The translations under genes were made by a program, and so were the position numbers. A stretch of 64,000 bases of DNA, from NCBI RefSeq assembly GCF_024505045.1, contig NZ_JANIBM010000001.1:248001-312000 (forward strand), read 5' to 3'. How positions within the stretch are numbered: the stretch's first letter is position 1; each line of letters starts with the position of its first letter. The DNA is from Methylomonas aurea (lineage in GTDB: Bacteria > Pseudomonadota > Gammaproteobacteria > Methylococcales > Methylomonadaceae). Shown here one piece after another: positions 1 to 64,000 of the stretch. Under the pieces are notes generated by a model. The model worked only from the letters and a program-made list of their open reading frames with translations. It was not told the origin of the DNA and searched no databases.

Positions 1-443
1 ATAATCACATCAAACTCTATTACAAGGATGTGGTGTTCTCGTCCAAATTGATAGACGCCAAATTTCCGGATTTCAGCAAGGTATTCAACCAGAGTTTCAT
101 GTCGCCGTTGCTTATACAAAAGCAATTGTTGCGAGAGGCTTTGACCCGGGTGGCGATTTTGTCCAATGAAAAGTACAAAGGCGTTACCTTCGATATCGCC
201 GGCGACTCGCTGAAGCTGAGTACCCACAATCCGGAGCATGACGAAGCCGAGGAAGAATTGGTTATCGATTACCAGGGAGAGCCGTTGACGATTTCGTTCA
301 ATTCGCAATACATGCTGGATGCGGTGACCAATCTGGATTCGGAAATGGCAGTCTTGACCATTGCCAGCAATGCCAGTAGTTGTTTTGTTGAAGAGCCCGA
401 ACAAGCCCTGTTCAAATTCATCGTAATGCCGATGCGGATGTAA
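1..443 (+). CDS. dnaN: DNA polymerase III beta subunit (sliding clamp), 3' part
   Basis: The window starts inside this gene, which is read in the third frame from base 3 onward without a stop until TAA at 441-443. The visible protein contains VVFSSKLIDAKFPDF, typical of the second-to-third domain boundary of DnaN, and ends IVMPMRM, matching the family ending (VMPMRL). The clamp tethers DNA polymerase III to DNA. The N-terminal two thirds lie upstream of the window. recF follows after 13 bases, the classic dnaA-dnaN-recF-gyrB order at the chromosome origin. The GTG at 30 is only an internal codon. Confidence 0.96.
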   Translation, partial: NHIKLYYKDVVFSSKLIDAKFPDFSKVFNQSFMSPLLIQKQLLREALTRVAILSNEKYKGVTFDIAGDSLKLSTHNPEHDEAEEELVIDYQGEPLTISFNSQYMLDAVTNLDSEMAVLTIASNASSCFVEEPEQALFKFIVMPMRM

Positions 444-456
444 ACCGCTTCTCGGG

Positions 457-1530
457 ATGACTTTGTTAAAGTTGGATGTTCTGGCGGTGCGGAACATCCA
501 GTCCGCTAGCATTTCGCCGTCGCCGTCCATCAACTTCATTACCGGGGCCAATGCCAGCGGTAAAAGTTCGTTGTTGGAGGCCATCTTCATCTTGGGTCGA
601 GCCCGATCGTTTCGGACCACCCATATCAAGCAGGCCATCGCCTTCGATCAATCGCAATTGACCGTCGCGGCGCAAAACCGTCAGCAAAACGGATCGGTCA
701 GCCAACTCGGTATCCAAATCGATAACAAACAATGCGAGATCCGCATCGACCAGGAAAACCGCCAGAAGGCAGATTTGGCTTACGCACTGCCGGTGCAGTT
801 GATCCATCCGAAAAGCTACCGTTTACTCGATTCCGGGCCGCAAATCAGAAGAGAATTTCTGGATTGGGGGATTTTCAATCAAAACAAGAATTTTCTGTCT
901 TGCTGGCGCAATTACAGTAAAGCCTTGCAGCAGCGCAATGCGTTACTGAAGAGTCGGCAAGTTCGGCAAATTTCGGCTTGGGATCGGGAACTGGCGGAAT
1001 ACGGCCAGATGATCAAGGATTTCCGCCTGACCTATTTGAATGCTTTGCAGCCAGTGTTTCTGGAAATGGCCGGGTATTTTTTAGGCAGCGACGACGTGGC
1101 ATTACGCGTCCTGTCCGGCTGGGACGACAAACTGAATTTGGAGCAGGCGTTAAAAGTCGATTTGGACAAGGACGTGCGCTATGGCTTTACCCATAGCGGT
1201 CCGCATCGAGCCGATTTCCAAACCTACTTGAACAAACGGTTAGCCAAGGACTACTTATCCCGCGGCCAGCAAAAGCTGTTGGTATTAGCTTTGCTGTTAG
1301 CGCAAGTCACGTTGTTGAATCAGGATAGCCCCAATACCTGCTGTATCCTGATCGACGACCTCACGGCGGAATTGGATGCAGATAACAGGGCAAAATTGCT
1401 AAAATACTTGGTCGGACTTGAATGCCAAATATTTATCAGTAGCACTGGAATAGCCGACTTCGGCGATTTGAGTAACATCGATAACTACAAATGGTTTCAC
1501 GTGGAACGCGGCAACATTACCGAGCATTGA
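457..1530 (+). CDS. recF: DNA replication and repair protein RecF
   Basis: A 357-residue protein, the usual RecF length. RecF is an SMC/ABC-like ATPase that helps RecO and RecR load RecA at gapped DNA. The Walker A motif GANASGKSS is at residues 30-38 and is preceded by the RecF-type start LLKLDVLAVRNIQSASI. The ABC signature region (DYLSRGQQKLLVLALLLAQ) and Walker B (CCILIDDLTAELD) lie in the last third. It sits between dnaN and gyrB. Its last codons (WFHVERG) overlap a parS-like ParB site at 1493-1508, so the 3' end carries a second, non-coding signal. Confidence 0.97.
   Translation: MTLLKLDVLAVRNIQSASISPSPSINFITGANASGKSSLLEAIFILGRARSFRTTHIKQAIAFDQSQLTVAAQNRQQNGSVSQLGIQIDNKQCEIRIDQENRQKADLAYALPVQLIHPKSYRLLDSGPQIRREFLDWGIFNQNKNFLSCWRNYSKALQQRNALLKSRQVRQISAWDRELAEYGQMIKDFRLTYLNALQPVFLEMAGYFLGSDDVALRVLSGWDDKLNLEQALKVDLDKDVRYGFTHSGPHRADFQTYLNKRLAKDYLSRGQQKLLVLALLLAQVTLLNQDSPNTCCILIDDLTAELDADNRAKLLKYLVGLECQIFISSTGIADFGDLSNIDNYKWFHVERGNITEH
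1493..1508. promoter_or_regulatory. parS: parS-like ParB binding site 1
   Basis: The 16-mer GGTTTCACGTGGAACG differs from the bacterial parS consensus TGTTTCACGTGGAACA only at its first and last bases, and keeps the central CACGTG palindrome. It lies inside the 3' end of recF. A second copy is 38 bases downstream. parA and parB are encoded in the same window, so a cognate ParB exists. Confidence 0.8.
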
Positions 1531-1546
1531 TGTTTCACGTGGAACG
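1531..1546. promoter_or_regulatory. parS: parS-like ParB binding site 2
   Basis: The 16-mer TGTTTCACGTGGAACG matches the parS consensus in 15 of 16 positions. It begins directly after the recF stop codon and ends 12 bases before a TATAAT box at 1559-1564, so it occupies the place of the -35 element of the likely gyrB promoter. ParB bound here could both nucleate the partition complex near oriC and affect gyrB transcription; the second role is inference. Confidence 0.85.
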
Positions 1547-1558
1547 AACAATAAAAAC

Positions 1559-1564
1559 TATAAT
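1559..1564 (+). promoter_or_regulatory. Possible -10 box of gyrB promoter
   Basis: A perfect TATAAT lies 80 bases before the gyrB start. No good -35 is visible at 16-18 bases upstream, because that stretch is the second parS site. This is a candidate only. Confidence 0.45.
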
Positions 1565-1584
1565 CCTCCATCACCAACGCATGA

Positions 1585-4050
<2,466 letters not shown>

Positions 4051-4130
4051 CCATGTGTCGAGTGACACAAAAAATGAAATAATCCGACAGTTCTTCTTTA
4101 TTTTTCAAACTAAGAACATCGCATCACAAA

Positions 4131-4161
4131 AAGCAGGTACTCATTTTTGATGTACCTGCTT
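4131..4161. terminator. Strong hairpin downstream of gyrB
   Basis: AAGCAGGTAC at 4131-4140 pairs perfectly with GTACCTGCTT at 4152-4161. The inner TCA/TGA can extend the stem to 13 pairs with one bulged T, leaving a TTTT loop. On the minus strand the stem is followed by a run of five T, a good intrinsic terminator; on the plus strand the T-run is weak. It lies between gyrB and the NACHT gene, so it may insulate the two or be part of the insertion boundary. Confidence 0.55.
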
Positions 4162-4179
4162 ATCTCGATTTAATTTGGA

Positions 4180-7100
4180 TTGGTGGAATTGCCTAATACA
4201 AGCAGCTGTTTCCCATGGCCTCGATACTGGTTCCCAGAGGGAAACAGCAACATCGTATTTGTTCAAAGCGGTTACTTAGCTTTACCGCCTCGGGAACACA
4301 GCCATTATTATCAAGCTCTCCCGAAACAACTAGCCGAGTTAACTCAGATTCCGGTATTGATTCTGTTAGGCGGACCTGGCTATGGAAAAAGCCACGCTTT
4401 AGCAGATGAACGGAAACGGCTCGAAAAGGAACACCTTGAAGATTTAGTTATCTTTGAAGACCTAAGAACTTTTGTCCCTGGCTCTGAACAGCGGTTGCTT
4501 GATTCGGATGTATTTAAGCTTGTTGAACAAGGACGGCGTCTATGGATACTCCTCGATAGCTTTGACGAATGCACGCTCCCCGCTCCAGGGGAGTGGCTAA
4601 TCAGCAATTTTATTAACAAGATCAAATATCCCGAGCGGGTTTTCGTACGCATCACTTGCAGACCATCCCACTGGCCGGAAAGATTAGAAAAAGCCTTTTC
4701 GGAGCGTTGGGGTTCAGTTGCTGAGTCGCCCGTCGCGTCATGGCGTTTATGCCCATTACGTCAAGCCGATATACGCACAGCTGCAAACCTCAGCCAAATT
4801 GATGCCGAAGGATTTTTAAACACCGTAGCTGAACGTAATGTGAAGCAATTGGCAGCCCTGCCGGTTACGTTGCAATTCATGCTCGGGCTTTTTAAAGAAA
4901 ATCGGTTACCGAAATTGCGAACCGAGATTTTCGAGCAAGGGTTGGAACTACTCTGCGAGGATAGTCCGGAGCGGCAAATAAATGGTGTCAAAAGCCAAAT
5001 TCCGGCTAGCGAAAGATTTCGAATCGCTACTAAGATTGCGCTGGGTTATATCTTGCAGGGTTGTAATAGTGTTTGGCTCGGGTCGCGTGTTCAATGCCCA
5101 ATCGGTATGTTCGATGCCAAGCAAGTAGCTTGCAAAGAGGTGGGCCAGGAAATAAGTGATGAAGCCGTCAAAGAGACCCTCGAATTGACCGGAATCTTCG
5201 CTAGGATTGACGGTAAGCATTTTCAATTTGCCAGCCGCACCTTTGCCGAATTTTTAGCCGCTTGGTACATCGCAAAAAGCCCGGTGCCTACCTCGCAAAA
5301 GTTAAAAGTGCTTTTGCATCCTGATAGCCAACGACTGATCCCGGATTTGCATGAAACAGCAGCGTGGTTGGCCGCTCTTGATGCCGATTTTCGAATCTGG
5401 TTGGTCAACCATGAACCGGAAGCCGCATTGGAAGCCGATTTCGCAACATTGCAGCAGGTCGATTTACCGTTGCTAGTCGATGGGCTGTTACGTTTGGCGG
5501 TAGAGGAACAGCGCCCTGCTTACAGTAAGCAAAGGCTTGCCAAGCTGAACTATTTTGGTCTCGAATCTAAGTTATCCGGTGTGATAGGAAACAGTTCTAT
5601 TCCATTCGCCGGCCGGTCACTGGCAATCAGGATTGCTAATGCCTGCGAGTTAAAAGCACTAGGCGCTGAATTGGCGAAAATAGCGTTGGACGATTTGGAA
5701 GAAGTTGAACTTCGCGAGTTGGCTATAGCTTGTATGGCGCATATGAGCAATGAAGCGAAAAAACTCCTGATTCCCTTAGCTCAATCGGCTAATAACTTAT
5801 CGTTAAAGGGCCTCTGGTTGGCTTTACTTGGCCCTAGCTTAATGGGCGCCGAAGCTTTTTTTCGGCAAATATCCCCTTCTTTCCTTGAAACAGCATGTCT
5901 TGAGCTTCGCTACCATGTCTATGAGGATGCATTCCTAGATCAGTTAGATGCCAAGGGTTTGCTAGCTGGTTTAAAGTGGATTGTCCAACATGTGCCAATT
6001 AGTCATGACCAGTTCACTTCGAACAAATTGAAAAGTCGGCTCTTGGCCAAAGCTTTTGATCATTTAAATGAAGAAGGTATGGTTGAGGCGCTAGTCTGCG
6101 CGATCAAAACGTTGCGCTATCATCACGATTCTTTATTCGACGGACTGGAAAGAAATCATCCCCAGAATTTTTTCGACAGTCTCGTGAATCGACGCCTTGT
6201 TCTCGTTGAATTAATAAAGCAAGTGGATGCTAGCGAAGTTTGGAAATTTGCCAGTTTGAATTGCTTCCGGGAAGAAGATTGCTCGTGGCTGTTTGATCAG
6301 TTGGATAGAACTTCCTTGGAAACCGAACGGCATGTCATTGCCGAGATCGTTGGCTATTTAATCAGATGTTACGAAGCTCGTTTCGCGATAGAACAAGTAT
6401 TGCTCAGAGCGGGTATGGAGGTCGCCAATCCTGATCCGATATTGGCTGAGCGGTTAGCTTGGTTAATTTCTCCGATGGATTTAACCAGCGAAGACACTAT
6501 TCGGTTCAAAACTCAGTATCTGGAAAATAAAGCGTTGATGGCTCGTCTTGACGAACCGAGGCAGGCACCGTCACTTCTAAATCCACCCGAGTTTTATATT
6601 GAAACTAATCTGGTTGCTTGTGAAAGCGGAGATTTCAAACGTTGGGTAAGCTTGATTGCATCCTTGGCACTGAATGAAGACGGTTCTCAGGTGTTTGAAC
6701 ATGACCCCGATTCATTGCCTGGTTGGCAGATAGCCAATAGTGAACTTCGAAGCCGAATCGCCGAAGTGGCAATAGATTACTTGGAACGTTCCAAGCCGCC
6801 AGAGGATGAAATTCTGCTTCAAAATTCTCGTACATGGGCACAAGCAGCTGGCGGTTTGGCTATTGCGATTGTTGCCGACACCGAAAATTTGCAGCGTTTG
6901 TCCAATGAAAATTTGAGTCGTTGGTGTTTGGTAGTTGTTACTCATTTCTTCGGTGCAGAAACCCAAAAGCGAATTTTTAGAAAACTAAGATCAATAGTTC
7001 CGGAAGCGTTTGATATTGCAGTATTGAAACGGGCTGATCATGAAGTAAAACAGGGAAGCCTCCATGTTATTGATTCGTGTGAGGAAGTTTGGCATCCAAG

Positions 7101-8334
7101 TTTTTTACAACAGTTAGCTAGCACTCGATTAACTCATTCCGATTGGCCGTTTTACTGTCAATTACGACTGGCCGAATTATTAATCCGCAATAAAGTTGAA
7201 GGCGTCATAGAACGGCTTATTGATTGGCTGACAACTGAGCCGGATTTGAGTAATCGTTCTAAGGTGGCTAATACATTATTTCTGAATGCACTCACACAAA
7301 CTTGGCCGACTCTTCAAAAACTATTAACGAATGAGGCTGATCTGGCCCAAGAAGTCATACTGGGGGTTGCCGATAATGTTTGGCGTACAACGTCGGTTTA
7401 TTCAAAGCTGGATGTTGACCAATTAGGATGGCTGTACGAGAGAATTCGTCAGTTATTTCCGCCATCGGAAGACCCTCCTACGCCAAATGGCGTATTCAAG
7501 CCTTATCCTAGGCTGGAGGTTGTCCAATTTCGAGATAGCATTATCGGATGGTTGGTAGGATTGGCAACGCCGGCCGCAATCAATCAATTGGATCGAATTT
7601 GCAAAGCCTATCCCGACAGTTCTTGGCTAGTCAGGGCAAAAGCCGACGCCTGTAAAAATCTCTGGAGGCAAGAACGGACGACGCTGTCATTTGCTCAGTC
7701 CATTCGGCTGTTATCAGACGCCAATGCTTCGGTAGTTCGGAATAGCTTTGAATTGATGAATGTGGTTGAAGAAGCCTTACAACGTTTTGCGCATGAAGCC
7801 CAACACGGCTCGCCGCCGTTAGTGACTTTTCTATGGGATGAAAAGCATGGTAAACAAAGTAAGCCTATTTCCGAGCAACGGCTTTCCGACTTTCTAAAAT
7901 TTTATTTGGAAAGGGAATGGAGGGGTGGTCGAATCATTATCAATAGGGAAGTGGAAATTAAAAATTGGCGGGATTTCGGTATTGGAGAAAGGACCGACTT
8001 ATTTATTCAAGCGATTTCACCGGATCGCAATTTCTATCAACCCCCTCCGTGTGTGGTAATCGAAGTGAAGCCTGATAATAAGGCAAAACCTGAGAAGGAC
8101 ATTCCAGACCAATTGGTAGGAAAATATCTCGATGGCGAATCCAGAACTTGTGGCATATATCTGGTGGGCTGGTTTGGTCAGTCCCGTTCGTCAATAAGCG
8201 AATTTAGTGAAAAAGCCAAACAGTGTGTCTTGAAAAATACCGACGAAAAAATGAATGTTAAGTCAATTGTGCTGAATCTTTGTCACCCGTTGGCTACAAC
8301 AGATTACCCGCCTTGTTTGGCACCTATTACTTGA
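4180..8334 (+). CDS. Giant NACHT-type STAND NTPase with C-terminal PD-(D/E)XK-like domain
   Basis: About 1384 residues. Walker A GGPGYGKS is at residues 64-71, Walker B LWILLDSFDE at 121-130 with the NACHT-type DxxDE pattern, and a sensor-like RITCRPSHW follows near 155. The next ~1000 residues look like a long helical-repeat region. Near the C-terminus GERTDLFIQA (D1273) followed by CVVIEVK (E1295, K1297) resembles a PD-(D/E)XK nuclease core. The start is uncertain: no ATG precedes Walker A, and TTG 4180 or GTG 4183 just after an in-frame stop are the options, without a clear ribosome site, so a lost N-terminal part is possible. Base composition is visibly AT-richer than gyrB or polA, suggesting transfer. 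Likely role (inference): phage sensing through the repeats, with NTPase-gated nuclease activity. Confidence 0.75.
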   Translation: MVELPNTSSCFPWPRYWFPEGNSNIVFVQSGYLALPPREHSHYYQALPKQLAELTQIPVLILLGGPGYGKSHALADERKRLEKEHLEDLVIFEDLRTFVPGSEQRLLDSDVFKLVEQGRRLWILLDSFDECTLPAPGEWLISNFINKIKYPERVFVRITCRPSHWPERLEKAFSERWGSVAESPVASWRLCPLRQADIRTAANLSQIDAEGFLNTVAERNVKQLAALPVTLQFMLGLFKENRLPKLRTEIFEQGLELLCEDSPERQINGVKSQIPASERFRIATKIALGYILQGCNSVWLGSRVQCPIGMFDAKQVACKEVGQEISDEAVKETLELTGIFARIDGKHFQFASRTFAEFLAAWYIAKSPVPTSQKLKVLLHPDSQRLIPDLHETAAWLAALDADFRIWLVNHEPEAALEADFATLQQVDLPLLVDGLLRLAVEEQRPAYSKQRLAKLNYFGLESKLSGVIGNSSIPFAGRSLAIRIANACELKALGAELAKIALDDLEEVELRELAIACMAHMSNEAKKLLIPLAQSANNLSLKGLWLALLGPSLMGAEAFFRQISPSFLETACLELRYHVYEDAFLDQLDAKGLLAGLKWIVQHVPISHDQFTSNKLKSRLLAKAFDHLNEEGMVEALVCAIKTLRYHHDSLFDGLERNHPQNFFDSLVNRRLVLVELIKQVDASEVWKFASLNCFREEDCSWLFDQLDRTSLETERHVIAEIVGYLIRCYEARFAIEQVLLRAGMEVANPDPILAERLAWLISPMDLTSEDTIRFKTQYLENKALMARLDEPRQAPSLLNPPEFYIETNLVACESGDFKRWVSLIASLALNEDGSQVFEHDPDSLPGWQIANSELRSRIAEVAIDYLERSKPPEDEILLQNSRTWAQAAGGLAIAIVADTENLQRLSNENLSRWCLVVVTHFFGAETQKRIFRKLRSIVPEAFDIAVLKRADHEVKQGSLHVIDSCEEVWHPSFLQQLASTRLTHSDWPFYCQLRLAELLIRNKVEGVIERLIDWLTTEPDLSNRSKVANTLFLNALTQTWPTLQKLLTNEADLAQEVILGVADNVWRTTSVYSKLDVDQLGWLYERIRQLFPPSEDPPTPNGVFKPYPRLEVVQFRDSIIGWLVGLATPAAINQLDRICKAYPDSSWLVRAKADACKNLWRQERTTLSFAQSIRLLSDANASVVRNSFELMNVVEEALQRFAHEAQHGSPPLVTFLWDEKHGKQSKPISEQRLSDFLKFYLEREWRGGRIIINREVEIKNWRDFGIGERTDLFIQAISPDRNFYQPPPCVVIEVKPDNKAKPEKDIPDQLVGKYLDGESRTCGIYLVGWFGQSRSSISEFSEKAKQCVLKNTDEKMNVKSIVLNLCHPLATTDYPPCLAPIT

Positions 8335-8701
8335 TCGCCGAATAATGCTTGTGATTGAAAGGAGCGGATAGCTAACTTTGCGTTATCCGGAAAGTGCCAA
8401 ACATCCTCATCAGGCTTACGTAGCGTCGGAACAAGACAAGGAAAAATGAACCGCGCGAATGATCTTCGTGAATTGGCTTGTCTGTGGATTACGCCGAGCG
8501 GGTCTTCCAACCCGCGGCAAAGCATAAATTGACTTTGGTACAGCAAGGCGACAACTGCTGGATAGAAACCGTCGAACAACTTGGGCGTAAACATAAGCAA
8601 AAGCGAACCAGCGTGGCCCCGGAAGTTGTTGCTAACAATTTTAACTGCTCCGCAACGCTACCATCCCAGAATCTCCCATCAGCCGAACTTTTCCTAAGCC
8701 A
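8335..8701. other. Intergenic region after the NACHT gene
   Basis: No convincing gene. Short ORFs on both strands lack family features. A small hairpin GCGGGT/ACCCGC is at 8498-8503 and 8510-8515. The flanking text (GGATTACGCCGAGCGGGTC) resembles a degenerate dispersed repeat. It may be the right edge of the inserted segment. Confidence 0.4.
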
Positions 8702-9133
8702 TTATTTCGACCCCGGCACCGAAATCATTCCGGTCGCCAGCGCGATCTCCCGTAAAAAGCACAGCAAGCCGCCGATCAAGGCCAGCATGGCAGCCACGAA
8801 TAGAAACGAAACCACCGGAGACGGATCGACGGCGATTTCGGTACCGACGAACAGGGCGACGATGGACAGGCAGATCAACAAAGCGCATACCGTACACAGA
8901 CTAATCGCCCAATGAATCCAGTGGGCGCGCCGGGCCAAAATCCGCATTTCCGGATAGTGTTCGTCGGCACCGTTTTCGAACAGCATATTCAAGGTTCTAA
9001 ACCGATCCACCGCCCGTCCCAGGCGGCTAGTCAACACGCCGAGAATGCCGGCGACCCCGGTCAGCAGAAATACCGGTGCGACCGCCTGTTGAATCACGTG
9101 GGCCACGGTGGGGATGTTGGTTAAAGCGTCCAT
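8702..9133 (-). CDS. DUF2721 family membrane protein
   Basis: A 143-residue protein starting MDALTNIPTVAHVIQQAVAPVFLLTGVAGILGVLTSRLGRAVDR, the hallmark of DUF2721 proteins. It has one hydrophobic segment near residues 15-35 and two more (about 75-95 and 105-125). The function of the family is unknown; it is expected in the inner membrane. It follows the rof/Uma2 pair on the same strand with a 30-base gap. Confidence 0.82.
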   Translation of the reverse strand: MDALTNIPTVAHVIQQAVAPVFLLTGVAGILGVLTSRLGRAVDRFRTLNMLFENGADEHYPEMRILARRAHWIHWAISLCTVCALLICLSIVALFVGTEIAVDPSPVVSFLFVAAMLALIGGLLCFLREIALATGMISVPGSK

Positions 9134-9163
9134 AATCGGCTTCCGGTTTGCAATCGCTGGCGC

Positions 9164-9403
9164 TTAAAACAGCACTTCCTTGAATTTGGCACCCGGCGTC
9201 AATACCTCCAACTTGGCCAAGCGGTTGGTTTCCACCCGCTCGGTATCGAGCTGCAAATATTCGCGTTTGTCCGCCGTCGTTACGGTGTCGACAGCTTTGC
9301 CTGCCACCACGCTGCCGTCTGTCAGCGTCAGTTTGACGCGGTAGCCGTAGATACAGGCAATTTCCAGGTAATCGTGCAGGTTGCAGGCAATGGGTTGGGT
9401 CAT
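9164..9403 (-). CDS. rof: Rho-binding antiterminator (Rof/YaeO family)
   Basis: A 79-residue protein with the Rof pattern: PIACNLHDYLEIACIYGYRVKLTLTDGSVV matches the E. coli Rof start (PINCDDYDNLELAC...). Rof binds the RNA-binding domain of Rho and inhibits Rho-dependent termination. Its ATG overlaps the end of the upstream Uma2 gene by 4 bases (ATGA type), so the two are translationally coupled. Pairing with Uma2 is not explained by known biology. Confidence 0.8.
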   Translation of the reverse strand: MTQPIACNLHDYLEIACIYGYRVKLTLTDGSVVAGKAVDTVTTADKREYLQLDTERVETNRLAKLEVLTPGAKFKEVLF

Positions 9404-9993
9404 GGTTGTTGCGCCTTTTCGCGGAATTCGTTGATGTCTCGGTTGTCGACCCGGTCGTAAATGTCTTCGACTTTCAGCGTTAGCCCAATCGACGTAAACG
9501 TCACGTCGTCGCCGAGAAAGTAGTACTCGGACAGCCAGTGGTTGGCGCGGCGCAGGACTTGCACCGAAACGATGTCCGGTTCGATCAGCACGTATTCCTG
9601 CAACGACGGCAGGTTGATGTAACGGATCAGTTTGGTGGTGGTGTCGGTTTTACGGGTGGAGCGGGACAACACCTCCACGATTATGACCGGCGTCGTCGAA
9701 AATAGGTCGTCGCCCGACATTTTGCTGCAATCCACCAGTACGTCCGGGTAAACATAATCCTTGCCGATTCGCAGTTTGATGTCGGCCATGAACGTCGCGC
9801 AGGGCGTACCTTTTAGATGATTTCTGAACTCGCCGAGAATGTTGGCGGCAATGCAATTGTGGTTATAACCGGCACCGGCCATCGCATAAACCTGACCGTC
9901 GATATACTCGCGCTTGACCTCGGCATCCGCCTCGCTGGCCAGGTATTCGTCCTCCGTCAAATAAACATCGGATTGATCGGTGTGGAAAGCCAT
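9400..9993 (-). CDS. Uma2 family (DUF820) putative endonuclease, copy 1
   Basis: A 197-residue protein of the Uma2 family, which has a restriction-endonuclease-like fold. Visible core: EYIDGQVYAMAGAGYNHN near residue 30, KLRIGKDYVYPDVLV (the acidic D of the YPDV motif) and VIIVEVLSRSTRKTD (the E of the VEVLS motif). Biological role is unknown; such genes occur in many copies in some bacteria. It overlaps rof by 4 bases. A clear paralogue lies at 11440-12036. Confidence 0.85.
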   Translation of the reverse strand: MAFHTDQSDVYLTEDEYLASEADAEVKREYIDGQVYAMAGAGYNHNCIAANILGEFRNHLKGTPCATFMADIKLRIGKDYVYPDVLVDCSKMSGDDLFSTTPVIIVEVLSRSTRKTDTTTKLIRYINLPSLQEYVLIEPDIVSVQVLRRANHWLSEYYFLGDDVTFTSIGLTLKVEDIYDRVDNRDINEFREKAQQP

Positions 9994-10169
9994 GATGCGC
10001 CCCGCCTACAACTGTTCAAGGAAATAAACCAACGCCCGGCCGGCAGGCCGAGTGCCGGTATTGTTAGAGATCGGCTGGGGAAATACAAGACTCGCCCAGC
10101 CCAGCCAAGGCAAAGTTAACAAATCCGGCGAAAAGACCTACTATCCAGGCTATTGCGACTGCCGAGCGG

Positions 10170-11429
10170 ATGTCTGCCATGAAAAACCATCACCGATTAT
10201 TGCTCAGCCTCGGGTTGGGGGCCGCCGCCGGCCTGGCCTGCCACGGCTTTGCCGACCACGCCGGCTTGCAGGTATTCAACCGATACCTATTGGAACCGGT
10301 CGGCCAGATTTTTCTGCGGCTGATCTTCATGATCGTGGTACCGATGGTGATGAGCGGTTTGATGCTGGGCGTTTACCAGCTCAGTAGCCACCACGGTTTG
10401 GCGCGGGTTGCCCAGCGCACTTTGTTGTTTACTCTGATTGCCAGTTCGGCGTCGGTGGTGATCGGCGTGTCGCTAGTGAATCTGCTGCAGCCCGGCACCG
10501 GTCTGGATATTTCGCAACTGATCGGGGACGATGCCGGCGTGCACAAGATCCGCCAACACGTGGCGCAAGCCAAGCCGGTGGTGCAATCGTTGCTGGAGAT
10601 CATCCCGAAAAACCCGTTCAACAGCGCCGTGCAGGCCCTGGACGGCGAAATGCTGTCGTTGATGTTCTTTTCGTTGGCGTTCGGCGCGGCGTTGGCGGCG
10701 GCGAACGGTTCCAAACCGTCGCGTTGGCTGGAATTGTTGGAGGAAACTTACGCCGCCAGTCTGCGGATAGTGGACGCGGCGATGCAATTCGCGCCGTGGG
10801 CGGTATTCGCGCTGGTGTTTCAATCCACCTTCAAATTCGGCTACCCGATTTTGTTCTCGCTGGGATTCTACGTGCTGGTGGTAGTGGCGGGTCTGCTGCT
10901 GCAACAAGGTCTGGTTTATAGCGCAATGTTAAGACTATTCAGAGGTATTGCGCCTTGGCCGTTTTTCCGGCAGTGCCGCGACGTGTATCTGTATGCCTTC
11001 GCGACCGCGTCGTCCAACGCCACATTGCCGCGCTCATTGGAACTGGCGGAACGGGAGTTGAAACTCAGCCCGGAGGTTTCCCGCTTCGTGTTGACGATAG
11101 GCTCCACCGCCAACCAGAACGGCACGGCGCTGTTCGAAGGCATTACCGTGTTGTTTCTGGCCCAGGTCTACGGCGTCGATCTATCGCTGGCGCAGCAGGT
11201 GCAGGTGGTATTGATGGCGATCCTGGCCGGCATCGGCACCGCCGGCGTACCGGGCGGCTCGCTGCCTTTAATCATGATTCTGACCCAACAAGTCGGGATA
11301 CCGGCCGAAGGCATGGGTCTGATTTTGGGAGTGGACCGCTTTCTGGACATGTGCCGCACCACCTTGAACGTCAGCGGCGATTTGGTCATTGCCGCGCTGG
11401 TCGATCAACCGAGGCAAAATCCAAACTAA
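10170..11429 (+). CDS. Dicarboxylate/amino acid:cation symporter (DAACS family)
   Basis: A 419-residue integral membrane protein of the GltP/DctA family, which imports glutamate, aspartate or C4-dicarboxylates with Na+ or H+. It has an N-terminal hydrophobic helix, the region LIFMIVVPMVMSGLMLGV, the serine-rich re-entrant hairpin ATASSNATLPRSLELAE, the motif TANQNGTALFEGITVLFLAQ, and the substrate region GVDRFLDMCRTTLNVSGD. The exact substrate cannot be told from sequence. ATG 10170 gives MSAMKNHH; ATG 10179 is also possible. It faces the second Uma2 gene tail to tail with a 10-base gap. Confidence 0.9.
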   Translation: MSAMKNHHRLLLSLGLGAAAGLACHGFADHAGLQVFNRYLLEPVGQIFLRLIFMIVVPMVMSGLMLGVYQLSSHHGLARVAQRTLLFTLIASSASVVIGVSLVNLLQPGTGLDISQLIGDDAGVHKIRQHVAQAKPVVQSLLEIIPKNPFNSAVQALDGEMLSLMFFSLAFGAALAAANGSKPSRWLELLEETYAASLRIVDAAMQFAPWAVFALVFQSTFKFGYPILFSLGFYVLVVVAGLLLQQGLVYSAMLRLFRGIAPWPFFRQCRDVYLYAFATASSNATLPRSLELAERELKLSPEVSRFVLTIGSTANQNGTALFEGITVLFLAQVYGVDLSLAQQVQVVLMAILAGIGTAGVPGGSLPLIMILTQQVGIPAEGMGLILGVDRFLDMCRTTLNVSGDLVIAALVDQPRQNPN

Positions 11430-11439
11430 TGCCGGCCAG

Positions 11440-12036
11440 TTAAAGCAGCGACTCGGCCGGCGGCTGTTGGTTAAACGCCACGACGTCCTCGTTATCGACC
11501 TGCTCGTAAATGTCGGCCACGCTCAGGCTAAGATCCAGCGCTGCGAATTCGATCTGGTCGCCCAGATAGTAATAAAACGACTGCCAATGCTGATTGCGGC
11601 GGAATACCTGGATTTCGCCTTTGTCCTGCTCGACCAGCACGTATTCCTCCAGCGTCGGCAGGGTCTGGCAGCGCAGGCGTTTGGCGGTCTGGTCGAATTT
11701 GCGCGTGGTTTTGGACAACACTTCCACGATCACGACCGGCGCGGTTTTGTAATAGTCGTCCTGCTTGTCTTCGCCGCAAACTACCATCACGTCGGGGTAG
11801 AAGAAATCGTCGGCGATACGCAGTTTCATATCGGACATGAAAGTCTTGCACGGCTTGCCTTTCAGGCCGTTTTTGAACAGATTGAAAATATTACCTTCCA
11901 GCAAATTGTGGTTCTCGCTGCCGCCGGTCATCGCATAGACTTCGCCGTCGATGAGCTGGTGGCGGAGCTCGGACTGGCGTTCGCCGGCCAGATATTGTTC
12001 CGGGCTGATGCGGGTTTTGAGTTTGGCAAGGGCCAT
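11440..12036 (-). CDS. Uma2 family (DUF820) putative endonuclease, copy 2
   Basis: A 198-residue Uma2 protein clearly paralogous to the one at 9400-9993: shared QLIDGEVYAMTGGSENHN, KLRIADDFFYPDVMV and VVIVEVLSKTTRKFD, and the same C-terminal VADIYEQVDNEDV. The acidic residues of the fold (D of YPDV, E of VEVLS) are kept. The two copies flank the symporter gene on the minus strand. Its cellular role is unknown. Confidence 0.86.
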   Translation of the reverse strand: MALAKLKTRISPEQYLAGERQSELRHQLIDGEVYAMTGGSENHNLLEGNIFNLFKNGLKGKPCKTFMSDMKLRIADDFFYPDVMVVCGEDKQDDYYKTAPVVIVEVLSKTTRKFDQTAKRLRCQTLPTLEEYVLVEQDKGEIQVFRRNQHWQSFYYYLGDQIEFAALDLSLSVADIYEQVDNEDVVAFNQQPPAESLL

Positions 12037-12186
12037 GGCCGTTCTCTGCTAAGTTGCGGATAGCAATAGTCTACTGTGCTAAGCACCGCCGAGAAAAGCG
12101 TGCGCCGGCGGCGTGTGAAATTCTACGCTTGCAGCGCTCTGGCTCGCCCTGTATCGTTCCGGCATCTATCTGTCTTTTGACCGCAC

Positions 12187-14916
12187 ATGTCCGATTCCGC
12201 CATCAACAAACTGATTCTCGTCGACGGTTCGTCGTTTCTGTTTCGCGCCTTTCACGCCGTGCCGCCGCTGACCAACAGTAAAGGCGAACCGACCAACGCC
12301 ATTTATGGTGTATCGAATATGCTGCGCAAGCTGATCAACGACTACGCCACGCCGTATTTTGCGGTGGTATTCGATGCGCCGGGCAAGACCTTCCGCCACG
12401 AGTTGTACGACCAATACAAGGCCCATCGGCCGCCGATGCCGGACGAATTGCGGGTGCAGATTCAACCGCTGCACGACTTGATCCGGTCTTTGGGATTGCC
12501 GCTGATCATCGAACACGGGGTCGAGGCCGACGACGTGCTGGGCAGTCTGGCGCAAAACGCCGCCCGCCAGGGCTTTAATGTCATCATTTCCACCGGCGAC
12601 AAGGACATGGCGCAATTGGTCAACGAGCAGATCATCCTGGAAAACTCGATGACCGGCGCGGTGATGGACATTGCCGGGGTGCAGGACAAATTCGGCGTCA
12701 AACCGGAACAAATCATCGATTATCTGGCTTTGATGGGCGATGCGGTGGACAACATCCCCGGCGTGCCCAAGGTCGGACCGAAAACCGCCGCCAAATGGCT
12801 GCAGGAATACGGCACACTGGACAACCTGATCGCCAGCGCGGACCAAATCAAAGGCAAAATCGGCGACAACCTGCGCGAGGCCCTGGGCCAATTGCCGCTA
12901 TCGCGGGAATTGACCACGATCAAATGCGACGTGGCCTTGCATTACAGCCTGGACGATCTGAAACGCAAGGAACCGGATATCGCCGCGTTGAAACAGCAGT
13001 TGGGCAGTCTGGGCTTCAACAGTTGGTTGAAAACGCTGAACGGCGACGCCTCAGCAACCGCGGCCGAACCGGTCGGACAAGCCGCAGCGCCGAAACCGGT
13101 GCCGGTCGCAAAAGATTACCAAACCATCCTCAGCCAAGCCGAATTCGACGCCTGGCTGGCCCGGCTGGAACAAGCCGAACTGTTCGCGTTCGATACCGAA
13201 ACCAGCAGCCTGAATTACAGCGAAGCCGAGATCGTCGGCGTTTCGTTTGCGATCGAAGCCGGCCGCGCCGCCTACCTGCCGCTGGCGCACGATTATCCGG
13301 ACGCGCCGGCGCAACTGGATCGGCAGAGCGTGCTGCAGGCCTTGAAACCGTTGCTGGAAAGCCCGGAGCACGCCAAGCTCGGCCAAAACCTGAAATACGA
13401 CGCCCACGTCCTGGCCAACCACGGCATCGCGTTGCGCGGTATCCGCCACGACACGATGCTGCAATCCTACGTGTTGAACAGTACCGCGACCAAACACAAT
13501 ATGGACGACCTGGCCAAACATTACCTGGGCGTCGATACCATTCACTTCGAAGACGTTTGCGGCAAGGGCGCCAAGCAGATCGGCTTTGCCGAAGTGGCGA
13601 TCGACCGCGCCACCGAATACGCCGCCGAAGACGCCGACATCACCTTGCGCCTGCACCAAACCCTGTCCGCCGAATTGCAGCAACGGCCCAGTTTGTGGGC
13701 TTTGTATAACGATATCGAGCTGCCGCTGGTCAAAGTCCTGGCCAAAATCGAGGAAAACGGCGTGCTGATCGACAGCGACATGCTGGCCCAGCAAAGCCAG
13801 GAATTGGCGGACCGGATGATAGGCCTGGAGATCCAGGCCCACGATCTGGCCGGCTCGGCTTTTAATCTGGGTTCGCCGAAGCAGATTCAGGAAATCCTGT
13901 ACGACCGCTTGAATCTGCCGGTACTGAAAAAAACCCCGAAAGGCCAGCCGTCCACCGACGAATCGGTATTGCAGGAATTGGCGGCGGATTTTGCGTTACC
14001 GCGGCTGATTCTGGAACATCGGGGCCTGAGCAAGTTGAAATCGACTTACACCGACAAACTGCCGCAGCAGATCAACCGCAAAACCGGGCGGGTGCATACC
14101 TCCTATCACCAGGCGGTGGCTGCGACCGGGCGTTTGTCGTCGACCGACCCCAATCTGCAGAATATTCCGATCCGTAGCGAAGACGGCCGCAAAATCCGCC
14201 AGGCTTTCATCGCCCCGCCCGGCTACAAAATCGTCGCGGCCGATTATTCGCAGATCGAATTGCGGATCATGGCGCATTTGTCCGGCGACGCCGGTTTGCT
14301 GAAAGCCTTTGCCGCCGGCGAGGACGTACACCGCGCCACTGCCGCCGAAGTATTCGAGGTGGCGCCGGATCAGGTCACCCACGATTTGCGCCGCTCGGCC
14401 AAGGCGATCAACTTCGGCCTGATTTACGGCATGTCGGCCTTCGGCTTGGCGCAGCAATTGGGCTTGCCGCGCAATCAGGCCCAGTCTTACATCGACCTAT
14501 ATTTCAGCCGTTACCCCGGCGTCAAGCACTACATGGATAGCACGCGCGAATTGGCCAAGCAGCAAGGCTATGTCGAAACCATCTTCGGCCGCCGTCTGTA
14601 TTTGCCGGACATCAACGCCCGCAACGCCGCGCAACGCCAGTACGCCGAACGCACCGCAATCAACGCGCCGATGCAGGGCAGCGCCGCCGACATCATTAAA
14701 CGGGCGATGATCGCCTGCCACGACTGGATCGAAACCAGCGGCGCCGACCTGAAAATGATCATGCAGGTGCACGACGAACTGGTGTTCGAAGTGGCCGAGC
14801 CCATTCTCTCGGACAGCATCGCCAAAATCACCGGCATCATGTCCGCTGCCGCCGAGTTGGCCGTGCCCTTGCTGGTGGAAGCCGGCACCGGCGCCAACTG
14901 GGACGAAGCGCATTAG
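12187..14916 (+). CDS. polA: DNA polymerase I
   Basis: A 909-residue three-domain enzyme for Okazaki fragment processing and repair. The 5'-3' exonuclease domain begins KLILVDGSSFLFRAFHA and includes DKDMAQLV and GDAVDNIPGVPKVGPKTAAKWL. The 3'-5' proofreading domain keeps FDTETSSL and the later YAAEDAD. The polymerase domain has YSQIELRIMAHLSGD (motif A), RRSAKAINFGLIYGMSAFGLA (motif B) and MIMQVHDELVFEV (motif C). Length is near the E. coli value. The downstream metal-dependent hydrolase begins 10 bases after the stop. Confidence 0.97.
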   Translation: MSDSAINKLILVDGSSFLFRAFHAVPPLTNSKGEPTNAIYGVSNMLRKLINDYATPYFAVVFDAPGKTFRHELYDQYKAHRPPMPDELRVQIQPLHDLIRSLGLPLIIEHGVEADDVLGSLAQNAARQGFNVIISTGDKDMAQLVNEQIILENSMTGAVMDIAGVQDKFGVKPEQIIDYLALMGDAVDNIPGVPKVGPKTAAKWLQEYGTLDNLIASADQIKGKIGDNLREALGQLPLSRELTTIKCDVALHYSLDDLKRKEPDIAALKQQLGSLGFNSWLKTLNGDASATAAEPVGQAAAPKPVPVAKDYQTILSQAEFDAWLARLEQAELFAFDTETSSLNYSEAEIVGVSFAIEAGRAAYLPLAHDYPDAPAQLDRQSVLQALKPLLESPEHAKLGQNLKYDAHVLANHGIALRGIRHDTMLQSYVLNSTATKHNMDDLAKHYLGVDTIHFEDVCGKGAKQIGFAEVAIDRATEYAAEDADITLRLHQTLSAELQQRPSLWALYNDIELPLVKVLAKIEENGVLIDSDMLAQQSQELADRMIGLEIQAHDLAGSAFNLGSPKQIQEILYDRLNLPVLKKTPKGQPSTDESVLQELAADFALPRLILEHRGLSKLKSTYTDKLPQQINRKTGRVHTSYHQAVAATGRLSSTDPNLQNIPIRSEDGRKIRQAFIAPPGYKIVAADYSQIELRIMAHLSGDAGLLKAFAAGEDVHRATAAEVFEVAPDQVTHDLRRSAKAINFGLIYGMSAFGLAQQLGLPRNQAQSYIDLYFSRYPGVKHYMDSTRELAKQQGYVETIFGRRLYLPDINARNAAQRQYAERTAINAPMQGSAADIIKRAMIACHDWIETSGADLKMIMQVHDELVFEVAEPILSDSIAKITGIMSAAAELAVPLLVEAGTGANWDEAH

Positions 14917-14926
14917 GCCGGCAGGC

Positions 14927-15832
14927 ATGAAGTTCAAGTTCTGGGGCGTCAGAGGCTCGATTGCCACGCCGGGGCCGAATACGGTCCGCTACGGCGGCAA
15001 CACCACCTGCATCGAAATCACCAGCAGCGCCGGCGATCTGATCATTCTCGACGCCGGCACCGGCATCCATGCCCTGGCGCAAACGTTGCTGCACAAACGC
15101 GATCTGACCGCGCATATTCTGATCACCCACACCCATTGGGACCATATCCAGGGCTTGCCGTTTTTCCTGCCGATGTTCCGAGCCGGTAACCGGATCAATA
15201 TTTACGGCGGCCTGGAACCGGTGACCCATCAGGGCATCGAGCGGGCGATGCGGGTGCAGTTGCAGCACGCCTATTTTCCGATCAGCGAAGCGCAACTGAA
15301 GGCCGAGGTGCGTTACACCACACTGAAAGCCGGGGAACCGATCCGGATCGGCAGCGTCCGCGTCACGCCCACCGTGCTGAACCATCCGGTGTTCAACTTC
15401 GGTTACCGAATCGACGATGACGCCGGCGGTTCGCTGTTTTTCACCGGCGACTACGAGCCGCCGCTGAACCCTTATCCGGAACAGCATCCCGGTTACGAAG
15501 CGATGCAGGAATTGATCGACCAGAAAAACGAAGAAGTGATCGGGGCAATGGCCGGCGTCGACGCGCTGATCATCGACAGTTCCTACACCGACGCCGAATA
15601 CGCCGAGCGCCACGGCTGGGGCCACGGCACCTACCGTTCGGCGTTAGATATCGCGGCCCAGGCTAAAGTTAGGCAATTGTTTCTGACCCACCACGAGCCT
15701 ACCCGAAGCGACGCCGATCTGGATACGATTTATTCCGGCCTGTTGCAGGCCGAGCGCTTAGGATTTCCGGTCTGGTTGGCGCGGGAAGGCGATCAATATT
15801 CGTTACCGTACCAGCCGGACCAGTCCGGCTAG
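14927..15832 (+). CDS. Metallo-beta-lactamase-fold hydrolase (PhnP/RNase Z-like)
   Basis: A 301-residue protein with the MBL start MKFKFWGVRGSIATPGPNTVRYGGNTTC and the metal-binding signature THTHWDHIQGLPFF (H68, H70, D72, H73). Later elements are FFTGDYEP, DALIIDSSYTDAEY and the histidine in LFLTHHEP. The GVRGSxPxP-type start is typical of a widespread MBL subfamily often fused to or placed near signalling domains. The substrate is unknown; a phosphodiester is the best guess. It follows polA by 10 bases and may be cotranscribed. Confidence 0.82.
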   Translation: MKFKFWGVRGSIATPGPNTVRYGGNTTCIEITSSAGDLIILDAGTGIHALAQTLLHKRDLTAHILITHTHWDHIQGLPFFLPMFRAGNRINIYGGLEPVTHQGIERAMRVQLQHAYFPISEAQLKAEVRYTTLKAGEPIRIGSVRVTPTVLNHPVFNFGYRIDDDAGGSLFFTGDYEPPLNPYPEQHPGYEAMQELIDQKNEEVIGAMAGVDALIIDSSYTDAEYAERHGWGHGTYRSALDIAAQAKVRQLFLTHHEPTRSDADLDTIYSGLLQAERLGFPVWLAREGDQYSLPYQPDQSG

Positions 15833-15848
15833 CGTTCGGCAATCGAAA

Positions 15849-17279
15849 TCAAGGCCGGGATTTATCGCGAATGGTCTGAATGATGCCGGTGGTCGAATGG
15901 CCTTCGATGAACGACAATATTTTCACCTCGCCGCCCGCGGCCAGCACGCTGTCGTGGCCGGCGATGCTGGTGATGTCGCTATAGTCGCCGCCTTTGACCA
16001 GGATGTCGGGCAGTAACTGGTCGATGACGGCTTTAGGCGTGTCTTCCGCGAACGCCACCACCCAGTCCACGCATTCCAGCGCCGCCAGCATTTCCATCCG
16101 GTGTGCCAGATCGTTGACCGGGCGTTCCGGGCCTTTCAGGCGCTTGACTGAATCGTCGCTGTTGACCAGCACCACTAGGCGGTCGCCCAGGGTTTTGGCT
16201 TGCTGCAAGTAACGGACGTGGCCGGGGTGGAGGATGTCGAAACAGCCGTTGGTAGCGACGATTTTTTCGCCGTTCTGTTTGGCGGCGGCGCGTTCCTTGA
16301 GCAGTTCCGGCAGGGTGCAGACGCCTTTGTGGCGCGCCCGCGGGCCTTGCAGCGCGGCGGCCAGTTCGTCGGTATCGACCGTGGCGGTACCCATTTTCCC
16401 GACCACGATGCCGGCGCCGATGTTGGCCAGTTGCGTGGCTTCGGCCAGCGGTTTTTTCGCCGCCAGACTGGCGGCCAGCACCGAAATCACGGTGTCGCCG
16501 GCGCCGGTAACGTCGAATACCTCGCGGGCATGGGTCGGCAAATGCAGCGGTTCGGCATCCTTGCAGAGCAGGCTCATGCCGTGCTCGCCGCGGGTGACCA
16601 GCAACGCATCCAGTGCCAGCTTATCGATCAGATTGAGACCGCGTTCGACGATTTGCGCCTCGTTGCTGCAGCGGCCGACCACGGCCTCGAATTCGCCCAG
16701 GTTCGGCGTGATCAAGGTCGCATTGCGGTAAATCGAAAAGTCGCTGCCTTTCGGGTCGACTAGGACCGGCTTTTTCAGTTGCCGGGCCAGCGTAATGAAT
16801 TGCTGCACTTGGTTTAACGTGCCTTTGCCGTAATCGGACAGTACCGCCACCTGCGATTGCATCAGTTCGGCATGGTAAAGGTGCAGCAACGGATCGCTGT
16901 CGATTTGCTGAAAGCCGTCTTCGAAATCGAGCCGGATCAGTTGTTGATGGCGGCTCATCACCCGCAGTTTGGTGATGGTCGGATAATTCGGTATCGCCTG
17001 GAACAGGCATAACACCCCGGCGTCCTTCAGTAATTTTTCCAGTGCGTTTGCCGCCTGGTCTTCGCCGGTAAAACCCAGCACCGAGACTTTGGCGCCCAGC
17101 GCGGCGATGTTCAGCGCCACGTTGCCGGCGCCGCCGGCGCGGAATTCGTCCTGTTTGACATGCACTACCGGCACTGGCGCTTCCGGAGAAATACGCGAGG
17201 TCGGGCCGTGCCAGTAGCGGTCCAGCATCAGGTCGCCGACCACCAGCACCCGAGCGTTGGAATAGTTGGGTAATTGCAT
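15849..17279 (-). CDS. hldE: Bifunctional heptose 7-phosphate kinase / heptose 1-phosphate adenylyltransferase
   Basis: A 476-residue HldE. The N-terminal PfkB-type kinase (residues 1 to about 315) starts with [29 protein letters not shown] and includes the ATP/anion hole [13 protein letters not shown]. The C-terminal nucleotidyltransferase has [20 protein letters not shown] and [16 protein letters not shown]. It makes ADP-heptose for the lipopolysaccharide inner core, which places the organism among Gram-negatives. It is divergent from the arsC-wrbA pair, with a short shared promoter region. Confidence 0.96.
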
Positions 17280-17310
17280 GGCTGTGTGAAGTTATCCGTG
17301 ATTCGAAGGG

Positions 17311-17319
17311 TGCTATTAT
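17311..17319 (+). promoter_or_regulatory. Possible extended -10 promoter of arsC-wrbA
   Basis: TGCTATTAT reads as an extended -10 (TGn followed by TATTAT), 33 bases before the arsC start. No clear -35 is visible, as often with extended -10 promoters. Confidence 0.4.
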
Positions 17320-17351
17320 AGCCGCAACCCATTGCGATACAGGTGCGAAGC

Positions 17352-18292
<941 letters not shown>

Positions 18293-18381
18293 TTTGCCGG
18301 CCCGTTTCGATACTCGATTACTTTCGTCTGAAACCAAAAAATACCGGTTTTTTGTATATCTGCAGAGTCGGCAAATTAGGG

Positions 18382-18410
18382 TTGACATAGTCTATAAATG
18401 GACTTATTTT
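18382..18410 (+). promoter_or_regulatory. Promoter of the RES/Xre toxin-antitoxin operon
   Basis: A perfect -35 TTGACA at 18382-18387 is followed after 17 bases by TATTTT at 18405-18410. The spacer includes a small palindrome AGTC/GACT (AGTCTATAAATGGACT), a plausible operator for autoregulation by the antitoxin. Confidence 0.65.
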
Positions 18411-18444
18411 TAACGAAAGTTCAAATGAGTTGTATGGAGGGCTT

Positions 18445-18849
18445 ATGTTATCGACCGTACAAGCAGCATTACCGGCCGACAGTGCCGTCGTGGCGGGGGC
18501 CGCGTTACGCACCTTTTTCAATATTGCCGACGCCTGGCGGTTGAATGCCGAGCAAGCCATGACCCTTTTGGGGCTGGATTCGCGCAGCACCTATTTCAAA
18601 TGGAAAAAAAGCCCGGAAAGCGCCAGCCTGAATCCGGACAAGCTGGAGCGGTTGTCTTACATTTTCGGTATCTATAAAGCCCTGCAAATTCTGCTGCCGC
18701 AAGCCGAGGCCGCCGACGCCTGGTTGCAGCAAGCCAATCAGGCTGCGCCGTTTTCCGGACAAAGCGCGTTGCAGCGCATGTTGTCGGGCCGGGTCGCGGA
18801 TTTATACGTGGTACGCCAATATCTGGATGCCCAGTGCGGTTGGGCATGA
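18445..18849 (+). CDS. Xre/MbcA/ParS-type antitoxin (DUF2384)
   Basis: A 134-residue protein with an N-terminal helix-turn-helix-like region and a C-terminal MbcA/ParS toxin-binding part. TYFKWKKSP, LERLSYIFGIYKALQILLP and ADAWLQQANQAAPFSGQSALQRMLSGRVADLYVVRQYLD are diagnostic for RES-associated antitoxins. A perfect GGAGG at 18436-18440 sits 4 bases before ATG 18445, which decides the start over the upstream TTG. It overlaps the toxin gene by 4 bases. It should neutralise the RES toxin and repress its own promoter. Confidence 0.88.
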   Translation: MLSTVQAALPADSAVVAGAALRTFFNIADAWRLNAEQAMTLLGLDSRSTYFKWKKSPESASLNPDKLERLSYIFGIYKALQILLPQAEAADAWLQQANQAAPFSGQSALQRMLSGRVADLYVVRQYLDAQCGWA

Positions 18850-19544
18850 AACCGATCGCAACGGCCCGGATCGACTGGCGGCCGTGTTGGCGCTTGGTAC
18901 CTAGCCGATTTCCGCCGACCGGATTGTTCGACCGGGTGGCCGATCCGGCCGATCTGGAAGTGGTGTTCGCAATCGAGGCCTTGACCAACGACCGTCTGCG
19001 CGACGAGGCCGGCGAAATTCGGTTGGTGGCGGCGGCGGATAGAATCTCCGGCCCCGGTACCACGCCGATCATGGCTGCGTTCACCCATTTGAATCCGGAA
19101 GGCAGCCGCTTCTCCGACGGCAGTTTCGGCGTCTATTACGCGGCCAAGGATATCGATACCGCAATCGCCGAGACCGCTTTCCATCGCGCCCGCTTCTTGG
19201 CGGCGACCCGGCAAGCGCCAATCGAGATCGACATGCGTTCCTACGCCTCGGACCTGGACGCCGAACTGCACGACATCCGCGCTAAACAAACCGAACTGCC
19301 GGATATTTACGCTAGCGATACCGGGCATTACGCGGCGGCGCAGGCCTTGGCCAAGCAACTGCGCGCTGACGGTTCCAATGGGATTGCCTATTCCAGCGTA
19401 CGCAACGCCGGCGGCGAATGCGTCGCGGTGTTCAAACCGCGCTTGTTGTCTCCGGTGAAACAGGGGGCGCATTATTGCTACGTCTGGGACGGTGCCAGGA
19501 TTAGCGCCATCTATAAAAAAGAACTCTACCGCTCCGGCGTTTGA
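18846..19544 (+). CDS. RES-domain toxin
   Basis: A 232-residue RES-family protein. The start overlaps the antitoxin stop (ATGA). Key features are the WRLVPSRFPPTGLFD arginine motif, GVYYAAKDIDTAIAETAFHRARF with the conserved Y and E, and SNGIAYSSVRNAGGECVAVFKPRLL with the serine and asparagine region. Characterised RES toxins of RES/Xre (MbcTA, ParST) pairs destroy NAD+ or ADP-ribosylate cell targets. This RES domain is preceded by about 75 residues beginning MKPIATARIDW, longer than the minimal domain. The residues appear intact, so it is likely active. Confidence 0.88.
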   Translation: MKPIATARIDWRPCWRLVPSRFPPTGLFDRVADPADLEVVFAIEALTNDRLRDEAGEIRLVAAADRISGPGTTPIMAAFTHLNPEGSRFSDGSFGVYYAAKDIDTAIAETAFHRARFLAATRQAPIEIDMRSYASDLDAELHDIRAKQTELPDIYASDTGHYAAAQALAKQLRADGSNGIAYSSVRNAGGECVAVFKPRLLSPVKQGAHYCYVWDGARISAIYKKELYRSGV

Positions 19545-19559
19545 CTCGATATAGCCGAA

Positions 19560-20036
19560 ATGCTCGATTTGACCGTACCCAACCCCGCCAACGAATTCCA
19601 CGGCCACCATGTCGGCCTGGTATTGGACAGCTACCAAGAATTGCTCGGCACGCCGTTGCTGCAGCAGCTGCCAGGCCAGTCGTTGGGCGAGGCCGCCTTT
19701 AACGCCGGATTCGCTCTGCTGTCGCATACTGCCGATGCCGATCCGCTATTCAACTATGCCAACCGCCAAGCCTTGGCCCTGTTCGAATTCGAGTGGCAGG
19801 AGTTGGTCGGCCTGCCGTCGCGGTTTTCGGCGGAGCCGGTTAACCGCGCAGAACGCGAGCGCTTGTTGGCGCAAGTGTCCAGCCGTGGCTATATCGACGA
19901 TTATTCCGGCGTGCGCATCGCCAAGTCCGGCCAGCGTTTTTTGATTGAGCACGCCGTGGTTTGGAACGTTTACGACCAGTGGCGGCGTTATTACGGCCAG
20001 GCCGCTTGTTTTAGCGATTGGCGCTTGCTACCCTGA
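19560..20036 (+). CDS. MEKHLA domain protein (PAS-like)
   Basis: A 158-residue protein with the MEKHLA/PAS-like core: DADPLFNYANRQALALFEFEWQELVGLPSRFSAEPVNRAERERLL, then RGYIDDYSGVRIAKSGQRFLIEHAVVWNVYD. MEKHLA domains resemble PAS sensors and occur as single-domain bacterial proteins with no assigned role. It lies 15 bases downstream of the RES toxin on the same strand but is probably unrelated in function. Confidence 0.8.
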   Translation: MLDLTVPNPANEFHGHHVGLVLDSYQELLGTPLLQQLPGQSLGEAAFNAGFALLSHTADADPLFNYANRQALALFEFEWQELVGLPSRFSAEPVNRAERERLLAQVSSRGYIDDYSGVRIAKSGQRFLIEHAVVWNVYDQWRRYYGQAACFSDWRLLP

Positions 20037-20075
20037 AGCGCCTGCCCGTTTTTCGAAAACCCTGCGGAGACTATT

Positions 20076-20552
20076 ATGTTGAAAACCTTGCTCAAATATG
20101 GCGGCCGCATCGCGTGCGGCTTGACCATCGCCGCCGCTGCACCGGCACTGGCCGACGAAGTCGGTTGCGTGACTACGGCCTGGAAGTTGATTGGTGCCAA
20201 CCATAAAGTCTGCGTCGACGTATTCGAAGATCCGAAGATTCCGAACGTGATTTGCCATATCAGCCAGGCCAGAACCGGCGGCATCTCCGGCGGCTTGGGA
20301 TTGGCGGAAGACCCGTCGCAATTCTCGCTGGCCTGTCGCCAGATCGGCCCGATTGCGTTACCGGCCAAATTGCCGGCCGAGGAAACTGTATTTTCGGAAA
20401 GCACGTCGCTGTTGTTCAAATCCACCAACATTACCCGCCTGTGGGACGCCAAACACAACACCCTGGTCTATCTGGCGATCAGCCGCAAGGTGATCGAAGG
20501 CGCGCCGGCCAACAGCGTATCGACGGTACCGGTCATGCCGTGGGGCAAGTAA
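20076..20552 (+). CDS. creA: CreA family periplasmic protein
   Basis: A 158-residue protein with a signal peptide (about residues 1-26, cleavage after ALA). The mature part DEVGCVTTAWKLIGANHKVCVDVFEDPKIPNVICHISQARTGG is typical of CreA, a conserved periplasmic protein of unknown function named for its place near creBCD in E. coli. No creBCD genes are here. It converges on the histidine kinase gene, with a palindromic repeat between them. Confidence 0.86.
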   Translation: MLKTLLKYGGRIACGLTIAAAAPALADEVGCVTTAWKLIGANHKVCVDVFEDPKIPNVICHISQARTGGISGGLGLAEDPSQFSLACRQIGPIALPAKLPAEETVFSESTSLLFKSTNITRLWDAKHNTLVYLAISRKVIEGAPANSVSTVPVMPWGK

Positions 20553-20581
20553 GCCGGCACTTAGTTATAACTTTGCCAGGC

Positions 20582-22555
20582 TTAAGCCAACGCCGCCATG
20601 CCCGCCCGGATGCCCGCAAGGGCAGGAGAGCGGGCATCCAGTGCCATGGATGGCAAGTTTCGATCCATCCGTGGAGTCCGGCAAAGCAGAATTAGCCCGG
20701 CGGCTGGACGGCGACGCTTGGGCTGGCGGTCGGAGCGATCCATTTCAGCAGCGCCTCGTACAACGTCGCCGGCAGTCATCGCAATCACCGGCAGTTCGAG
20801 GCAGGACGGTATTTGCCGGAGCAAACGCGTGGCCTGGTAGCCGTCCATGACCGGCATCTGCACATCCATCAACACACAGTCGTAGCGCTTGTCCCGCAGT
20901 TTTTGCAGCGCAATCTCGCCGTTTTCGGCGACATCGACCTGAATTTGCGCCTGTTCCAGTAATTCCACCGCGACGATGCGATTGATTTCGTTATCTTCCG
21001 CCAGCAGCACCTTGCTGCCGTGCAACGGCCGCAACCGGTCCGAATCGAAACTGCTGCGGTGGCGGCGCATCTGGAAATTGCGGATCGTGGCCAAGTCGGT
21101 GACGCCGAGCAGCACGTCGAAGGTAAACGTTGAGCCGATATTGGGCTGGCTGTCGACCCGGATGCTGCCGTGCATCTGTTCGATCAATTGTTTGGAAATG
21201 ATCAAGCCCAGGCCGGTGCCGCCGTAATTGCGGGTCACGCTGCTGTCGCCCTGGCTAAAGGCCTGGAACAATTTGTGTTGCTGATCGGCGGTAATACCGA
21301 TGCCGGTGTCGCTGATGGCGAATTGCAGGCGAACCGTAGCGGCGTCGCGCTGCAATTCTTTGACGGCGACCCGGACTTCACCGCGTTCGGTAAATTTGAT
21401 CGCATTGCCGACCAAATTGATGAAAATTTGCCGCAAGCGCTGCGGATCGCCGATCACGGCATGGTAGGCGTCGGTCTGGTCGGGCCGAATCAGGCGGATG
21501 CCTTTTTTGGCGCTGAGCTGCAACATGGTCGAGAACACGTGCTCCAGAGTTTCTTCCAGCAAAAACGGAATCGTCTCCAGCGGCATCTTGCCGGCTTCCA
21601 TTTTGGAAAAGTCCAGAATGTCGTCGATCAGCGCCATCAGCGAATGCGCCGAAGATTCGACCCGCAGCAGATACTCGCGTTGTTTAACGTTCAAAGGGCT
21701 GTTCAAGGACAGTTCGACCAAGCCGACGATTGCGTTCATCGGCGTGCGGATCTCGTGGCTCATATTGGCCAGAAACTGGCTCTTGGCCTGGTTGGCTGCT
21801 TCGGCCTCCAGCTTGGCGGCTTCCAGTTCCCGGGTACGGGTTTGCACCTGAATTTCCAGATCGGCTTCGTGGGCTTCGGTCTGGGCCAGCATGTTATTGA
21901 AGGCCTCGGCCAGATCGCTGATCTCGTCGTTGCCGCCGTAAACCGAGCGCCGGCTGTAATCCCGGTCCCGTTCGATCTGGCGGGCGGTTTCGGCCAGTTG
22001 CAGGATCGGCCGTAGAAACGAGCGTTGCAGCCGCTGCACGTACAAGCCGACCACGCTCAATGCGATCAAGATAATACTGGCGTTCAGCACGCCATTGAAT
22101 AACAGGGTTTGGTAACTCTGTTTCAGGCTGGCTTCCAACGTGATATAGCCGACGGTCTGCTGGTTCTTGTGCAGAATGGGTTGGGTAATCGACCGGGTTT
22201 TGGCGATTTGTTCGGGCCACCAGTCGTGCCACGCTTCCGCCGGCTTGCGGTAACTGACCAGGGTTTTGCCGGCGGTGTTCTGAATCTGGCCGGAAATGAT
22301 GTCCGGATCGTGGGCCAGCGCGTCCAGAATTTCCTGTGCCGTTTGGGCGTCTTCGAACAGCAGCGCGAAGCTGCTATTCTGGCCGATCATGTTGGCGGTG
22401 AGCTGCAATTTGTAGCCGATGGCCTGCTGCACCGCGCCGTATTCGCGCACCGTTAGCGATGCCGTCGCCACCATTAGACTCAGCATCACCATCAGGCGCA
22501 GAATATTGCCGAGCTTACGGCTGATGGAGATACGCGGTTGAGTCGAGGCGGTCAT
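20582..22555 (-). CDS. Hybrid sensor histidine kinase, CHASE8-like, with frameshifted receiver
   Basis: About 657 residues as read. Two membrane helices (about 15-33 and 155-174) enclose a periplasmic domain resembling the CHASE8 domain of YfiN ([22 protein letters not shown]). HAMP, HisKA (H267 in [15 protein letters not shown]) and HATPase ([23 protein letters not shown]) follow. The receiver has [13 protein letters not shown]564 in [10 protein letters not shown] and T594, but just after MTA the text jumps. In the next frame it continues [14 protein letters not shown] and stops at 20692-20694, so an internal deletion of a length not divisible by three removed the lysine-bearing end and shifted the frame. 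The present tail reads into a repeat. The start overlaps yfiR by 4 bases. Confidence 0.85.
20608..20639. repeat. Palindromic repeat between creA and the histidine kinase
   Basis: GGATGCCCGC at 20608-20617 and GCGGGCATCC at 20630-20639 form a perfect 10-base inverted repeat with a 12-base loop. The sequence resembles dispersed GGATGCCCGC-type REP elements seen in many proteobacterial genomes. It sits between convergent genes, where it could act as a bidirectional terminator. It also encodes the artificial tail of the frameshifted kinase. Confidence 0.7.
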
Positions 22556-23067
22556 TCTATTAGTTCGGCCATCCGAAGCAATTTGGAGCTCAATGTTAAG
22601 TGGGCGGATTTTACCGGGCCTAAATTTACCACCAGTTTCAGCTTGTTGTCGCGCAAGCTGAACTGCACCATGCCGCCGGCGGCGGCGAAGCCGTCGCTGT
22701 CGCCGACCAGCAGGATGTGTTTGGCGCGGGCTTGGCCGGCTACTTCCGCAGTCAAGCGGCTGTTGTCGGCCAAAAATAAAATGCTGCAGCCGCCGATGTC
22801 GGCGTCGGTTTCGATGTCGACATGCACCGGTGCGCCGTCTATGGTTTGCCCTTCCAAAACCGGTAGGAATTTTTGCAGTGGGCTGGCGCCGCGCAAACAG
22901 ATGGCGATGGGCCGCGCTTCCGGCCAGCGCGTCAATTCGGCGAAATGAAACAGGTAGGCGGTTTTCAGTTGAAACTCCCGATCGCCGGCTGCGGATTCCG
23001 CCGCTTCGCCAGCCGCAACGCTTAGCCAAACGCAGAGGCTGAGTAGCGTATATCGGAAAACGCGCAT
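22552..23067 (-). CDS. yfiR: YfiR family periplasmic regulator (DUF4154)
   Basis: A 171-residue protein with a signal peptide (cleavage near AAGEAAES). [22 protein letters not shown] followed by [20 protein letters not shown] and [11 protein letters not shown] is typical of YfiR. In Pseudomonas YfiR holds the diguanylate cyclase YfiN inactive in the periplasm. Here the gene lies between a TonB-dependent receptor and a histidine kinase whose sensor region resembles that of YfiN, so it probably relays a periplasmic or outer-membrane signal to that kinase. It overlaps the kinase gene by 4 bases. Confidence 0.88.
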
Positions 23068-23081
23068 AGTGCCGTTCGCCC

Positions 23082-25118
23082 CTAAAAACGCCAGGATATC
23101 TGCGCCAGATAGCCGCGTTGAATCTGGCTGGAAACCGGGATGTACAACACGTCGTTGAACTCCGGACGTTGGCCGTCCAGCAGATTTTGCCCGACCAGCG
23201 ACAGCTCCAGGTTCTTGGCCGGGTGCCAGCCCAGCCGCAGATCCAGCGCAATGTAGTCCGGAATCCGGGTCTGGTTAACGGTGATGCGGTCCACGTAACG
23301 CGCCCAGGCGTCCAGCTCGATATCGTCGGTCAGATCCAGCATCGAACGCAGTGACAGACTGTGCTGCGGATTGACTTTTTCCTCGGCCAACGGGTCCAGA
23401 AACCAGGATTGCCGGTTGTCGGCGTCGTTGTCGAAGCGGATGCCGGTATAGGAGGCTTGCAGGCGCCAATCGTGGCTGACCCGGTAGTTGGCAGCCAGTT
23501 CCAGGCCGTAACTTTTCATTTGCCGGTAATTGCCGACGCTGAGGTCGAGAATCGGCGGAAATCCGGGCGGCATACCGTTACTTGTTAGGCCGGCTACCTT
23601 GACGCCCTGAATCCGGTCGTAAACGTTGTAAAACACGGTGCTGTCCAGATCCAGGCGGTTGTTGACCTGCCAACGCCAGCCCAGCTCGTACGCCACCACG
23701 TTTTCGGTACGCATGTCCTGGTTGGCGTCGGCCAGAAAAAACAACGACTGCTGGCCCGGAACCGGCAGAAACAGCTGGATGCTCTGTTGGGCGCGGTTGG
23801 GCAGCGCCACGGCCCGGGAAACTCCGGCCCACAGCCGGTGGCGTTTGTGCGGAGTCCAGATCAGCCGGGCGTTGGGTTCGGTTTCCCAACCGGTGTAAGT
23901 GAAGTGTTCGACCCGGTTGCCCAAGGTCAATTGCAGATTGTCCAGCAGCTCGATGTTGTCCTGGGCAAACAGGCCGATGTTGTGCTGGGTAAACCGGTCC
24001 GGCTCGAAACCCAGCGTCAGCGTGTTGTCGAAACGGTCGTCGATGATCTGGTAATTCAGACCCCACAGCAAATGGTGATTGCCGAACAAGGACTGGCTGT
24101 GCTGAATGTCCAGGTTGTAATGCGAGCGGCTCATCCGGTTGGTAGCCATTTGCCAGTCGGTCTGGGTAAAGGCCATGTTGACCCGCAACTCCCGCTCGCC
24201 GTCGAACTGGTGGGTCCAGTTGCCTTGCAGGCTGCCGGATACGCCGTCCTTGCCGAAATCGTCCTGGCGCCAGTAAGGTGGCGTAGCCGACGACACGCCG
24301 GTCAAAAAACCGTGCAAGCGGTAGCGGGTGGCGGTGGCTTCCAGCATCAGTTGGTCGCGCTCGGTCAATTGGCTGTCCAGGCGGAAATTGGCGGTTTCCG
24401 CATTGCCGGTATCGTGGGTATTGTGCAGGCCGGCCATATCCACGCTGGCGTCACGGACTAGCGCATTGACAGTGCCGCGCAGGTAAGTTGATTCGGACAG
24501 CTTTTGCCCGTAACGGACGCCGCCGAAGCCGCGCTCCTCGGTGCCGCCGGCGGCGGTCAGCAAGCCGCCTTCGGTGTCGGCCGCCGAACGGGTGACGATA
24601 TTGATCGCGCCGTTCACCGCATTCGCGCCCCACAGGCTGCCGCTGGGGCCGCGTAGCACTTCGATCCGTTCGATGTTTTGCAACAGCGGAATATGCTGGC
24701 CCCAATACACGCCGCTGATCAACGGGTCGTAAATGCTGCGGCCGTCCACCATGACCTGCAGTTTGTTGGCGTACAGATCGTTGAAGCCGCGCGCGCTGAC
24801 GCCCCAGTTCCAACTGTTGACGCGGGCCACGGCCATACCCGGCGCCATGCGCAGCAATTCCGGCAGGCTGGTGGCGCCGGAACGGCGGATATCCTCGGCG
24901 CTGATCACAAACGCCGCGGCCGGCGTGTCTTTGACGGTTTGCGCTTGGCGGGCCAGGCCGGACACTTTCAGTTCGGTCAATTCGTCCCAACTCAAGGACA
25001 GCAATTCGCTGGTGCTGTCCAGCGCATTCGCGTCGTCGTCGGCGGCCATCGCCAGTTGCGCCGATAGCAGCGTCAGGCACAGGCCGGCGAGTTGGCGAAT
25101 CAGGCGAGATGAGGCCAT
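23082..25118 (-). CDS. TonB-dependent outer membrane receptor
   Basis: About 678 residues from ATG 25118; a TTG at 25136 would add six residues. A signal peptide ([23 protein letters not shown]) is followed by the plug domain: [34 protein letters not shown] and [29 protein letters not shown]. The beta-barrel runs to the terminal phenylalanine (YLAQISWRF), as expected for outer-membrane proteins. The ligand cannot be told; it is not a clear siderophore or B12 type. It is the first gene of the receptor-yfiR-kinase operon, suggesting transport coupled to sensing. Confidence 0.92.
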
Positions 25119-25212
25119 GGTCTGGGATGAGAGCAAAAAGTGGTTTCCGGCATTATAAGTGAGTCGCCGCTACAGGTAACCCGACTATGGTGCTAGCGGT
25201 CGGCCTGCCTGT

Positions 25213-26061
25213 TTAAAATAGCGCAGAAATGGTCGCGCACTCGTCGGCATCCAGAGAAAATTCGAAAATCGCCAAATCCTCGCGCATATGTGCCGCGGAG
25301 CAGGTCCCGGTCAGCGGAACGACACCGTGTTGCTGCAGATAGCGGAAAAAAATTTGCGCCGGCGTCCGGCCGCGTGCGTTGGCCGCTGCGGTTACCGCCG
25401 GGTGCGCCAGCAGGCGCGGGTTGGCGGTCAAGGTCCAGAAACTTTGGTAGACGATCTGCCGCTGTCGGCAGAAGGCGCGAATCTGTTTGTCGTAGCCGGT
25501 GTCGGAGTAGAACCGGTTTTGAATAACGGCCGGCTTGATTTCGGCGGTTTGGTACAAATATTCGAACAACGCAAAATCGTAGCAATTGCTGATGCCCAAC
25601 TGCTTCACCTTGCCGGCTCCGGCCAAGGTTTCCATAGCTTGCCAGACCTCCAGCAACTGGCCGCGGTCGGCCAGAGGCGAATGCAACACCAGGCCGTCCA
25701 GATAATCGGTCTGCAGATTGCGTTGCGAAACCGCGAACGATTGCGCCACCTGTTCCGCCAGACCGGCGCGCGGGTCGTAGGGAATTCGTAGCGGATCGTG
25801 GCCGTTCAACGGCGTAAATTTGGTTTGCAGGTAAAGATCGGCGCGGGTAAGGCCTGATTTAGCGCAGGCCGCGGCAATGCCTGCCCCGACGCCGGCTTCG
25901 TCGTAATGCTTGGGCTGGCAGGCCGTGTCGATGCCGCGAAATCCAGCGGCAATCGCTTGCTCGACCAGTTCGGCCGTGCGTTCCTGTTTCCAGGCCGTGC
26001 CGTAAATGATGCCCGGCATGCGCACGCCGGCGACGGAAACTACAAAAGCGTGGTCTGGCAT
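25213..26061 (-). CDS. Aldo/keto reductase
   Basis: A 282-residue AKR-superfamily oxidoreductase. The catalytic tetrad is visible: D45 (GFRGIDTA), Y53 (KHYDEAGVG), K81 (LQTKF) and H127 (LVLHSP). The NADP(H)-binding C-terminal part includes VVPLTGTCSAAHMREDL. It reduces aldehydes or ketones; the substrate is unknown. It lies upstream of, and on the same strand as, the TonB-receptor operon, but the spacing suggests a separate unit. Confidence 0.9.
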   Translation of the reverse strand: MPDHAFVVSVAGVRMPGIIYGTAWKQERTAELVEQAIAAGFRGIDTACQPKHYDEAGVGAGIAAACAKSGLTRADLYLQTKFTPLNGHDPLRIPYDPRAGLAEQVAQSFAVSQRNLQTDYLDGLVLHSPLADRGQLLEVWQAMETLAGAGKVKQLGISNCYDFALFEYLYQTAEIKPAVIQNRFYSDTGYDKQIRAFCRQRQIVYQSFWTLTANPRLLAHPAVTAAANARGRTPAQIFFRYLQQHGVVPLTGTCSAAHMREDLAIFEFSLDADECATISALF

Positions 26062-26442
26062 GGACGGCTCCCGAAAAAAGCTTGATCTTCGGCGATCGCC
26101 GCCGAGCCGTCAATTGCCGGCATACTGCACTCCTAAACCGCGACCCATGCTAGGTAAAGAACTGCCGCCAGCTGTGTTCAGAACAGGCTAGCGATTCCGA
26201 ATACAATTTCACACGCATTGAATGGCAGTTTTTGGGGGGATAAAATGATGCAATCGACCCCAAGCCGCCAAAGAAAATGAATTTGCAAGGACAGCAAATG
26301 GCAAATGAGCCGTCATTCAAAATGTAGGTGAGATTAGCTTGCGTAATCGCACATTTCGAAGCCAACATTCCTTCGATTACGCTGTCGCTACGCGGGCTAA
26401 CGTCGGCACATCCTGTTTAGCGCAACTTATCGCGTTTTATAT
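26062..26442. other. AT-rich intergenic region before the Mrr-like gene
   Basis: No credible gene. The segment becomes strongly AT-rich toward the right. The stretch about 26374-26412 (CGATTACGCTGTCGCTACGC, then a GGGCTAACGT-like end) resembles a degenerate member of the widespread family of short repeats with the pattern GATTACGCT...GGGCTACG. It may mark the left edge of the transferred segment. Confidence 0.4.
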
Positions 26443-27393
26443 ATGACTACTTCTAAACAAAAGAATACAGGTAAACTATATGAACGAATGGTTTTACAAG
26501 TATATAAAATATTATGCAACGATAATACTTTTAGTGACGTACAACATGATGTCAAACTACCTGGGCCCGATGGTGAGAGGCAAATTGATGTTTTAGTCAC
26601 TCATGAACATGCAAATTCAAAATACTTGACGGTAATCGAATGTCGTGATTTCAAGGGCAAACTAACAGTAACGCATGTCGACGCCTTTTCTTCAAAACTT
26701 AAAGATGTTAGAGCAAGTAAAGGGATTATGGTTAGCCGAAATGGATTTTCAAAAACTGCAATACAGAAAGCCCAACGACTAGGTATTGAACTATGTATGG
26801 TCGATTGTGCTGATAAGGTATTGAAAAATCGAATAAAAGAAATTCAAATAGTAATTTCTTTTATTCAAAAAATAGAATTAAATAGTCAGGTTTTTTTGGG
26901 GAATAAAACCGACAAGTCAATTCTTCTTGATAGAAAGAATTTCACCACTATCAATGATAAACCCTTACGCGAGCTATTAATTGAAGAATTACGTACCGGC
27001 CAACACCCAATCCCAAGCAAGAGCTGTGAGGTAAATTGGGAGCCATCTGAATTGCAGTCTCCTCTATACATTCGTGATGCCAACGGCAATCAATTGCCGA
27101 TAGAGTGGCTCAAAGTAACAGTCAAGATTAGTATCGAATTTTATATGGGAAGAGCAAGTGATTTCCCTGATTTTATAGCCCATACTCAGTATGGTGATAA
27201 ATCAGTTAGAGTGTTTGTTCCTCCCAAATTCAATATTGGATTTAATTCCTCTCTTACCCGATTTCTGGATAAGAATGATATACCGACAGATTTTAAAACT
27301 CTACCTTGTATAGTGATGCCTGAATCCGACGACGCCACACTTGAAGAGTCCAGAGCTTGGTTATTTACACCTTCGGGCCGTAGGCTGGGTTAA
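26443..27393 (+). CDS. Mrr-like restriction endonuclease-fold protein
   Basis: A 316-residue protein. Residues 8-125 match the Mrr-type PD-(D/E)XK domain: NTGKLYERMVLQVYKILC, QIDVLV (D49), LTVIECRDFKGK (E66, with R68 where a lysine is more usual and K71 nearby), then SKGIMVSRNGFSKTAIQKAQRLGIELC. The second half has no recognised domain. Base composition is far more AT-rich than all neighbours, a strong sign of horizontal acquisition. It stands alone, without a methyltransferase, so a type IV (modification-dependent) or other defence nuclease is the best inference. The last residues (RRLG) are encoded by a flanking repeat. Confidence 0.75.
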   Translation: MTTSKQKNTGKLYERMVLQVYKILCNDNTFSDVQHDVKLPGPDGERQIDVLVTHEHANSKYLTVIECRDFKGKLTVTHVDAFSSKLKDVRASKGIMVSRNGFSKTAIQKAQRLGIELCMVDCADKVLKNRIKEIQIVISFIQKIELNSQVFLGNKTDKSILLDRKNFTTINDKPLRELLIEELRTGQHPIPSKSCEVNWEPSELQSPLYIRDANGNQLPIEWLKVTVKISIEFYMGRASDFPDFIAHTQYGDKSVRVFVPPKFNIGFNSSLTRFLDKNDIPTDFKTLPCIVMPESDDATLEESRAWLFTPSGRRLG

Positions 27394-27491
27394 GCAACGC
27401 GAAACCCAGTAAAAGCTTTAAAACAATCATTTGTACATCTCAAATAATCGCGTTCGACGCTGGGTTTCATTAACATTCAAGCCAGCCTACG
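27379..27491. repeat. Nested palindromic element (MITE/REP-like)
   Basis: A 113-base element bounded by CGTAGGCTGG at 27379-27388 and its exact reverse complement CCAGCCTACG at 27482-27491. A second nested pair is GAAACCCAG at 27401-27409 and CTGGGTTTC at 27460-27468. The middle is AT-rich. The left end overlaps the last codons and stop of the Mrr-like gene. The symmetry suggests a non-autonomous mobile repeat or a paired REP element. Confidence 0.7.
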
Positions 27492-27499
27492 TTAGCAAA

Positions 27500-27525
27500 C
27501 CGACCGTCGGCTTTTGGCCGGTCGG
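27500..27525. repeat. Hairpin next to the palindromic element
   Basis: CCGACCG at 27500-27506 pairs with CGGTCGG at 27519-27525 around a 12-base loop. It lies in the 325-base gap between the Mrr-like gene and the FIST gene; the rest of that gap shows no gene. Confidence 0.4.
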
Positions 27526-27718
27526 CGGCACTGGCAATTTTTGAAATTAGATCCAGCGGCCGATCTCATCGGAATCCGTACTTCCCTGCCATCTACCAGC
27601 TCCGCCCGGCGAGGCGCTGCGAAAAGTGTGCGCCAGCCAGCGCGGTGTTGCACCCGGTTTTTACATTTTCCCCTACGCCAAGTATGCTTTCGGCCGTAAC
27701 GGTTATGGAGCATGCACA

Positions 27719-28882
27719 ATGGGGCCGGCAAGTTTCGCCTATTTTCCCTCAGTAGATTTAGCCGCCATCGAAAGCCGGTTGGCGGAGTGGCGCGCGGTTT
27801 TCCCCGAAATGGGCGTGCTGGCCTTGTTTCCCGAAGCCGAAAAGGCGTCGATTCCGGCGTTGCAGGCCTTGTGCAATCGTTGCGAGCTGCCGTTGTGCGG
27901 CGCGATGTTTCCGCAATTGATCTACGGTACCGGCTTTCGTAGCAGCGGCGTTTGTTTGTTGCGGTTCGACCGGATGCCCTACGCGGCGCTGTTCGACGTA
28001 GCGCGGCAGGACGCCATCGGTGCGGCCGAGGCTGCCGAAACCGTAGCCGGCCATGTCGGTCGCCATCTGGATGACGAGGAGCCGGCCACGCTGTTTTTAA
28101 TGCTGGATGCGCTGCTGCCGAACATCGGCTCCCTGCTCGACGAACTGTATCTGCGCCTGGCCAACCGCGTGCATTACGCCGGCGTCAACGCCGGCAGCGA
28201 GACTTTTCAAGCCATGCCTTGCCTGTTCGACAACCAGAGGATTATCGGCAACGGCGTGTTGGCGCTGTTGCTGAAGCCGCACGACGGGGCGGTGTTGGAG
28301 CACGGCTACCGCACCGAAGCGGAAACGTTGCCGGCGACTTCCACCGACCGCAACCGGATCATACATATCGACTGGCGCCCGGCGTTCGAGGTTTACCAGG
28401 AACTGGTGCGGGCCAAATTCGGCGTCGAGATTACCCGCGATAACTTTTACCAATACGCGGTGCATTTTCCGTTCGGCATACTCAGGGCGAACCACACCAC
28501 CGTGGTACGGATTCCGGTCATGCTCGACGCGGACAACGCGCTGTATTGCATCGGCGAAGTGCCGCCCCATTCGATGTTGGCCTTATTGGATGCGCCGCAA
28601 GTCGATTCGCCTGACACTTTGCAAAACTTGCACGGCGGTCTGTCCAAACTCAGCGGCGATCCGGCCGGACGCGAACTGCTGTTGTTTTATTGTGCCGGTC
28701 GGCGCCAACATCTCGGCGCGGCCAGCGCCGGCGAAGAATTGGCGATTTTTCAGAATTTGAGCCAAGCGTCGGCAATCGCCGGCGGCCTGGCACTGGGCGA
28801 AATCGGCGACACCACGCTGTGGGGTTACCCTTTGTTCCATAACGCCACCGTCGTTACCGCCGCCTGGACCAACCGCACATGA
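27719..28882 (+). CDS. FIST domain sensory protein
   Basis: A 387-residue protein. The N-terminal half (ESRLAEWRAVFPEMGVLALFPEAEKASIPALQ, LCGAMFPQLIYG) and C-terminal half (WRPAFEVYQELVRAKFG, FPFGILRANHTTVVRIPVMLDADNALYCIGEVP, LLFYCAGRRQHLG) fit the FIST_N and FIST_C domains, thought to sense small ligands such as amino acids. The start at ATG 27719 has GGAG about 9 bases upstream; a longer upstream reading lacks family similarity. It overlaps the downstream GGDEF-EAL gene by 4 bases, so the sensor and the cyclic-di-GMP enzyme are coupled. Confidence 0.82.
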   Translation: MGPASFAYFPSVDLAAIESRLAEWRAVFPEMGVLALFPEAEKASIPALQALCNRCELPLCGAMFPQLIYGTGFRSSGVCLLRFDRMPYAALFDVARQDAIGAAEAAETVAGHVGRHLDDEEPATLFLMLDALLPNIGSLLDELYLRLANRVHYAGVNAGSETFQAMPCLFDNQRIIGNGVLALLLKPHDGAVLEHGYRTEAETLPATSTDRNRIIHIDWRPAFEVYQELVRAKFGVEITRDNFYQYAVHFPFGILRANHTTVVRIPVMLDADNALYCIGEVPPHSMLALLDAPQVDSPDTLQNLHGGLSKLSGDPAGRELLLFYCAGRRQHLGAASAGEELAIFQNLSQASAIAGGLALGEIGDTTLWGYPLFHNATVVTAAWTNRT

Positions 28883-30750
28883 GGCACGACGACGTCATTC
28901 CGGTTTTGTACGAAATGGCGATGACGATCGGCGGCGAGATCAGTTTGAAGCCGCTGCTGACCCGCACCCTGCAACGCCTGTTGTACTTCACGTCGTTTCC
29001 GGCCGGTTTCATTTGCCTGGATTTATCCCCAAGCGCAACGGCCGGCAGCGCTTGTCTGGATGCGGCGCTGCTGGCCGCGATCGGCGATTTTCAATTGATT
29101 AAACACATCGGTGAGACCATATCGTTGCCAGCAGACCTGGCGCTGGGCCCGGCGGCGCGGGAAGACGATCGGGCCGCATTATTTTCCGGATTGCCGGTGA
29201 GCCCGGACCGTTACCGGGCGTTTCTGCGCTTGCCGATAACCGACATCGGCGTCGTGATTTTGATGGCGCCGATCATGCCGGAAACCCATCTGCCGCTGAC
29301 GCGGATGTTCGAGCCGATCATGGCGCATTTGGCCAGAGCCGTGTTGCTATGCCGGCATTACGACCAACATACGTCGCAACTGATTGCCGATAAACGCCAG
29401 GCCGACCAACGCGCCGAGTTTCTGGCCTTGCACGACAGTTTGACCGGTCTGCCCAACCGGGCATTACTGCTTGACCGGATCCAGCAAGCGATGGCGATGG
29501 CCACCCATAACGGCCAATACGGCGCGTTGTTGACGCTGAACCTCGACCATTTCAAACAACTCAACGACATTTACGGTTACGAGACTTGCGACAAGATTCT
29601 GGTCGAAACCGCGCGCCGGCTGGAGTATTGCGTGCGGGAGGGCGATACCGTGGCCCGCTTCGGCGGCGATGAATTCGTTTTGCTGCTGTGGCCGTTGTCG
29701 GTATTGAAGCAGGAAGCGGCGATTCAGGCCGAAGCCATCGCCCAGAAGGCGCAGCAGGCGCTACTGACGCCATACCAATGCGATTCGCGCGGTTTGCTGG
29801 CGACCTTCAGCATCGGCATCAGCTTGTTCAGGGCGCATGGCGACAGTCTGGAAAGTCTGCTGAAAAATGCCGAAACCTCGTTGTACCAAGCCAAAACCGC
29901 CGGCCGCAATACGATCCGCTTCTTCGATCCCGGAATTCAGGCGGCGATGATGCAGCGCTTGGAACTGGAAGCGGACTTGCTGGCGGCGATTCGCGGCAAC
30001 CAACTGGAGCTGTATTACCAAGTCCAAGCCGACGACCGGAATCGGGCGACCGGCGCCGAAGCGTTGATTCGCTGGCACCATCCGCGGCGCGGCATGATAT
30101 CTCCGGCCGTATTCATCCCGTTGGCGGAAGAGAACGGGTCGATTATCGAAATGGGCGATTGGGTGTTGGCCGAGGCCTGCCGCCGGCTTCAGGCCTGGCA
30201 ATCCGATCCCCGGCTCGGCCGGCTGGAGTTGGCGGTCAATGTCAGTGCGATTCAATTTCAACAACACGACTTCACCGCCAAGGTCGGCGCGCTGTTGGCC
30301 GACTACCCGTCGGTCTCGCAACGCTTGAAGCTGGAGCTGACCGAAAGCGTGCTGCTGAACAGAGCCGAGGATGCGATCGACAAAATCCAGTTGCTGAAGA
30401 ACCAGGGTATCCGCTTTTCGCTGGACGATTTCGGCACCGGCTATTCGTCGTTGGCCTACTTGAAACGCTTGCCGTTGGATCAATTGAAAATCGACCAAAG
30501 TTTCGTCCGCGACGTTGCCAGTGATCAGAGCGCCGCGGCAATCACCCAAACCATCATCGCGATGGCGCAGACGCTGGGTCTGGAAGTCATCGCCGAAGGT
30601 GTGGAAACTCGGGAACAGTTGGCGCTGCTAACCCATTTCGGCTGCCGCCATTACCAGGGTTATCTGCTGAGCCGGCCGCTGCCGCTCGGCCAATTCGAGG
30701 CCTTGGTAGCCAGCGGCAACCCGTTGTTACAACCGATAGATGCGGAGTGA
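28879..30750 (+). CDS. GGDEF-EAL cyclic-di-GMP signalling protein
   Basis: A 623-residue protein. An N-terminal region of about 180 residues (GAF-like, not secure) precedes a GGDEF domain with intact GGDEF at 262-266 and an RxxD inhibitory site (REGD) five residues before it. The EAL domain has EAL at 394-396, LTES, DDFGTGYSS, LKIDQSF and IAEGVET, so the phosphodiesterase residues are complete. It could make or break cyclic-di-GMP depending on the signal. The ATGA overlap with the FIST gene suggests that FIST supplies the input. Confidence 0.93.
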   Translation: MRHDDVIPVLYEMAMTIGGEISLKPLLTRTLQRLLYFTSFPAGFICLDLSPSATAGSACLDAALLAAIGDFQLIKHIGETISLPADLALGPAAREDDRAALFSGLPVSPDRYRAFLRLPITDIGVVILMAPIMPETHLPLTRMFEPIMAHLARAVLLCRHYDQHTSQLIADKRQADQRAEFLALHDSLTGLPNRALLLDRIQQAMAMATHNGQYGALLTLNLDHFKQLNDIYGYETCDKILVETARRLEYCVREGDTVARFGGDEFVLLLWPLSVLKQEAAIQAEAIAQKAQQALLTPYQCDSRGLLATFSIGISLFRAHGDSLESLLKNAETSLYQAKTAGRNTIRFFDPGIQAAMMQRLELEADLLAAIRGNQLELYYQVQADDRNRATGAEALIRWHHPRRGMISPAVFIPLAEENGSIIEMGDWVLAEACRRLQAWQSDPRLGRLELAVNVSAIQFQQHDFTAKVGALLADYPSVSQRLKLELTESVLLNRAEDAIDKIQLLKNQGIRFSLDDFGTGYSSLAYLKRLPLDQLKIDQSFVRDVASDQSAAAITQTIIAMAQTLGLEVIAEGVETREQLALLTHFGCRHYQGYLLSRPLPLGQFEALVASGNPLLQPIDAE

Positions 30751-30776
30751 CGACAGGTGCCGCGGCTAGAGCGGAG

Positions 30777-31784
30777 TCAAGCCATAGTGCGAGCGGAGCT
30801 TGGCTGAGGCCGTTGCCGGCGCTTGACTTGATACATACGCTGATCGGCAATCTCCAGCAAGGCATTGATTTCGCTGCTATCGTCCGGAAATTGGGCGGAA
30901 CCGATACTGGCGGACAGCGCATAACGCCGGTTCTCGAACGAAAACGGCGCCGCGATAGCCGAATTTATCCGCTGCACGGCCGCAGCGATGCCGTCGCCGG
31001 AATCGACCGGATTCAAAATCACGCCGAATTCGTCGCCGCCCAGACGCGACACGGTATCGGATACGCGCGACGCCGCTGCCAGGCGGTTGGAAAACTCGCG
31101 AATGATGACATCGCCGACCCGGTGCCCGAGCGAATCGTTGATTTGCTTCAGGCCGTCCATATCGATCATCAGGATGCCGATCGTTTGCGCTTGGCGGTTC
31201 GACACTAGGGATCGGAGCCGATCCATGAACAAAGACCGGTTGGTAAGTCCGGTCAGTTCGTCGTGCGTCGCTTTGTAAAACAGGTCGTCGTTATCGTATT
31301 TGGTCGCAAAAAACATCGCCGCCGCCACTTGCTCGGACAACAATTGCAGTAGGCCGATCTCGATATCGCCGAATTTATGAGTCTGCACCGATACCGCCTT
31401 CAGCACGCCGACGATGGTGCCCTTGTGGTTCAACGGCACTACTAGCATCGAACGCAAACCCACCTTGCGGCAGGCAGCGATGTCGACGCGATCGTCGGTT
31501 TCGGCATCGTCGCAGACCAGCGTCGTGCCGCTGGTAACCGCCAGCCCGGATAAGCTTTGCGCCATTTTCAGGCGCAATCCCAAATGCGGCGAGGCGATAC
31601 CGGCGCAAGCCCGGTACACCATGTCGCCCTGTTCGGCCAGTTCGATGGCGGCGCCTTCGGCATCCAACAAAGGCAAGGTGCGTTGGGTTACCAGCGCCAT
31701 CACGCCGCCCAAATCCAAGCCCAGTTGCGCGATTTCGCTTTGCAGATTGATCACTTCCAACAATTTTTCCGGCGGTGGCAGCAT
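30777..31784 (-). CDS. Diguanylate cyclase with N-terminal GAF domain
   Basis: A 335-residue protein. The GAF domain (about residues 20-160) includes LLDAEGAAIELAEQGDMVYRACAGIA and LRSMLVVPLNHKGTIVGVLKAVS. The GGDEF domain (about 175-325) has DELTGLTNRSLFMDRL, intact GGDEF at 249-253 and the RxxD inhibitory site (RVSD) exactly five residues before it. It should synthesise cyclic-di-GMP with product inhibition. It converges on the GGDEF-EAL gene. Confidence 0.92.
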   Translation of the reverse strand: MLPPPEKLLEVINLQSEIAQLGLDLGGVMALVTQRTLPLLDAEGAAIELAEQGDMVYRACAGIASPHLGLRLKMAQSLSGLAVTSGTTLVCDDAETDDRVDIAACRKVGLRSMLVVPLNHKGTIVGVLKAVSVQTHKFGDIEIGLLQLLSEQVAAAMFFATKYDNDDLFYKATHDELTGLTNRSLFMDRLRSLVSNRQAQTIGILMIDMDGLKQINDSLGHRVGDVIIREFSNRLAAASRVSDTVSRLGGDEFGVILNPVDSGDGIAAAVQRINSAIAAPFSFENRRYALSASIGSAQFPDDSSEINALLEIADQRMYQVKRRQRPQPSSARTMA

Positions 31785-31965
31785 GGCGATGGTATTAAGT
31801 TGAATACGGAAACAAGAGATTTCCGCATAACTCTAGATCCTAGCCGATAGAAGAGCAAACTCCGGTTGTTCGGTGGCTTGGCCTAAACCGTCCGGACGCG
31901 GCTCACTGTTCCCGGCGACAACGCCAGGCCGGTTTCGGTATAGTGCCGTTGAATTTTTTTGCCGG

Positions 31966-32445
31966 ATGACGACGATGAAAAAACTGTTACTGACCCTGCT
32001 TGCCATTGTGTTGATTATCGAGGAATGGCTGTGGGACTTCCTGTCGGCTTGCGGCCACTATCTGGCGTTGTGGTTACGGCTGGAACGGGTTGAAGTTTGG
32101 TTGAGCCGGACCTCGCCGCCAATGGCGCTGCTGGCGATTACGGTGCCGTTGTTGATCGTGACGCCGATTAATCTCGCGGCGTTGTCGCTATTGGTGCATG
32201 GCTTGCTGCTGCAAGGGATCTTGCTGGAAGTGTTCGCCAAGCTGCTCGGCACCTTACTGGTGGCGCGGGTGTTCAGCCTGACCAAGCCGCAACTGCTGAC
32301 GTTTCGGCCTATCGCTTTTATCTACCATACCATCAGCGGTTGGCTGCGCTGGGCGCACGCCAAGATCGCCGAAACCGCAATCTATCGTTTTGCCAAACAA
32401 TTGAAAGCGGACGTCAAAGCCAAAATCAAAGCCTGGCTGGCTTGA
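31966..32445 (+). CDS. Small membrane protein of unknown function
   Basis: A 159-residue protein from ATG 31966 (ATG 31975 is also possible). Hydrophobic segments are at about residues 4-25 (LLLTLLAIVLIIEEWLWDFL) and 52-95 (MALLAITVPLLIVTPINLAALSLLVHGLLLQGIL), the second probably a helical pair. The C-terminus is basic (LKADVKAKIKAWLA). No family is recognised with confidence. It is followed by the GNAT gene after 25 bases. Confidence 0.7.
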   Translation: MTTMKKLLLTLLAIVLIIEEWLWDFLSACGHYLALWLRLERVEVWLSRTSPPMALLAITVPLLIVTPINLAALSLLVHGLLLQGILLEVFAKLLGTLLVARVFSLTKPQLLTFRPIAFIYHTISGWLRWAHAKIAETAIYRFAKQLKADVKAKIKAWLA

Positions 32446-32470
32446 TCGAAGGGTGGGGTGGGAACAGGCG

Positions 32471-33045
32471 ATGGCATTGGCGTTTAGTGCGGCAGATGCG
32501 AACGACGCCGAGGCCTTGGCGGAGTTGATCAACTCCGCCTATCGCGGCGAAACCAGCCGCCTGGGTTGGACCACCGAGGCCGATTTGTTGGAAGGCCGCC
32601 GCATTGACGCCGCCGGCATCGTCAATTTGTTGATCGCCGCCGACTCGCTGATTCTGGTCTGCAAGCAACACGGCCAATTGCTGGGTTCGGTGCATTTGCA
32701 ACACGACGCCGGCCAGGTGCAAATCGGCATGCTTGCGGTTAGTCCTCGCCACCAGGGCCGGGGCATCGGCAAACAGCTATTGCTCCAAGCCGAGCATTGG
32801 GCGGAGCGGGTCTGGCCGGTGCGGCGCTTTTCGCTGGCGGTGATTCCGTTACGCCAGGAGTTGATCGAGTTTTACCAACGCCGCGGCTATCGCCGCACCG
32901 GCCAAATCCAACCGTTTCCGCTCAACCCGGAGTTATGGACGCCTAAAGTCGGCGATTTATGCTTGGAGCGGCTGGAAAAACCGGCTCGGTCCGGAACAGA
33001 GTTGCCGCCGCCAAGCGGTACTGCCGATATCGATGCTGACGACGG

Positions 33046-33049
<4 letters not shown>
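32471..33049 (+). CDS. GNAT family N-acetyltransferase
   Basis: A 192-residue protein with the GNAT acetyl-CoA loop VSPRHQGRGIGKQLLLQAE and the later FYQRRGYRRTG. The substrate is unknown. ATG 32471 follows a G-rich stretch; a GTG at 32453 is an alternative. The C-terminal tail after LCLERLEKP is low in similarity. The end overlaps the convergent YfaA-like gene by 4 bases. Confidence 0.84.
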
Positions 33050-36260
<3,211 letters not shown>

Positions 36261-36372
36261 CTATCGGACTCCAATTCGGTGCTGGAACTGTAGCAACCAA
36301 ATCCGCTAACGGCAAATCTGGGTCCGGTTCGCCGATGTTGGCGGTGGGCTTGCGGGGAAGCTGGCGTCCGGC

Positions 36373-38754
36373 CTAACCGGTCTCGGTTTCCTTGTCGTCG
36401 TCGGACGTCATTTCGGAAATTTCTTTCAGCCGTGCGACGGCTTTGAAGTTGACGCTGCCTTCCGGGTACTGGCCTTCGGCGTTCATCGCGCCGGCTTCCT
36501 GCCCGGTTAGCAGGCTCAAGGCTTCGTCGACGCTGGAAATGGCGTAAATCGCGAACAAGCCTTGTTCCACCGCGTCGATCACTTCCCGTTTCAGCATCAG
36601 ATTGCGTTTGTTCGAGGCCGGAATGATCGCTGCTTGCCGGCCGGTCAGGCCGCGCGCGGCGCAGAGTTCGAAGAAGCCTTCGATTTTTTCGTTGACGCCG
36701 CCGATGGCCTGCACTTCGCCGTATTGGTTGATCGAGCCGGTCATCGCAAAACCTTGCTTGATCGGGGTGCGGGTCAATGCCGAGATCAGACAGCACAATT
36801 CGGCCAACGAGGCGCTGTCGCCGTCGATGTGGCCGTAGGATTGCTCCATGGCGATGCTGGCCGAGATCGCCAGCGGAAATTGCTGGGCGTAGCAGTGGCC
36901 GAGGTAGCCGGTCAGAATCATCACGCCCTTGGAATGGATTGGCTGACCGAGTTCGACTTCGCGTTCGATGTCGACGATGCCGCGCGAGCCGGGATGCACC
37001 GTGGCGGTGATCCGCGCCGGCGCGCCGAAGCTGCTGCCGCCGATGTCCATCACGGTCAGGCCGTTGACCTTGCCGATGGCTTCGCCGTCGGTATCGATCA
37101 AAATCGTGCCGTCCAGCATTTCTTCCAGAATGGCTTCGGCGATGCGGCCGTTGCGTTGTTCGCGGGCGGCCAGCGCCAGTTCGATTTCGGCCTTACCGAT
37201 CTGCGCGGCGCCGGATTGGCTGCCCAGCAGGTTGGCTTCGGCGATGATTTCCAGACAGTTGTTGACGTGCGCCGACAGTCGTTGCTGGTTTTCGGCCAGC
37301 CGGCAACTATGTTCGATCAGTCTTATCAGAGCGCCGTCGGTCAGCGGTTTGGTGCCGGCATCACGCGCCTGTTGTTTCATGACCTGCACGAATTGGCCGA
37401 TGCTGTCCGGCGTGCGTTTGATGTGGTCGTCGAAGTCGGCCAATACGCGGAACATCTCGTTGAATTCGCTATCCAGCTCTTCCAGCAGATAGTAAATGTC
37501 GCGGGTGCCGACCAGGATCACTTTGACGTTGAGCGGAATCACTTCCGGTTTCAGCGTGATGGTGTTAATGCCCAGTTCCGAGTACGGCGATTCGATCTCG
37601 ATCTTGCCGGCTTTCAGCGCCCGTTTCAGGCCTTCCCAGACGAAGGGATAGGTCAATACCTTCTCGGCGTCGAGGATCAGGTAACCGCCGTTGGCCCGAT
37701 GCAGCGAGCCGGGGCAAATGCGCCGGTAGTTGGTTATCAGCGTGCCTTGGTCGCTGATATATTCGATGCGGCCGAACAGGTTTTGGTAAATCGGGTGCGG
37801 TTCGTAGATGACCGGCGCGCCGGCGGCGTCGTGTTTGCAATCCACCAGGATGTTGGGCAGATATTGCTCGATCAACATCTGGCGCTTGGCGATGATTTCC
37901 CGGTTTTCCGGATTGCGAGTCGGCATCAGGAAATCGCTGATGGTGTTGCTCAGATTTTTCTCGACTTCCGCCAGATAGGTGATGACGTCGTCGACGTTCT
38001 GGTACTTGTCGGTCAGTTCGGCCAGTAGCGGTTCCAAGGCCAGTTTGATCGTGTCACTATCCAGTTGGCGGATTTCTTCGGCCAGCGTGCGCCGCCACTG
38101 CGGTAGTTCCAGCAGCACGTCGCCCAGATATTCTTCGAGTTCTTCGGTGTGTTGGTGGAAGGCGTCGCGTTCGGCTTCCGGCAGCAACGTGAATTGCTCC
38201 TCGTCCAGCGCCTTGTTGTTACGGATCGGCAGGAAGGTGATCGAGTCGTTGTCGCGGTACAAGGCCACGCCCATCGCTCTGGCCTTGTTGTCGACCAAAT
38301 CGATCGCCGCGTTGTAGCGCTGGTTGAAACGGCGCTCGATTGCGGTTTTCTTTTGCTGGTAACTGGGGCTTTCGAATGCGGCCGGAAAGGTGGCCAAGAC
38401 GTTGTCGATCAGCTTTTCGATGTCTTTTGCAAAACTATGGCCTTCGCCGGACGGTAGTTCGACGGCGACCGGTTCCCGCGGGTTTTCGAAGTTCTCGACA
38501 TAGGCGTAGGACAGCGGCGATTCTTGCTGTTCGGCATAACCATTCAGATAATGGCTGACCATCGACAACCGGCCGGTACCCGGATCGCCCATCACGAAGA
38601 TGTTGTAACCCGGCGCCTTCATCGCGATGCCGAATGCCAGCGCCGACTGAGCGCGGTTTTGGCCGAGAATGCCGTTATACGGGCCGGCGGCGACGGCCGG
38701 CAGGTCGATCGTCAGCTTCAGCGCTGCGGCCGGCAGTTTCAAGTGATCTAACAT
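36373..38754 (-). CDS. Lon-family AAA+ protease (LonB/YcbZ-like)
   Basis: A 793-residue protein. The N-terminal AAA+ module has GILGQNRAQSALAFGIAMKAPGYNIFVMGDPGTGRLS, where R replaces the Walker A lysine as is common in this subfamily. A long coiled insertion and the second ATPase half (RANGGYLILDAEKVL, Walker B) follow. The C-terminal S16 protease domain has the catalytic dyad S647 (GDSASLAELCC) and K690 (GGVNEKIEGFF), 43 residues apart as in Lon. It is not canonical Lon because the LAN substrate domain is absent. It stands alone, 5 bases from ribA. Confidence 0.92.
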   Translation of the reverse strand: MLDHLKLPAAALKLTIDLPAVAAGPYNGILGQNRAQSALAFGIAMKAPGYNIFVMGDPGTGRLSMVSHYLNGYAEQQESPLSYAYVENFENPREPVAVELPSGEGHSFAKDIEKLIDNVLATFPAAFESPSYQQKKTAIERRFNQRYNAAIDLVDNKARAMGVALYRDNDSITFLPIRNNKALDEEQFTLLPEAERDAFHQHTEELEEYLGDVLLELPQWRRTLAEEIRQLDSDTIKLALEPLLAELTDKYQNVDDVITYLAEVEKNLSNTISDFLMPTRNPENREIIAKRQMLIEQYLPNILVDCKHDAAGAPVIYEPHPIYQNLFGRIEYISDQGTLITNYRRICPGSLHRANGGYLILDAEKVLTYPFVWEGLKRALKAGKIEIESPYSELGINTITLKPEVIPLNVKVILVGTRDIYYLLEELDSEFNEMFRVLADFDDHIKRTPDSIGQFVQVMKQQARDAGTKPLTDGALIRLIEHSCRLAENQQRLSAHVNNCLEIIAEANLLGSQSGAAQIGKAEIELALAAREQRNGRIAEAILEEMLDGTILIDTDGEAIGKVNGLTVMDIGGSSFGAPARITATVHPGSRGIVDIEREVELGQPIHSKGVMILTGYLGHCYAQQFPLAISASIAMEQSYGHIDGDSASLAELCCLISALTRTPIKQGFAMTGSINQYGEVQAIGGVNEKIEGFFELCAARGLTGRQAAIIPASNKRNLMLKREVIDAVEQGLFAIYAISSVDEALSLLTGQEAGAMNAEGQYPEGSVNFKAVARLKEISEMTSDDDKETETG

Positions 38755-38759
38755 GTCGT

Positions 38760-39368
38760 TCAGGAACGGTCGGGTACCGACAACATGTGGCGCATGCGTT
38801 CGGCCTTGGTTTTCAGATAGTCGAGGTTGTCGCGGTGGATGCGGGTTTCGATGGCAATCCGGTTATTCACTTGCACGCCGAGTTTGGTCAGCTCATCGAT
38901 TTTTTGCGGGTTGTTGGTGATCAACTCGATCGAATGCACCTTCAGGTTGTCCAGGATCAGCGCGGCGATATCGTATTGGCGCTCGTCGGCCAGATGGCCG
39001 AGTTTGATGTTGGCGTCGACGGTATCCAGGCCTTGGTCTTGCAAGTTGTAAGCTTGCAATTTTTTCAACAGGCCGATGCCGCGGCCCTCCTGGCGCAGGT
39101 AGATCAACACGCCGTAGCCGGCCGTGTTGATCATGTCCAGTGCCATGTCCAACTGCTCGCCGCAGTCGCAGCGGCGGGAGCCGAGCACGTCGCCGGTAAA
39201 GCACTCGGAATGTATGCGTACCGGCACGTCGTCCTTGCCGGCCACGTCGCCTTTGACGAAGGCCACGTGTTCTTTGTCGTCCAGGCTGTTGCTGTAGTAA
39301 TGCAGGATGAATTCGCCGTGTTTGGTCGGAATCCGGGTTTGAACTTTGTCTTCTACGGTTGCTTTCAC
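38760..39368 (-). CDS. ribA: GTP cyclohydrolase II
   Basis: A 202-residue single-domain RibA, which opens GTP to start riboflavin synthesis. The zinc ligands are in ECFTGDVLGSRRCDCGEQL, and the nucleotide-binding part is YLRQEGRGIGLLKKLQAY. The length fits RibA without a fused RibB domain. The next gene on the strand, 5 bases downstream, is the Lon-like protease, which is probably only adjacent. Confidence 0.95.
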   Translation of the reverse strand: MKATVEDKVQTRIPTKHGEFILHYYSNSLDDKEHVAFVKGDVAGKDDVPVRIHSECFTGDVLGSRRCDCGEQLDMALDMINTAGYGVLIYLRQEGRGIGLLKKLQAYNLQDQGLDTVDANIKLGHLADERQYDIAALILDNLKVHSIELITNNPQKIDELTKLGVQVNNRIAIETRIHRDNLDYLKTKAERMRHMLSVPDRS

Positions 39369-39396
39369 TGAGCTGGAAATCCTTGAAATGCGCGGG

Positions 39397-39591
39397 TTAC
39401 GCGGCTAAGCCTTTTGCGATCGCCTCATGGGAAACGATGGCAAAAGGCTCCAGCCCGCGATGTTTGGCTTTGCGGCGGTATTGGGTTTTGTCGGCGTAGG
39501 TTTGCGCCTTGTTGAATTGGCGGGCGAATTTAGCGACCGGGTTATGGTTGGGTTTGGCCGGTAAACCCCGGCAGGGGTTTTGTTTTCTCAT
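39397..39591 (-). CDS. Small basic conserved protein
   Basis: A 64-residue, lysine/arginine-rich protein, MRKQNPCRGLPAKPNHNPVAKF..., ending IVSHEAIAKGLAA. Similar short basic proteins with NPVAKFA...FNKAQ..DK..Y.RK.KH are common in gammaproteobacteria, with no assigned function. It lies between ribA and the divergent mnmG. Coding is supported by the resemblance and by a clean start. Confidence 0.6.
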   Translation of the reverse strand: MRKQNPCRGLPAKPNHNPVAKFARQFNKAQTYADKTQYRRKAKHRGLEPFAIVSHEAIAKGLAA

Positions 39592-39645
39592 GCTTTTTTC
39601 TCGCTAAGCTATTAAAATAACGTTTTATTTGAACATAGATTGCCT

Positions 39646-41514
39646 GTGAAATTCCAGAAAGACTTTGACGTGATCGTGGTCGGCGGCGGCCATGCCGGCA
39701 CCGAGGCGGCGCTGGCGGCGGCGCGTACCGGTGCGCAAACGCTGTTGCTGACCCAAAACATCGAAACGTTGGGGCAGATGAGTTGCAACCCGGCGATCGG
39801 CGGCATCGGCAAGGGCCACTTGGTCAAGGAAGTCGATGCATTGGGCGGCATCATGGCCAAGGCTATCGATTTGGGCGGCATCCAGTTCCGGATTTTGAAT
39901 GCCAGCAAAGGCCCGGCGGTGCGGGCAACTCGGGCCCAGGCCGACCGTATGCTTTACAAACAAGCGGTGCGCAGCGCGTTGGAAAATCAGCCCAATCTGG
40001 CGCTGTTTCAACAAACCGTATCCGATTTGATCGTGCAAGGCGACCGCGTTACCGGCGTCAAAACCCAGATGGGTTTGGAATTTAACGCCAAGGCCGTGGT
40101 GTTGACTGCCGGCACCTTTTTGGCCGGCCGTATCCATATCGGCCTGGAAAATTACAGCGGCGGTCGCGCCGGCGATGCGGCTTCCATTGCCTTGGCCGAA
40201 CGCTTGCGCGAATTGCCGTTCCGCATCGGCCGTTTGAAAACCGGTACCCCGGCCCGGATCGACGGCCGCACCATCGATTACAGCAAGTTGCAGGAGCAGC
40301 ATGGCGACACGCCAGTGCCGGTATTTTCGTTCATGGGCAATCGCCAGCAGCACCCGCGCCAGGTTTGTTGCCATATCACGCGGACCAATCAGGAAACCCA
40401 CGACATCATCCGTTCCGGCTTGGATCGCTCGCCGATGTATTCCGGCATCATCGAAGGCGTCGGTCCGCGTTACTGCCCGTCGATCGAAGACAAAGTAGTG
40501 CGCTTTGCCGACCGCGATTCGCACCAGATTTTCGTCGAACCGGAAGGTTTGAATACCAACGAAGTCTATCCGAATGGTATTTCCACCAGCTTGCCGTTCG
40601 ATATCCAGTATCGTTTCATCCGTACCATGCTCGGTTTCGAAAATGCCGAAATCGTCCGTCCCGGTTACGCCATCGAATACGACTTTTTCGATCCGCGCGA
40701 TCTGAAGATGTCGCTGGAAACCAAGCACATGAATGCGCTGTTCTTCGCCGGCCAGATAAACGGCACCACCGGCTATGAAGAAGCGGCGGCGCAAGGCTTG
40801 ATCGCCGGTTTAAACGCCGCGCGGCTGGCAAAAGGCCTGGAGAGCTGGTGCCCCGGCCGCGAAGAAGCTTACATTGGCGTGATGATCGACGACTTGATTA
40901 CCCGCGGGACCTCCGAGCCGTACCGAATGTTTACCAGCCGGGCCGAATACCGCTTGCAGTTGCGCGAAGATAACGCCGATCTGCGTTTGACCGAACAAGG
41001 CCGCGCGTTGGGCTTAGTCGACGACGAACGTTGGCGCCGGTTCGAGGAAAAGCGCGAAGCGATTGCCAATCTGCAAGGCAAGCTGGCGAAAAAGTGGATC
41101 AGAGCCGAATCCGACGAAGCAGCGTTGGCCGAGCAGTATTGGGGTAAAAAGTTGGTCAAGGAAGCCAGCTTGATGGACATGCTGCGCCGCCCGGAAGTCG
41201 ATATCGAAAATCTGTTAACCTTCACCGATGAGACCGAAGTCGACGAGCAAGTTGCCGAGCAGGTGGCGATTCAGGCCAAATATGCCGGCTATATCGACCG
41301 TCAGCAAACCGAAATCAGCCGTACTCAGCGCTACGAGCATTTGAAATTGCCGGAAAACGTCGATTACAGTCTGGTGTCCGGCCTGTCCAACGAAGTTAGC
41401 GAAAAGCTGAAAAAACAGCGCCCGGAAACCCTGGGCCAAGCTTCGCGGATTCCCGGCGTGACGCCGGCGGCGATTTCGTTGTTGTTGGTGCATCTGAAAA
41501 AGAAAAGCGCCTGA
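39646..41514 (+). CDS. mnmG: tRNA uridine-5-carboxymethylaminomethyl synthesis enzyme MnmG
   Basis: A 622-residue FAD enzyme that, with MnmE, modifies the wobble uridine of several tRNAs. The FAD-binding start [24 protein letters not shown] is followed by [18 protein letters not shown], the [15 protein letters not shown] cysteine region and [19 protein letters not shown]. The C-terminal helical MnmE-binding part is complete. The start is taken as GTG 39646 ([11 protein letters not shown]), which fits family starts; TTG 39640 is possible. Its partner mnmE is not in the window. rsmG begins at its last base. Confidence 0.95.
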
Positions 41515-42140
41515 TGCAAGCCTGCCGGGAAAAATTGCAGCAAGGCCTTGCTGCCTTGGCGTTGAGTTTGTCTGCCGAGCAAATCGAGTCGTTGCTCAAG
41601 TTCGTACAGTTGATTGCAAAATGGAACAAAGCCTATAACCTGACCGCCGTGCGCGAGCCGCTGGAAATGGTCGGTTTGCACATTCTGGATAGCCTGGCCG
41701 TATTGCCGCACTTGAAGCCGTCCCGCATCGCCGACATCGGTACCGGCGCCGGGTTGCCCGGCATACCGTTGGCAATTTGCCGCCCCGAATGCAAGTTCGT
41801 GCTGGTCGATTCCAATTCCAAGAAAACCCGTTTCGTGCAGCAAGCCGTGCTGGAATTGAAGCTGCGTAATGTCGAAGTGGTGCATAGCCGGGTCGAGCAG
41901 TTTCAACCTGCCGAATTGTTTGACATGGTGTTGATGCGGGCTTTCGCCTCGATGCCGGACATCGTTAAAATGACCGGCCATTTATTGGCCGACGACGGCG
42001 CGTTATTGGCGATGAAAGGCCAGCAGCCTGTCGAAGAGTTGGCTGGAATCGACGCCGAATACCAAGTGATCCCGTTGGCGGTGCCTGGCATAGATGCCGA
42101 GCGTTGTCTGATTCGCATAGAGAGACTCAAGCATGGCTAA
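41514..42140 (+). CDS. rsmG: 16S rRNA (guanine527-N7)-methyltransferase RsmG
   Basis: A 208-residue SAM-dependent methyltransferase. YNLTAVREPLEMVGLHILDSLAVLPHL, the SAM loop IADIGTGAGLPGIPLA, and VDSNSKKTRFVQQ are diagnostic. It overlaps mnmG by one base and parA by 8 bases, as in the conserved gid-par order of gammaproteobacteria. Confidence 0.95.
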   Translation: MQACREKLQQGLAALALSLSAEQIESLLKFVQLIAKWNKAYNLTAVREPLEMVGLHILDSLAVLPHLKPSRIADIGTGAGLPGIPLAICRPECKFVLVDSNSKKTRFVQQAVLELKLRNVEVVHSRVEQFQPAELFDMVLMRAFASMPDIVKMTGHLLADDGALLAMKGQQPVEELAGIDAEYQVIPLAVPGIDAERCLIRIERLKHG

Positions 42141-42906
42141 GATAATCGCGATCACCAACCAAAAAGGCGGTGTCGGCAAGACCACGACCAGCGTCAATCT
42201 GGCGGCCGCGTTGGCCGCTACCAAACGCAAAGTTCTGTTGATCGACCTCGATCCGCAAGGCAATGCCGCGATGGGCTGCGGCGTCAACAAGGACGAGCTG
42301 GAATATTCCAGTTGCGAGTTGTTGCTGGAAGAGGTGCCGGTCTCGGGCATCATCGTCAAGAACAAGGATTTGGGTTTCGACTTGATTCCGGGTAACGCCG
42401 ACCTGACTGCCGCCGAAGTGCAATTGATGACGGCCCTGCATCGGGAGCGGCGTCTGGCCGATGCGTTGTTGCCAGTCAAAGACCAGTACGATTACATTTT
42501 GATCGACTGTCCGCCGTCGTTGAACATGCTGACGCTGAACGCCATGGTCGCCGCCCACAGCGTTTTGATTCCGATGCAATGCGAGTATTACTCGCTGGAA
42601 GGCTTGTCGTCGTTGATGTCGACCTTGCGCAATATTCGCGATACCGTGAATCCGGGTTTGCATTTGGAAGGCATACTCAGAACTATGGTCGATAGCCGGA
42701 GCCGGTTGGGCAAGGACGTGTCTGACCAATTGATCGAATATTTCGGCGACAAAGTGTTCCGGACCACGATTCCCCGGAATATCCGCTTAGCCGAGGCACC
42801 CAGCCACGGTGTGCCGGTCTTGGCTTACGATAAAGCGTCGCGCGGTGCGGTCGCCTATATCGCGTTGGCCGGCGAATTGATCCGCAAACACAAAGCAGCC
42901 AAATGA
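42133..42906 (+). CDS. parA: Chromosome partitioning ATPase ParA
   Basis: A 257-residue chromosomal ParA/Soj. The deviant Walker A KGGVGKTT is at residues 11-18, Walker A' is VLLIDLDPQGNA, and Walker B is YILIDCPPSLNML. ParA moves the ParB-parS complexes of replicated origins. It overlaps rsmG by 8 bases and parB by 4 bases. The matching parS-like sites are at 1493-1508 and 1531-1546. Confidence 0.95.
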   Translation: MAKIIAITNQKGGVGKTTTSVNLAAALAATKRKVLLIDLDPQGNAAMGCGVNKDELEYSSCELLLEEVPVSGIIVKNKDLGFDLIPGNADLTAAEVQLMTALHRERRLADALLPVKDQYDYILIDCPPSLNMLTLNAMVAAHSVLIPMQCEYYSLEGLSSLMSTLRNIRDTVNPGLHLEGILRTMVDSRSRLGKDVSDQLIEYFGDKVFRTTIPRNIRLAEAPSHGVPVLAYDKASRGAVAYIALAGELIRKHKAAK

Positions 42907-43757
42907 TGAATCCGAAAAAACGCGGTTTGGGCCGAGGATTGAGCGAGTTGCTCGGCGATGTTTCGGCGCCGGCTCCGGAAAAGACTCACGATACGCAAAA
43001 GCTGCCGATCGAATTTCTGCAACGCGGCAAGTACCAGCCCCGTAAGGATATGGATCCCGAAAAGCTGAAAGAGCTGTCCGATTCGATTGCTGCGCAAGGC
43101 ATCATTCAACCGATTGTCGTGCGCAAAATCGCCGCCGAGAAATACGAAATCATCGCCGGCGAGCGGCGTTGGCGCGCCGCCCAGTTGGCGGAGCTGGCCG
43201 AAGTGCCGGTGTTGGTGAAGGATATCGACGACCGTTCGGTAATGGCGATCGCCTTGATCGAAAACATCCAACGCGAGGATTTGAATGCGCTGGAAGAGGC
43301 CGAAGCCTTGCACCGCTTGCAGGACGAGTTCGAGCTGACACATCAACAGATCGCCGAAGCGGTCGGCAAGTCGCGCACCACGGTAACCAATTTATTGCGC
43401 TTGCTGGAATTGGCCGGCGAAGTCAAAACCATGCTGGGCAAAGGCTTGTTGGAAATGGGCCATGCCCGAGCCCTGTTGGGTTTGGACGAATCGAAACAGG
43501 TTGAAATTGCTCACAAAGCGGTCAAGCAAAGCCTGAGCGTGCGGGCAGTGGAAAAACTGGTGCGCGAGATGCACGAAGAAAAGCCGGCGGTTCAGACGAA
43601 GAGAATCGACCCCGATACGTTGCGTTTGCAGCGGGAGCTGTCGGAACGTACCGGAGCCAAGGTCGAGATCAATCATCAGGCCGGCGGCAAGGGCAAGTTG
43701 ATCATCAACTACACCAGTCTGGAAGAGCTGGAAGGTATCATTGGGAAAATTCACTGA
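42903..43757 (+). CDS. parB: Chromosome partitioning protein ParB
   Basis: A 284-residue ParB/Spo0J. The N-terminal nuclease-like CTPase domain has LPIEFLQRGKYQPRKDMD, VVRKIAAEKYEIIAGERRWRAAQLA and ALIENIQREDLNALEEAEAL. The helix-turn-helix part is THQQIAEAVGKSRTTVTNLLRLLEL, followed by a dimerisation tail. It binds parS and spreads as a CTP-dependent clamp. It overlaps parA by 4 bases. Confidence 0.95.
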   Translation: MMNPKKRGLGRGLSELLGDVSAPAPEKTHDTQKLPIEFLQRGKYQPRKDMDPEKLKELSDSIAAQGIIQPIVVRKIAAEKYEIIAGERRWRAAQLAELAEVPVLVKDIDDRSVMAIALIENIQREDLNALEEAEALHRLQDEFELTHQQIAEAVGKSRTTVTNLLRLLELAGEVKTMLGKGLLEMGHARALLGLDESKQVEIAHKAVKQSLSVRAVEKLVREMHEEKPAVQTKRIDPDTLRLQRELSERTGAKVEINHQAGGKGKLIINYTSLEELEGIIGKIH

Positions 43758-43968
43758 TGCGGCGGATTGTCGCAAGCCCTTGTCGGTTTGTCGTATCTGC
43801 GACAAGGATTTCATGGCAAACCTTAGAAAAACTATTGATTTTAATGCTGGCATAGCTATTGCTGTGTACGGCGGAGCGTTAGTTGCATTGCAGGCGCCTT
43901 TTTCGATTTCTTGATTGCGGTTCAAAGCCTTAGCTCAAGACCGGATCAGGCCCGATGGCGCCCTTTCC

Positions 43969-43997
43969 TTGCGTAAACGGCGATGGCTGGATATAAT
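43969..43997 (+). promoter_or_regulatory. Promoter of the atp operon
   Basis: TTGCGT at 43969-43974 and a perfect TATAAT at 43992-43997 are separated by exactly 17 bases, 29 bases before atpI. The 269-base gap between parB and atpI holds no gene that I can support. Confidence 0.65.
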
Positions 43998-44026
43998 CGC
44001 CGCGCTTAACGGTCGAGGAGAATTTT

Positions 44027-45506
<1,480 letters not shown>

Positions 45507-45606
45507 TCAACCCATTCATCTGTAATCCAGGCGCAAGCCTTTTGCGTGTCGTTTATTCACGACTGCGGACAGATAGACTAACAACGGCATTACGAGGAAA
45601 GCATCA

Positions 45607-46080
45607 ATGAGTATCAATGCTACTCTGATCGGGCAGATGATCACTTTCACGCTTCTGGTGTGGTTCACCATGAAGTATGTCTGGCCGCCGATCATTGCTG
45701 CTCTGGAAGAGCGCAAAACCAAAATCGCGGAAGGTTTGGCTGCGGCGGAAAAAGGCCAGGAAGAAATCAGACTGGCCGAAAAGAAAGCCAAAAGCGTGTT
45801 GAAGGAAGCCAAAGAGCAGTCGGCAGAGATCGTCAGCGCCGCGCAAAAGCGCGCCAACCAATTAGTCGAAGAAGCCAAGGAACAAGCCAAGAAAGAAGGC
45901 GAACGCCTGCTGGAAGCAGCCAAAGCGCAAATCGAACAGGAAATGTTGCACGCCAAGGAAAGTTTGCGTAAGGAAGTTTCCTCTCTGGCTTTACGTGCCG
46001 CCGAACAGATTTTGAAAGAAGAAATCGACAAGGCCAAGCACCAAGACATTATCAGTAAAGCGGCAGAACAATTGGGTTAA
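45607..46080 (+). CDS. atpF: ATP synthase Fo subunit b
   Basis: A 157-residue peripheral stalk subunit. One N-terminal membrane helix (about residues 6-24, [19 protein letters not shown]) is followed by a long charged coiled coil rich in lysine, glutamate and alanine. The length fits E. coli AtpF. It lies 3 bases before atpH. Confidence 0.95.
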
Positions 46081-46083
46081 GCG

Positions 46084-46614
46084 ATGGCTGAAATATCGAC
46101 ATTAGCAAGACCTTACGCTCAGGCCGCGTTCAAGCGGGCCAAAGAAGCCGATGCTGCCCAAAACTGGTCCGATTCTTTAACGTTTTTGTCTTTGCTGGTC
46201 CAAGACGAGGCCTTGGCTGGAATCGTTGCCAACCCCAGAGTCAACAAACAGAATACAGCACAGTTGCTCCTGGATATTTGCCAGGATCAAATTCACGATG
46301 AAGCCAAAAACCTTCTCAAAGTGTTGATCGAGAACGACAAATTGCCTTTGTTGCCTCAGATTTCGGTAATGTTCGAACAGTATAGGGCCGACGACGAAGG
46401 TTATGTCAATGTCGAGCTGCAAAGCGCATACGCTTTGACAAAAGCCGAGCAAGGCAAATACGTCGCCATGCTCGAAAAGTTTTTGCAGAAAAAAGTCAAC
46501 GCGTCAGTGTCTGTCGATAAATCGTTAATTGGGGGCATTCTCGCCAAAGCCGGCGACAAAGTCATCGACGGTTCCGTCAGAGGCCAGCTTCATCAATTAG
46601 CTAAAAGACTTTAA
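46084..46614 (+). CDS. atpH: ATP synthase F1 subunit delta
   Basis: A 176-residue delta subunit joining F1 to the b stalk. STLARPYAQAAFKRAKE at the start and VDKSLIGGILAKAGDKVIDGSVRGQLHQLAKRL at the end are the family signatures. It lies in the conserved place between atpF and atpA. Confidence 0.95.
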   Translation: MAEISTLARPYAQAAFKRAKEADAAQNWSDSLTFLSLLVQDEALAGIVANPRVNKQNTAQLLLDICQDQIHDEAKNLLKVLIENDKLPLLPQISVMFEQYRADDEGYVNVELQSAYALTKAEQGKYVAMLEKFLQKKVNASVSVDKSLIGGILAKAGDKVIDGSVRGQLHQLAKRL

Positions 46615-46635
46615 GAGTTAGAGCGGGAAAATAAC

Positions 46636-48177
46636 ATGCAATTAAATCCATCAGAAATAAGTGATCTGATCAAGAAGAAGATCGAGAACTTCGACGCCCA
46701 CCTCGAGGCCCACACCGAGGGCACCGTAGTCAGCGTTACCGACGGTATCGTTCGGGTTCACGGTTTGTCTGAAGCAATGCAAGGTGAAATGCTGGAATTT
46801 CCTGGCGGCTCTTACGGCATGGCTTTAAACCTGGAAAGAGACTCTGTCGGTGTCGTTATGCTGGGTGCTTACCAGCACATCACCGAAGGAGACACCGTTA
46901 AATGCACCGGCCGGATTTTGGAAGTGCCTGTCGGCGAAGCGCTTTTGGGCCGCGTGGTGGATGCGCTGGGTAACCCGATCGACGGCAAAGGCGCGATCGA
47001 GACCAATCTGACCTCCCCAATCGAAAAAATCGCACCCGGCGTTATCGCGCGCCAATCGGTTGATCAACCGGTACAAATCGGTTTGAAATCGATTGACTCG
47101 ATGATCCCGGTAGGTCGTGGCCAACGGGAATTGATCATTGGCGACCGCCAAACCGGCAAAACCGCGATTGCCGTCGATGCCATCATCAATCAAAAAGGCA
47201 CCGGCATTAAATGTATTTATGTTGCGATCGGCCAAAAACGTTCGTCGATTGCCAACGTGGTGCGTAAGTTGGAAGAACACGGCGCGATGGAACATACCAT
47301 CATCGTCGTCGCCTCGGCCTCCGAATCCGCTGCTCTGCAATTCATCGCGCCGTACACTGGTTGCTCGATGGGTGAATACTTCCGCGACAACGGCCAAGAT
47401 GCGTTGATCATCTACGACGATTTGACCAAGCAAGCTTGGGCCTACCGTCAAATTTCTTTGTTGCTGCGTCGTCCGCCGGGACGTGAAGCCTATCCGGGCG
47501 ACGTGTTCTACATCCACTCCCGTTTGCTGGAACGTGCTGCCCGTATCAATGCCGATGAAGTCGAGAAACTGACCGGCGGAAAAGTTAAGGGCAAAACCGG
47601 TTCGCTGACAGCGTTGCCGATTATCGAAACTCAAGGCGGCGACGTTTCCGCGTTCGTTCCGACTAACGTAATCTCAATCACCGACGGCCAGATCTTCCTG
47701 GAAACCGGTTTGTTCAACTCCGGTATCCGTCCTGCCGTGAACGCGGGTTTGTCGGTGTCGCGGGTTGGCGGTGCGGCGCAAACCAAGATCATCAAAAAAT
47801 TGGGCGGCGGTATTCGTCTGGACTTGGCGCAGTTCCGCGAGTTGGCGGCATTTGCTCAGTTCGCTTCTGATCTGGACGAAAGTACCCGCAAACAGATCGA
47901 GCGCGGCCAACGCGTCACCGAACTGATGAAACAGAACCAATATGCGCCGATGTCGGTTGCGGAAATGGGCGTTTCGCTGTATGCGGCAAACAACGGATTT
48001 CTGGATAGCTTGGAAGTCAAACAAGTACGCGTATTCGAAGCGGCGCTGCTGGATTTCATGCGAAACGAGGAAGCCGAGTTGATGGCCAAAATCAACGAAA
48101 AAGGCGACTACAACGACGAAATCCAAAAAGGCATTCACGCGGCGATCGAGCGTTTCGTCAAGACTGCTAGCTGGTAA
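46636..48177 (+). CDS. atpA: ATP synthase F1 subunit alpha
   Basis: A 513-residue alpha subunit, the same length as in E. coli. The P-loop [15 protein letters not shown], the region [13 protein letters not shown] and [17 protein letters not shown] are intact. It forms the non-catalytic nucleotide sites of the F1 hexamer. It begins [20 protein letters not shown]. Confidence 0.97.
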
Positions 48178-48188
48178 AGGACTCGCAC

Positions 48189-49052
48189 ATGGCTGTTGGT
48201 AAAGAGATACGATCAAAAATCGCGAGTATCAAGAATACTCAGAAGATTACTCGAGCCATGGAAATGGTGGCGGCGAGTAAGATGCGTAAAACCAAAGACC
48301 GTATGCAGGCTACCCGGCCTTACTCGAAAAAAATTGGCCAGATCATTCGGCATCTGGCCAAAGCCAATCCTGAGTACAAACATCCGTTCATGATCGAACG
48401 GGACGTTAAACGGGTAGGCATTATCGTGGTGAGTTCCGACCGTGGTTTATGCGGCGGCTTGAACGCCAACCTGTTCAGAAAGGTGCTGAGCGAAATGCAC
48501 CAATGGCAAGGCAAAGGTGTCGCCGTCGATGTCTGCGCGATTGGCGGTAAGGGTGCTGCGTTCTTCAGTATGATCAACGCCAATTTGGTCGGTCAGGTTT
48601 CGAAGTTGGGCGACACACCGCACCAGAGTGACATTATCGGCCCGATCAAAATCATGCTGGATGCCTTTACTAACGGCGATATCGACGAGCTTTTCCTGCT
48701 CAGCAACGACTTTGTCAACACCATGACTCAAAAGCCGGTGATGCAGAAATTGTTGCCGGTATCGGTCGGCGAACTGGGCGAAGAGACAAAAGGCCGGTGG
48801 GATTACCTGTACGAGCCCAACGCCAAAGACGTATTGGACAGCCTATTGATTCGCTATGTCGAGTCAGCGGTATTCCAGGGTTTGGTCGAAAACAACGCCT
48901 GCGAACAGGCTGCACGGATGGTGGCGATGAAAAGCGCCTCCGATAACGCCGGCAACATCATCAAAGAATTGCAACTGGTCTACAACAAAGCCAGACAGGC
49001 CGCGATTACGCAGGAAATTTCCGAAATCGTCGCCGGCGCCGCCGCGGTGTAA
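48189..49052 (+). CDS. atpG: ATP synthase F1 subunit gamma
   Basis: A 287-residue central rotor shaft. [30 protein letters not shown] at the start and [41 protein letters not shown] at the end form the coiled-coil shaft. The length equals that of the E. coli protein. Confidence 0.96.
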
Positions 49053-49076
49053 GGCATTCAAGACAAGTTTAGATAG

Positions 49077-50471
<1,395 letters not shown>

Positions 50472-50495
50472 TCCGGCTCATAGGAGAGTTTTAAC

Positions 50496-50918
50496 ATGGC
50501 AATGACAATACATGTGGACATCGTCAGCGCCGAGGCGGAAATTTTTTCCGGCTTGGCGGAGATGGTGTTCGCGCCTGCCGAGTTGGGTGAAGTCGGTATC
50601 GCGCCGCGCCATGCGCCGCTGATTACTAAGCTGAAGCCCGGTGAAGTCAGGGTTAAAATCAGCGACAAAGAATCGCACGCGTTTTTCGTATCCGGCGGGT
50701 TTTTGGAAGTTCAGCCGCATTTGGTGACCGTGCTGGCCGAAACCGCGATCAGAGCTCACGACATTGACGAAGCGGCGGCATTGCAAGCCAAGGCCAGAGC
50801 GGAAGAAATGTTGCAAGACAAGTCCGGCAAATACGATTACGCGATCGCCCAAGCCGAATTGGCGCAAGCGGTTAACCAGTTGAAAACTCTGGACAGACTC
50901 AGAAAGCGTGGCGCATAA
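50496..50918 (+). CDS. atpC: ATP synthase F1 subunit epsilon
   Basis: A 140-residue epsilon subunit with the beta-sandwich part ([43 protein letters not shown]) and the C-terminal inhibitory helical hairpin. It is the last gene of the atp operon and is followed 22 bases later by an intrinsic terminator. Confidence 0.95.
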
Positions 50919-50940
50919 AATCCGATTTGCGTGAAAATTT

Positions 50941-50974
50941 AAGCCCGATAGCGTAACGTTATCGGGCTTTTTTT
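50941..50974 (+). terminator. Rho-independent terminator of the atp operon
   Basis: AAGCCCGATA at 50941-50950 pairs with TATCGGGCTT at 50960-50969, and seven T (50968-50974) follow. It ends the atpIBEFHAGDC transcript just before glmU. Confidence 0.9.
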
Positions 50975-50989
50975 GTTTAAGGAATAGCG

Positions 50990-52462
50990 ATGTCGATAAA
51001 AACCATTATTCTCGCCGCCGGCCAAGGTACGCGAATGCGCTCGTCCCGGCCGAAAGTACTGCACGAAATCGCCGATAAGGCGCTATTGCAACACGTCTAC
51101 GAGACTGCGCGATCTCTGGAAAATAACCAAATCTACATCATTTACGGCCACGGTGGCGAGACGGTCAAGCAAACCTTGGCGTCGCTGGATGCCACCTGGA
51201 TCGAACAAAAGCAGCAGTTAGGCACCGGACACGCCGTGCAACAGGCCATTCACTACGTCGACGACCCGGATACGGTGTTGATTCTGTATGGCGATGTGCC
51301 GTTACTGAAAGCAAAAACCCTAAATGCGCTATTGCATAAAGTCAGCCTGACCACTCTGGCTTTGTTAACGGTCAACTTGGACGACCCGACCGGCTATGGC
51401 CGCATTGTGCGTGACAAGGAACATGCGGTAGTGAAGATCGTTGAGCAAAAGGACGCCAACGAAGCCGAGTTGCAAATTACGGAAGGCAATACCGGCATCC
51501 TGGCCTGTAAAGGCAGCCAACTCAAACAGTGGCTGGCCAGGCTCGGTAACAACAACGCCCAAAACGAATACTATTTGACCGACATCATCGAAATGGCGGT
51601 GGAAGATGGCCTAACCATCGAAACCTGCCAGGCCGGCAGTGCCGATGAAGTGCTCGGGGTAAACAACCGGATGCAGCTCGCCCAGCTGGAACGCGTATAC
51701 CAAGCCGAGCAAGCGCATTTCCTGATGGAAAAGGGTGTTACATTGCGCGACCCGGCTCGTATCGACATCCGCGGCGAATTTGCCGAACTGGGTCAGGACA
51801 TCGATATCGATGTCAACGTTATTTTCGAAGGGACGAATCGAATAGGCTCTAACGTCAAAATAGGCCCTAACTGCCTGATCAAAAATTCGACGATTGCCGA
51901 CGGCGTAGAAGTATTGGCGAACAGCGTAATTGAAGACGCCAGCGTCGGCAGCGGCAGTCGGATCGGCCCGTTTGCCAGGCTGCGGCCGCAAACCGAACTG
52001 GCCGACCACGTGCATATCGGCAATTTTGTCGAGATCAAAAAGTCGTCCGTTGCCAGCGGTAGCAAGATTAACCATTTAAGCTATATTGGCGATAGCGAAG
52101 TCGGCCGTAAAGTCAATATCGGTGCCGGTACCATCACTTGCAATTACGATGGCGTCAATAAGTTCAAAACCGTGATCGGCGATGGCGCGTTTATCGGTTC
52201 TGATACGCAGTTGGTAGCGCCGGTGACGGTGGGCAAAAATGCCACGATTGGCGCCGGTTCCACCATCACCAAGGATACGCCCGACGACCAATTGACGTTG
52301 AGCCGCACCAAGCAGCTTAGCGTACCGACTTGGCAAAGACCGGTTAAACTGGCGGAGATTGTTCCGGACAATTCTCCGCACTCCTCACATCCCTGTAAGT
52401 CGGCAGAGATTGTTCCGGACAATCTTCTGCACTCCCAACATTCCTGTAAGTCGGAGAAATAA
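50990..52462 (+). CDS. glmU: Bifunctional GlmU: glucosamine-1-P acetyltransferase / GlcNAc-1-P uridyltransferase
   Basis: A 490-residue enzyme making UDP-GlcNAc for peptidoglycan and lipopolysaccharide. The N-terminal uridyltransferase has [20 protein letters not shown] and LYGDVPLL; the C-terminal left-handed beta-helix acetyltransferase has hexapeptide repeats and [23 protein letters not shown]. The family normally ends soon after [17 protein letters not shown] (about 455 residues). Here about 35 extra residues, SAEIVPDN...[12 protein letters not shown]...SCKSEK, come from two in-frame 51-base repeats. The core enzyme is complete, so it should work. Confidence 0.95.
52351..52452 (+). repeat. 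Two in-frame 51-base palindromic repeats inside glmU
   Basis: Units 52351-52401 and 52402-52452 agree at 44 of 51 bases. Each holds a stem-loop around TTGTTCCGGACAA: GCGGAGA pairs with TCTCCGC in unit 1, and GCAGA with TCTGC in unit 2. A G-to-A change in one arm is matched by C-to-T in the other, which keeps the stem. 51 bases are 17 codons, so the glmU frame is preserved. Confidence 0.85.
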
Positions 52463-52463
52463 T

Positions 52464-54299
52464 ATGTGTGGCATAGTCGCGGGCGTTGCCCAACGCAACG
52501 TGGTTCCGATTTTGATAGAAGGTTTGAAACGTCTGGAATACCGCGGGTACGACTCGGCCGGGCTGGCCGTGATCCAAAACGGCGAAATATTCCGGAAGCG
52601 TGAATTGGGCAAGGTTAAAGGACTGGAAGAATTGATTGCGGCCGATCCGATCGAAGGCCGTATTGGCATCGCCCACACACGCTGGGCCACCCACGGCAAG
52701 CCGAGTACTCGCAACGCACACCCTCACGTCAGTAAGGACCGGGTCGCGGTTGTCCACAACGGTATCATCGAAAACCACGATAACCTGCGCACCGCACTGC
52801 AGGAAAACGGCTACGTTTTCACGTCCGAAACCGATACCGAGGTCATCGTCCACAAGGTCGCCGAAGAATTGAAAGACTCCGGCAGCCTGCTCGATGCGGT
52901 CGGCAAAACCGTTAAAACCTTACGCGGCGCCTACGCGCTGGGTGTGATCGACAGCGAACAACCGGACGTACTGGTTGCCTGCCGTAAAGGCAGCCCGTTG
53001 GTGATCGGTATCGGTATCGGTGAATACTTCATCGCCTCCGACATTGCCGCGCTGCTGCCGGTCACGCAACGCTTCATCTTTCTGGAAGACGGCGACATCG
53101 CCGAATTGACCATCAACGGCGTCACTATTTTCGACGACGCCGGCCGCCGCGTCATTCGTCCGGTCATCGAAAGCCAGCTCAAGGCCGACGCAGTCGACAA
53201 AGGCAAATACCGCCACTACATGCTCAAGGAAATCTACGAGCAAGCCTGGGCGGTATCGGAAACCCTGGAAGGCCGTTTCATCGACAACCGCTTGCAGGAT
53301 AATGCCTTTGGTCACAATGCCGGCGAAGTGTTTGACCAAATCAAATCGGTGCTGATTCTGGCTTGCGGTACTAGTTACCATGCCGGTTTGGTCGCCCGCT
53401 ACTGGTTCGAGAAATACGCCCGCGTTCCTTGCGCAATCGAGATCGCCAGCGAATTTCGTTACCGTAACCCGGTCGTCGCCCCGGATACCCTGGTCGTCAC
53501 TATTTCCCAGTCCGGCGAAACCGCCGATACTCTCGCCGCATTGCAGGAGGCTAAAAAGCTCGGCGTCAAACATTCCTTGGTGATCTGCAACGCGCCGGAA
53601 AGCTCCCTGGTGCGCGAATCAGATCTGGTGTTGATGACCCGCGCCGGCCCGGAAATCGGCGTCGCGTCGACCAAGGCCTTCACCACCCAGTTGGTCGCCC
53701 TGCTAATGCTTATCATCGCCATCGGCCGCCGCTTCGAACTCAGCGCCGAGAAAGAAGAGCACATCGTCTCGCAATTGTTCGCTTTGCCAGGCAACATCGA
53801 AAAAGTGCTGAAGCTGGACAATGCAATCGAATTGCTGTCGCAGCGATTTGCCGACAAGCACAATGCGCTGTTCCTCGGCCGCGGCACGCATTACCCGATT
53901 GCGATGGAAGGGGCCTTGAAGCTTAAGGAAATTTCCTACATCCACGCCGAAGCCTATCCGGCCGGGGAGTTGAAGCACGGCCCGCTGGCGTTGATCGACG
54001 CGGAAATGCCGGTGGTCACCGTGGCGCCGAATAACAATTTGCTGGAAAAGTTGAAATCCAACATCCAGGAAGTCAGCGCCCGGGGCGGTCAGCTGATCGT
54101 ATTCATGGACGAAGATTTGGCCGAAAGCGACGCCGCCGACGAGAACGTGCAAATCGTCAAAATGCCCAGCGTTGCCAACGCCATCTCCCCGATTATTTAT
54201 ACGATACCGTTACAACTGCTTTCGTATCACGTCGCAGTGTTGAAAGGTACCGACGTCGACCAACCTCGCAATCTGGCGAAGTCGGTAACGGTGGAATAG
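52464..54299 (+). CDS. glmS: Glutamine--fructose-6-phosphate aminotransferase (isomerizing)
   Basis: A 611-residue GlmS, which makes glucosamine-6-phosphate. The catalytic Cys2 starts the N-terminal glutaminase domain ([33 protein letters not shown]), and two SIS isomerase domains follow ([30 protein letters not shown]). It ends [16 protein letters not shown] 52464 is required by the Cys2 rule; a longer reading from 52359 translates the repeat and is false. Its GGAG ribosome site (52453-52456) directly abuts the end of the second repeat. Confidence 0.97.
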
Positions 54300-54925
54300 C
54301 GGCGATGTTGGTGAAATGGATGTGTTTCGTGAGAATAAAGTCGTAAAACGTTTAATAAAGTCGTAAAAATTGTTTACACCACAGTGGTCCTTGAATGGCC
54401 ACTGCAGGTGTAACGTACACTCTAATATCTTTCGCTGCATTAGCAGTATTTGATATCGATAATTCCTATCCTTAAGCATCAGCATTATTGGGCAGATTAC
54501 GTATTCGGATTAAATCAGCCCCAATTCCAAAGTCAAAACCGCCAGGAATTCCAATCGAAACCCGCTAGTGGCGCCGATCGGCCATTATGTGAAGCTTCCA
54601 TTTATGCATAGTAAGTAATCACGTAAGCGCTTAGCAATAAGTCGACAAGTGCACGATCTTTTCCAAGCCCCATCTTCATAGCGCTTGGCAACAAGCAATA
54701 CATGTGGATTTTTTGCTAGGCGCTTATCACTTGGCACGCCATATTCGACAATTTTGGATTGTTTGTTTCGATAAAACTCCTCAGCGTCAGAGAGTAATCT
54801 GTTGACTAGAAGTCAGTGAAATCTGGACAAGATAAGAGTACATTGGTCATATGAAATGGCCGGAAATTCGCGGATTTTGCTCGTGCCAGTAACTATTTTT
54901 TCACGCGTCCATAATACGGCACTTA
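54300..54925. other. Long AT-rich intergenic region between glmS and glgP
   Basis: 626 bases without a supported gene. It holds two copies of AATAAAGTCGTAAAA (54334-54348 and 54354-54368, 20 bases apart), an inverted pair CAGTGG/CCACTG near 54382-54404, and two GCGCTTRGCAAYAAG copies (54627-54641 and 54681-54695, 54 bases apart) with a further partial GCGCTTATCACTTG copy at about 54720. These could be decayed mobile repeats or binding sites. Confidence 0.5.
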
Positions 54926-57490
54926 ATGCACTCCAAGAATAGAATCAGCGATCCTCGAATCGAAGAACTGCTAACGGTTGTTCAGTCTCGCACCAGTCTC
55001 AGTGCCCATTCTATCAAACAGGGCATCCTCGAACATTTGATATACAGTCTGGGAAGGTCGCCCCACGAGGCCCCGAAACAAGCCTATTACAAGGCTTTGG
55101 CATTCGCTATACGGGACCGTTTGCAGCACCGGTGGATTAATACTGTCCAGAATTATTTAAAAGGCGTTCGCCTAAAAAAAGACGTCAAAGTCGTCTGCTA
55201 TTTTTCAGCCGAATTCATGATAGGCCCACAGCTTGAAAATAGCCTGATCAATCTCGGTATCGAGCCCGAGGTTCGTAAAGCAGTTGCTGATTTGGGTAAG
55301 GACCTCGATGAATTAATAGCCTTGGAAGCTGAGCCAGGACTCGGAAACGGCGGGCTCGGCAGATTGGCGGCTTGTTATCTGGATTCTTTGGCGACCTTGG
55401 AGCGTCCTGCCATCGGCTACGGCATTCGTTATGAGTTCGGCATCTTCGACCAACATATCCGCGACGGCTGGCAAGTGGAAATGACCGACAAATGGTTACG
55501 CGGCGGCAATCCATGGGAAATCGCCAAGCCGGAAGTCGCCTATTACGTCGGATTCGGCGGCCATTCCGAATCTTACCGCGACAATAGGGGCGACATCCGC
55601 ATGCGCTGGATTCCAGACCGCATGGTTAAGGGAGTGGCGTTCGACACACCGGTACCTGGCTATCGAGTCAATACCTGCAATACCCTTCGGTTATGGAGTG
55701 CCGAAGCCTGCGAGTCTTTTGATTTTCAGGCTTTCAATACCGGCGATTATTATCAGGCGGTGGAAGAGAAAGTTATATCCGAAACCCTAACTAAGGTTCT
55801 CTATCCCAACGACGAGCCGGAAGCCGGTAAAAAGCTTAGGTTATCGCAACAATATTTCTTCGTGTCCTGCTCACTACAGGACATGCTGCATTTGCTCGAT
55901 ATCACGGGGCAAGCCATAACGGAGTTTCCAGATCGTTTTGCCGCTCAACTGAACGATACCCATCCGGCCATCGCGGTAGCCGAATTGATGCGCCTGTTAA
56001 TCGATGAACGATTATTGTCGTGGGATGATGCCTGGCAAATCACCTGTCGTACCTTCAGCTACACCAATCACACGCTGATGCCGGAGGCTTTGGAAGCTTG
56101 GTCCTTGGCCTTATTCCAGGATCTGCTGCCCCGTCATTTGGAAATCATTTATGAAATCAATCGCCATTTTCTGGATGAAGTCAGGCAACGCTATCCCGGC
56201 GATGACGAGCGTATCGCCAAGTTATCGTTGTTCGATGAAACCAACCTCAGGCACCTTCGCATGGCACATTTGGCCTGCGTTGGCAGTCATTCCATCAATG
56301 GCGTGGCGGAACTACATACTGAATTGCTGCAAACCAGTATATTGAAAGAGTTCTACGAACTTTGGCCTGTCCGGTTTAACAATAAGACCAATGGCGTGTC
56401 GCCGCGCCGGTTTATGGTATTAGCCAATCCGGACCTAACCGAGTTGATCACTGAAACGATAGGCCCACAATGGATCACGAGGACCGATCAACTCCAAAAG
56501 CTCGAAGCTTATGCCGAGGATCCAAACTTTCGACAACGTTGGCTGGCAGTAAAACACGACAATAAAGTCAGGCTTGCCGGATATATTCAAAAACAGATCG
56601 GTATCTCTCTTGATCCAAGTTGGTTATTCGATATTCAAATCAAACGTATCCATGAATACAAACGTCAGCACCTGAATCTACTTTACATTCTGACTCTGTA
56701 TTGTCGTCTGAAACGAAATCCTACCTTGAAGCTGCCACCACAAGCCTTTATTTTCGCCGGCAAGGCCGCGCCTAATTACGCAATGGCTAAAAGCATCATC
56801 AAATTCATTCATGCCGTAGCCGAAACAATCAATCACGATCCGGAAATCAACTGTCTGTTGCGAGTTGTCTTCATCCCCAATTTCAATGTGCAGAAGAGCC
56901 AGATCATTTATCCTGCGGCGGACTTGTCCGAACAAATATCCCTGGCCGGTACAGAGGCCTCAGGCACCGGTAATATGAAATTTGCGTTGAACGGCGCATT
57001 AACCATAGGTACGCTGGATGGCGCCAATATCGAAATCCGTGAAAGAGTGGGGGCCGAGAATTTTTTCGACTTTGGTCATCAAGCATTTGAGGTGCAAAGA
57101 CTCAAACGCGAAGGTTACAGCCCCTCCTCTTACATAGAAAACGATCAGCAATTAGCGGAAATCTTCCACTTATTGGACACTGGCCATTTTACTCATGGAG
57201 ACCGGGAAATTCTCCTTCCGCTGTTGGACAATATTCGCTCGATTGACCCGTATATGGTTCTTGCGGACTATGCCGATTATATTTCCTGCCACGAGCGAAT
57301 TTGCTCGCTTTGGCAAGATCAGGATAAATGGACAAGCATGTCTATATTGAATACGGCCAGATCAGGCTGTTTTTCGTCGGACCGAGCTATACGCGAATAT
57401 TGTGATCAGATCTGGAAGGTTGGGCCGGTACCAATCAAATTACCGCCAGAGAATGCGGATAGACCGCTTGTCGAACACGACCAACGGTGA
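54926..57490 (+). CDS. glgP: Glycogen/starch phosphorylase
   Basis: An 854-residue GT35 enzyme releasing glucose-1-phosphate from alpha-glucans. EAEPGLGNGGLGRLAACYLDSLATLERPAIGYGIRYEFGIF, VRFNNKTNGVSPRRF, and the pyridoxal-phosphate lysine K685 in GTGNMKFALNGALTIGTLDGANIE are intact. The usual length is about 815-830, so it is slightly long at both ends. No other glycogen gene is in the window. The ATG has no obvious ribosome site. Confidence 0.95.
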   Translation: MHSKNRISDPRIEELLTVVQSRTSLSAHSIKQGILEHLIYSLGRSPHEAPKQAYYKALAFAIRDRLQHRWINTVQNYLKGVRLKKDVKVVCYFSAEFMIGPQLENSLINLGIEPEVRKAVADLGKDLDELIALEAEPGLGNGGLGRLAACYLDSLATLERPAIGYGIRYEFGIFDQHIRDGWQVEMTDKWLRGGNPWEIAKPEVAYYVGFGGHSESYRDNRGDIRMRWIPDRMVKGVAFDTPVPGYRVNTCNTLRLWSAEACESFDFQAFNTGDYYQAVEEKVISETLTKVLYPNDEPEAGKKLRLSQQYFFVSCSLQDMLHLLDITGQAITEFPDRFAAQLNDTHPAIAVAELMRLLIDERLLSWDDAWQITCRTFSYTNHTLMPEALEAWSLALFQDLLPRHLEIIYEINRHFLDEVRQRYPGDDERIAKLSLFDETNLRHLRMAHLACVGSHSINGVAELHTELLQTSILKEFYELWPVRFNNKTNGVSPRRFMVLANPDLTELITETIGPQWITRTDQLQKLEAYAEDPNFRQRWLAVKHDNKVRLAGYIQKQIGISLDPSWLFDIQIKRIHEYKRQHLNLLYILTLYCRLKRNPTLKLPPQAFIFAGKAAPNYAMAKSIIKFIHAVAETINHDPEINCLLRVVFIPNFNVQKSQIIYPAADLSEQISLAGTEASGTGNMKFALNGALTIGTLDGANIEIRERVGAENFFDFGHQAFEVQRLKREGYSPSSYIENDQQLAEIFHLLDTGHFTHGDREILLPLLDNIRSIDPYMVLADYADYISCHERICSLWQDQDKWTSMSILNTARSGCFSSDRAIREYCDQIWKVGPVPIKLPPENADRPLVEHDQR

Positions 57491-57506
57491 GATTAACCTG
57501 ATAAAT

Positions 57507-57535
57507 TTGACGGGAATATAAAACAGGTTTACTTT
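57507..57535 (+). promoter_or_regulatory. Possible promoter of the HMGR-UbiA cluster
   Basis: TTGACG at 57507-57512 and TACTTT at 57530-57535 are 17 bases apart, 33 bases before the HMG-CoA reductase start. The -10 is weak. It suggests that the cluster is transcribed separately from glgP. Confidence 0.4.
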
Positions 57536-57567
57536 CCGATTCCACATTCCATTCTGAGAGGTGGATC

Positions 57568-58836
57568 ATGTCAATTTCACGGCAACGCGCCAACCAGCAT
57601 CTTTCCCGACTGCTGGAAAGTCACTCGCTGCAAGAGCTGGCCTCAAGACTGGCCCCGCGTTCTGATACGCCGGCGATTTCCATTCCCAAACATCATCACA
57701 CATTAACTAGCGGGGAAATCGCAAAACGCTGGCACGCGCTCGGTGTCTCGGCGGAAATCCAGGCCCAGTTGCTGGATCCACAGACTGAACAGCAATATCG
57801 GAGTTATCAACACAACATCGAAAACTTCATCGGCACGGTAAAAGTACCCGTTGGATTGGTAGGGCCATTGCGGGTGAATGGCCTTTTCGCACAGGGCGAT
57901 TTCGTACTACCGCTCGCCACCACCGAAGCCGCGCTGGTAGCGTCCTATAGTCGTGGCGCGCAACTCATTACCGAAGCCGGTGGCTGCACGGCGATGTTGT
58001 TGAGCGAGGGCGTCAGCCGCGCTCCCGGCTTTGCCTTCGAGAATTTGCGCGATGCCGGGCTATTCGTGGCTTGGGCGGTTACCCAAGAAGAGCAATTCCG
58101 TCTAGCCGCCGAGCGGACTACCCGGCATGGCAAACTCGCCGATCTGGAATTCACCGTAGAAGGCAATCATGTCTACCTGCGCTTTCAGTTTCTGACCGGC
58201 GATGCCGCCGGGCAAAACATGGTGACCATCGCCACTCAGGCCATTTGCGATTACATCATCGCCACCTCGCCACTCAAACCGAAATATTACTTTCTGGAAG
58301 CCAATTTTTCCGGCGATAAGAAAGCTAGCTTGCAATCGTTTCTGGCCGTGCGCGGCAAGAAAGTCACCGCGGAAGTGTTGATACCCGGTCCAATGATCAA
58401 AACCCATCTGCATACCTCGGCCGCCGCAATGGTCGATCATTGGCGCATGGCGGCGATAGGTGGCGTACTGAGTGGCACAATCGGTGTACAGGGCCATTAC
58501 GCCAACGGTTTGGCCGCTTTGTATCTGGCTTGTGGGCAGGACGTTGCCTGTGTCGCCGAATCCGCCGTCGGAGTAACGCGCTTCGAACAGACCGAAAACC
58601 ACGATTTATACGCCGCGGTGACGCTGCCCAATTTGATAGTGGGCAGCGTCGGCGGCGGCACCGGCCTGCCCAGCCAGCATGCCTGCCTGGAAATTGCCGG
58701 CTTTGCTGGCGCGGACAAGGCGCAGGCCTTTGCTGAAACCTGCGCCGCGCTGTGCCTGGCTGGTGAGCTTTCGATTGTTGGCGCGCTATGCGCCGGCGAT
58801 TTCGCCCGCGCCCATCAAAAACTAGCACGGGGATAA
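57568..58836 (+). CDS. Class I-like HMG-CoA reductase
   Basis: A 422-residue protein with all signatures of HMG-CoA reductase, which reduces HMG-CoA to mevalonate with NADPH. Dimer motif ENFIG is at 85-89, PLATTEAALVAS carries catalytic E120, TGDAAGQNMV is at 210-219, GDKKAS contains the lysine (251/252), GQD contains D325, the NADPH loop GSVGGGTGLPSQ is near 359-370, and H416 is in the C-terminal DFARAHQK. All four catalytic residues are thus present. Bacteria of this kind normally make isoprenoids by the MEP route, so a lone HMG-CoA reductase is odd, and no other mevalonate gene is visible. The UbiA gene follows after 4 bases. Confidence 0.88.
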   Translation: MSISRQRANQHLSRLLESHSLQELASRLAPRSDTPAISIPKHHHTLTSGEIAKRWHALGVSAEIQAQLLDPQTEQQYRSYQHNIENFIGTVKVPVGLVGPLRVNGLFAQGDFVLPLATTEAALVASYSRGAQLITEAGGCTAMLLSEGVSRAPGFAFENLRDAGLFVAWAVTQEEQFRLAAERTTRHGKLADLEFTVEGNHVYLRFQFLTGDAAGQNMVTIATQAICDYIIATSPLKPKYYFLEANFSGDKKASLQSFLAVRGKKVTAEVLIPGPMIKTHLHTSAAAMVDHWRMAAIGGVLSGTIGVQGHYANGLAALYLACGQDVACVAESAVGVTRFEQTENHDLYAAVTLPNLIVGSVGGGTGLPSQHACLEIAGFAGADKAQAFAETCAALCLAGELSIVGALCAGDFARAHQKLARG

Positions 58837-58840
58837 CGCG

Positions 58841-59755
58841 ATGTGGAATGCAATCAAACAAAACCGCTGGTGGATTTATCAGCAAGAACGTTTTCCGGTG
58901 TTCGCGCACGGCACACTGATTGCCGTCTTCAGCTTGGCGGCCGTCGCTTATTCGGCCGTGCTAGGCGGGCGCTATGCCTTAGAACTCTCGGCCTTTGCGG
59001 TTGCCTTCGCCACCACATTCGGTTTTTTTCTCTTGTTACGCATCGCCGATGAATTCAAGGATTTCGAGGACGACTGCCGTTACCGTGCTTATCGCCCGGT
59101 CCCGCGCGGATTGATCGGTTTGAACGATCTGCGTTATCTGGCGATCATCGTTCTGGCATTACAGATGCTGGCGGCACTGCTGCTGCACGCGCCATTGGCA
59201 ATGTTGTTGGTCTTGGTCTGGGTTTATCTGGGCTTGATGACAGTGGAGTTTTTCGCCGGTTCCTGGCTGCGGCGGCACCCAACGCCTTATATGTTGAGCC
59301 ACATGCTGATCATGCCGCTGATTCAGCTTTATGCCAGCGCCTGCGATTGGCTGCCGCAAACTTCGACTCCGCCGGCCGGATTAAGCTGGTTTCTTGCCGC
59401 CAGCTATGCCAATGGCCTGGTGATCGAAATCGGCCGCAAGATTCGCGTGCCGGAAGACGAGGAACCCGGCGTCGAAACCTATTCGGTGCTGTGGGGACGC
59501 AAAACCGCCTGCCTCGTTTGGTTGAGCGCCATGGGCGCAGCCGGCGTTTTCGCATCGCTGGCGGCCGACCGTGTCGCTGTTGGAGGGCTCACAATAGTGC
59601 TGCTGAGCCTGGGTTGGATAATATCGGCGTTGCTGGCGTTTCACTTCCTAACCCAGACCCGGACCCAAAGCGGAAAAGCCATCGAGACCTGTTCCGGGCT
59701 TTGGACGCTGGCCTCCTATCTGTTGCTGGGACCAGTTGCGTTATTGATGGTTTGA
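58841..59755 (+). CDS. UbiA-superfamily prenyltransferase
   Basis: A 304-residue membrane protein with about seven to nine hydrophobic helices. The first aspartate-rich motif is ADEFKDFEDD at 69-78, followed by YRAYRPVPRGLI, and the second conserved region EIGRKIRVPEDEEPGVETYS starts at E196. Enzymes of this superfamily transfer prenyl groups to aromatic or lipid acceptors in the membrane. The acceptor here is unknown. The gene is 4 bases after the HMG-CoA reductase and 10 before the dikinase, clearly one operon. Confidence 0.86.
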   Translation: MWNAIKQNRWWIYQQERFPVFAHGTLIAVFSLAAVAYSAVLGGRYALELSAFAVAFATTFGFFLLLRIADEFKDFEDDCRYRAYRPVPRGLIGLNDLRYLAIIVLALQMLAALLLHAPLAMLLVLVWVYLGLMTVEFFAGSWLRRHPTPYMLSHMLIMPLIQLYASACDWLPQTSTPPAGLSWFLAASYANGLVIEIGRKIRVPEDEEPGVETYSVLWGRKTACLVWLSAMGAAGVFASLAADRVAVGGLTIVLLSLGWIISALLAFHFLTQTRTQSGKAIETCSGLWTLASYLLLGPVALLMV

Positions 59756-59765
59756 GGTTGCAGCC

Positions 59766-62426
59766 ATGGCGCTGATTTTGTTTCCGGAACAAGTATCGCC
59801 CCAAGATTCTATCGGCGGCAAAGCCGGCTCGCTGCTGGCGCTAGCCAGGGCCAAACTGCCGATTCCCGACTGGTTTGTCGTCACGCCCGCCGCCTTTTAC
59901 GCCAGTCTCCCCGCTGAGTTGGGTGAGACGCCCCCCGGCGACTGGCAGGCGGACATAATCAGTCAGGCAATGGTTGACATCCAGCCGGGCGCCGCGGTGG
60001 TTAGCGCCTTAGAGCGGGCCCTTATCCGGCTTTGCCCGGATGACGCGCTGTTGGCGGTACGGTCTTCAGCCGTCGATGAAGACAGCGCTCATCATTCCTT
60101 TGCCGGGCAATTGGAAAGTTTTCTGGGCGTAGAAAAAGATCAAGTCGCACGGTACGTCGCCGATGTCTGGCGCTCGGCGTTCTCGGCAAGGGTGTTGGCC
60201 TACCGCACTCAAGCCGGATTGCCAGCTTTTACCGGCGTTCCAGCCGTTTTGGTGCAGCGCATGGTCGACGCGGATCAATCCGGCGTGGCATTCGCCGCCG
60301 ACCCGGCCAGCGGCCGGCGATCGCTGGCCGTCATCGCCTCGGTCTATGGACTGGCCAGCGCCTTGGTAAGCGGCGATGTGGAGGGCGATACTTTCCAGGT
60401 CGATCGGCAGAACAACATCGTATTCAGGCATGTCGTCGACAAGCCTAAAGCACTAAAACTGTCGGCAATTGGCATCGATAAAGTCGTGGCCGTCGCTATC
60501 GACGCCAAACAAGCGCAGCTCAGCAGCCTGGAAGACCGGCAAATCGTTGAAATAGCCGAATTAGCTCGCCAGGCCAGCCGTTTTTTCAGCCGCCCCCAGG
60601 ACATCGAATGGGCCTACGCCGACAAAACGCTTTATCTAGTTCAGTCCCGCCCGATTACCTCGCTGTACCGGATGGCCGACCCCGACGGCCAATTCACGCT
60701 GTGGGACAACAGCAATATCGTCGAAAGCTACGGCGGCATCACCACCCCGCTCACCTACAGTTTTGCCCGTAGCGCTTACCGCGAGGTATATCGTCAATTC
60801 TGCCGCATCCTCGGCGTGACGGAGGCGGTGATTCAGGAAAACAATGCGACCTTTTCCTGCATGATAGGCCTGATCCGCGGCCGGGTTTATTACAACCTGC
60901 TGTCATGGTACACCGCGTTATCGTTGCTACCGGGATTTTCCAGCAATCGCCGTTTCATGGAACAAATGATGGGTGTCAAGGAAGCCCTGCCCCAGGCTTT
61001 AATAGGGCAAGTGCTTGCCAGGAACCGACGCAACCGCAGTCTCGATGTTTTGTATCTCCTTCGCACCGTGGCCGGCTTGCTGATCAACCACTTCAGCCTG
61101 GAAACCAAGATCAAACACTTCTATGCCCGACTCGACGCCGCGCTGACTCCGCCCGGCGTGCCGTTGGAATACATGCGTCCCGATCAGTTATGCTCGTATT
61201 ACCGCGAATTGGAACAGAAACTGCTCACACGCTGGGATGCGCCGCTGATCAACGACTTTTTCGCGATGATTTTCCATGGCCTGTTGCGGCGTTTGACGGC
61301 CGCCTGGTGCGCGGACGGCCAAGAAACGCTAGCCAACGACCTATTATGCGGCGAAGGCGGCATGATCAGCGCGGAACCCGCCCAGCGTCTTAAGGCGATG
61401 GCGCGGCTTGCCGCCACCGACCCGCAATTGGTCGACTGCCTTAGACAAGGTAATGGCGATGACATCGAAACGGCATTGGCGAAACACACCCAACTCCATC
61501 GGCTCTATCAAGATTACCTCGAGCGGTTTGGCGAGCGTTGCATCGGCGAACTGAAACTGGAAAGCCGCACGCTAGCCGACGAGCCGCTGTCATTACTGCG
61601 CTGCATCGGCGAATTGGCGGCCAAGCCTGTCGACGCCACTGCGGAAGAAACGGCCGAACGGCGGATACGCCGCAAGGCCGAAAACCAGGTAGCCAGTAAG
61701 TTAGCGCATCACCCCTTGCGCAAGCATCTGTTGCTATGGGTACTCAGCCATGCACGCCGGCGAGTGCGCGACCGGGAAAATCTGCGCTTCGAACGGACCC
61801 GGTTATTCGGACGCGTCAGGCGCCTGTTGGTCGAATTCGGCCGCCGATTGTATGCATTAAATCTGCTCGATGATCCCCGGGATATATTCTATCTGGAGGT
61901 CGAGGAAATCCTGGCCTTTGTCGAAGGCACCGCTACGACCACGCGGCTTTGCGAACTGGCGGCGCTACGCAAAGCTGAGTTCGATCAATACCGGCAAGAT
62001 CCGCCTCCGGCGCCGCGCTTTTCAACCCGGGGCATCGTCTATCAGGGCCATGACTATCGCGCGGAGCAACATCCGGCCGCTGCTGAACTCTCTTCGGATG
62101 AACTGAGCGGTCTGGGCTGTTGCGCCGGCAAAGTTCAGGGAGTGGTACATGTGGTCAGAGATCCCGGCCAGACCCGCCTAAGTCCCGGCGAGATCTTGGT
62201 CGCGGAATTCACCGATCCGGGCTGGATAATGCTGTTTCCGGCGGCGGCCGGCATCGTCGTCGAACGCGGCAGCCTGTTGTCGCATTCGGCCATCGTTGCC
62301 CGCGAGTTGGGAATTCCGGCAATTGTGGGGGTAAACAATGCCACCCAATTGCTGAAGGATGGTGACCGGATAACAATGGACGGCGCGACGGGTCTGATTC
62401 ATCGTTTGGCCGACGCATCGCCATGA
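59766..62426 (+). CDS. ATP-grasp/His-swivel phosphotransferase (PEP synthase / rifampin phosphotransferase-like)
   Basis: An 886-residue protein. The N-terminal ATP-grasp domain (about 1-300) has IGGKAGS at 16-22, LAVRSSAVDEDSAHHSFAGQLESFLGV and DIEWAYADKTLYLVQSRPITS. A middle region of about 450 residues has no catalytic motif that I recognise. The C-terminal swivel domain has FTDPGWIMLFPAAAGIVVERGSLLSHSAIVARELGIPAIVGV with the phosphohistidine H840. The PEP-binding TIM barrel of true PEP synthase is absent; length and domain order match rifampin phosphotransferases. It likely uses ATP to phosphorylate a small molecule or lipid precursor (inference). It overlaps the next gene by 4 bases. Confidence 0.82.
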   Translation: MALILFPEQVSPQDSIGGKAGSLLALARAKLPIPDWFVVTPAAFYASLPAELGETPPGDWQADIISQAMVDIQPGAAVVSALERALIRLCPDDALLAVRSSAVDEDSAHHSFAGQLESFLGVEKDQVARYVADVWRSAFSARVLAYRTQAGLPAFTGVPAVLVQRMVDADQSGVAFAADPASGRRSLAVIASVYGLASALVSGDVEGDTFQVDRQNNIVFRHVVDKPKALKLSAIGIDKVVAVAIDAKQAQLSSLEDRQIVEIAELARQASRFFSRPQDIEWAYADKTLYLVQSRPITSLYRMADPDGQFTLWDNSNIVESYGGITTPLTYSFARSAYREVYRQFCRILGVTEAVIQENNATFSCMIGLIRGRVYYNLLSWYTALSLLPGFSSNRRFMEQMMGVKEALPQALIGQVLARNRRNRSLDVLYLLRTVAGLLINHFSLETKIKHFYARLDAALTPPGVPLEYMRPDQLCSYYRELEQKLLTRWDAPLINDFFAMIFHGLLRRLTAAWCADGQETLANDLLCGEGGMISAEPAQRLKAMARLAATDPQLVDCLRQGNGDDIETALAKHTQLHRLYQDYLERFGERCIGELKLESRTLADEPLSLLRCIGELAAKPVDATAEETAERRIRRKAENQVASKLAHHPLRKHLLLWVLSHARRRVRDRENLRFERTRLFGRVRRLLVEFGRRLYALNLLDDPRDIFYLEVEEILAFVEGTATTTRLCELAALRKAEFDQYRQDPPPAPRFSTRGIVYQGHDYRAEQHPAAAELSSDELSGLGCCAGKVQGVVHVVRDPGQTRLSPGEILVAEFTDPGWIMLFPAAAGIVVERGSLLSHSAIVARELGIPAIVGVNNATQLLKDGDRITMDGATGLIHRLADASP

Positions 62427-63520
62427 CTACCGAAATTGCCGCCAATGCCGATTTCAGCACCATCCGTTACGCGCAGTGTTGGGAGGATGCCGACGTATTG
62501 TTGAAAGCACTGGCGATTCGGCCGGGGGATGTTTGCTTATCGATCGCCTCGGCCGGCGATAACTGTCTGGCCATGCTCGCTCACGACCCCAGCCGGGTGA
62601 TTGCGCTGGATATCAGCCCGGCCCAATTGTACTGTCTGGAACTACGCATCGCGGCCTACCGCAACCTGGAACATCCGGAACTCCTGGAACTGATCGGGTC
62701 CCGTCCCAGCATCAGGCGCTTGCAGCTTTACCAACACTGTCGCCCGTCATTAAGCCAAAATGCCCGCTGTTTCTGGGACGAGCGTCGAACGGCGATCGAA
62801 CAAGGCATAGGCAGCGCCGGCAAATTCGAACGCTACTTTAGTTTGTTTAGACGTTATATCTTGCCGCTGATACACGGGCGCACCACTGTGGTTCAAATGC
62901 TGCGAGGCGGCAACGCTAGCGAGCGGGAGGCGTTTTATTCGAGGATTTGGGATAACCGGCGCTGGCGCTTATTGTTTCGTTTGTTCTTTTCCCGGCTGGT
63001 GATGGGTCGTCTCGGGCGCGATCCGAGTTTTTTCCGTTATGTTGAAGGTGGAATCGCCGAGCGCCTAATGGAACGGACTCGTCACGCGCTGGTGGCATTA
63101 AATCCCAAGGACAATCCTTATCTGCACTGGATCGTGACCGGCCGCCACGGCGAGGCATTGCCGTTCGCTTTGCGCGCGGAAAACTTCGCTACCATCCGCA
63201 ACAACCTGGATCGCCTGGAATGGCGTTGCTGCGCGTTGGAAGACTTTCTATCATCAAACGACCGGCCGACTATCCAGCGCTTTAATCTCAGCGACATTTT
63301 CGAATATATGGCCGAATCGCAGTATCTGGCCTTGCTGCGTGACCTTGTTTCGGCAGCATCGCCCGGAGCGCGGCTGGTTTACTGGAACCTGTTGGCTCCG
63401 CGCCGAAGACCCCAAAGCATGGCTGAGCAACTGCACTCGCTGGACGAACTGGCGGTATCGTTGCATGGCCAGGATAAGGCTTTTTTTTATGGGGCGTTGA
63501 TCGTGGAGGAAGTGTTTTGA
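62423..63520 (+). CDS. DUF3419 family protein (BtaA-like 3-amino-3-carboxypropyl transferase)
   Basis: A 365-residue protein with the DUF3419 signature FSTIRYAQCWEDADVLLKALAIRPGDVCLSIASAGDNCLAML (residues 11-52) and the SAM-binding VIALDISPAQLYCLELRIAAYRNL. The C-terminal part includes FNLSDIFEYMAESQYLALLRDL and RLVYWNLLAPRR. Characterised BtaA moves the 3-amino-3-carboxypropyl group of SAM to diacylglycerol in betaine-lipid synthesis. A btaB methyltransferase is not seen. It overlaps both neighbours by 4 bases. Confidence 0.85.
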   Translation: MTTEIAANADFSTIRYAQCWEDADVLLKALAIRPGDVCLSIASAGDNCLAMLAHDPSRVIALDISPAQLYCLELRIAAYRNLEHPELLELIGSRPSIRRLQLYQHCRPSLSQNARCFWDERRTAIEQGIGSAGKFERYFSLFRRYILPLIHGRTTVVQMLRGGNASEREAFYSRIWDNRRWRLLFRLFFSRLVMGRLGRDPSFFRYVEGGIAERLMERTRHALVALNPKDNPYLHWIVTGRHGEALPFALRAENFATIRNNLDRLEWRCCALEDFLSSNDRPTIQRFNLSDIFEYMAESQYLALLRDLVSAASPGARLVYWNLLAPRRRPQSMAEQLHSLDELAVSLHGQDKAFFYGALIVEEVF

Positions 63521-64000
63521 TCGTAGGATCTTGGCCGGCAATGGCTCTGGTGCTGGCGGTATTGATCGCCTTATTCATGGCGGTAAACCACTTCCGCCAA
63601 CGATTGAAATTGCAGCCGGAAATCAGCCGAAAAATGTTGCACATTGGTATGGGGCCCATCATCCTCGCCTTTCCATGGCTATTTGCTTCGGCATGGCCGG
63701 TATTGGCCTTGTGCGCCTGCGTGCTCGTCACCCTGTCGATATTGCGTTCACGGCTCGCGGTGGGTGTATTCGCCGATTGGGGCCATAGCCTGAACGACAT
63801 TCAAAGATCGTCCTGGGGAGATTTTTGTTATCCATTGGCGACGGCTATCTTGTTTGTTGCCGCCGATCAAGAGCCGCTGCTGTTTGTGATTCCGATGCTG
63901 CTGCTGATCATCGCCGATGCGGCAGCGGCGTTGATCGGCCAGAGTTACGGCATGCATGCCTACCAAACCTTGGACGGGACCAAGACCATCGAAGGCTCGT
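63517..64000 (+). CDS. Phytol/dolichol kinase-like membrane protein (partial)
   Basis: The gene runs off the window; 161 residues are visible. The family motif SRKMLHIGMGP (R38, K39, H42) and ADAAAALIGQSYG...LDGTKTIEGS place it in the phytol kinase/dolichol kinase/CTP-transferase-like group of integral membrane proteins. The preferred start is TTG 63517, overlapping the upstream stop by 4 bases, with GGAGGA at 63505-63510 at ideal distance; the first ATG (63541) lacks a ribosome site. It probably phosphorylates a prenyl alcohol using a nucleoside triphosphate. It is the fifth gene of the cluster. Confidence 0.78.
   Translation, partial: MIVGSWPAMALVLAVLIALFMAVNHFRQRLKLQPEISRKMLHIGMGPIILAFPWLFASAWPVLALCACVLVTLSILRSRLAVGVFADWGHSLNDIQRSSWGDFCYPLATAILFVAADQEPLLFVIPMLLLIIADAAAALIGQSYGMHAYQTLDGTKTIEGS

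What the first reader, a model, noticed from the sequence alone, without database searches (positions are those of the whole stretch)
57568..64000. Five-gene cluster for an unknown isoprenoid-derived or modified membrane lipid
HMG-CoA reductase, UbiA-type prenyltransferase, rifampin-phosphotransferase-like dikinase, DUF3419 (BtaA-like) and a phytol/dolichol-kinase-like protein are packed with gaps of 4 and 10 bases and two 4-base overlaps. Seen: the gene order, spacing and catalytic motifs. Known: each family separately. Inferred: they act in one pathway joining prenyl transfer, a dikinase phosphorylation, a SAM-derived aminocarboxypropyl transfer and prenyl-alcohol phosphorylation. I know of no described pathway with this combination. 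The cluster continues beyond the window.
Basis: partly seen in the sequence, partly recalled or inferred. Interest (0 to 1): 0.87.

Follow-up and report, generated by a model that had tools for sequence, protein, structure and literature searches.

The report
Widespread seven-gene cassette for unknown lipid
Seven enzyme genes that lie side by side in this bacterium recur together, mostly in the same order, in genome records of about 15 bacterial phyla and likely build one still unknown lipid, with a look-alike of the cholesterol-pathway reductase that has lost two residues that hold that enzyme's usual substrate.

Summary
The five genes are real and packed as described. Past 64000 the cluster goes on to nine: HMGR-like (H), UbiA (U), dikinase (K), DUF3419 (D), VTE5-like kinase (T), tandem GNAT (G), AMP-ligase (A), ABC ATPase, permease. 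H-U-K-D-T-G-A is a conserved cassette: of 82 loci, 60 hold at least five genes and 35 all seven, from about 15 phyla by title. One K-D and one T-U fusion exist. It is patchy: 1 of 37 genomes of the genus, 7 of 369 of the class. H keeps the HMGR catalytic residues but not Ser684 (0 of 45) or Lys735 (0 of 47); HMG-CoA synthase was found in 1 of 42 D-carrying genomes, DXR in 38. So H most likely does not make mevalonate. Best reading: one pathway of acid activation (A), reduction (H), phosphorylation (T), chain transfer (U), aminocarboxypropyl transfer (D), phosphorylation (K) and acylation (G), giving a polar lipid. The linkage is strong; product and step order are inferred. My open-access paper searches found no description of it.

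The parts
57568..58836 (+). H: class I HMG-CoA-reductase-like protein, 422 aa; catalytic Glu, Lys, Asp, His kept, positions of Ser684 and Lys735 changed to Glu and Met
58841..59755 (+). U: UbiA-family prenyltransferase, 304 aa, DEFKD..D and E..GV..Y motifs conserved in the family
59766..62426 (+). K: dikinase of the PEP synthase / rifampin phosphotransferase type, 886 aa, ATP-grasp domain plus His swivel domain with the SHxA motif
62423..63520 (+). D: DUF3419 (BtaA-like) protein, probable SAM-dependent transferase, 365 aa
63517..64000 (+). T: start of a 449-aa membrane protein, N-half like cyanobacterial proteins named phytol kinase (VTE5 family); it ends at 64866 beyond the window (L002 6518-7867). 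Beyond it on the same strand: G tandem GNAT (L002 7852-8862), A AMP-ligase (8859-10448), ABC ATPase (10467-11162), permease (11156-12361)
54926..57490 (+). second glycogen/starch phosphorylase copy; inside the segment that relative G007 lacks, not part of the conserved cassette

Best explanation
The finding lies in a nine-gene, one-strand cluster whose seven core genes (H-U-K-D-T-G-A) recur together in records of about 15 bacterial phyla and likely form one biosynthetic pathway, predicted to make a polar membrane lipid in which the HMG-CoA-reductase homologue would reduce an acyl-CoA other than HMG-CoA. Shown: gene content, order, co-orientation, patchy distribution, two gene fusions, retained catalytic residues, loss of two HMG-carboxylate residues, lack of a found HMG-CoA synthase in nearly all and presence of the MEP pathway in most D-carrying genomes searched. 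Inferred, in the order I think most likely: A activates a carboxylic acid; H reduces the thioester to a primary alcohol; T phosphorylates that alcohol, as VTE5 does with phytol; U moves the activated chain onto an acceptor oxygen; D adds a 3-amino-3-carboxypropyl group from S-adenosylmethionine; K phosphorylates a hydroxyl with a phosphate of ATP; G acylates the amine. In this genome and in L084 an ABC ATPase and an FtsX/LolC-type permease would then move the product out of the inner membrane.
Confidence: 0.5

Rival explanations
1. The cassette makes a diffusible prenylated or acylated small molecule (signal, antibiotic or metal binder), exported by the ABC pair, and not a membrane lipid.
For: Patchy distribution (1 of 37 in the genus, 7 of 369 in the class), presence on a plasmid (L004), lack in relative G007 at the same place, and an exporter beside the genes in L002 and L084 all fit a specialised metabolite.
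Against: The permease is found in 2 of 82 loci (a third, L041, ends just after an ABC ATPase); no further gene family is shared by more than 6 of 82 loci, so no regulator or resistance gene goes with it; an integral kinase and a UbiA protein point to membrane substrates.
Confidence: 0.25
2. H is a true HMG-CoA reductase fed by HMG-CoA from leucine breakdown or an unseen synthase, and mevalonate itself is a building block that the other enzymes phosphorylate and attach.
For: H keeps the catalytic tetrad, Arg590 (44 of 44), Asp690 (44 of 46) and Lys692 (45 of 46) and is closest to class I enzymes.
Against: Lys735 is lost in 47 of 47 and Ser684 in 45 of 45 rows with a letter; the NCBIfam equivalog cut-off is missed (316.8 of 441.8); HMG-CoA synthase PF08540 was not found in 41 of 42 genomes.
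Confidence: 0.1
3. A variant of betaine-lipid synthesis: D acts on diacylglycerol as BtaA does, and the other genes modify the homoserine head.
For: D belongs to DUF3419 (240 bits), which is the family of BtaA by recall; BtaA is an aminocarboxypropyl transferase (PMC10491745, passages seen).
Against: No further conserved gene that could be BtaB; DUF3419 hits in the class split into 7 at 53% identity or more and 22 at 32% or less; BtaA needs no prenyltransferase (recalled).
Confidence: 0.12
4. Salvage of prenyl alcohols (T) for prenylation of an aromatic ring (U), that is a quinone- or tocopherol-like redox compound.
For: T resembles VTE5-family proteins; VTE5 and VTE6 supply phytyl-PP for tocopherol (PMC8054155, passages seen); T and U are fused in L042.
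Against: No ring-forming gene is conserved with the cassette; U matches no quinone or tocopherol prenyltransferase model at E 0.01 (best PRK13592, 80 of 443 bits); D, G and A have no role in such a pathway.
Confidence: 0.08

Closest known systems
BtaA/BtaB betaine-lipid synthesis
   Same: D is a DUF3419 protein; aminocarboxypropyl transfer to a lipid hydroxyl is the likely chemistry
   Different: separate group (identity gap between 32% and 53% in the class sample), 365 aa where most weaker hits have open frames of about 400-440 aa, no conserved BtaB, six other partner genes
VTE5/VTE6 phytol to phytyl diphosphate salvage
   Same: T N-half shares R-K..H, K..EGS and DN motifs with cyanobacterial VTE5-family proteins
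   Different: T carries a second membrane half, only weakly DUF92-like; it sits with, and once is fused to, a UbiA protein in a cluster without tocopherol genes
HMG-CoA reductase of the mevalonate pathway
   Same: domain, catalytic Glu/Lys/Asp/His, best solved relative 6hr7 (E 3e-83)
   Different: no Ser684 or Lys735, DAMGMN mostly turned into DA(A/S)GQN; most D-carrying genomes have the MEP pathway and no found HMG-CoA synthase
Rifampin phosphotransferase / PEP synthase / RedH-PigC dikinase-like enzymes
   Same: ATP-grasp plus His swivel domain, SHxA His conserved
   Different: below the cut-off of every NCBIfam model listed; no pyruvate-binding C-terminal domain found by Pfam
Archaeal ether-lipid UbiA (DGGGP synthase)
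   Same: nearest solved relative of U, E 1.5e-5 over 98 positions
   Different: weak match only; no other archaeal-lipid gene is conserved with the cassette
OleC beta-lactone synthetase of olefin synthesis
   Same: A is of the PRK09274/OleC-like group
   Different: 212.9 of 900 bits for OleC; no other conserved gene that could be OleA, OleB or OleD

Membership tests
HMG-CoA reductase (canonical, class I) | HMG-CoA_red domain and catalytic Glu559, Lys691, Asp767, His866 | tested here: met
   378.8 bits; 44/44, 45/46, 47/48, 47/48
HMG-CoA reductase (canonical, class I) | Ser684 and Lys735 that hold the HMG carboxylate | tested here: not met
   Ser684 0 of 45, Lys735 0 of 47; 4 of 4 HMGR proteins of 32-37% identity keep both, 7 of 7 of 37-46% lack Lys735; role of Lys735 from PMC9500038
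HMG-CoA reductase (canonical, class I) | a source of HMG-CoA from HMG-CoA synthase in the same genome | tested here: inconclusive
   PF08540 in 1 of 42 D-carrying genomes; rings in 4 of 14 controls but not in two archaea that have HMGR hits, so an archaeal-type synthase could be missed
BtaA/BtaB betaine-lipid synthesis | DUF3419 domain | tested here: met
   E 5.1e-71
BtaA/BtaB betaine-lipid synthesis | BtaB N-methyltransferase partner beside it | tested here: not met
   no conserved further gene among unassigned ORFs of 82 loci; 2 of 68 flanking ORFs match methyltransferase families; BtaB elsewhere in the genome was not searched
VTE5 phytol kinase | VTE5/SEC59/DGK1 family homology | tested here: met
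   hhalign probability 99.6; names given by sources
VTE5 phytol kinase | phosphorylation of phytol | not testable with these tools
   needs an enzyme assay
VTE6 / DUF92 | DUF92 domain in the C-half of T | tested here: inconclusive
   5 of 28 members, best E 0.0023; first member 15.7 bits, cut-off 27.5
PEP synthase / rifampin phosphotransferase | ATP-grasp domain and His swivel domain | tested here: met
   PF01326, PF00391; His in SHxA conserved in the 63-row alignment
PEP synthase / rifampin phosphotransferase | equivalog score of a named enzyme | tested here: not met
   RPH 337 of 999; PEP synthase TIGR01418 251.9 of 739.75; RedH 356.4 of 1350
UbiA prenyltransferases | UbiA domain with Asp-rich motifs | tested here: met
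   35.3 bits over 34.2; D70, D74, D78 invariant in 14 rows
tandem GNAT acyltransferases | two GNAT domains in one chain | tested here: met
OleC | equivalog score | tested here: not met
   212.9 of 900 and 201.6 of 850 bits

The most novel reading that the evidence does not exclude
A sphingolipid-like lipid made without serine palmitoyltransferase: D puts the aminocarboxypropyl (homoserine-type) unit of SAM on a U-made prenyl or alkyl ether, A activates its carboxyl group, H, whose carboxylate pocket now carries Glu and a neutral residue fit for an amine, reduces it to an amino alcohol, G N-acylates it and K or T phosphorylates the new hydroxyl. That would be a ceramide-phosphate analogue built from SAM by a repurposed HMG-CoA reductase, spread across about 15 phyla.
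Probability: 0.1. Interest if true: 0.96.

Novelty: categorically new. Interest (0 to 1): 0.82.

Why it matters
A cassette this conserved and this widely spread should make something useful, yet I found no described pathway with its parts. It would add a lipid or lipid-like compound class to bacteria, give a DUF3419 group a role outside betaine lipids, and show that bacterial proteins annotated as HMG-CoA reductase need not be that. Such annotations are used to call the mevalonate pathway in genomes, so a mislabel spreads. The unit is compact enough to clone and test.

Tried and rejected
Mevalonate supply for isoprenoids: rejected as the likely role, since 38 of 42 D-carrying genomes have DXR and PF08540 was not found in 41 of 42. 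Chance neighbours: rejected by conservation. Olefin (Ole), betaine-lipid, archaeal-lipid and tocopherol pathways: compared, not met as whole systems (see membership test). Other conserved neighbour genes: clustering of unassigned ORFs of 90 aa or more gave families in at most 6 of 82 loci, and a Pfam scan of 68 flanking ORFs that I chose from the 322 of 200 aa or more listed showed no family in more than 3. Surroundings of the stand-alone HMGR-like genes (L122-L128; Pfam scan of 10 neighbours) gave no hint of their substrate. T against solved folds gave only a modest match to CDP-DAG synthetase. D against solved sequences gave nothing up to E = 1. Literature: ten searches, of which seven looked for the gene combination or for DUF3419; I saw listings only, and none showed this combination. 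The library holds open-access papers only, no preprints. Not run: anti-phage library, leucine-route HMG-CoA genes, archaeal-type HMG-CoA synthase, BtaB genome-wide, expression data.

Limits of the counts: the 80 loci are the best of 175 by similarity to D, so they lean to near relatives. L038 was not held and is not in the 42 genomes; one of the 42 (G053, locus L030) has D without cassette genes around it. Thresholds were set by me. The 48 H rows come from 47 loci and include two divergent L021 pieces. Phylum names are my reading of record titles.
Full report
OBSERVATION. The window is G000:C1:248001-312000. The next stretch of the contig (L002; window position = L002 position + 56999) shows that the fifth gene is 449 aa long and is followed on the same strand by a tandem-GNAT gene, an AMP-binding ligase of the PRK09274/OleC-like group, an ABC ATPase and an FtsX/LolC-type permease. 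I use the letters H (HMGR-like), U (UbiA), K (dikinase), D (DUF3419), T (fifth gene), G (GNAT), A (AMP-ligase).

CONSERVATION. A scan of GTDB contigs with D found 175 places that encode a relative; the best 80 were fetched, and a Roseinatronobacter plasmid was added. With profiles of my own, K, G, U, T, A and H lie within 10 kb of D in 75, 64, 62, 60, 56 and 47 of 82 loci; 35 loci hold all seven and 60 at least five, although many loci are cut by contig ends. Among the 38 loci with more than 8 kb on either side, 35 hold five or more, 22 all seven, and one (L030) has D alone. 366 of 369 neighbours lie on the strand of D. The commonest orders are HUKDTGA (21 loci) and its circular permutation GAHUKDT (10 loci). 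By my reading of the record titles, loci with at least five of the genes come from Deinococcota, Verrucomicrobiota, Cyanobacteriota, Planctomycetota, Desulfobacterota, Pseudomonadota, Acidobacteriota, Chloroflexota, Bacteroidota/Rhodothermota, Krumholzibacteriota, Gemmatimonadota, Actinomycetota, Latescibacterota, Rokuibacteriota and Lentisphaerota; most are metagenome bins, so single labels may be wrong. No other gene family is shared by more than 6 of the 82 loci. The permease is found in L002 and L084 only; L041 ends just after an ABC ATPase.

CO-OCCURRENCE WITHOUT CHOOSING BY NEIGHBOURHOOD. In 369 genomes drawn evenly from the class, D at 53% identity or more occurs in 7; another 22 genomes have DUF3419 proteins of 32% or less, with nothing between. 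Strong G (246 bits or more) is in 6 of the 7 and in none of the other 362 (next best 86 bits). H at 54% or more is in 6 of the 7 and in 2 others: in G300 it is next to U at the end of a short contig, in G162 it stands without cassette genes in the 15 kb read. Hypergeometric values are 2e-12 and 6e-11, not corrected for kinship. L100, L101 and L103 hold all seven genes (T is short in L100), L105 six up to its contig end; L102 (G094) is an exception with K and D only, and that genome has no G or H hit. Distances between loci correlate for 20 of 21 gene pairs beyond all 200 shuffles; H with U does not (0.10).

FUSIONS. In L100, K (residues 2-825) and D (817-1184) are one open frame of 1185 aa, and Pfam finds PPDK_N, PEP-utilizers and DUF3419 in it. 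In L042 the kinase half of T is joined to a UbiA protein in one frame of 598 aa: PRK13592 147.8 bits over residues 294-578, Pfam UbiA 27.4 bits, below its cut-off of 34.2. Each fusion was seen once. L026 has U and the start of K in one frame, which may be a sequencing slip, as K goes on in another frame.

PATCHINESS. D is in 1 of 41 own and related genomes and in 1 of 37 genomes of the genus. The relative G007 matches on both sides but lacks window-scale positions 54498-71450; there it has about 3.3 kb of other ORFs. The missing segment also holds a second phosphorylase gene (54926-57490) whose next best relative in the genus is 57% identical. Gain by horizontal transfer is the simplest reading; I did not find the borders of a mobile element.

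H IS PROBABLY NOT AN ORDINARY HMG-COA REDUCTASE. Against two solved class I enzymes (human and archaeal by recall), 48 H rows keep Glu559 (44 of 44 with a letter), Lys691 (45 of 46), Asp767 (47 of 48) and His866 (47 of 48). Ser684 is Glu in 43 of 45, Asp and Ala in one each; Lys735 is Met 31, Val 10, Ala 3, Ile, Phe and Thr 1 each, never Lys. [quoted passage not shown] HMG-CoA synthase (PF08540) is in 1 of 42 D-carrying genomes; the search rings in 4 of 14 controls, but not in Methanocaldococcus or Sulfolobus, which have HMGR hits, so an archaeal-type synthase could be missed. DXR of the MEP pathway is in 38 of 42. Against a neat story: of 42 class-sample genomes with weaker HMGR matches I fetched 11; 7 of 7 of 37-46% identity also lack Lys735, and 4 of these keep Ser684, while 4 of 4 of 32-37% keep both. 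So a broader HMGR-like clade has left HMG-CoA, or binds it otherwise, and H is one branch of it. H was not found in 9 of 42 D-carrying genomes. HMG-CoA from leucine breakdown was not tested.

MECHANISM. I propose one pathway: acid activation (A), four-electron reduction to an alcohol (H), phosphorylation (T), chain transfer (U), aminocarboxypropyl transfer (D), phosphorylation by the dikinase (K) and acylation (G), giving a polar lipid. The T-U and K-D fusions support those two pairs as partners; the A-H neighbourhood in the permuted clusters fits acid activation before reduction. In cyanobacteria without H and T, their own VTE5-type kinase and phytyl pool could stand in. All substrate names are inference.

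NOVELTY. Seven paper searches on the combination or on DUF3419 (listings seen) gave no paper that describes it; DUF3419 is named in only 4 papers of the library, on algae, plants and a fungus by their titles and abstracts. The library lacks subscription papers and preprints. The label 'categorically new' refers to the pathway, not to the enzyme families.

Noticed in passing
L111-L117, L122-L128: Genomes of the class without the cassette carry stand-alone HMGR-like proteins (37-46% identity to H) that lack Lys735 and have A and Q in the DAMGMN motif; perhaps misannotated as HMG-CoA reductase. The 10 neighbours scanned show no shared theme.
   Followed up: partly
L090 (Rhizobium plasmid pMK-2) 335-4655: Another DUF3419 gene lies in a different small cluster with an MBL-fold protein and a gene annotated CoF synthetase.
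   Followed up: no
L104 5183-9547: A DUF3419 protein of 28% identity lies near an AMP-ligase with a carrier-protein domain, perhaps a second DUF3419 pathway type.
   Followed up: no
L006, L017, L033, L040: Loci from Verrucomicrobia and one record titled Akkermansia share a second, weaker K-like gene, a small ORF that looks NTF2-like by eye, and a long ORF that looks like a class III aminotransferase (Aminotran_3 in 1 of 68 ORFs scanned) beside the cassette.
   Followed up: no
L080 8692-18404, L041: Variant cassettes with more divergent A, U and K genes, in L080 on the opposite strand from H, D and T.
   Followed up: no
L002 12362-14705: 2.3 kb between the permease and a CsgG-like gene holds only two ORFs of 100 aa or more, both on the minus strand; the longer one has no Pfam match.
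   Followed up: partly
window 44968-54497 versus window-scale 71451-73181: Identity to relative G007 is about 79% upstream of the acquired segment and 97.5% downstream, which hints at recombination over the downstream flank.
   Followed up: no
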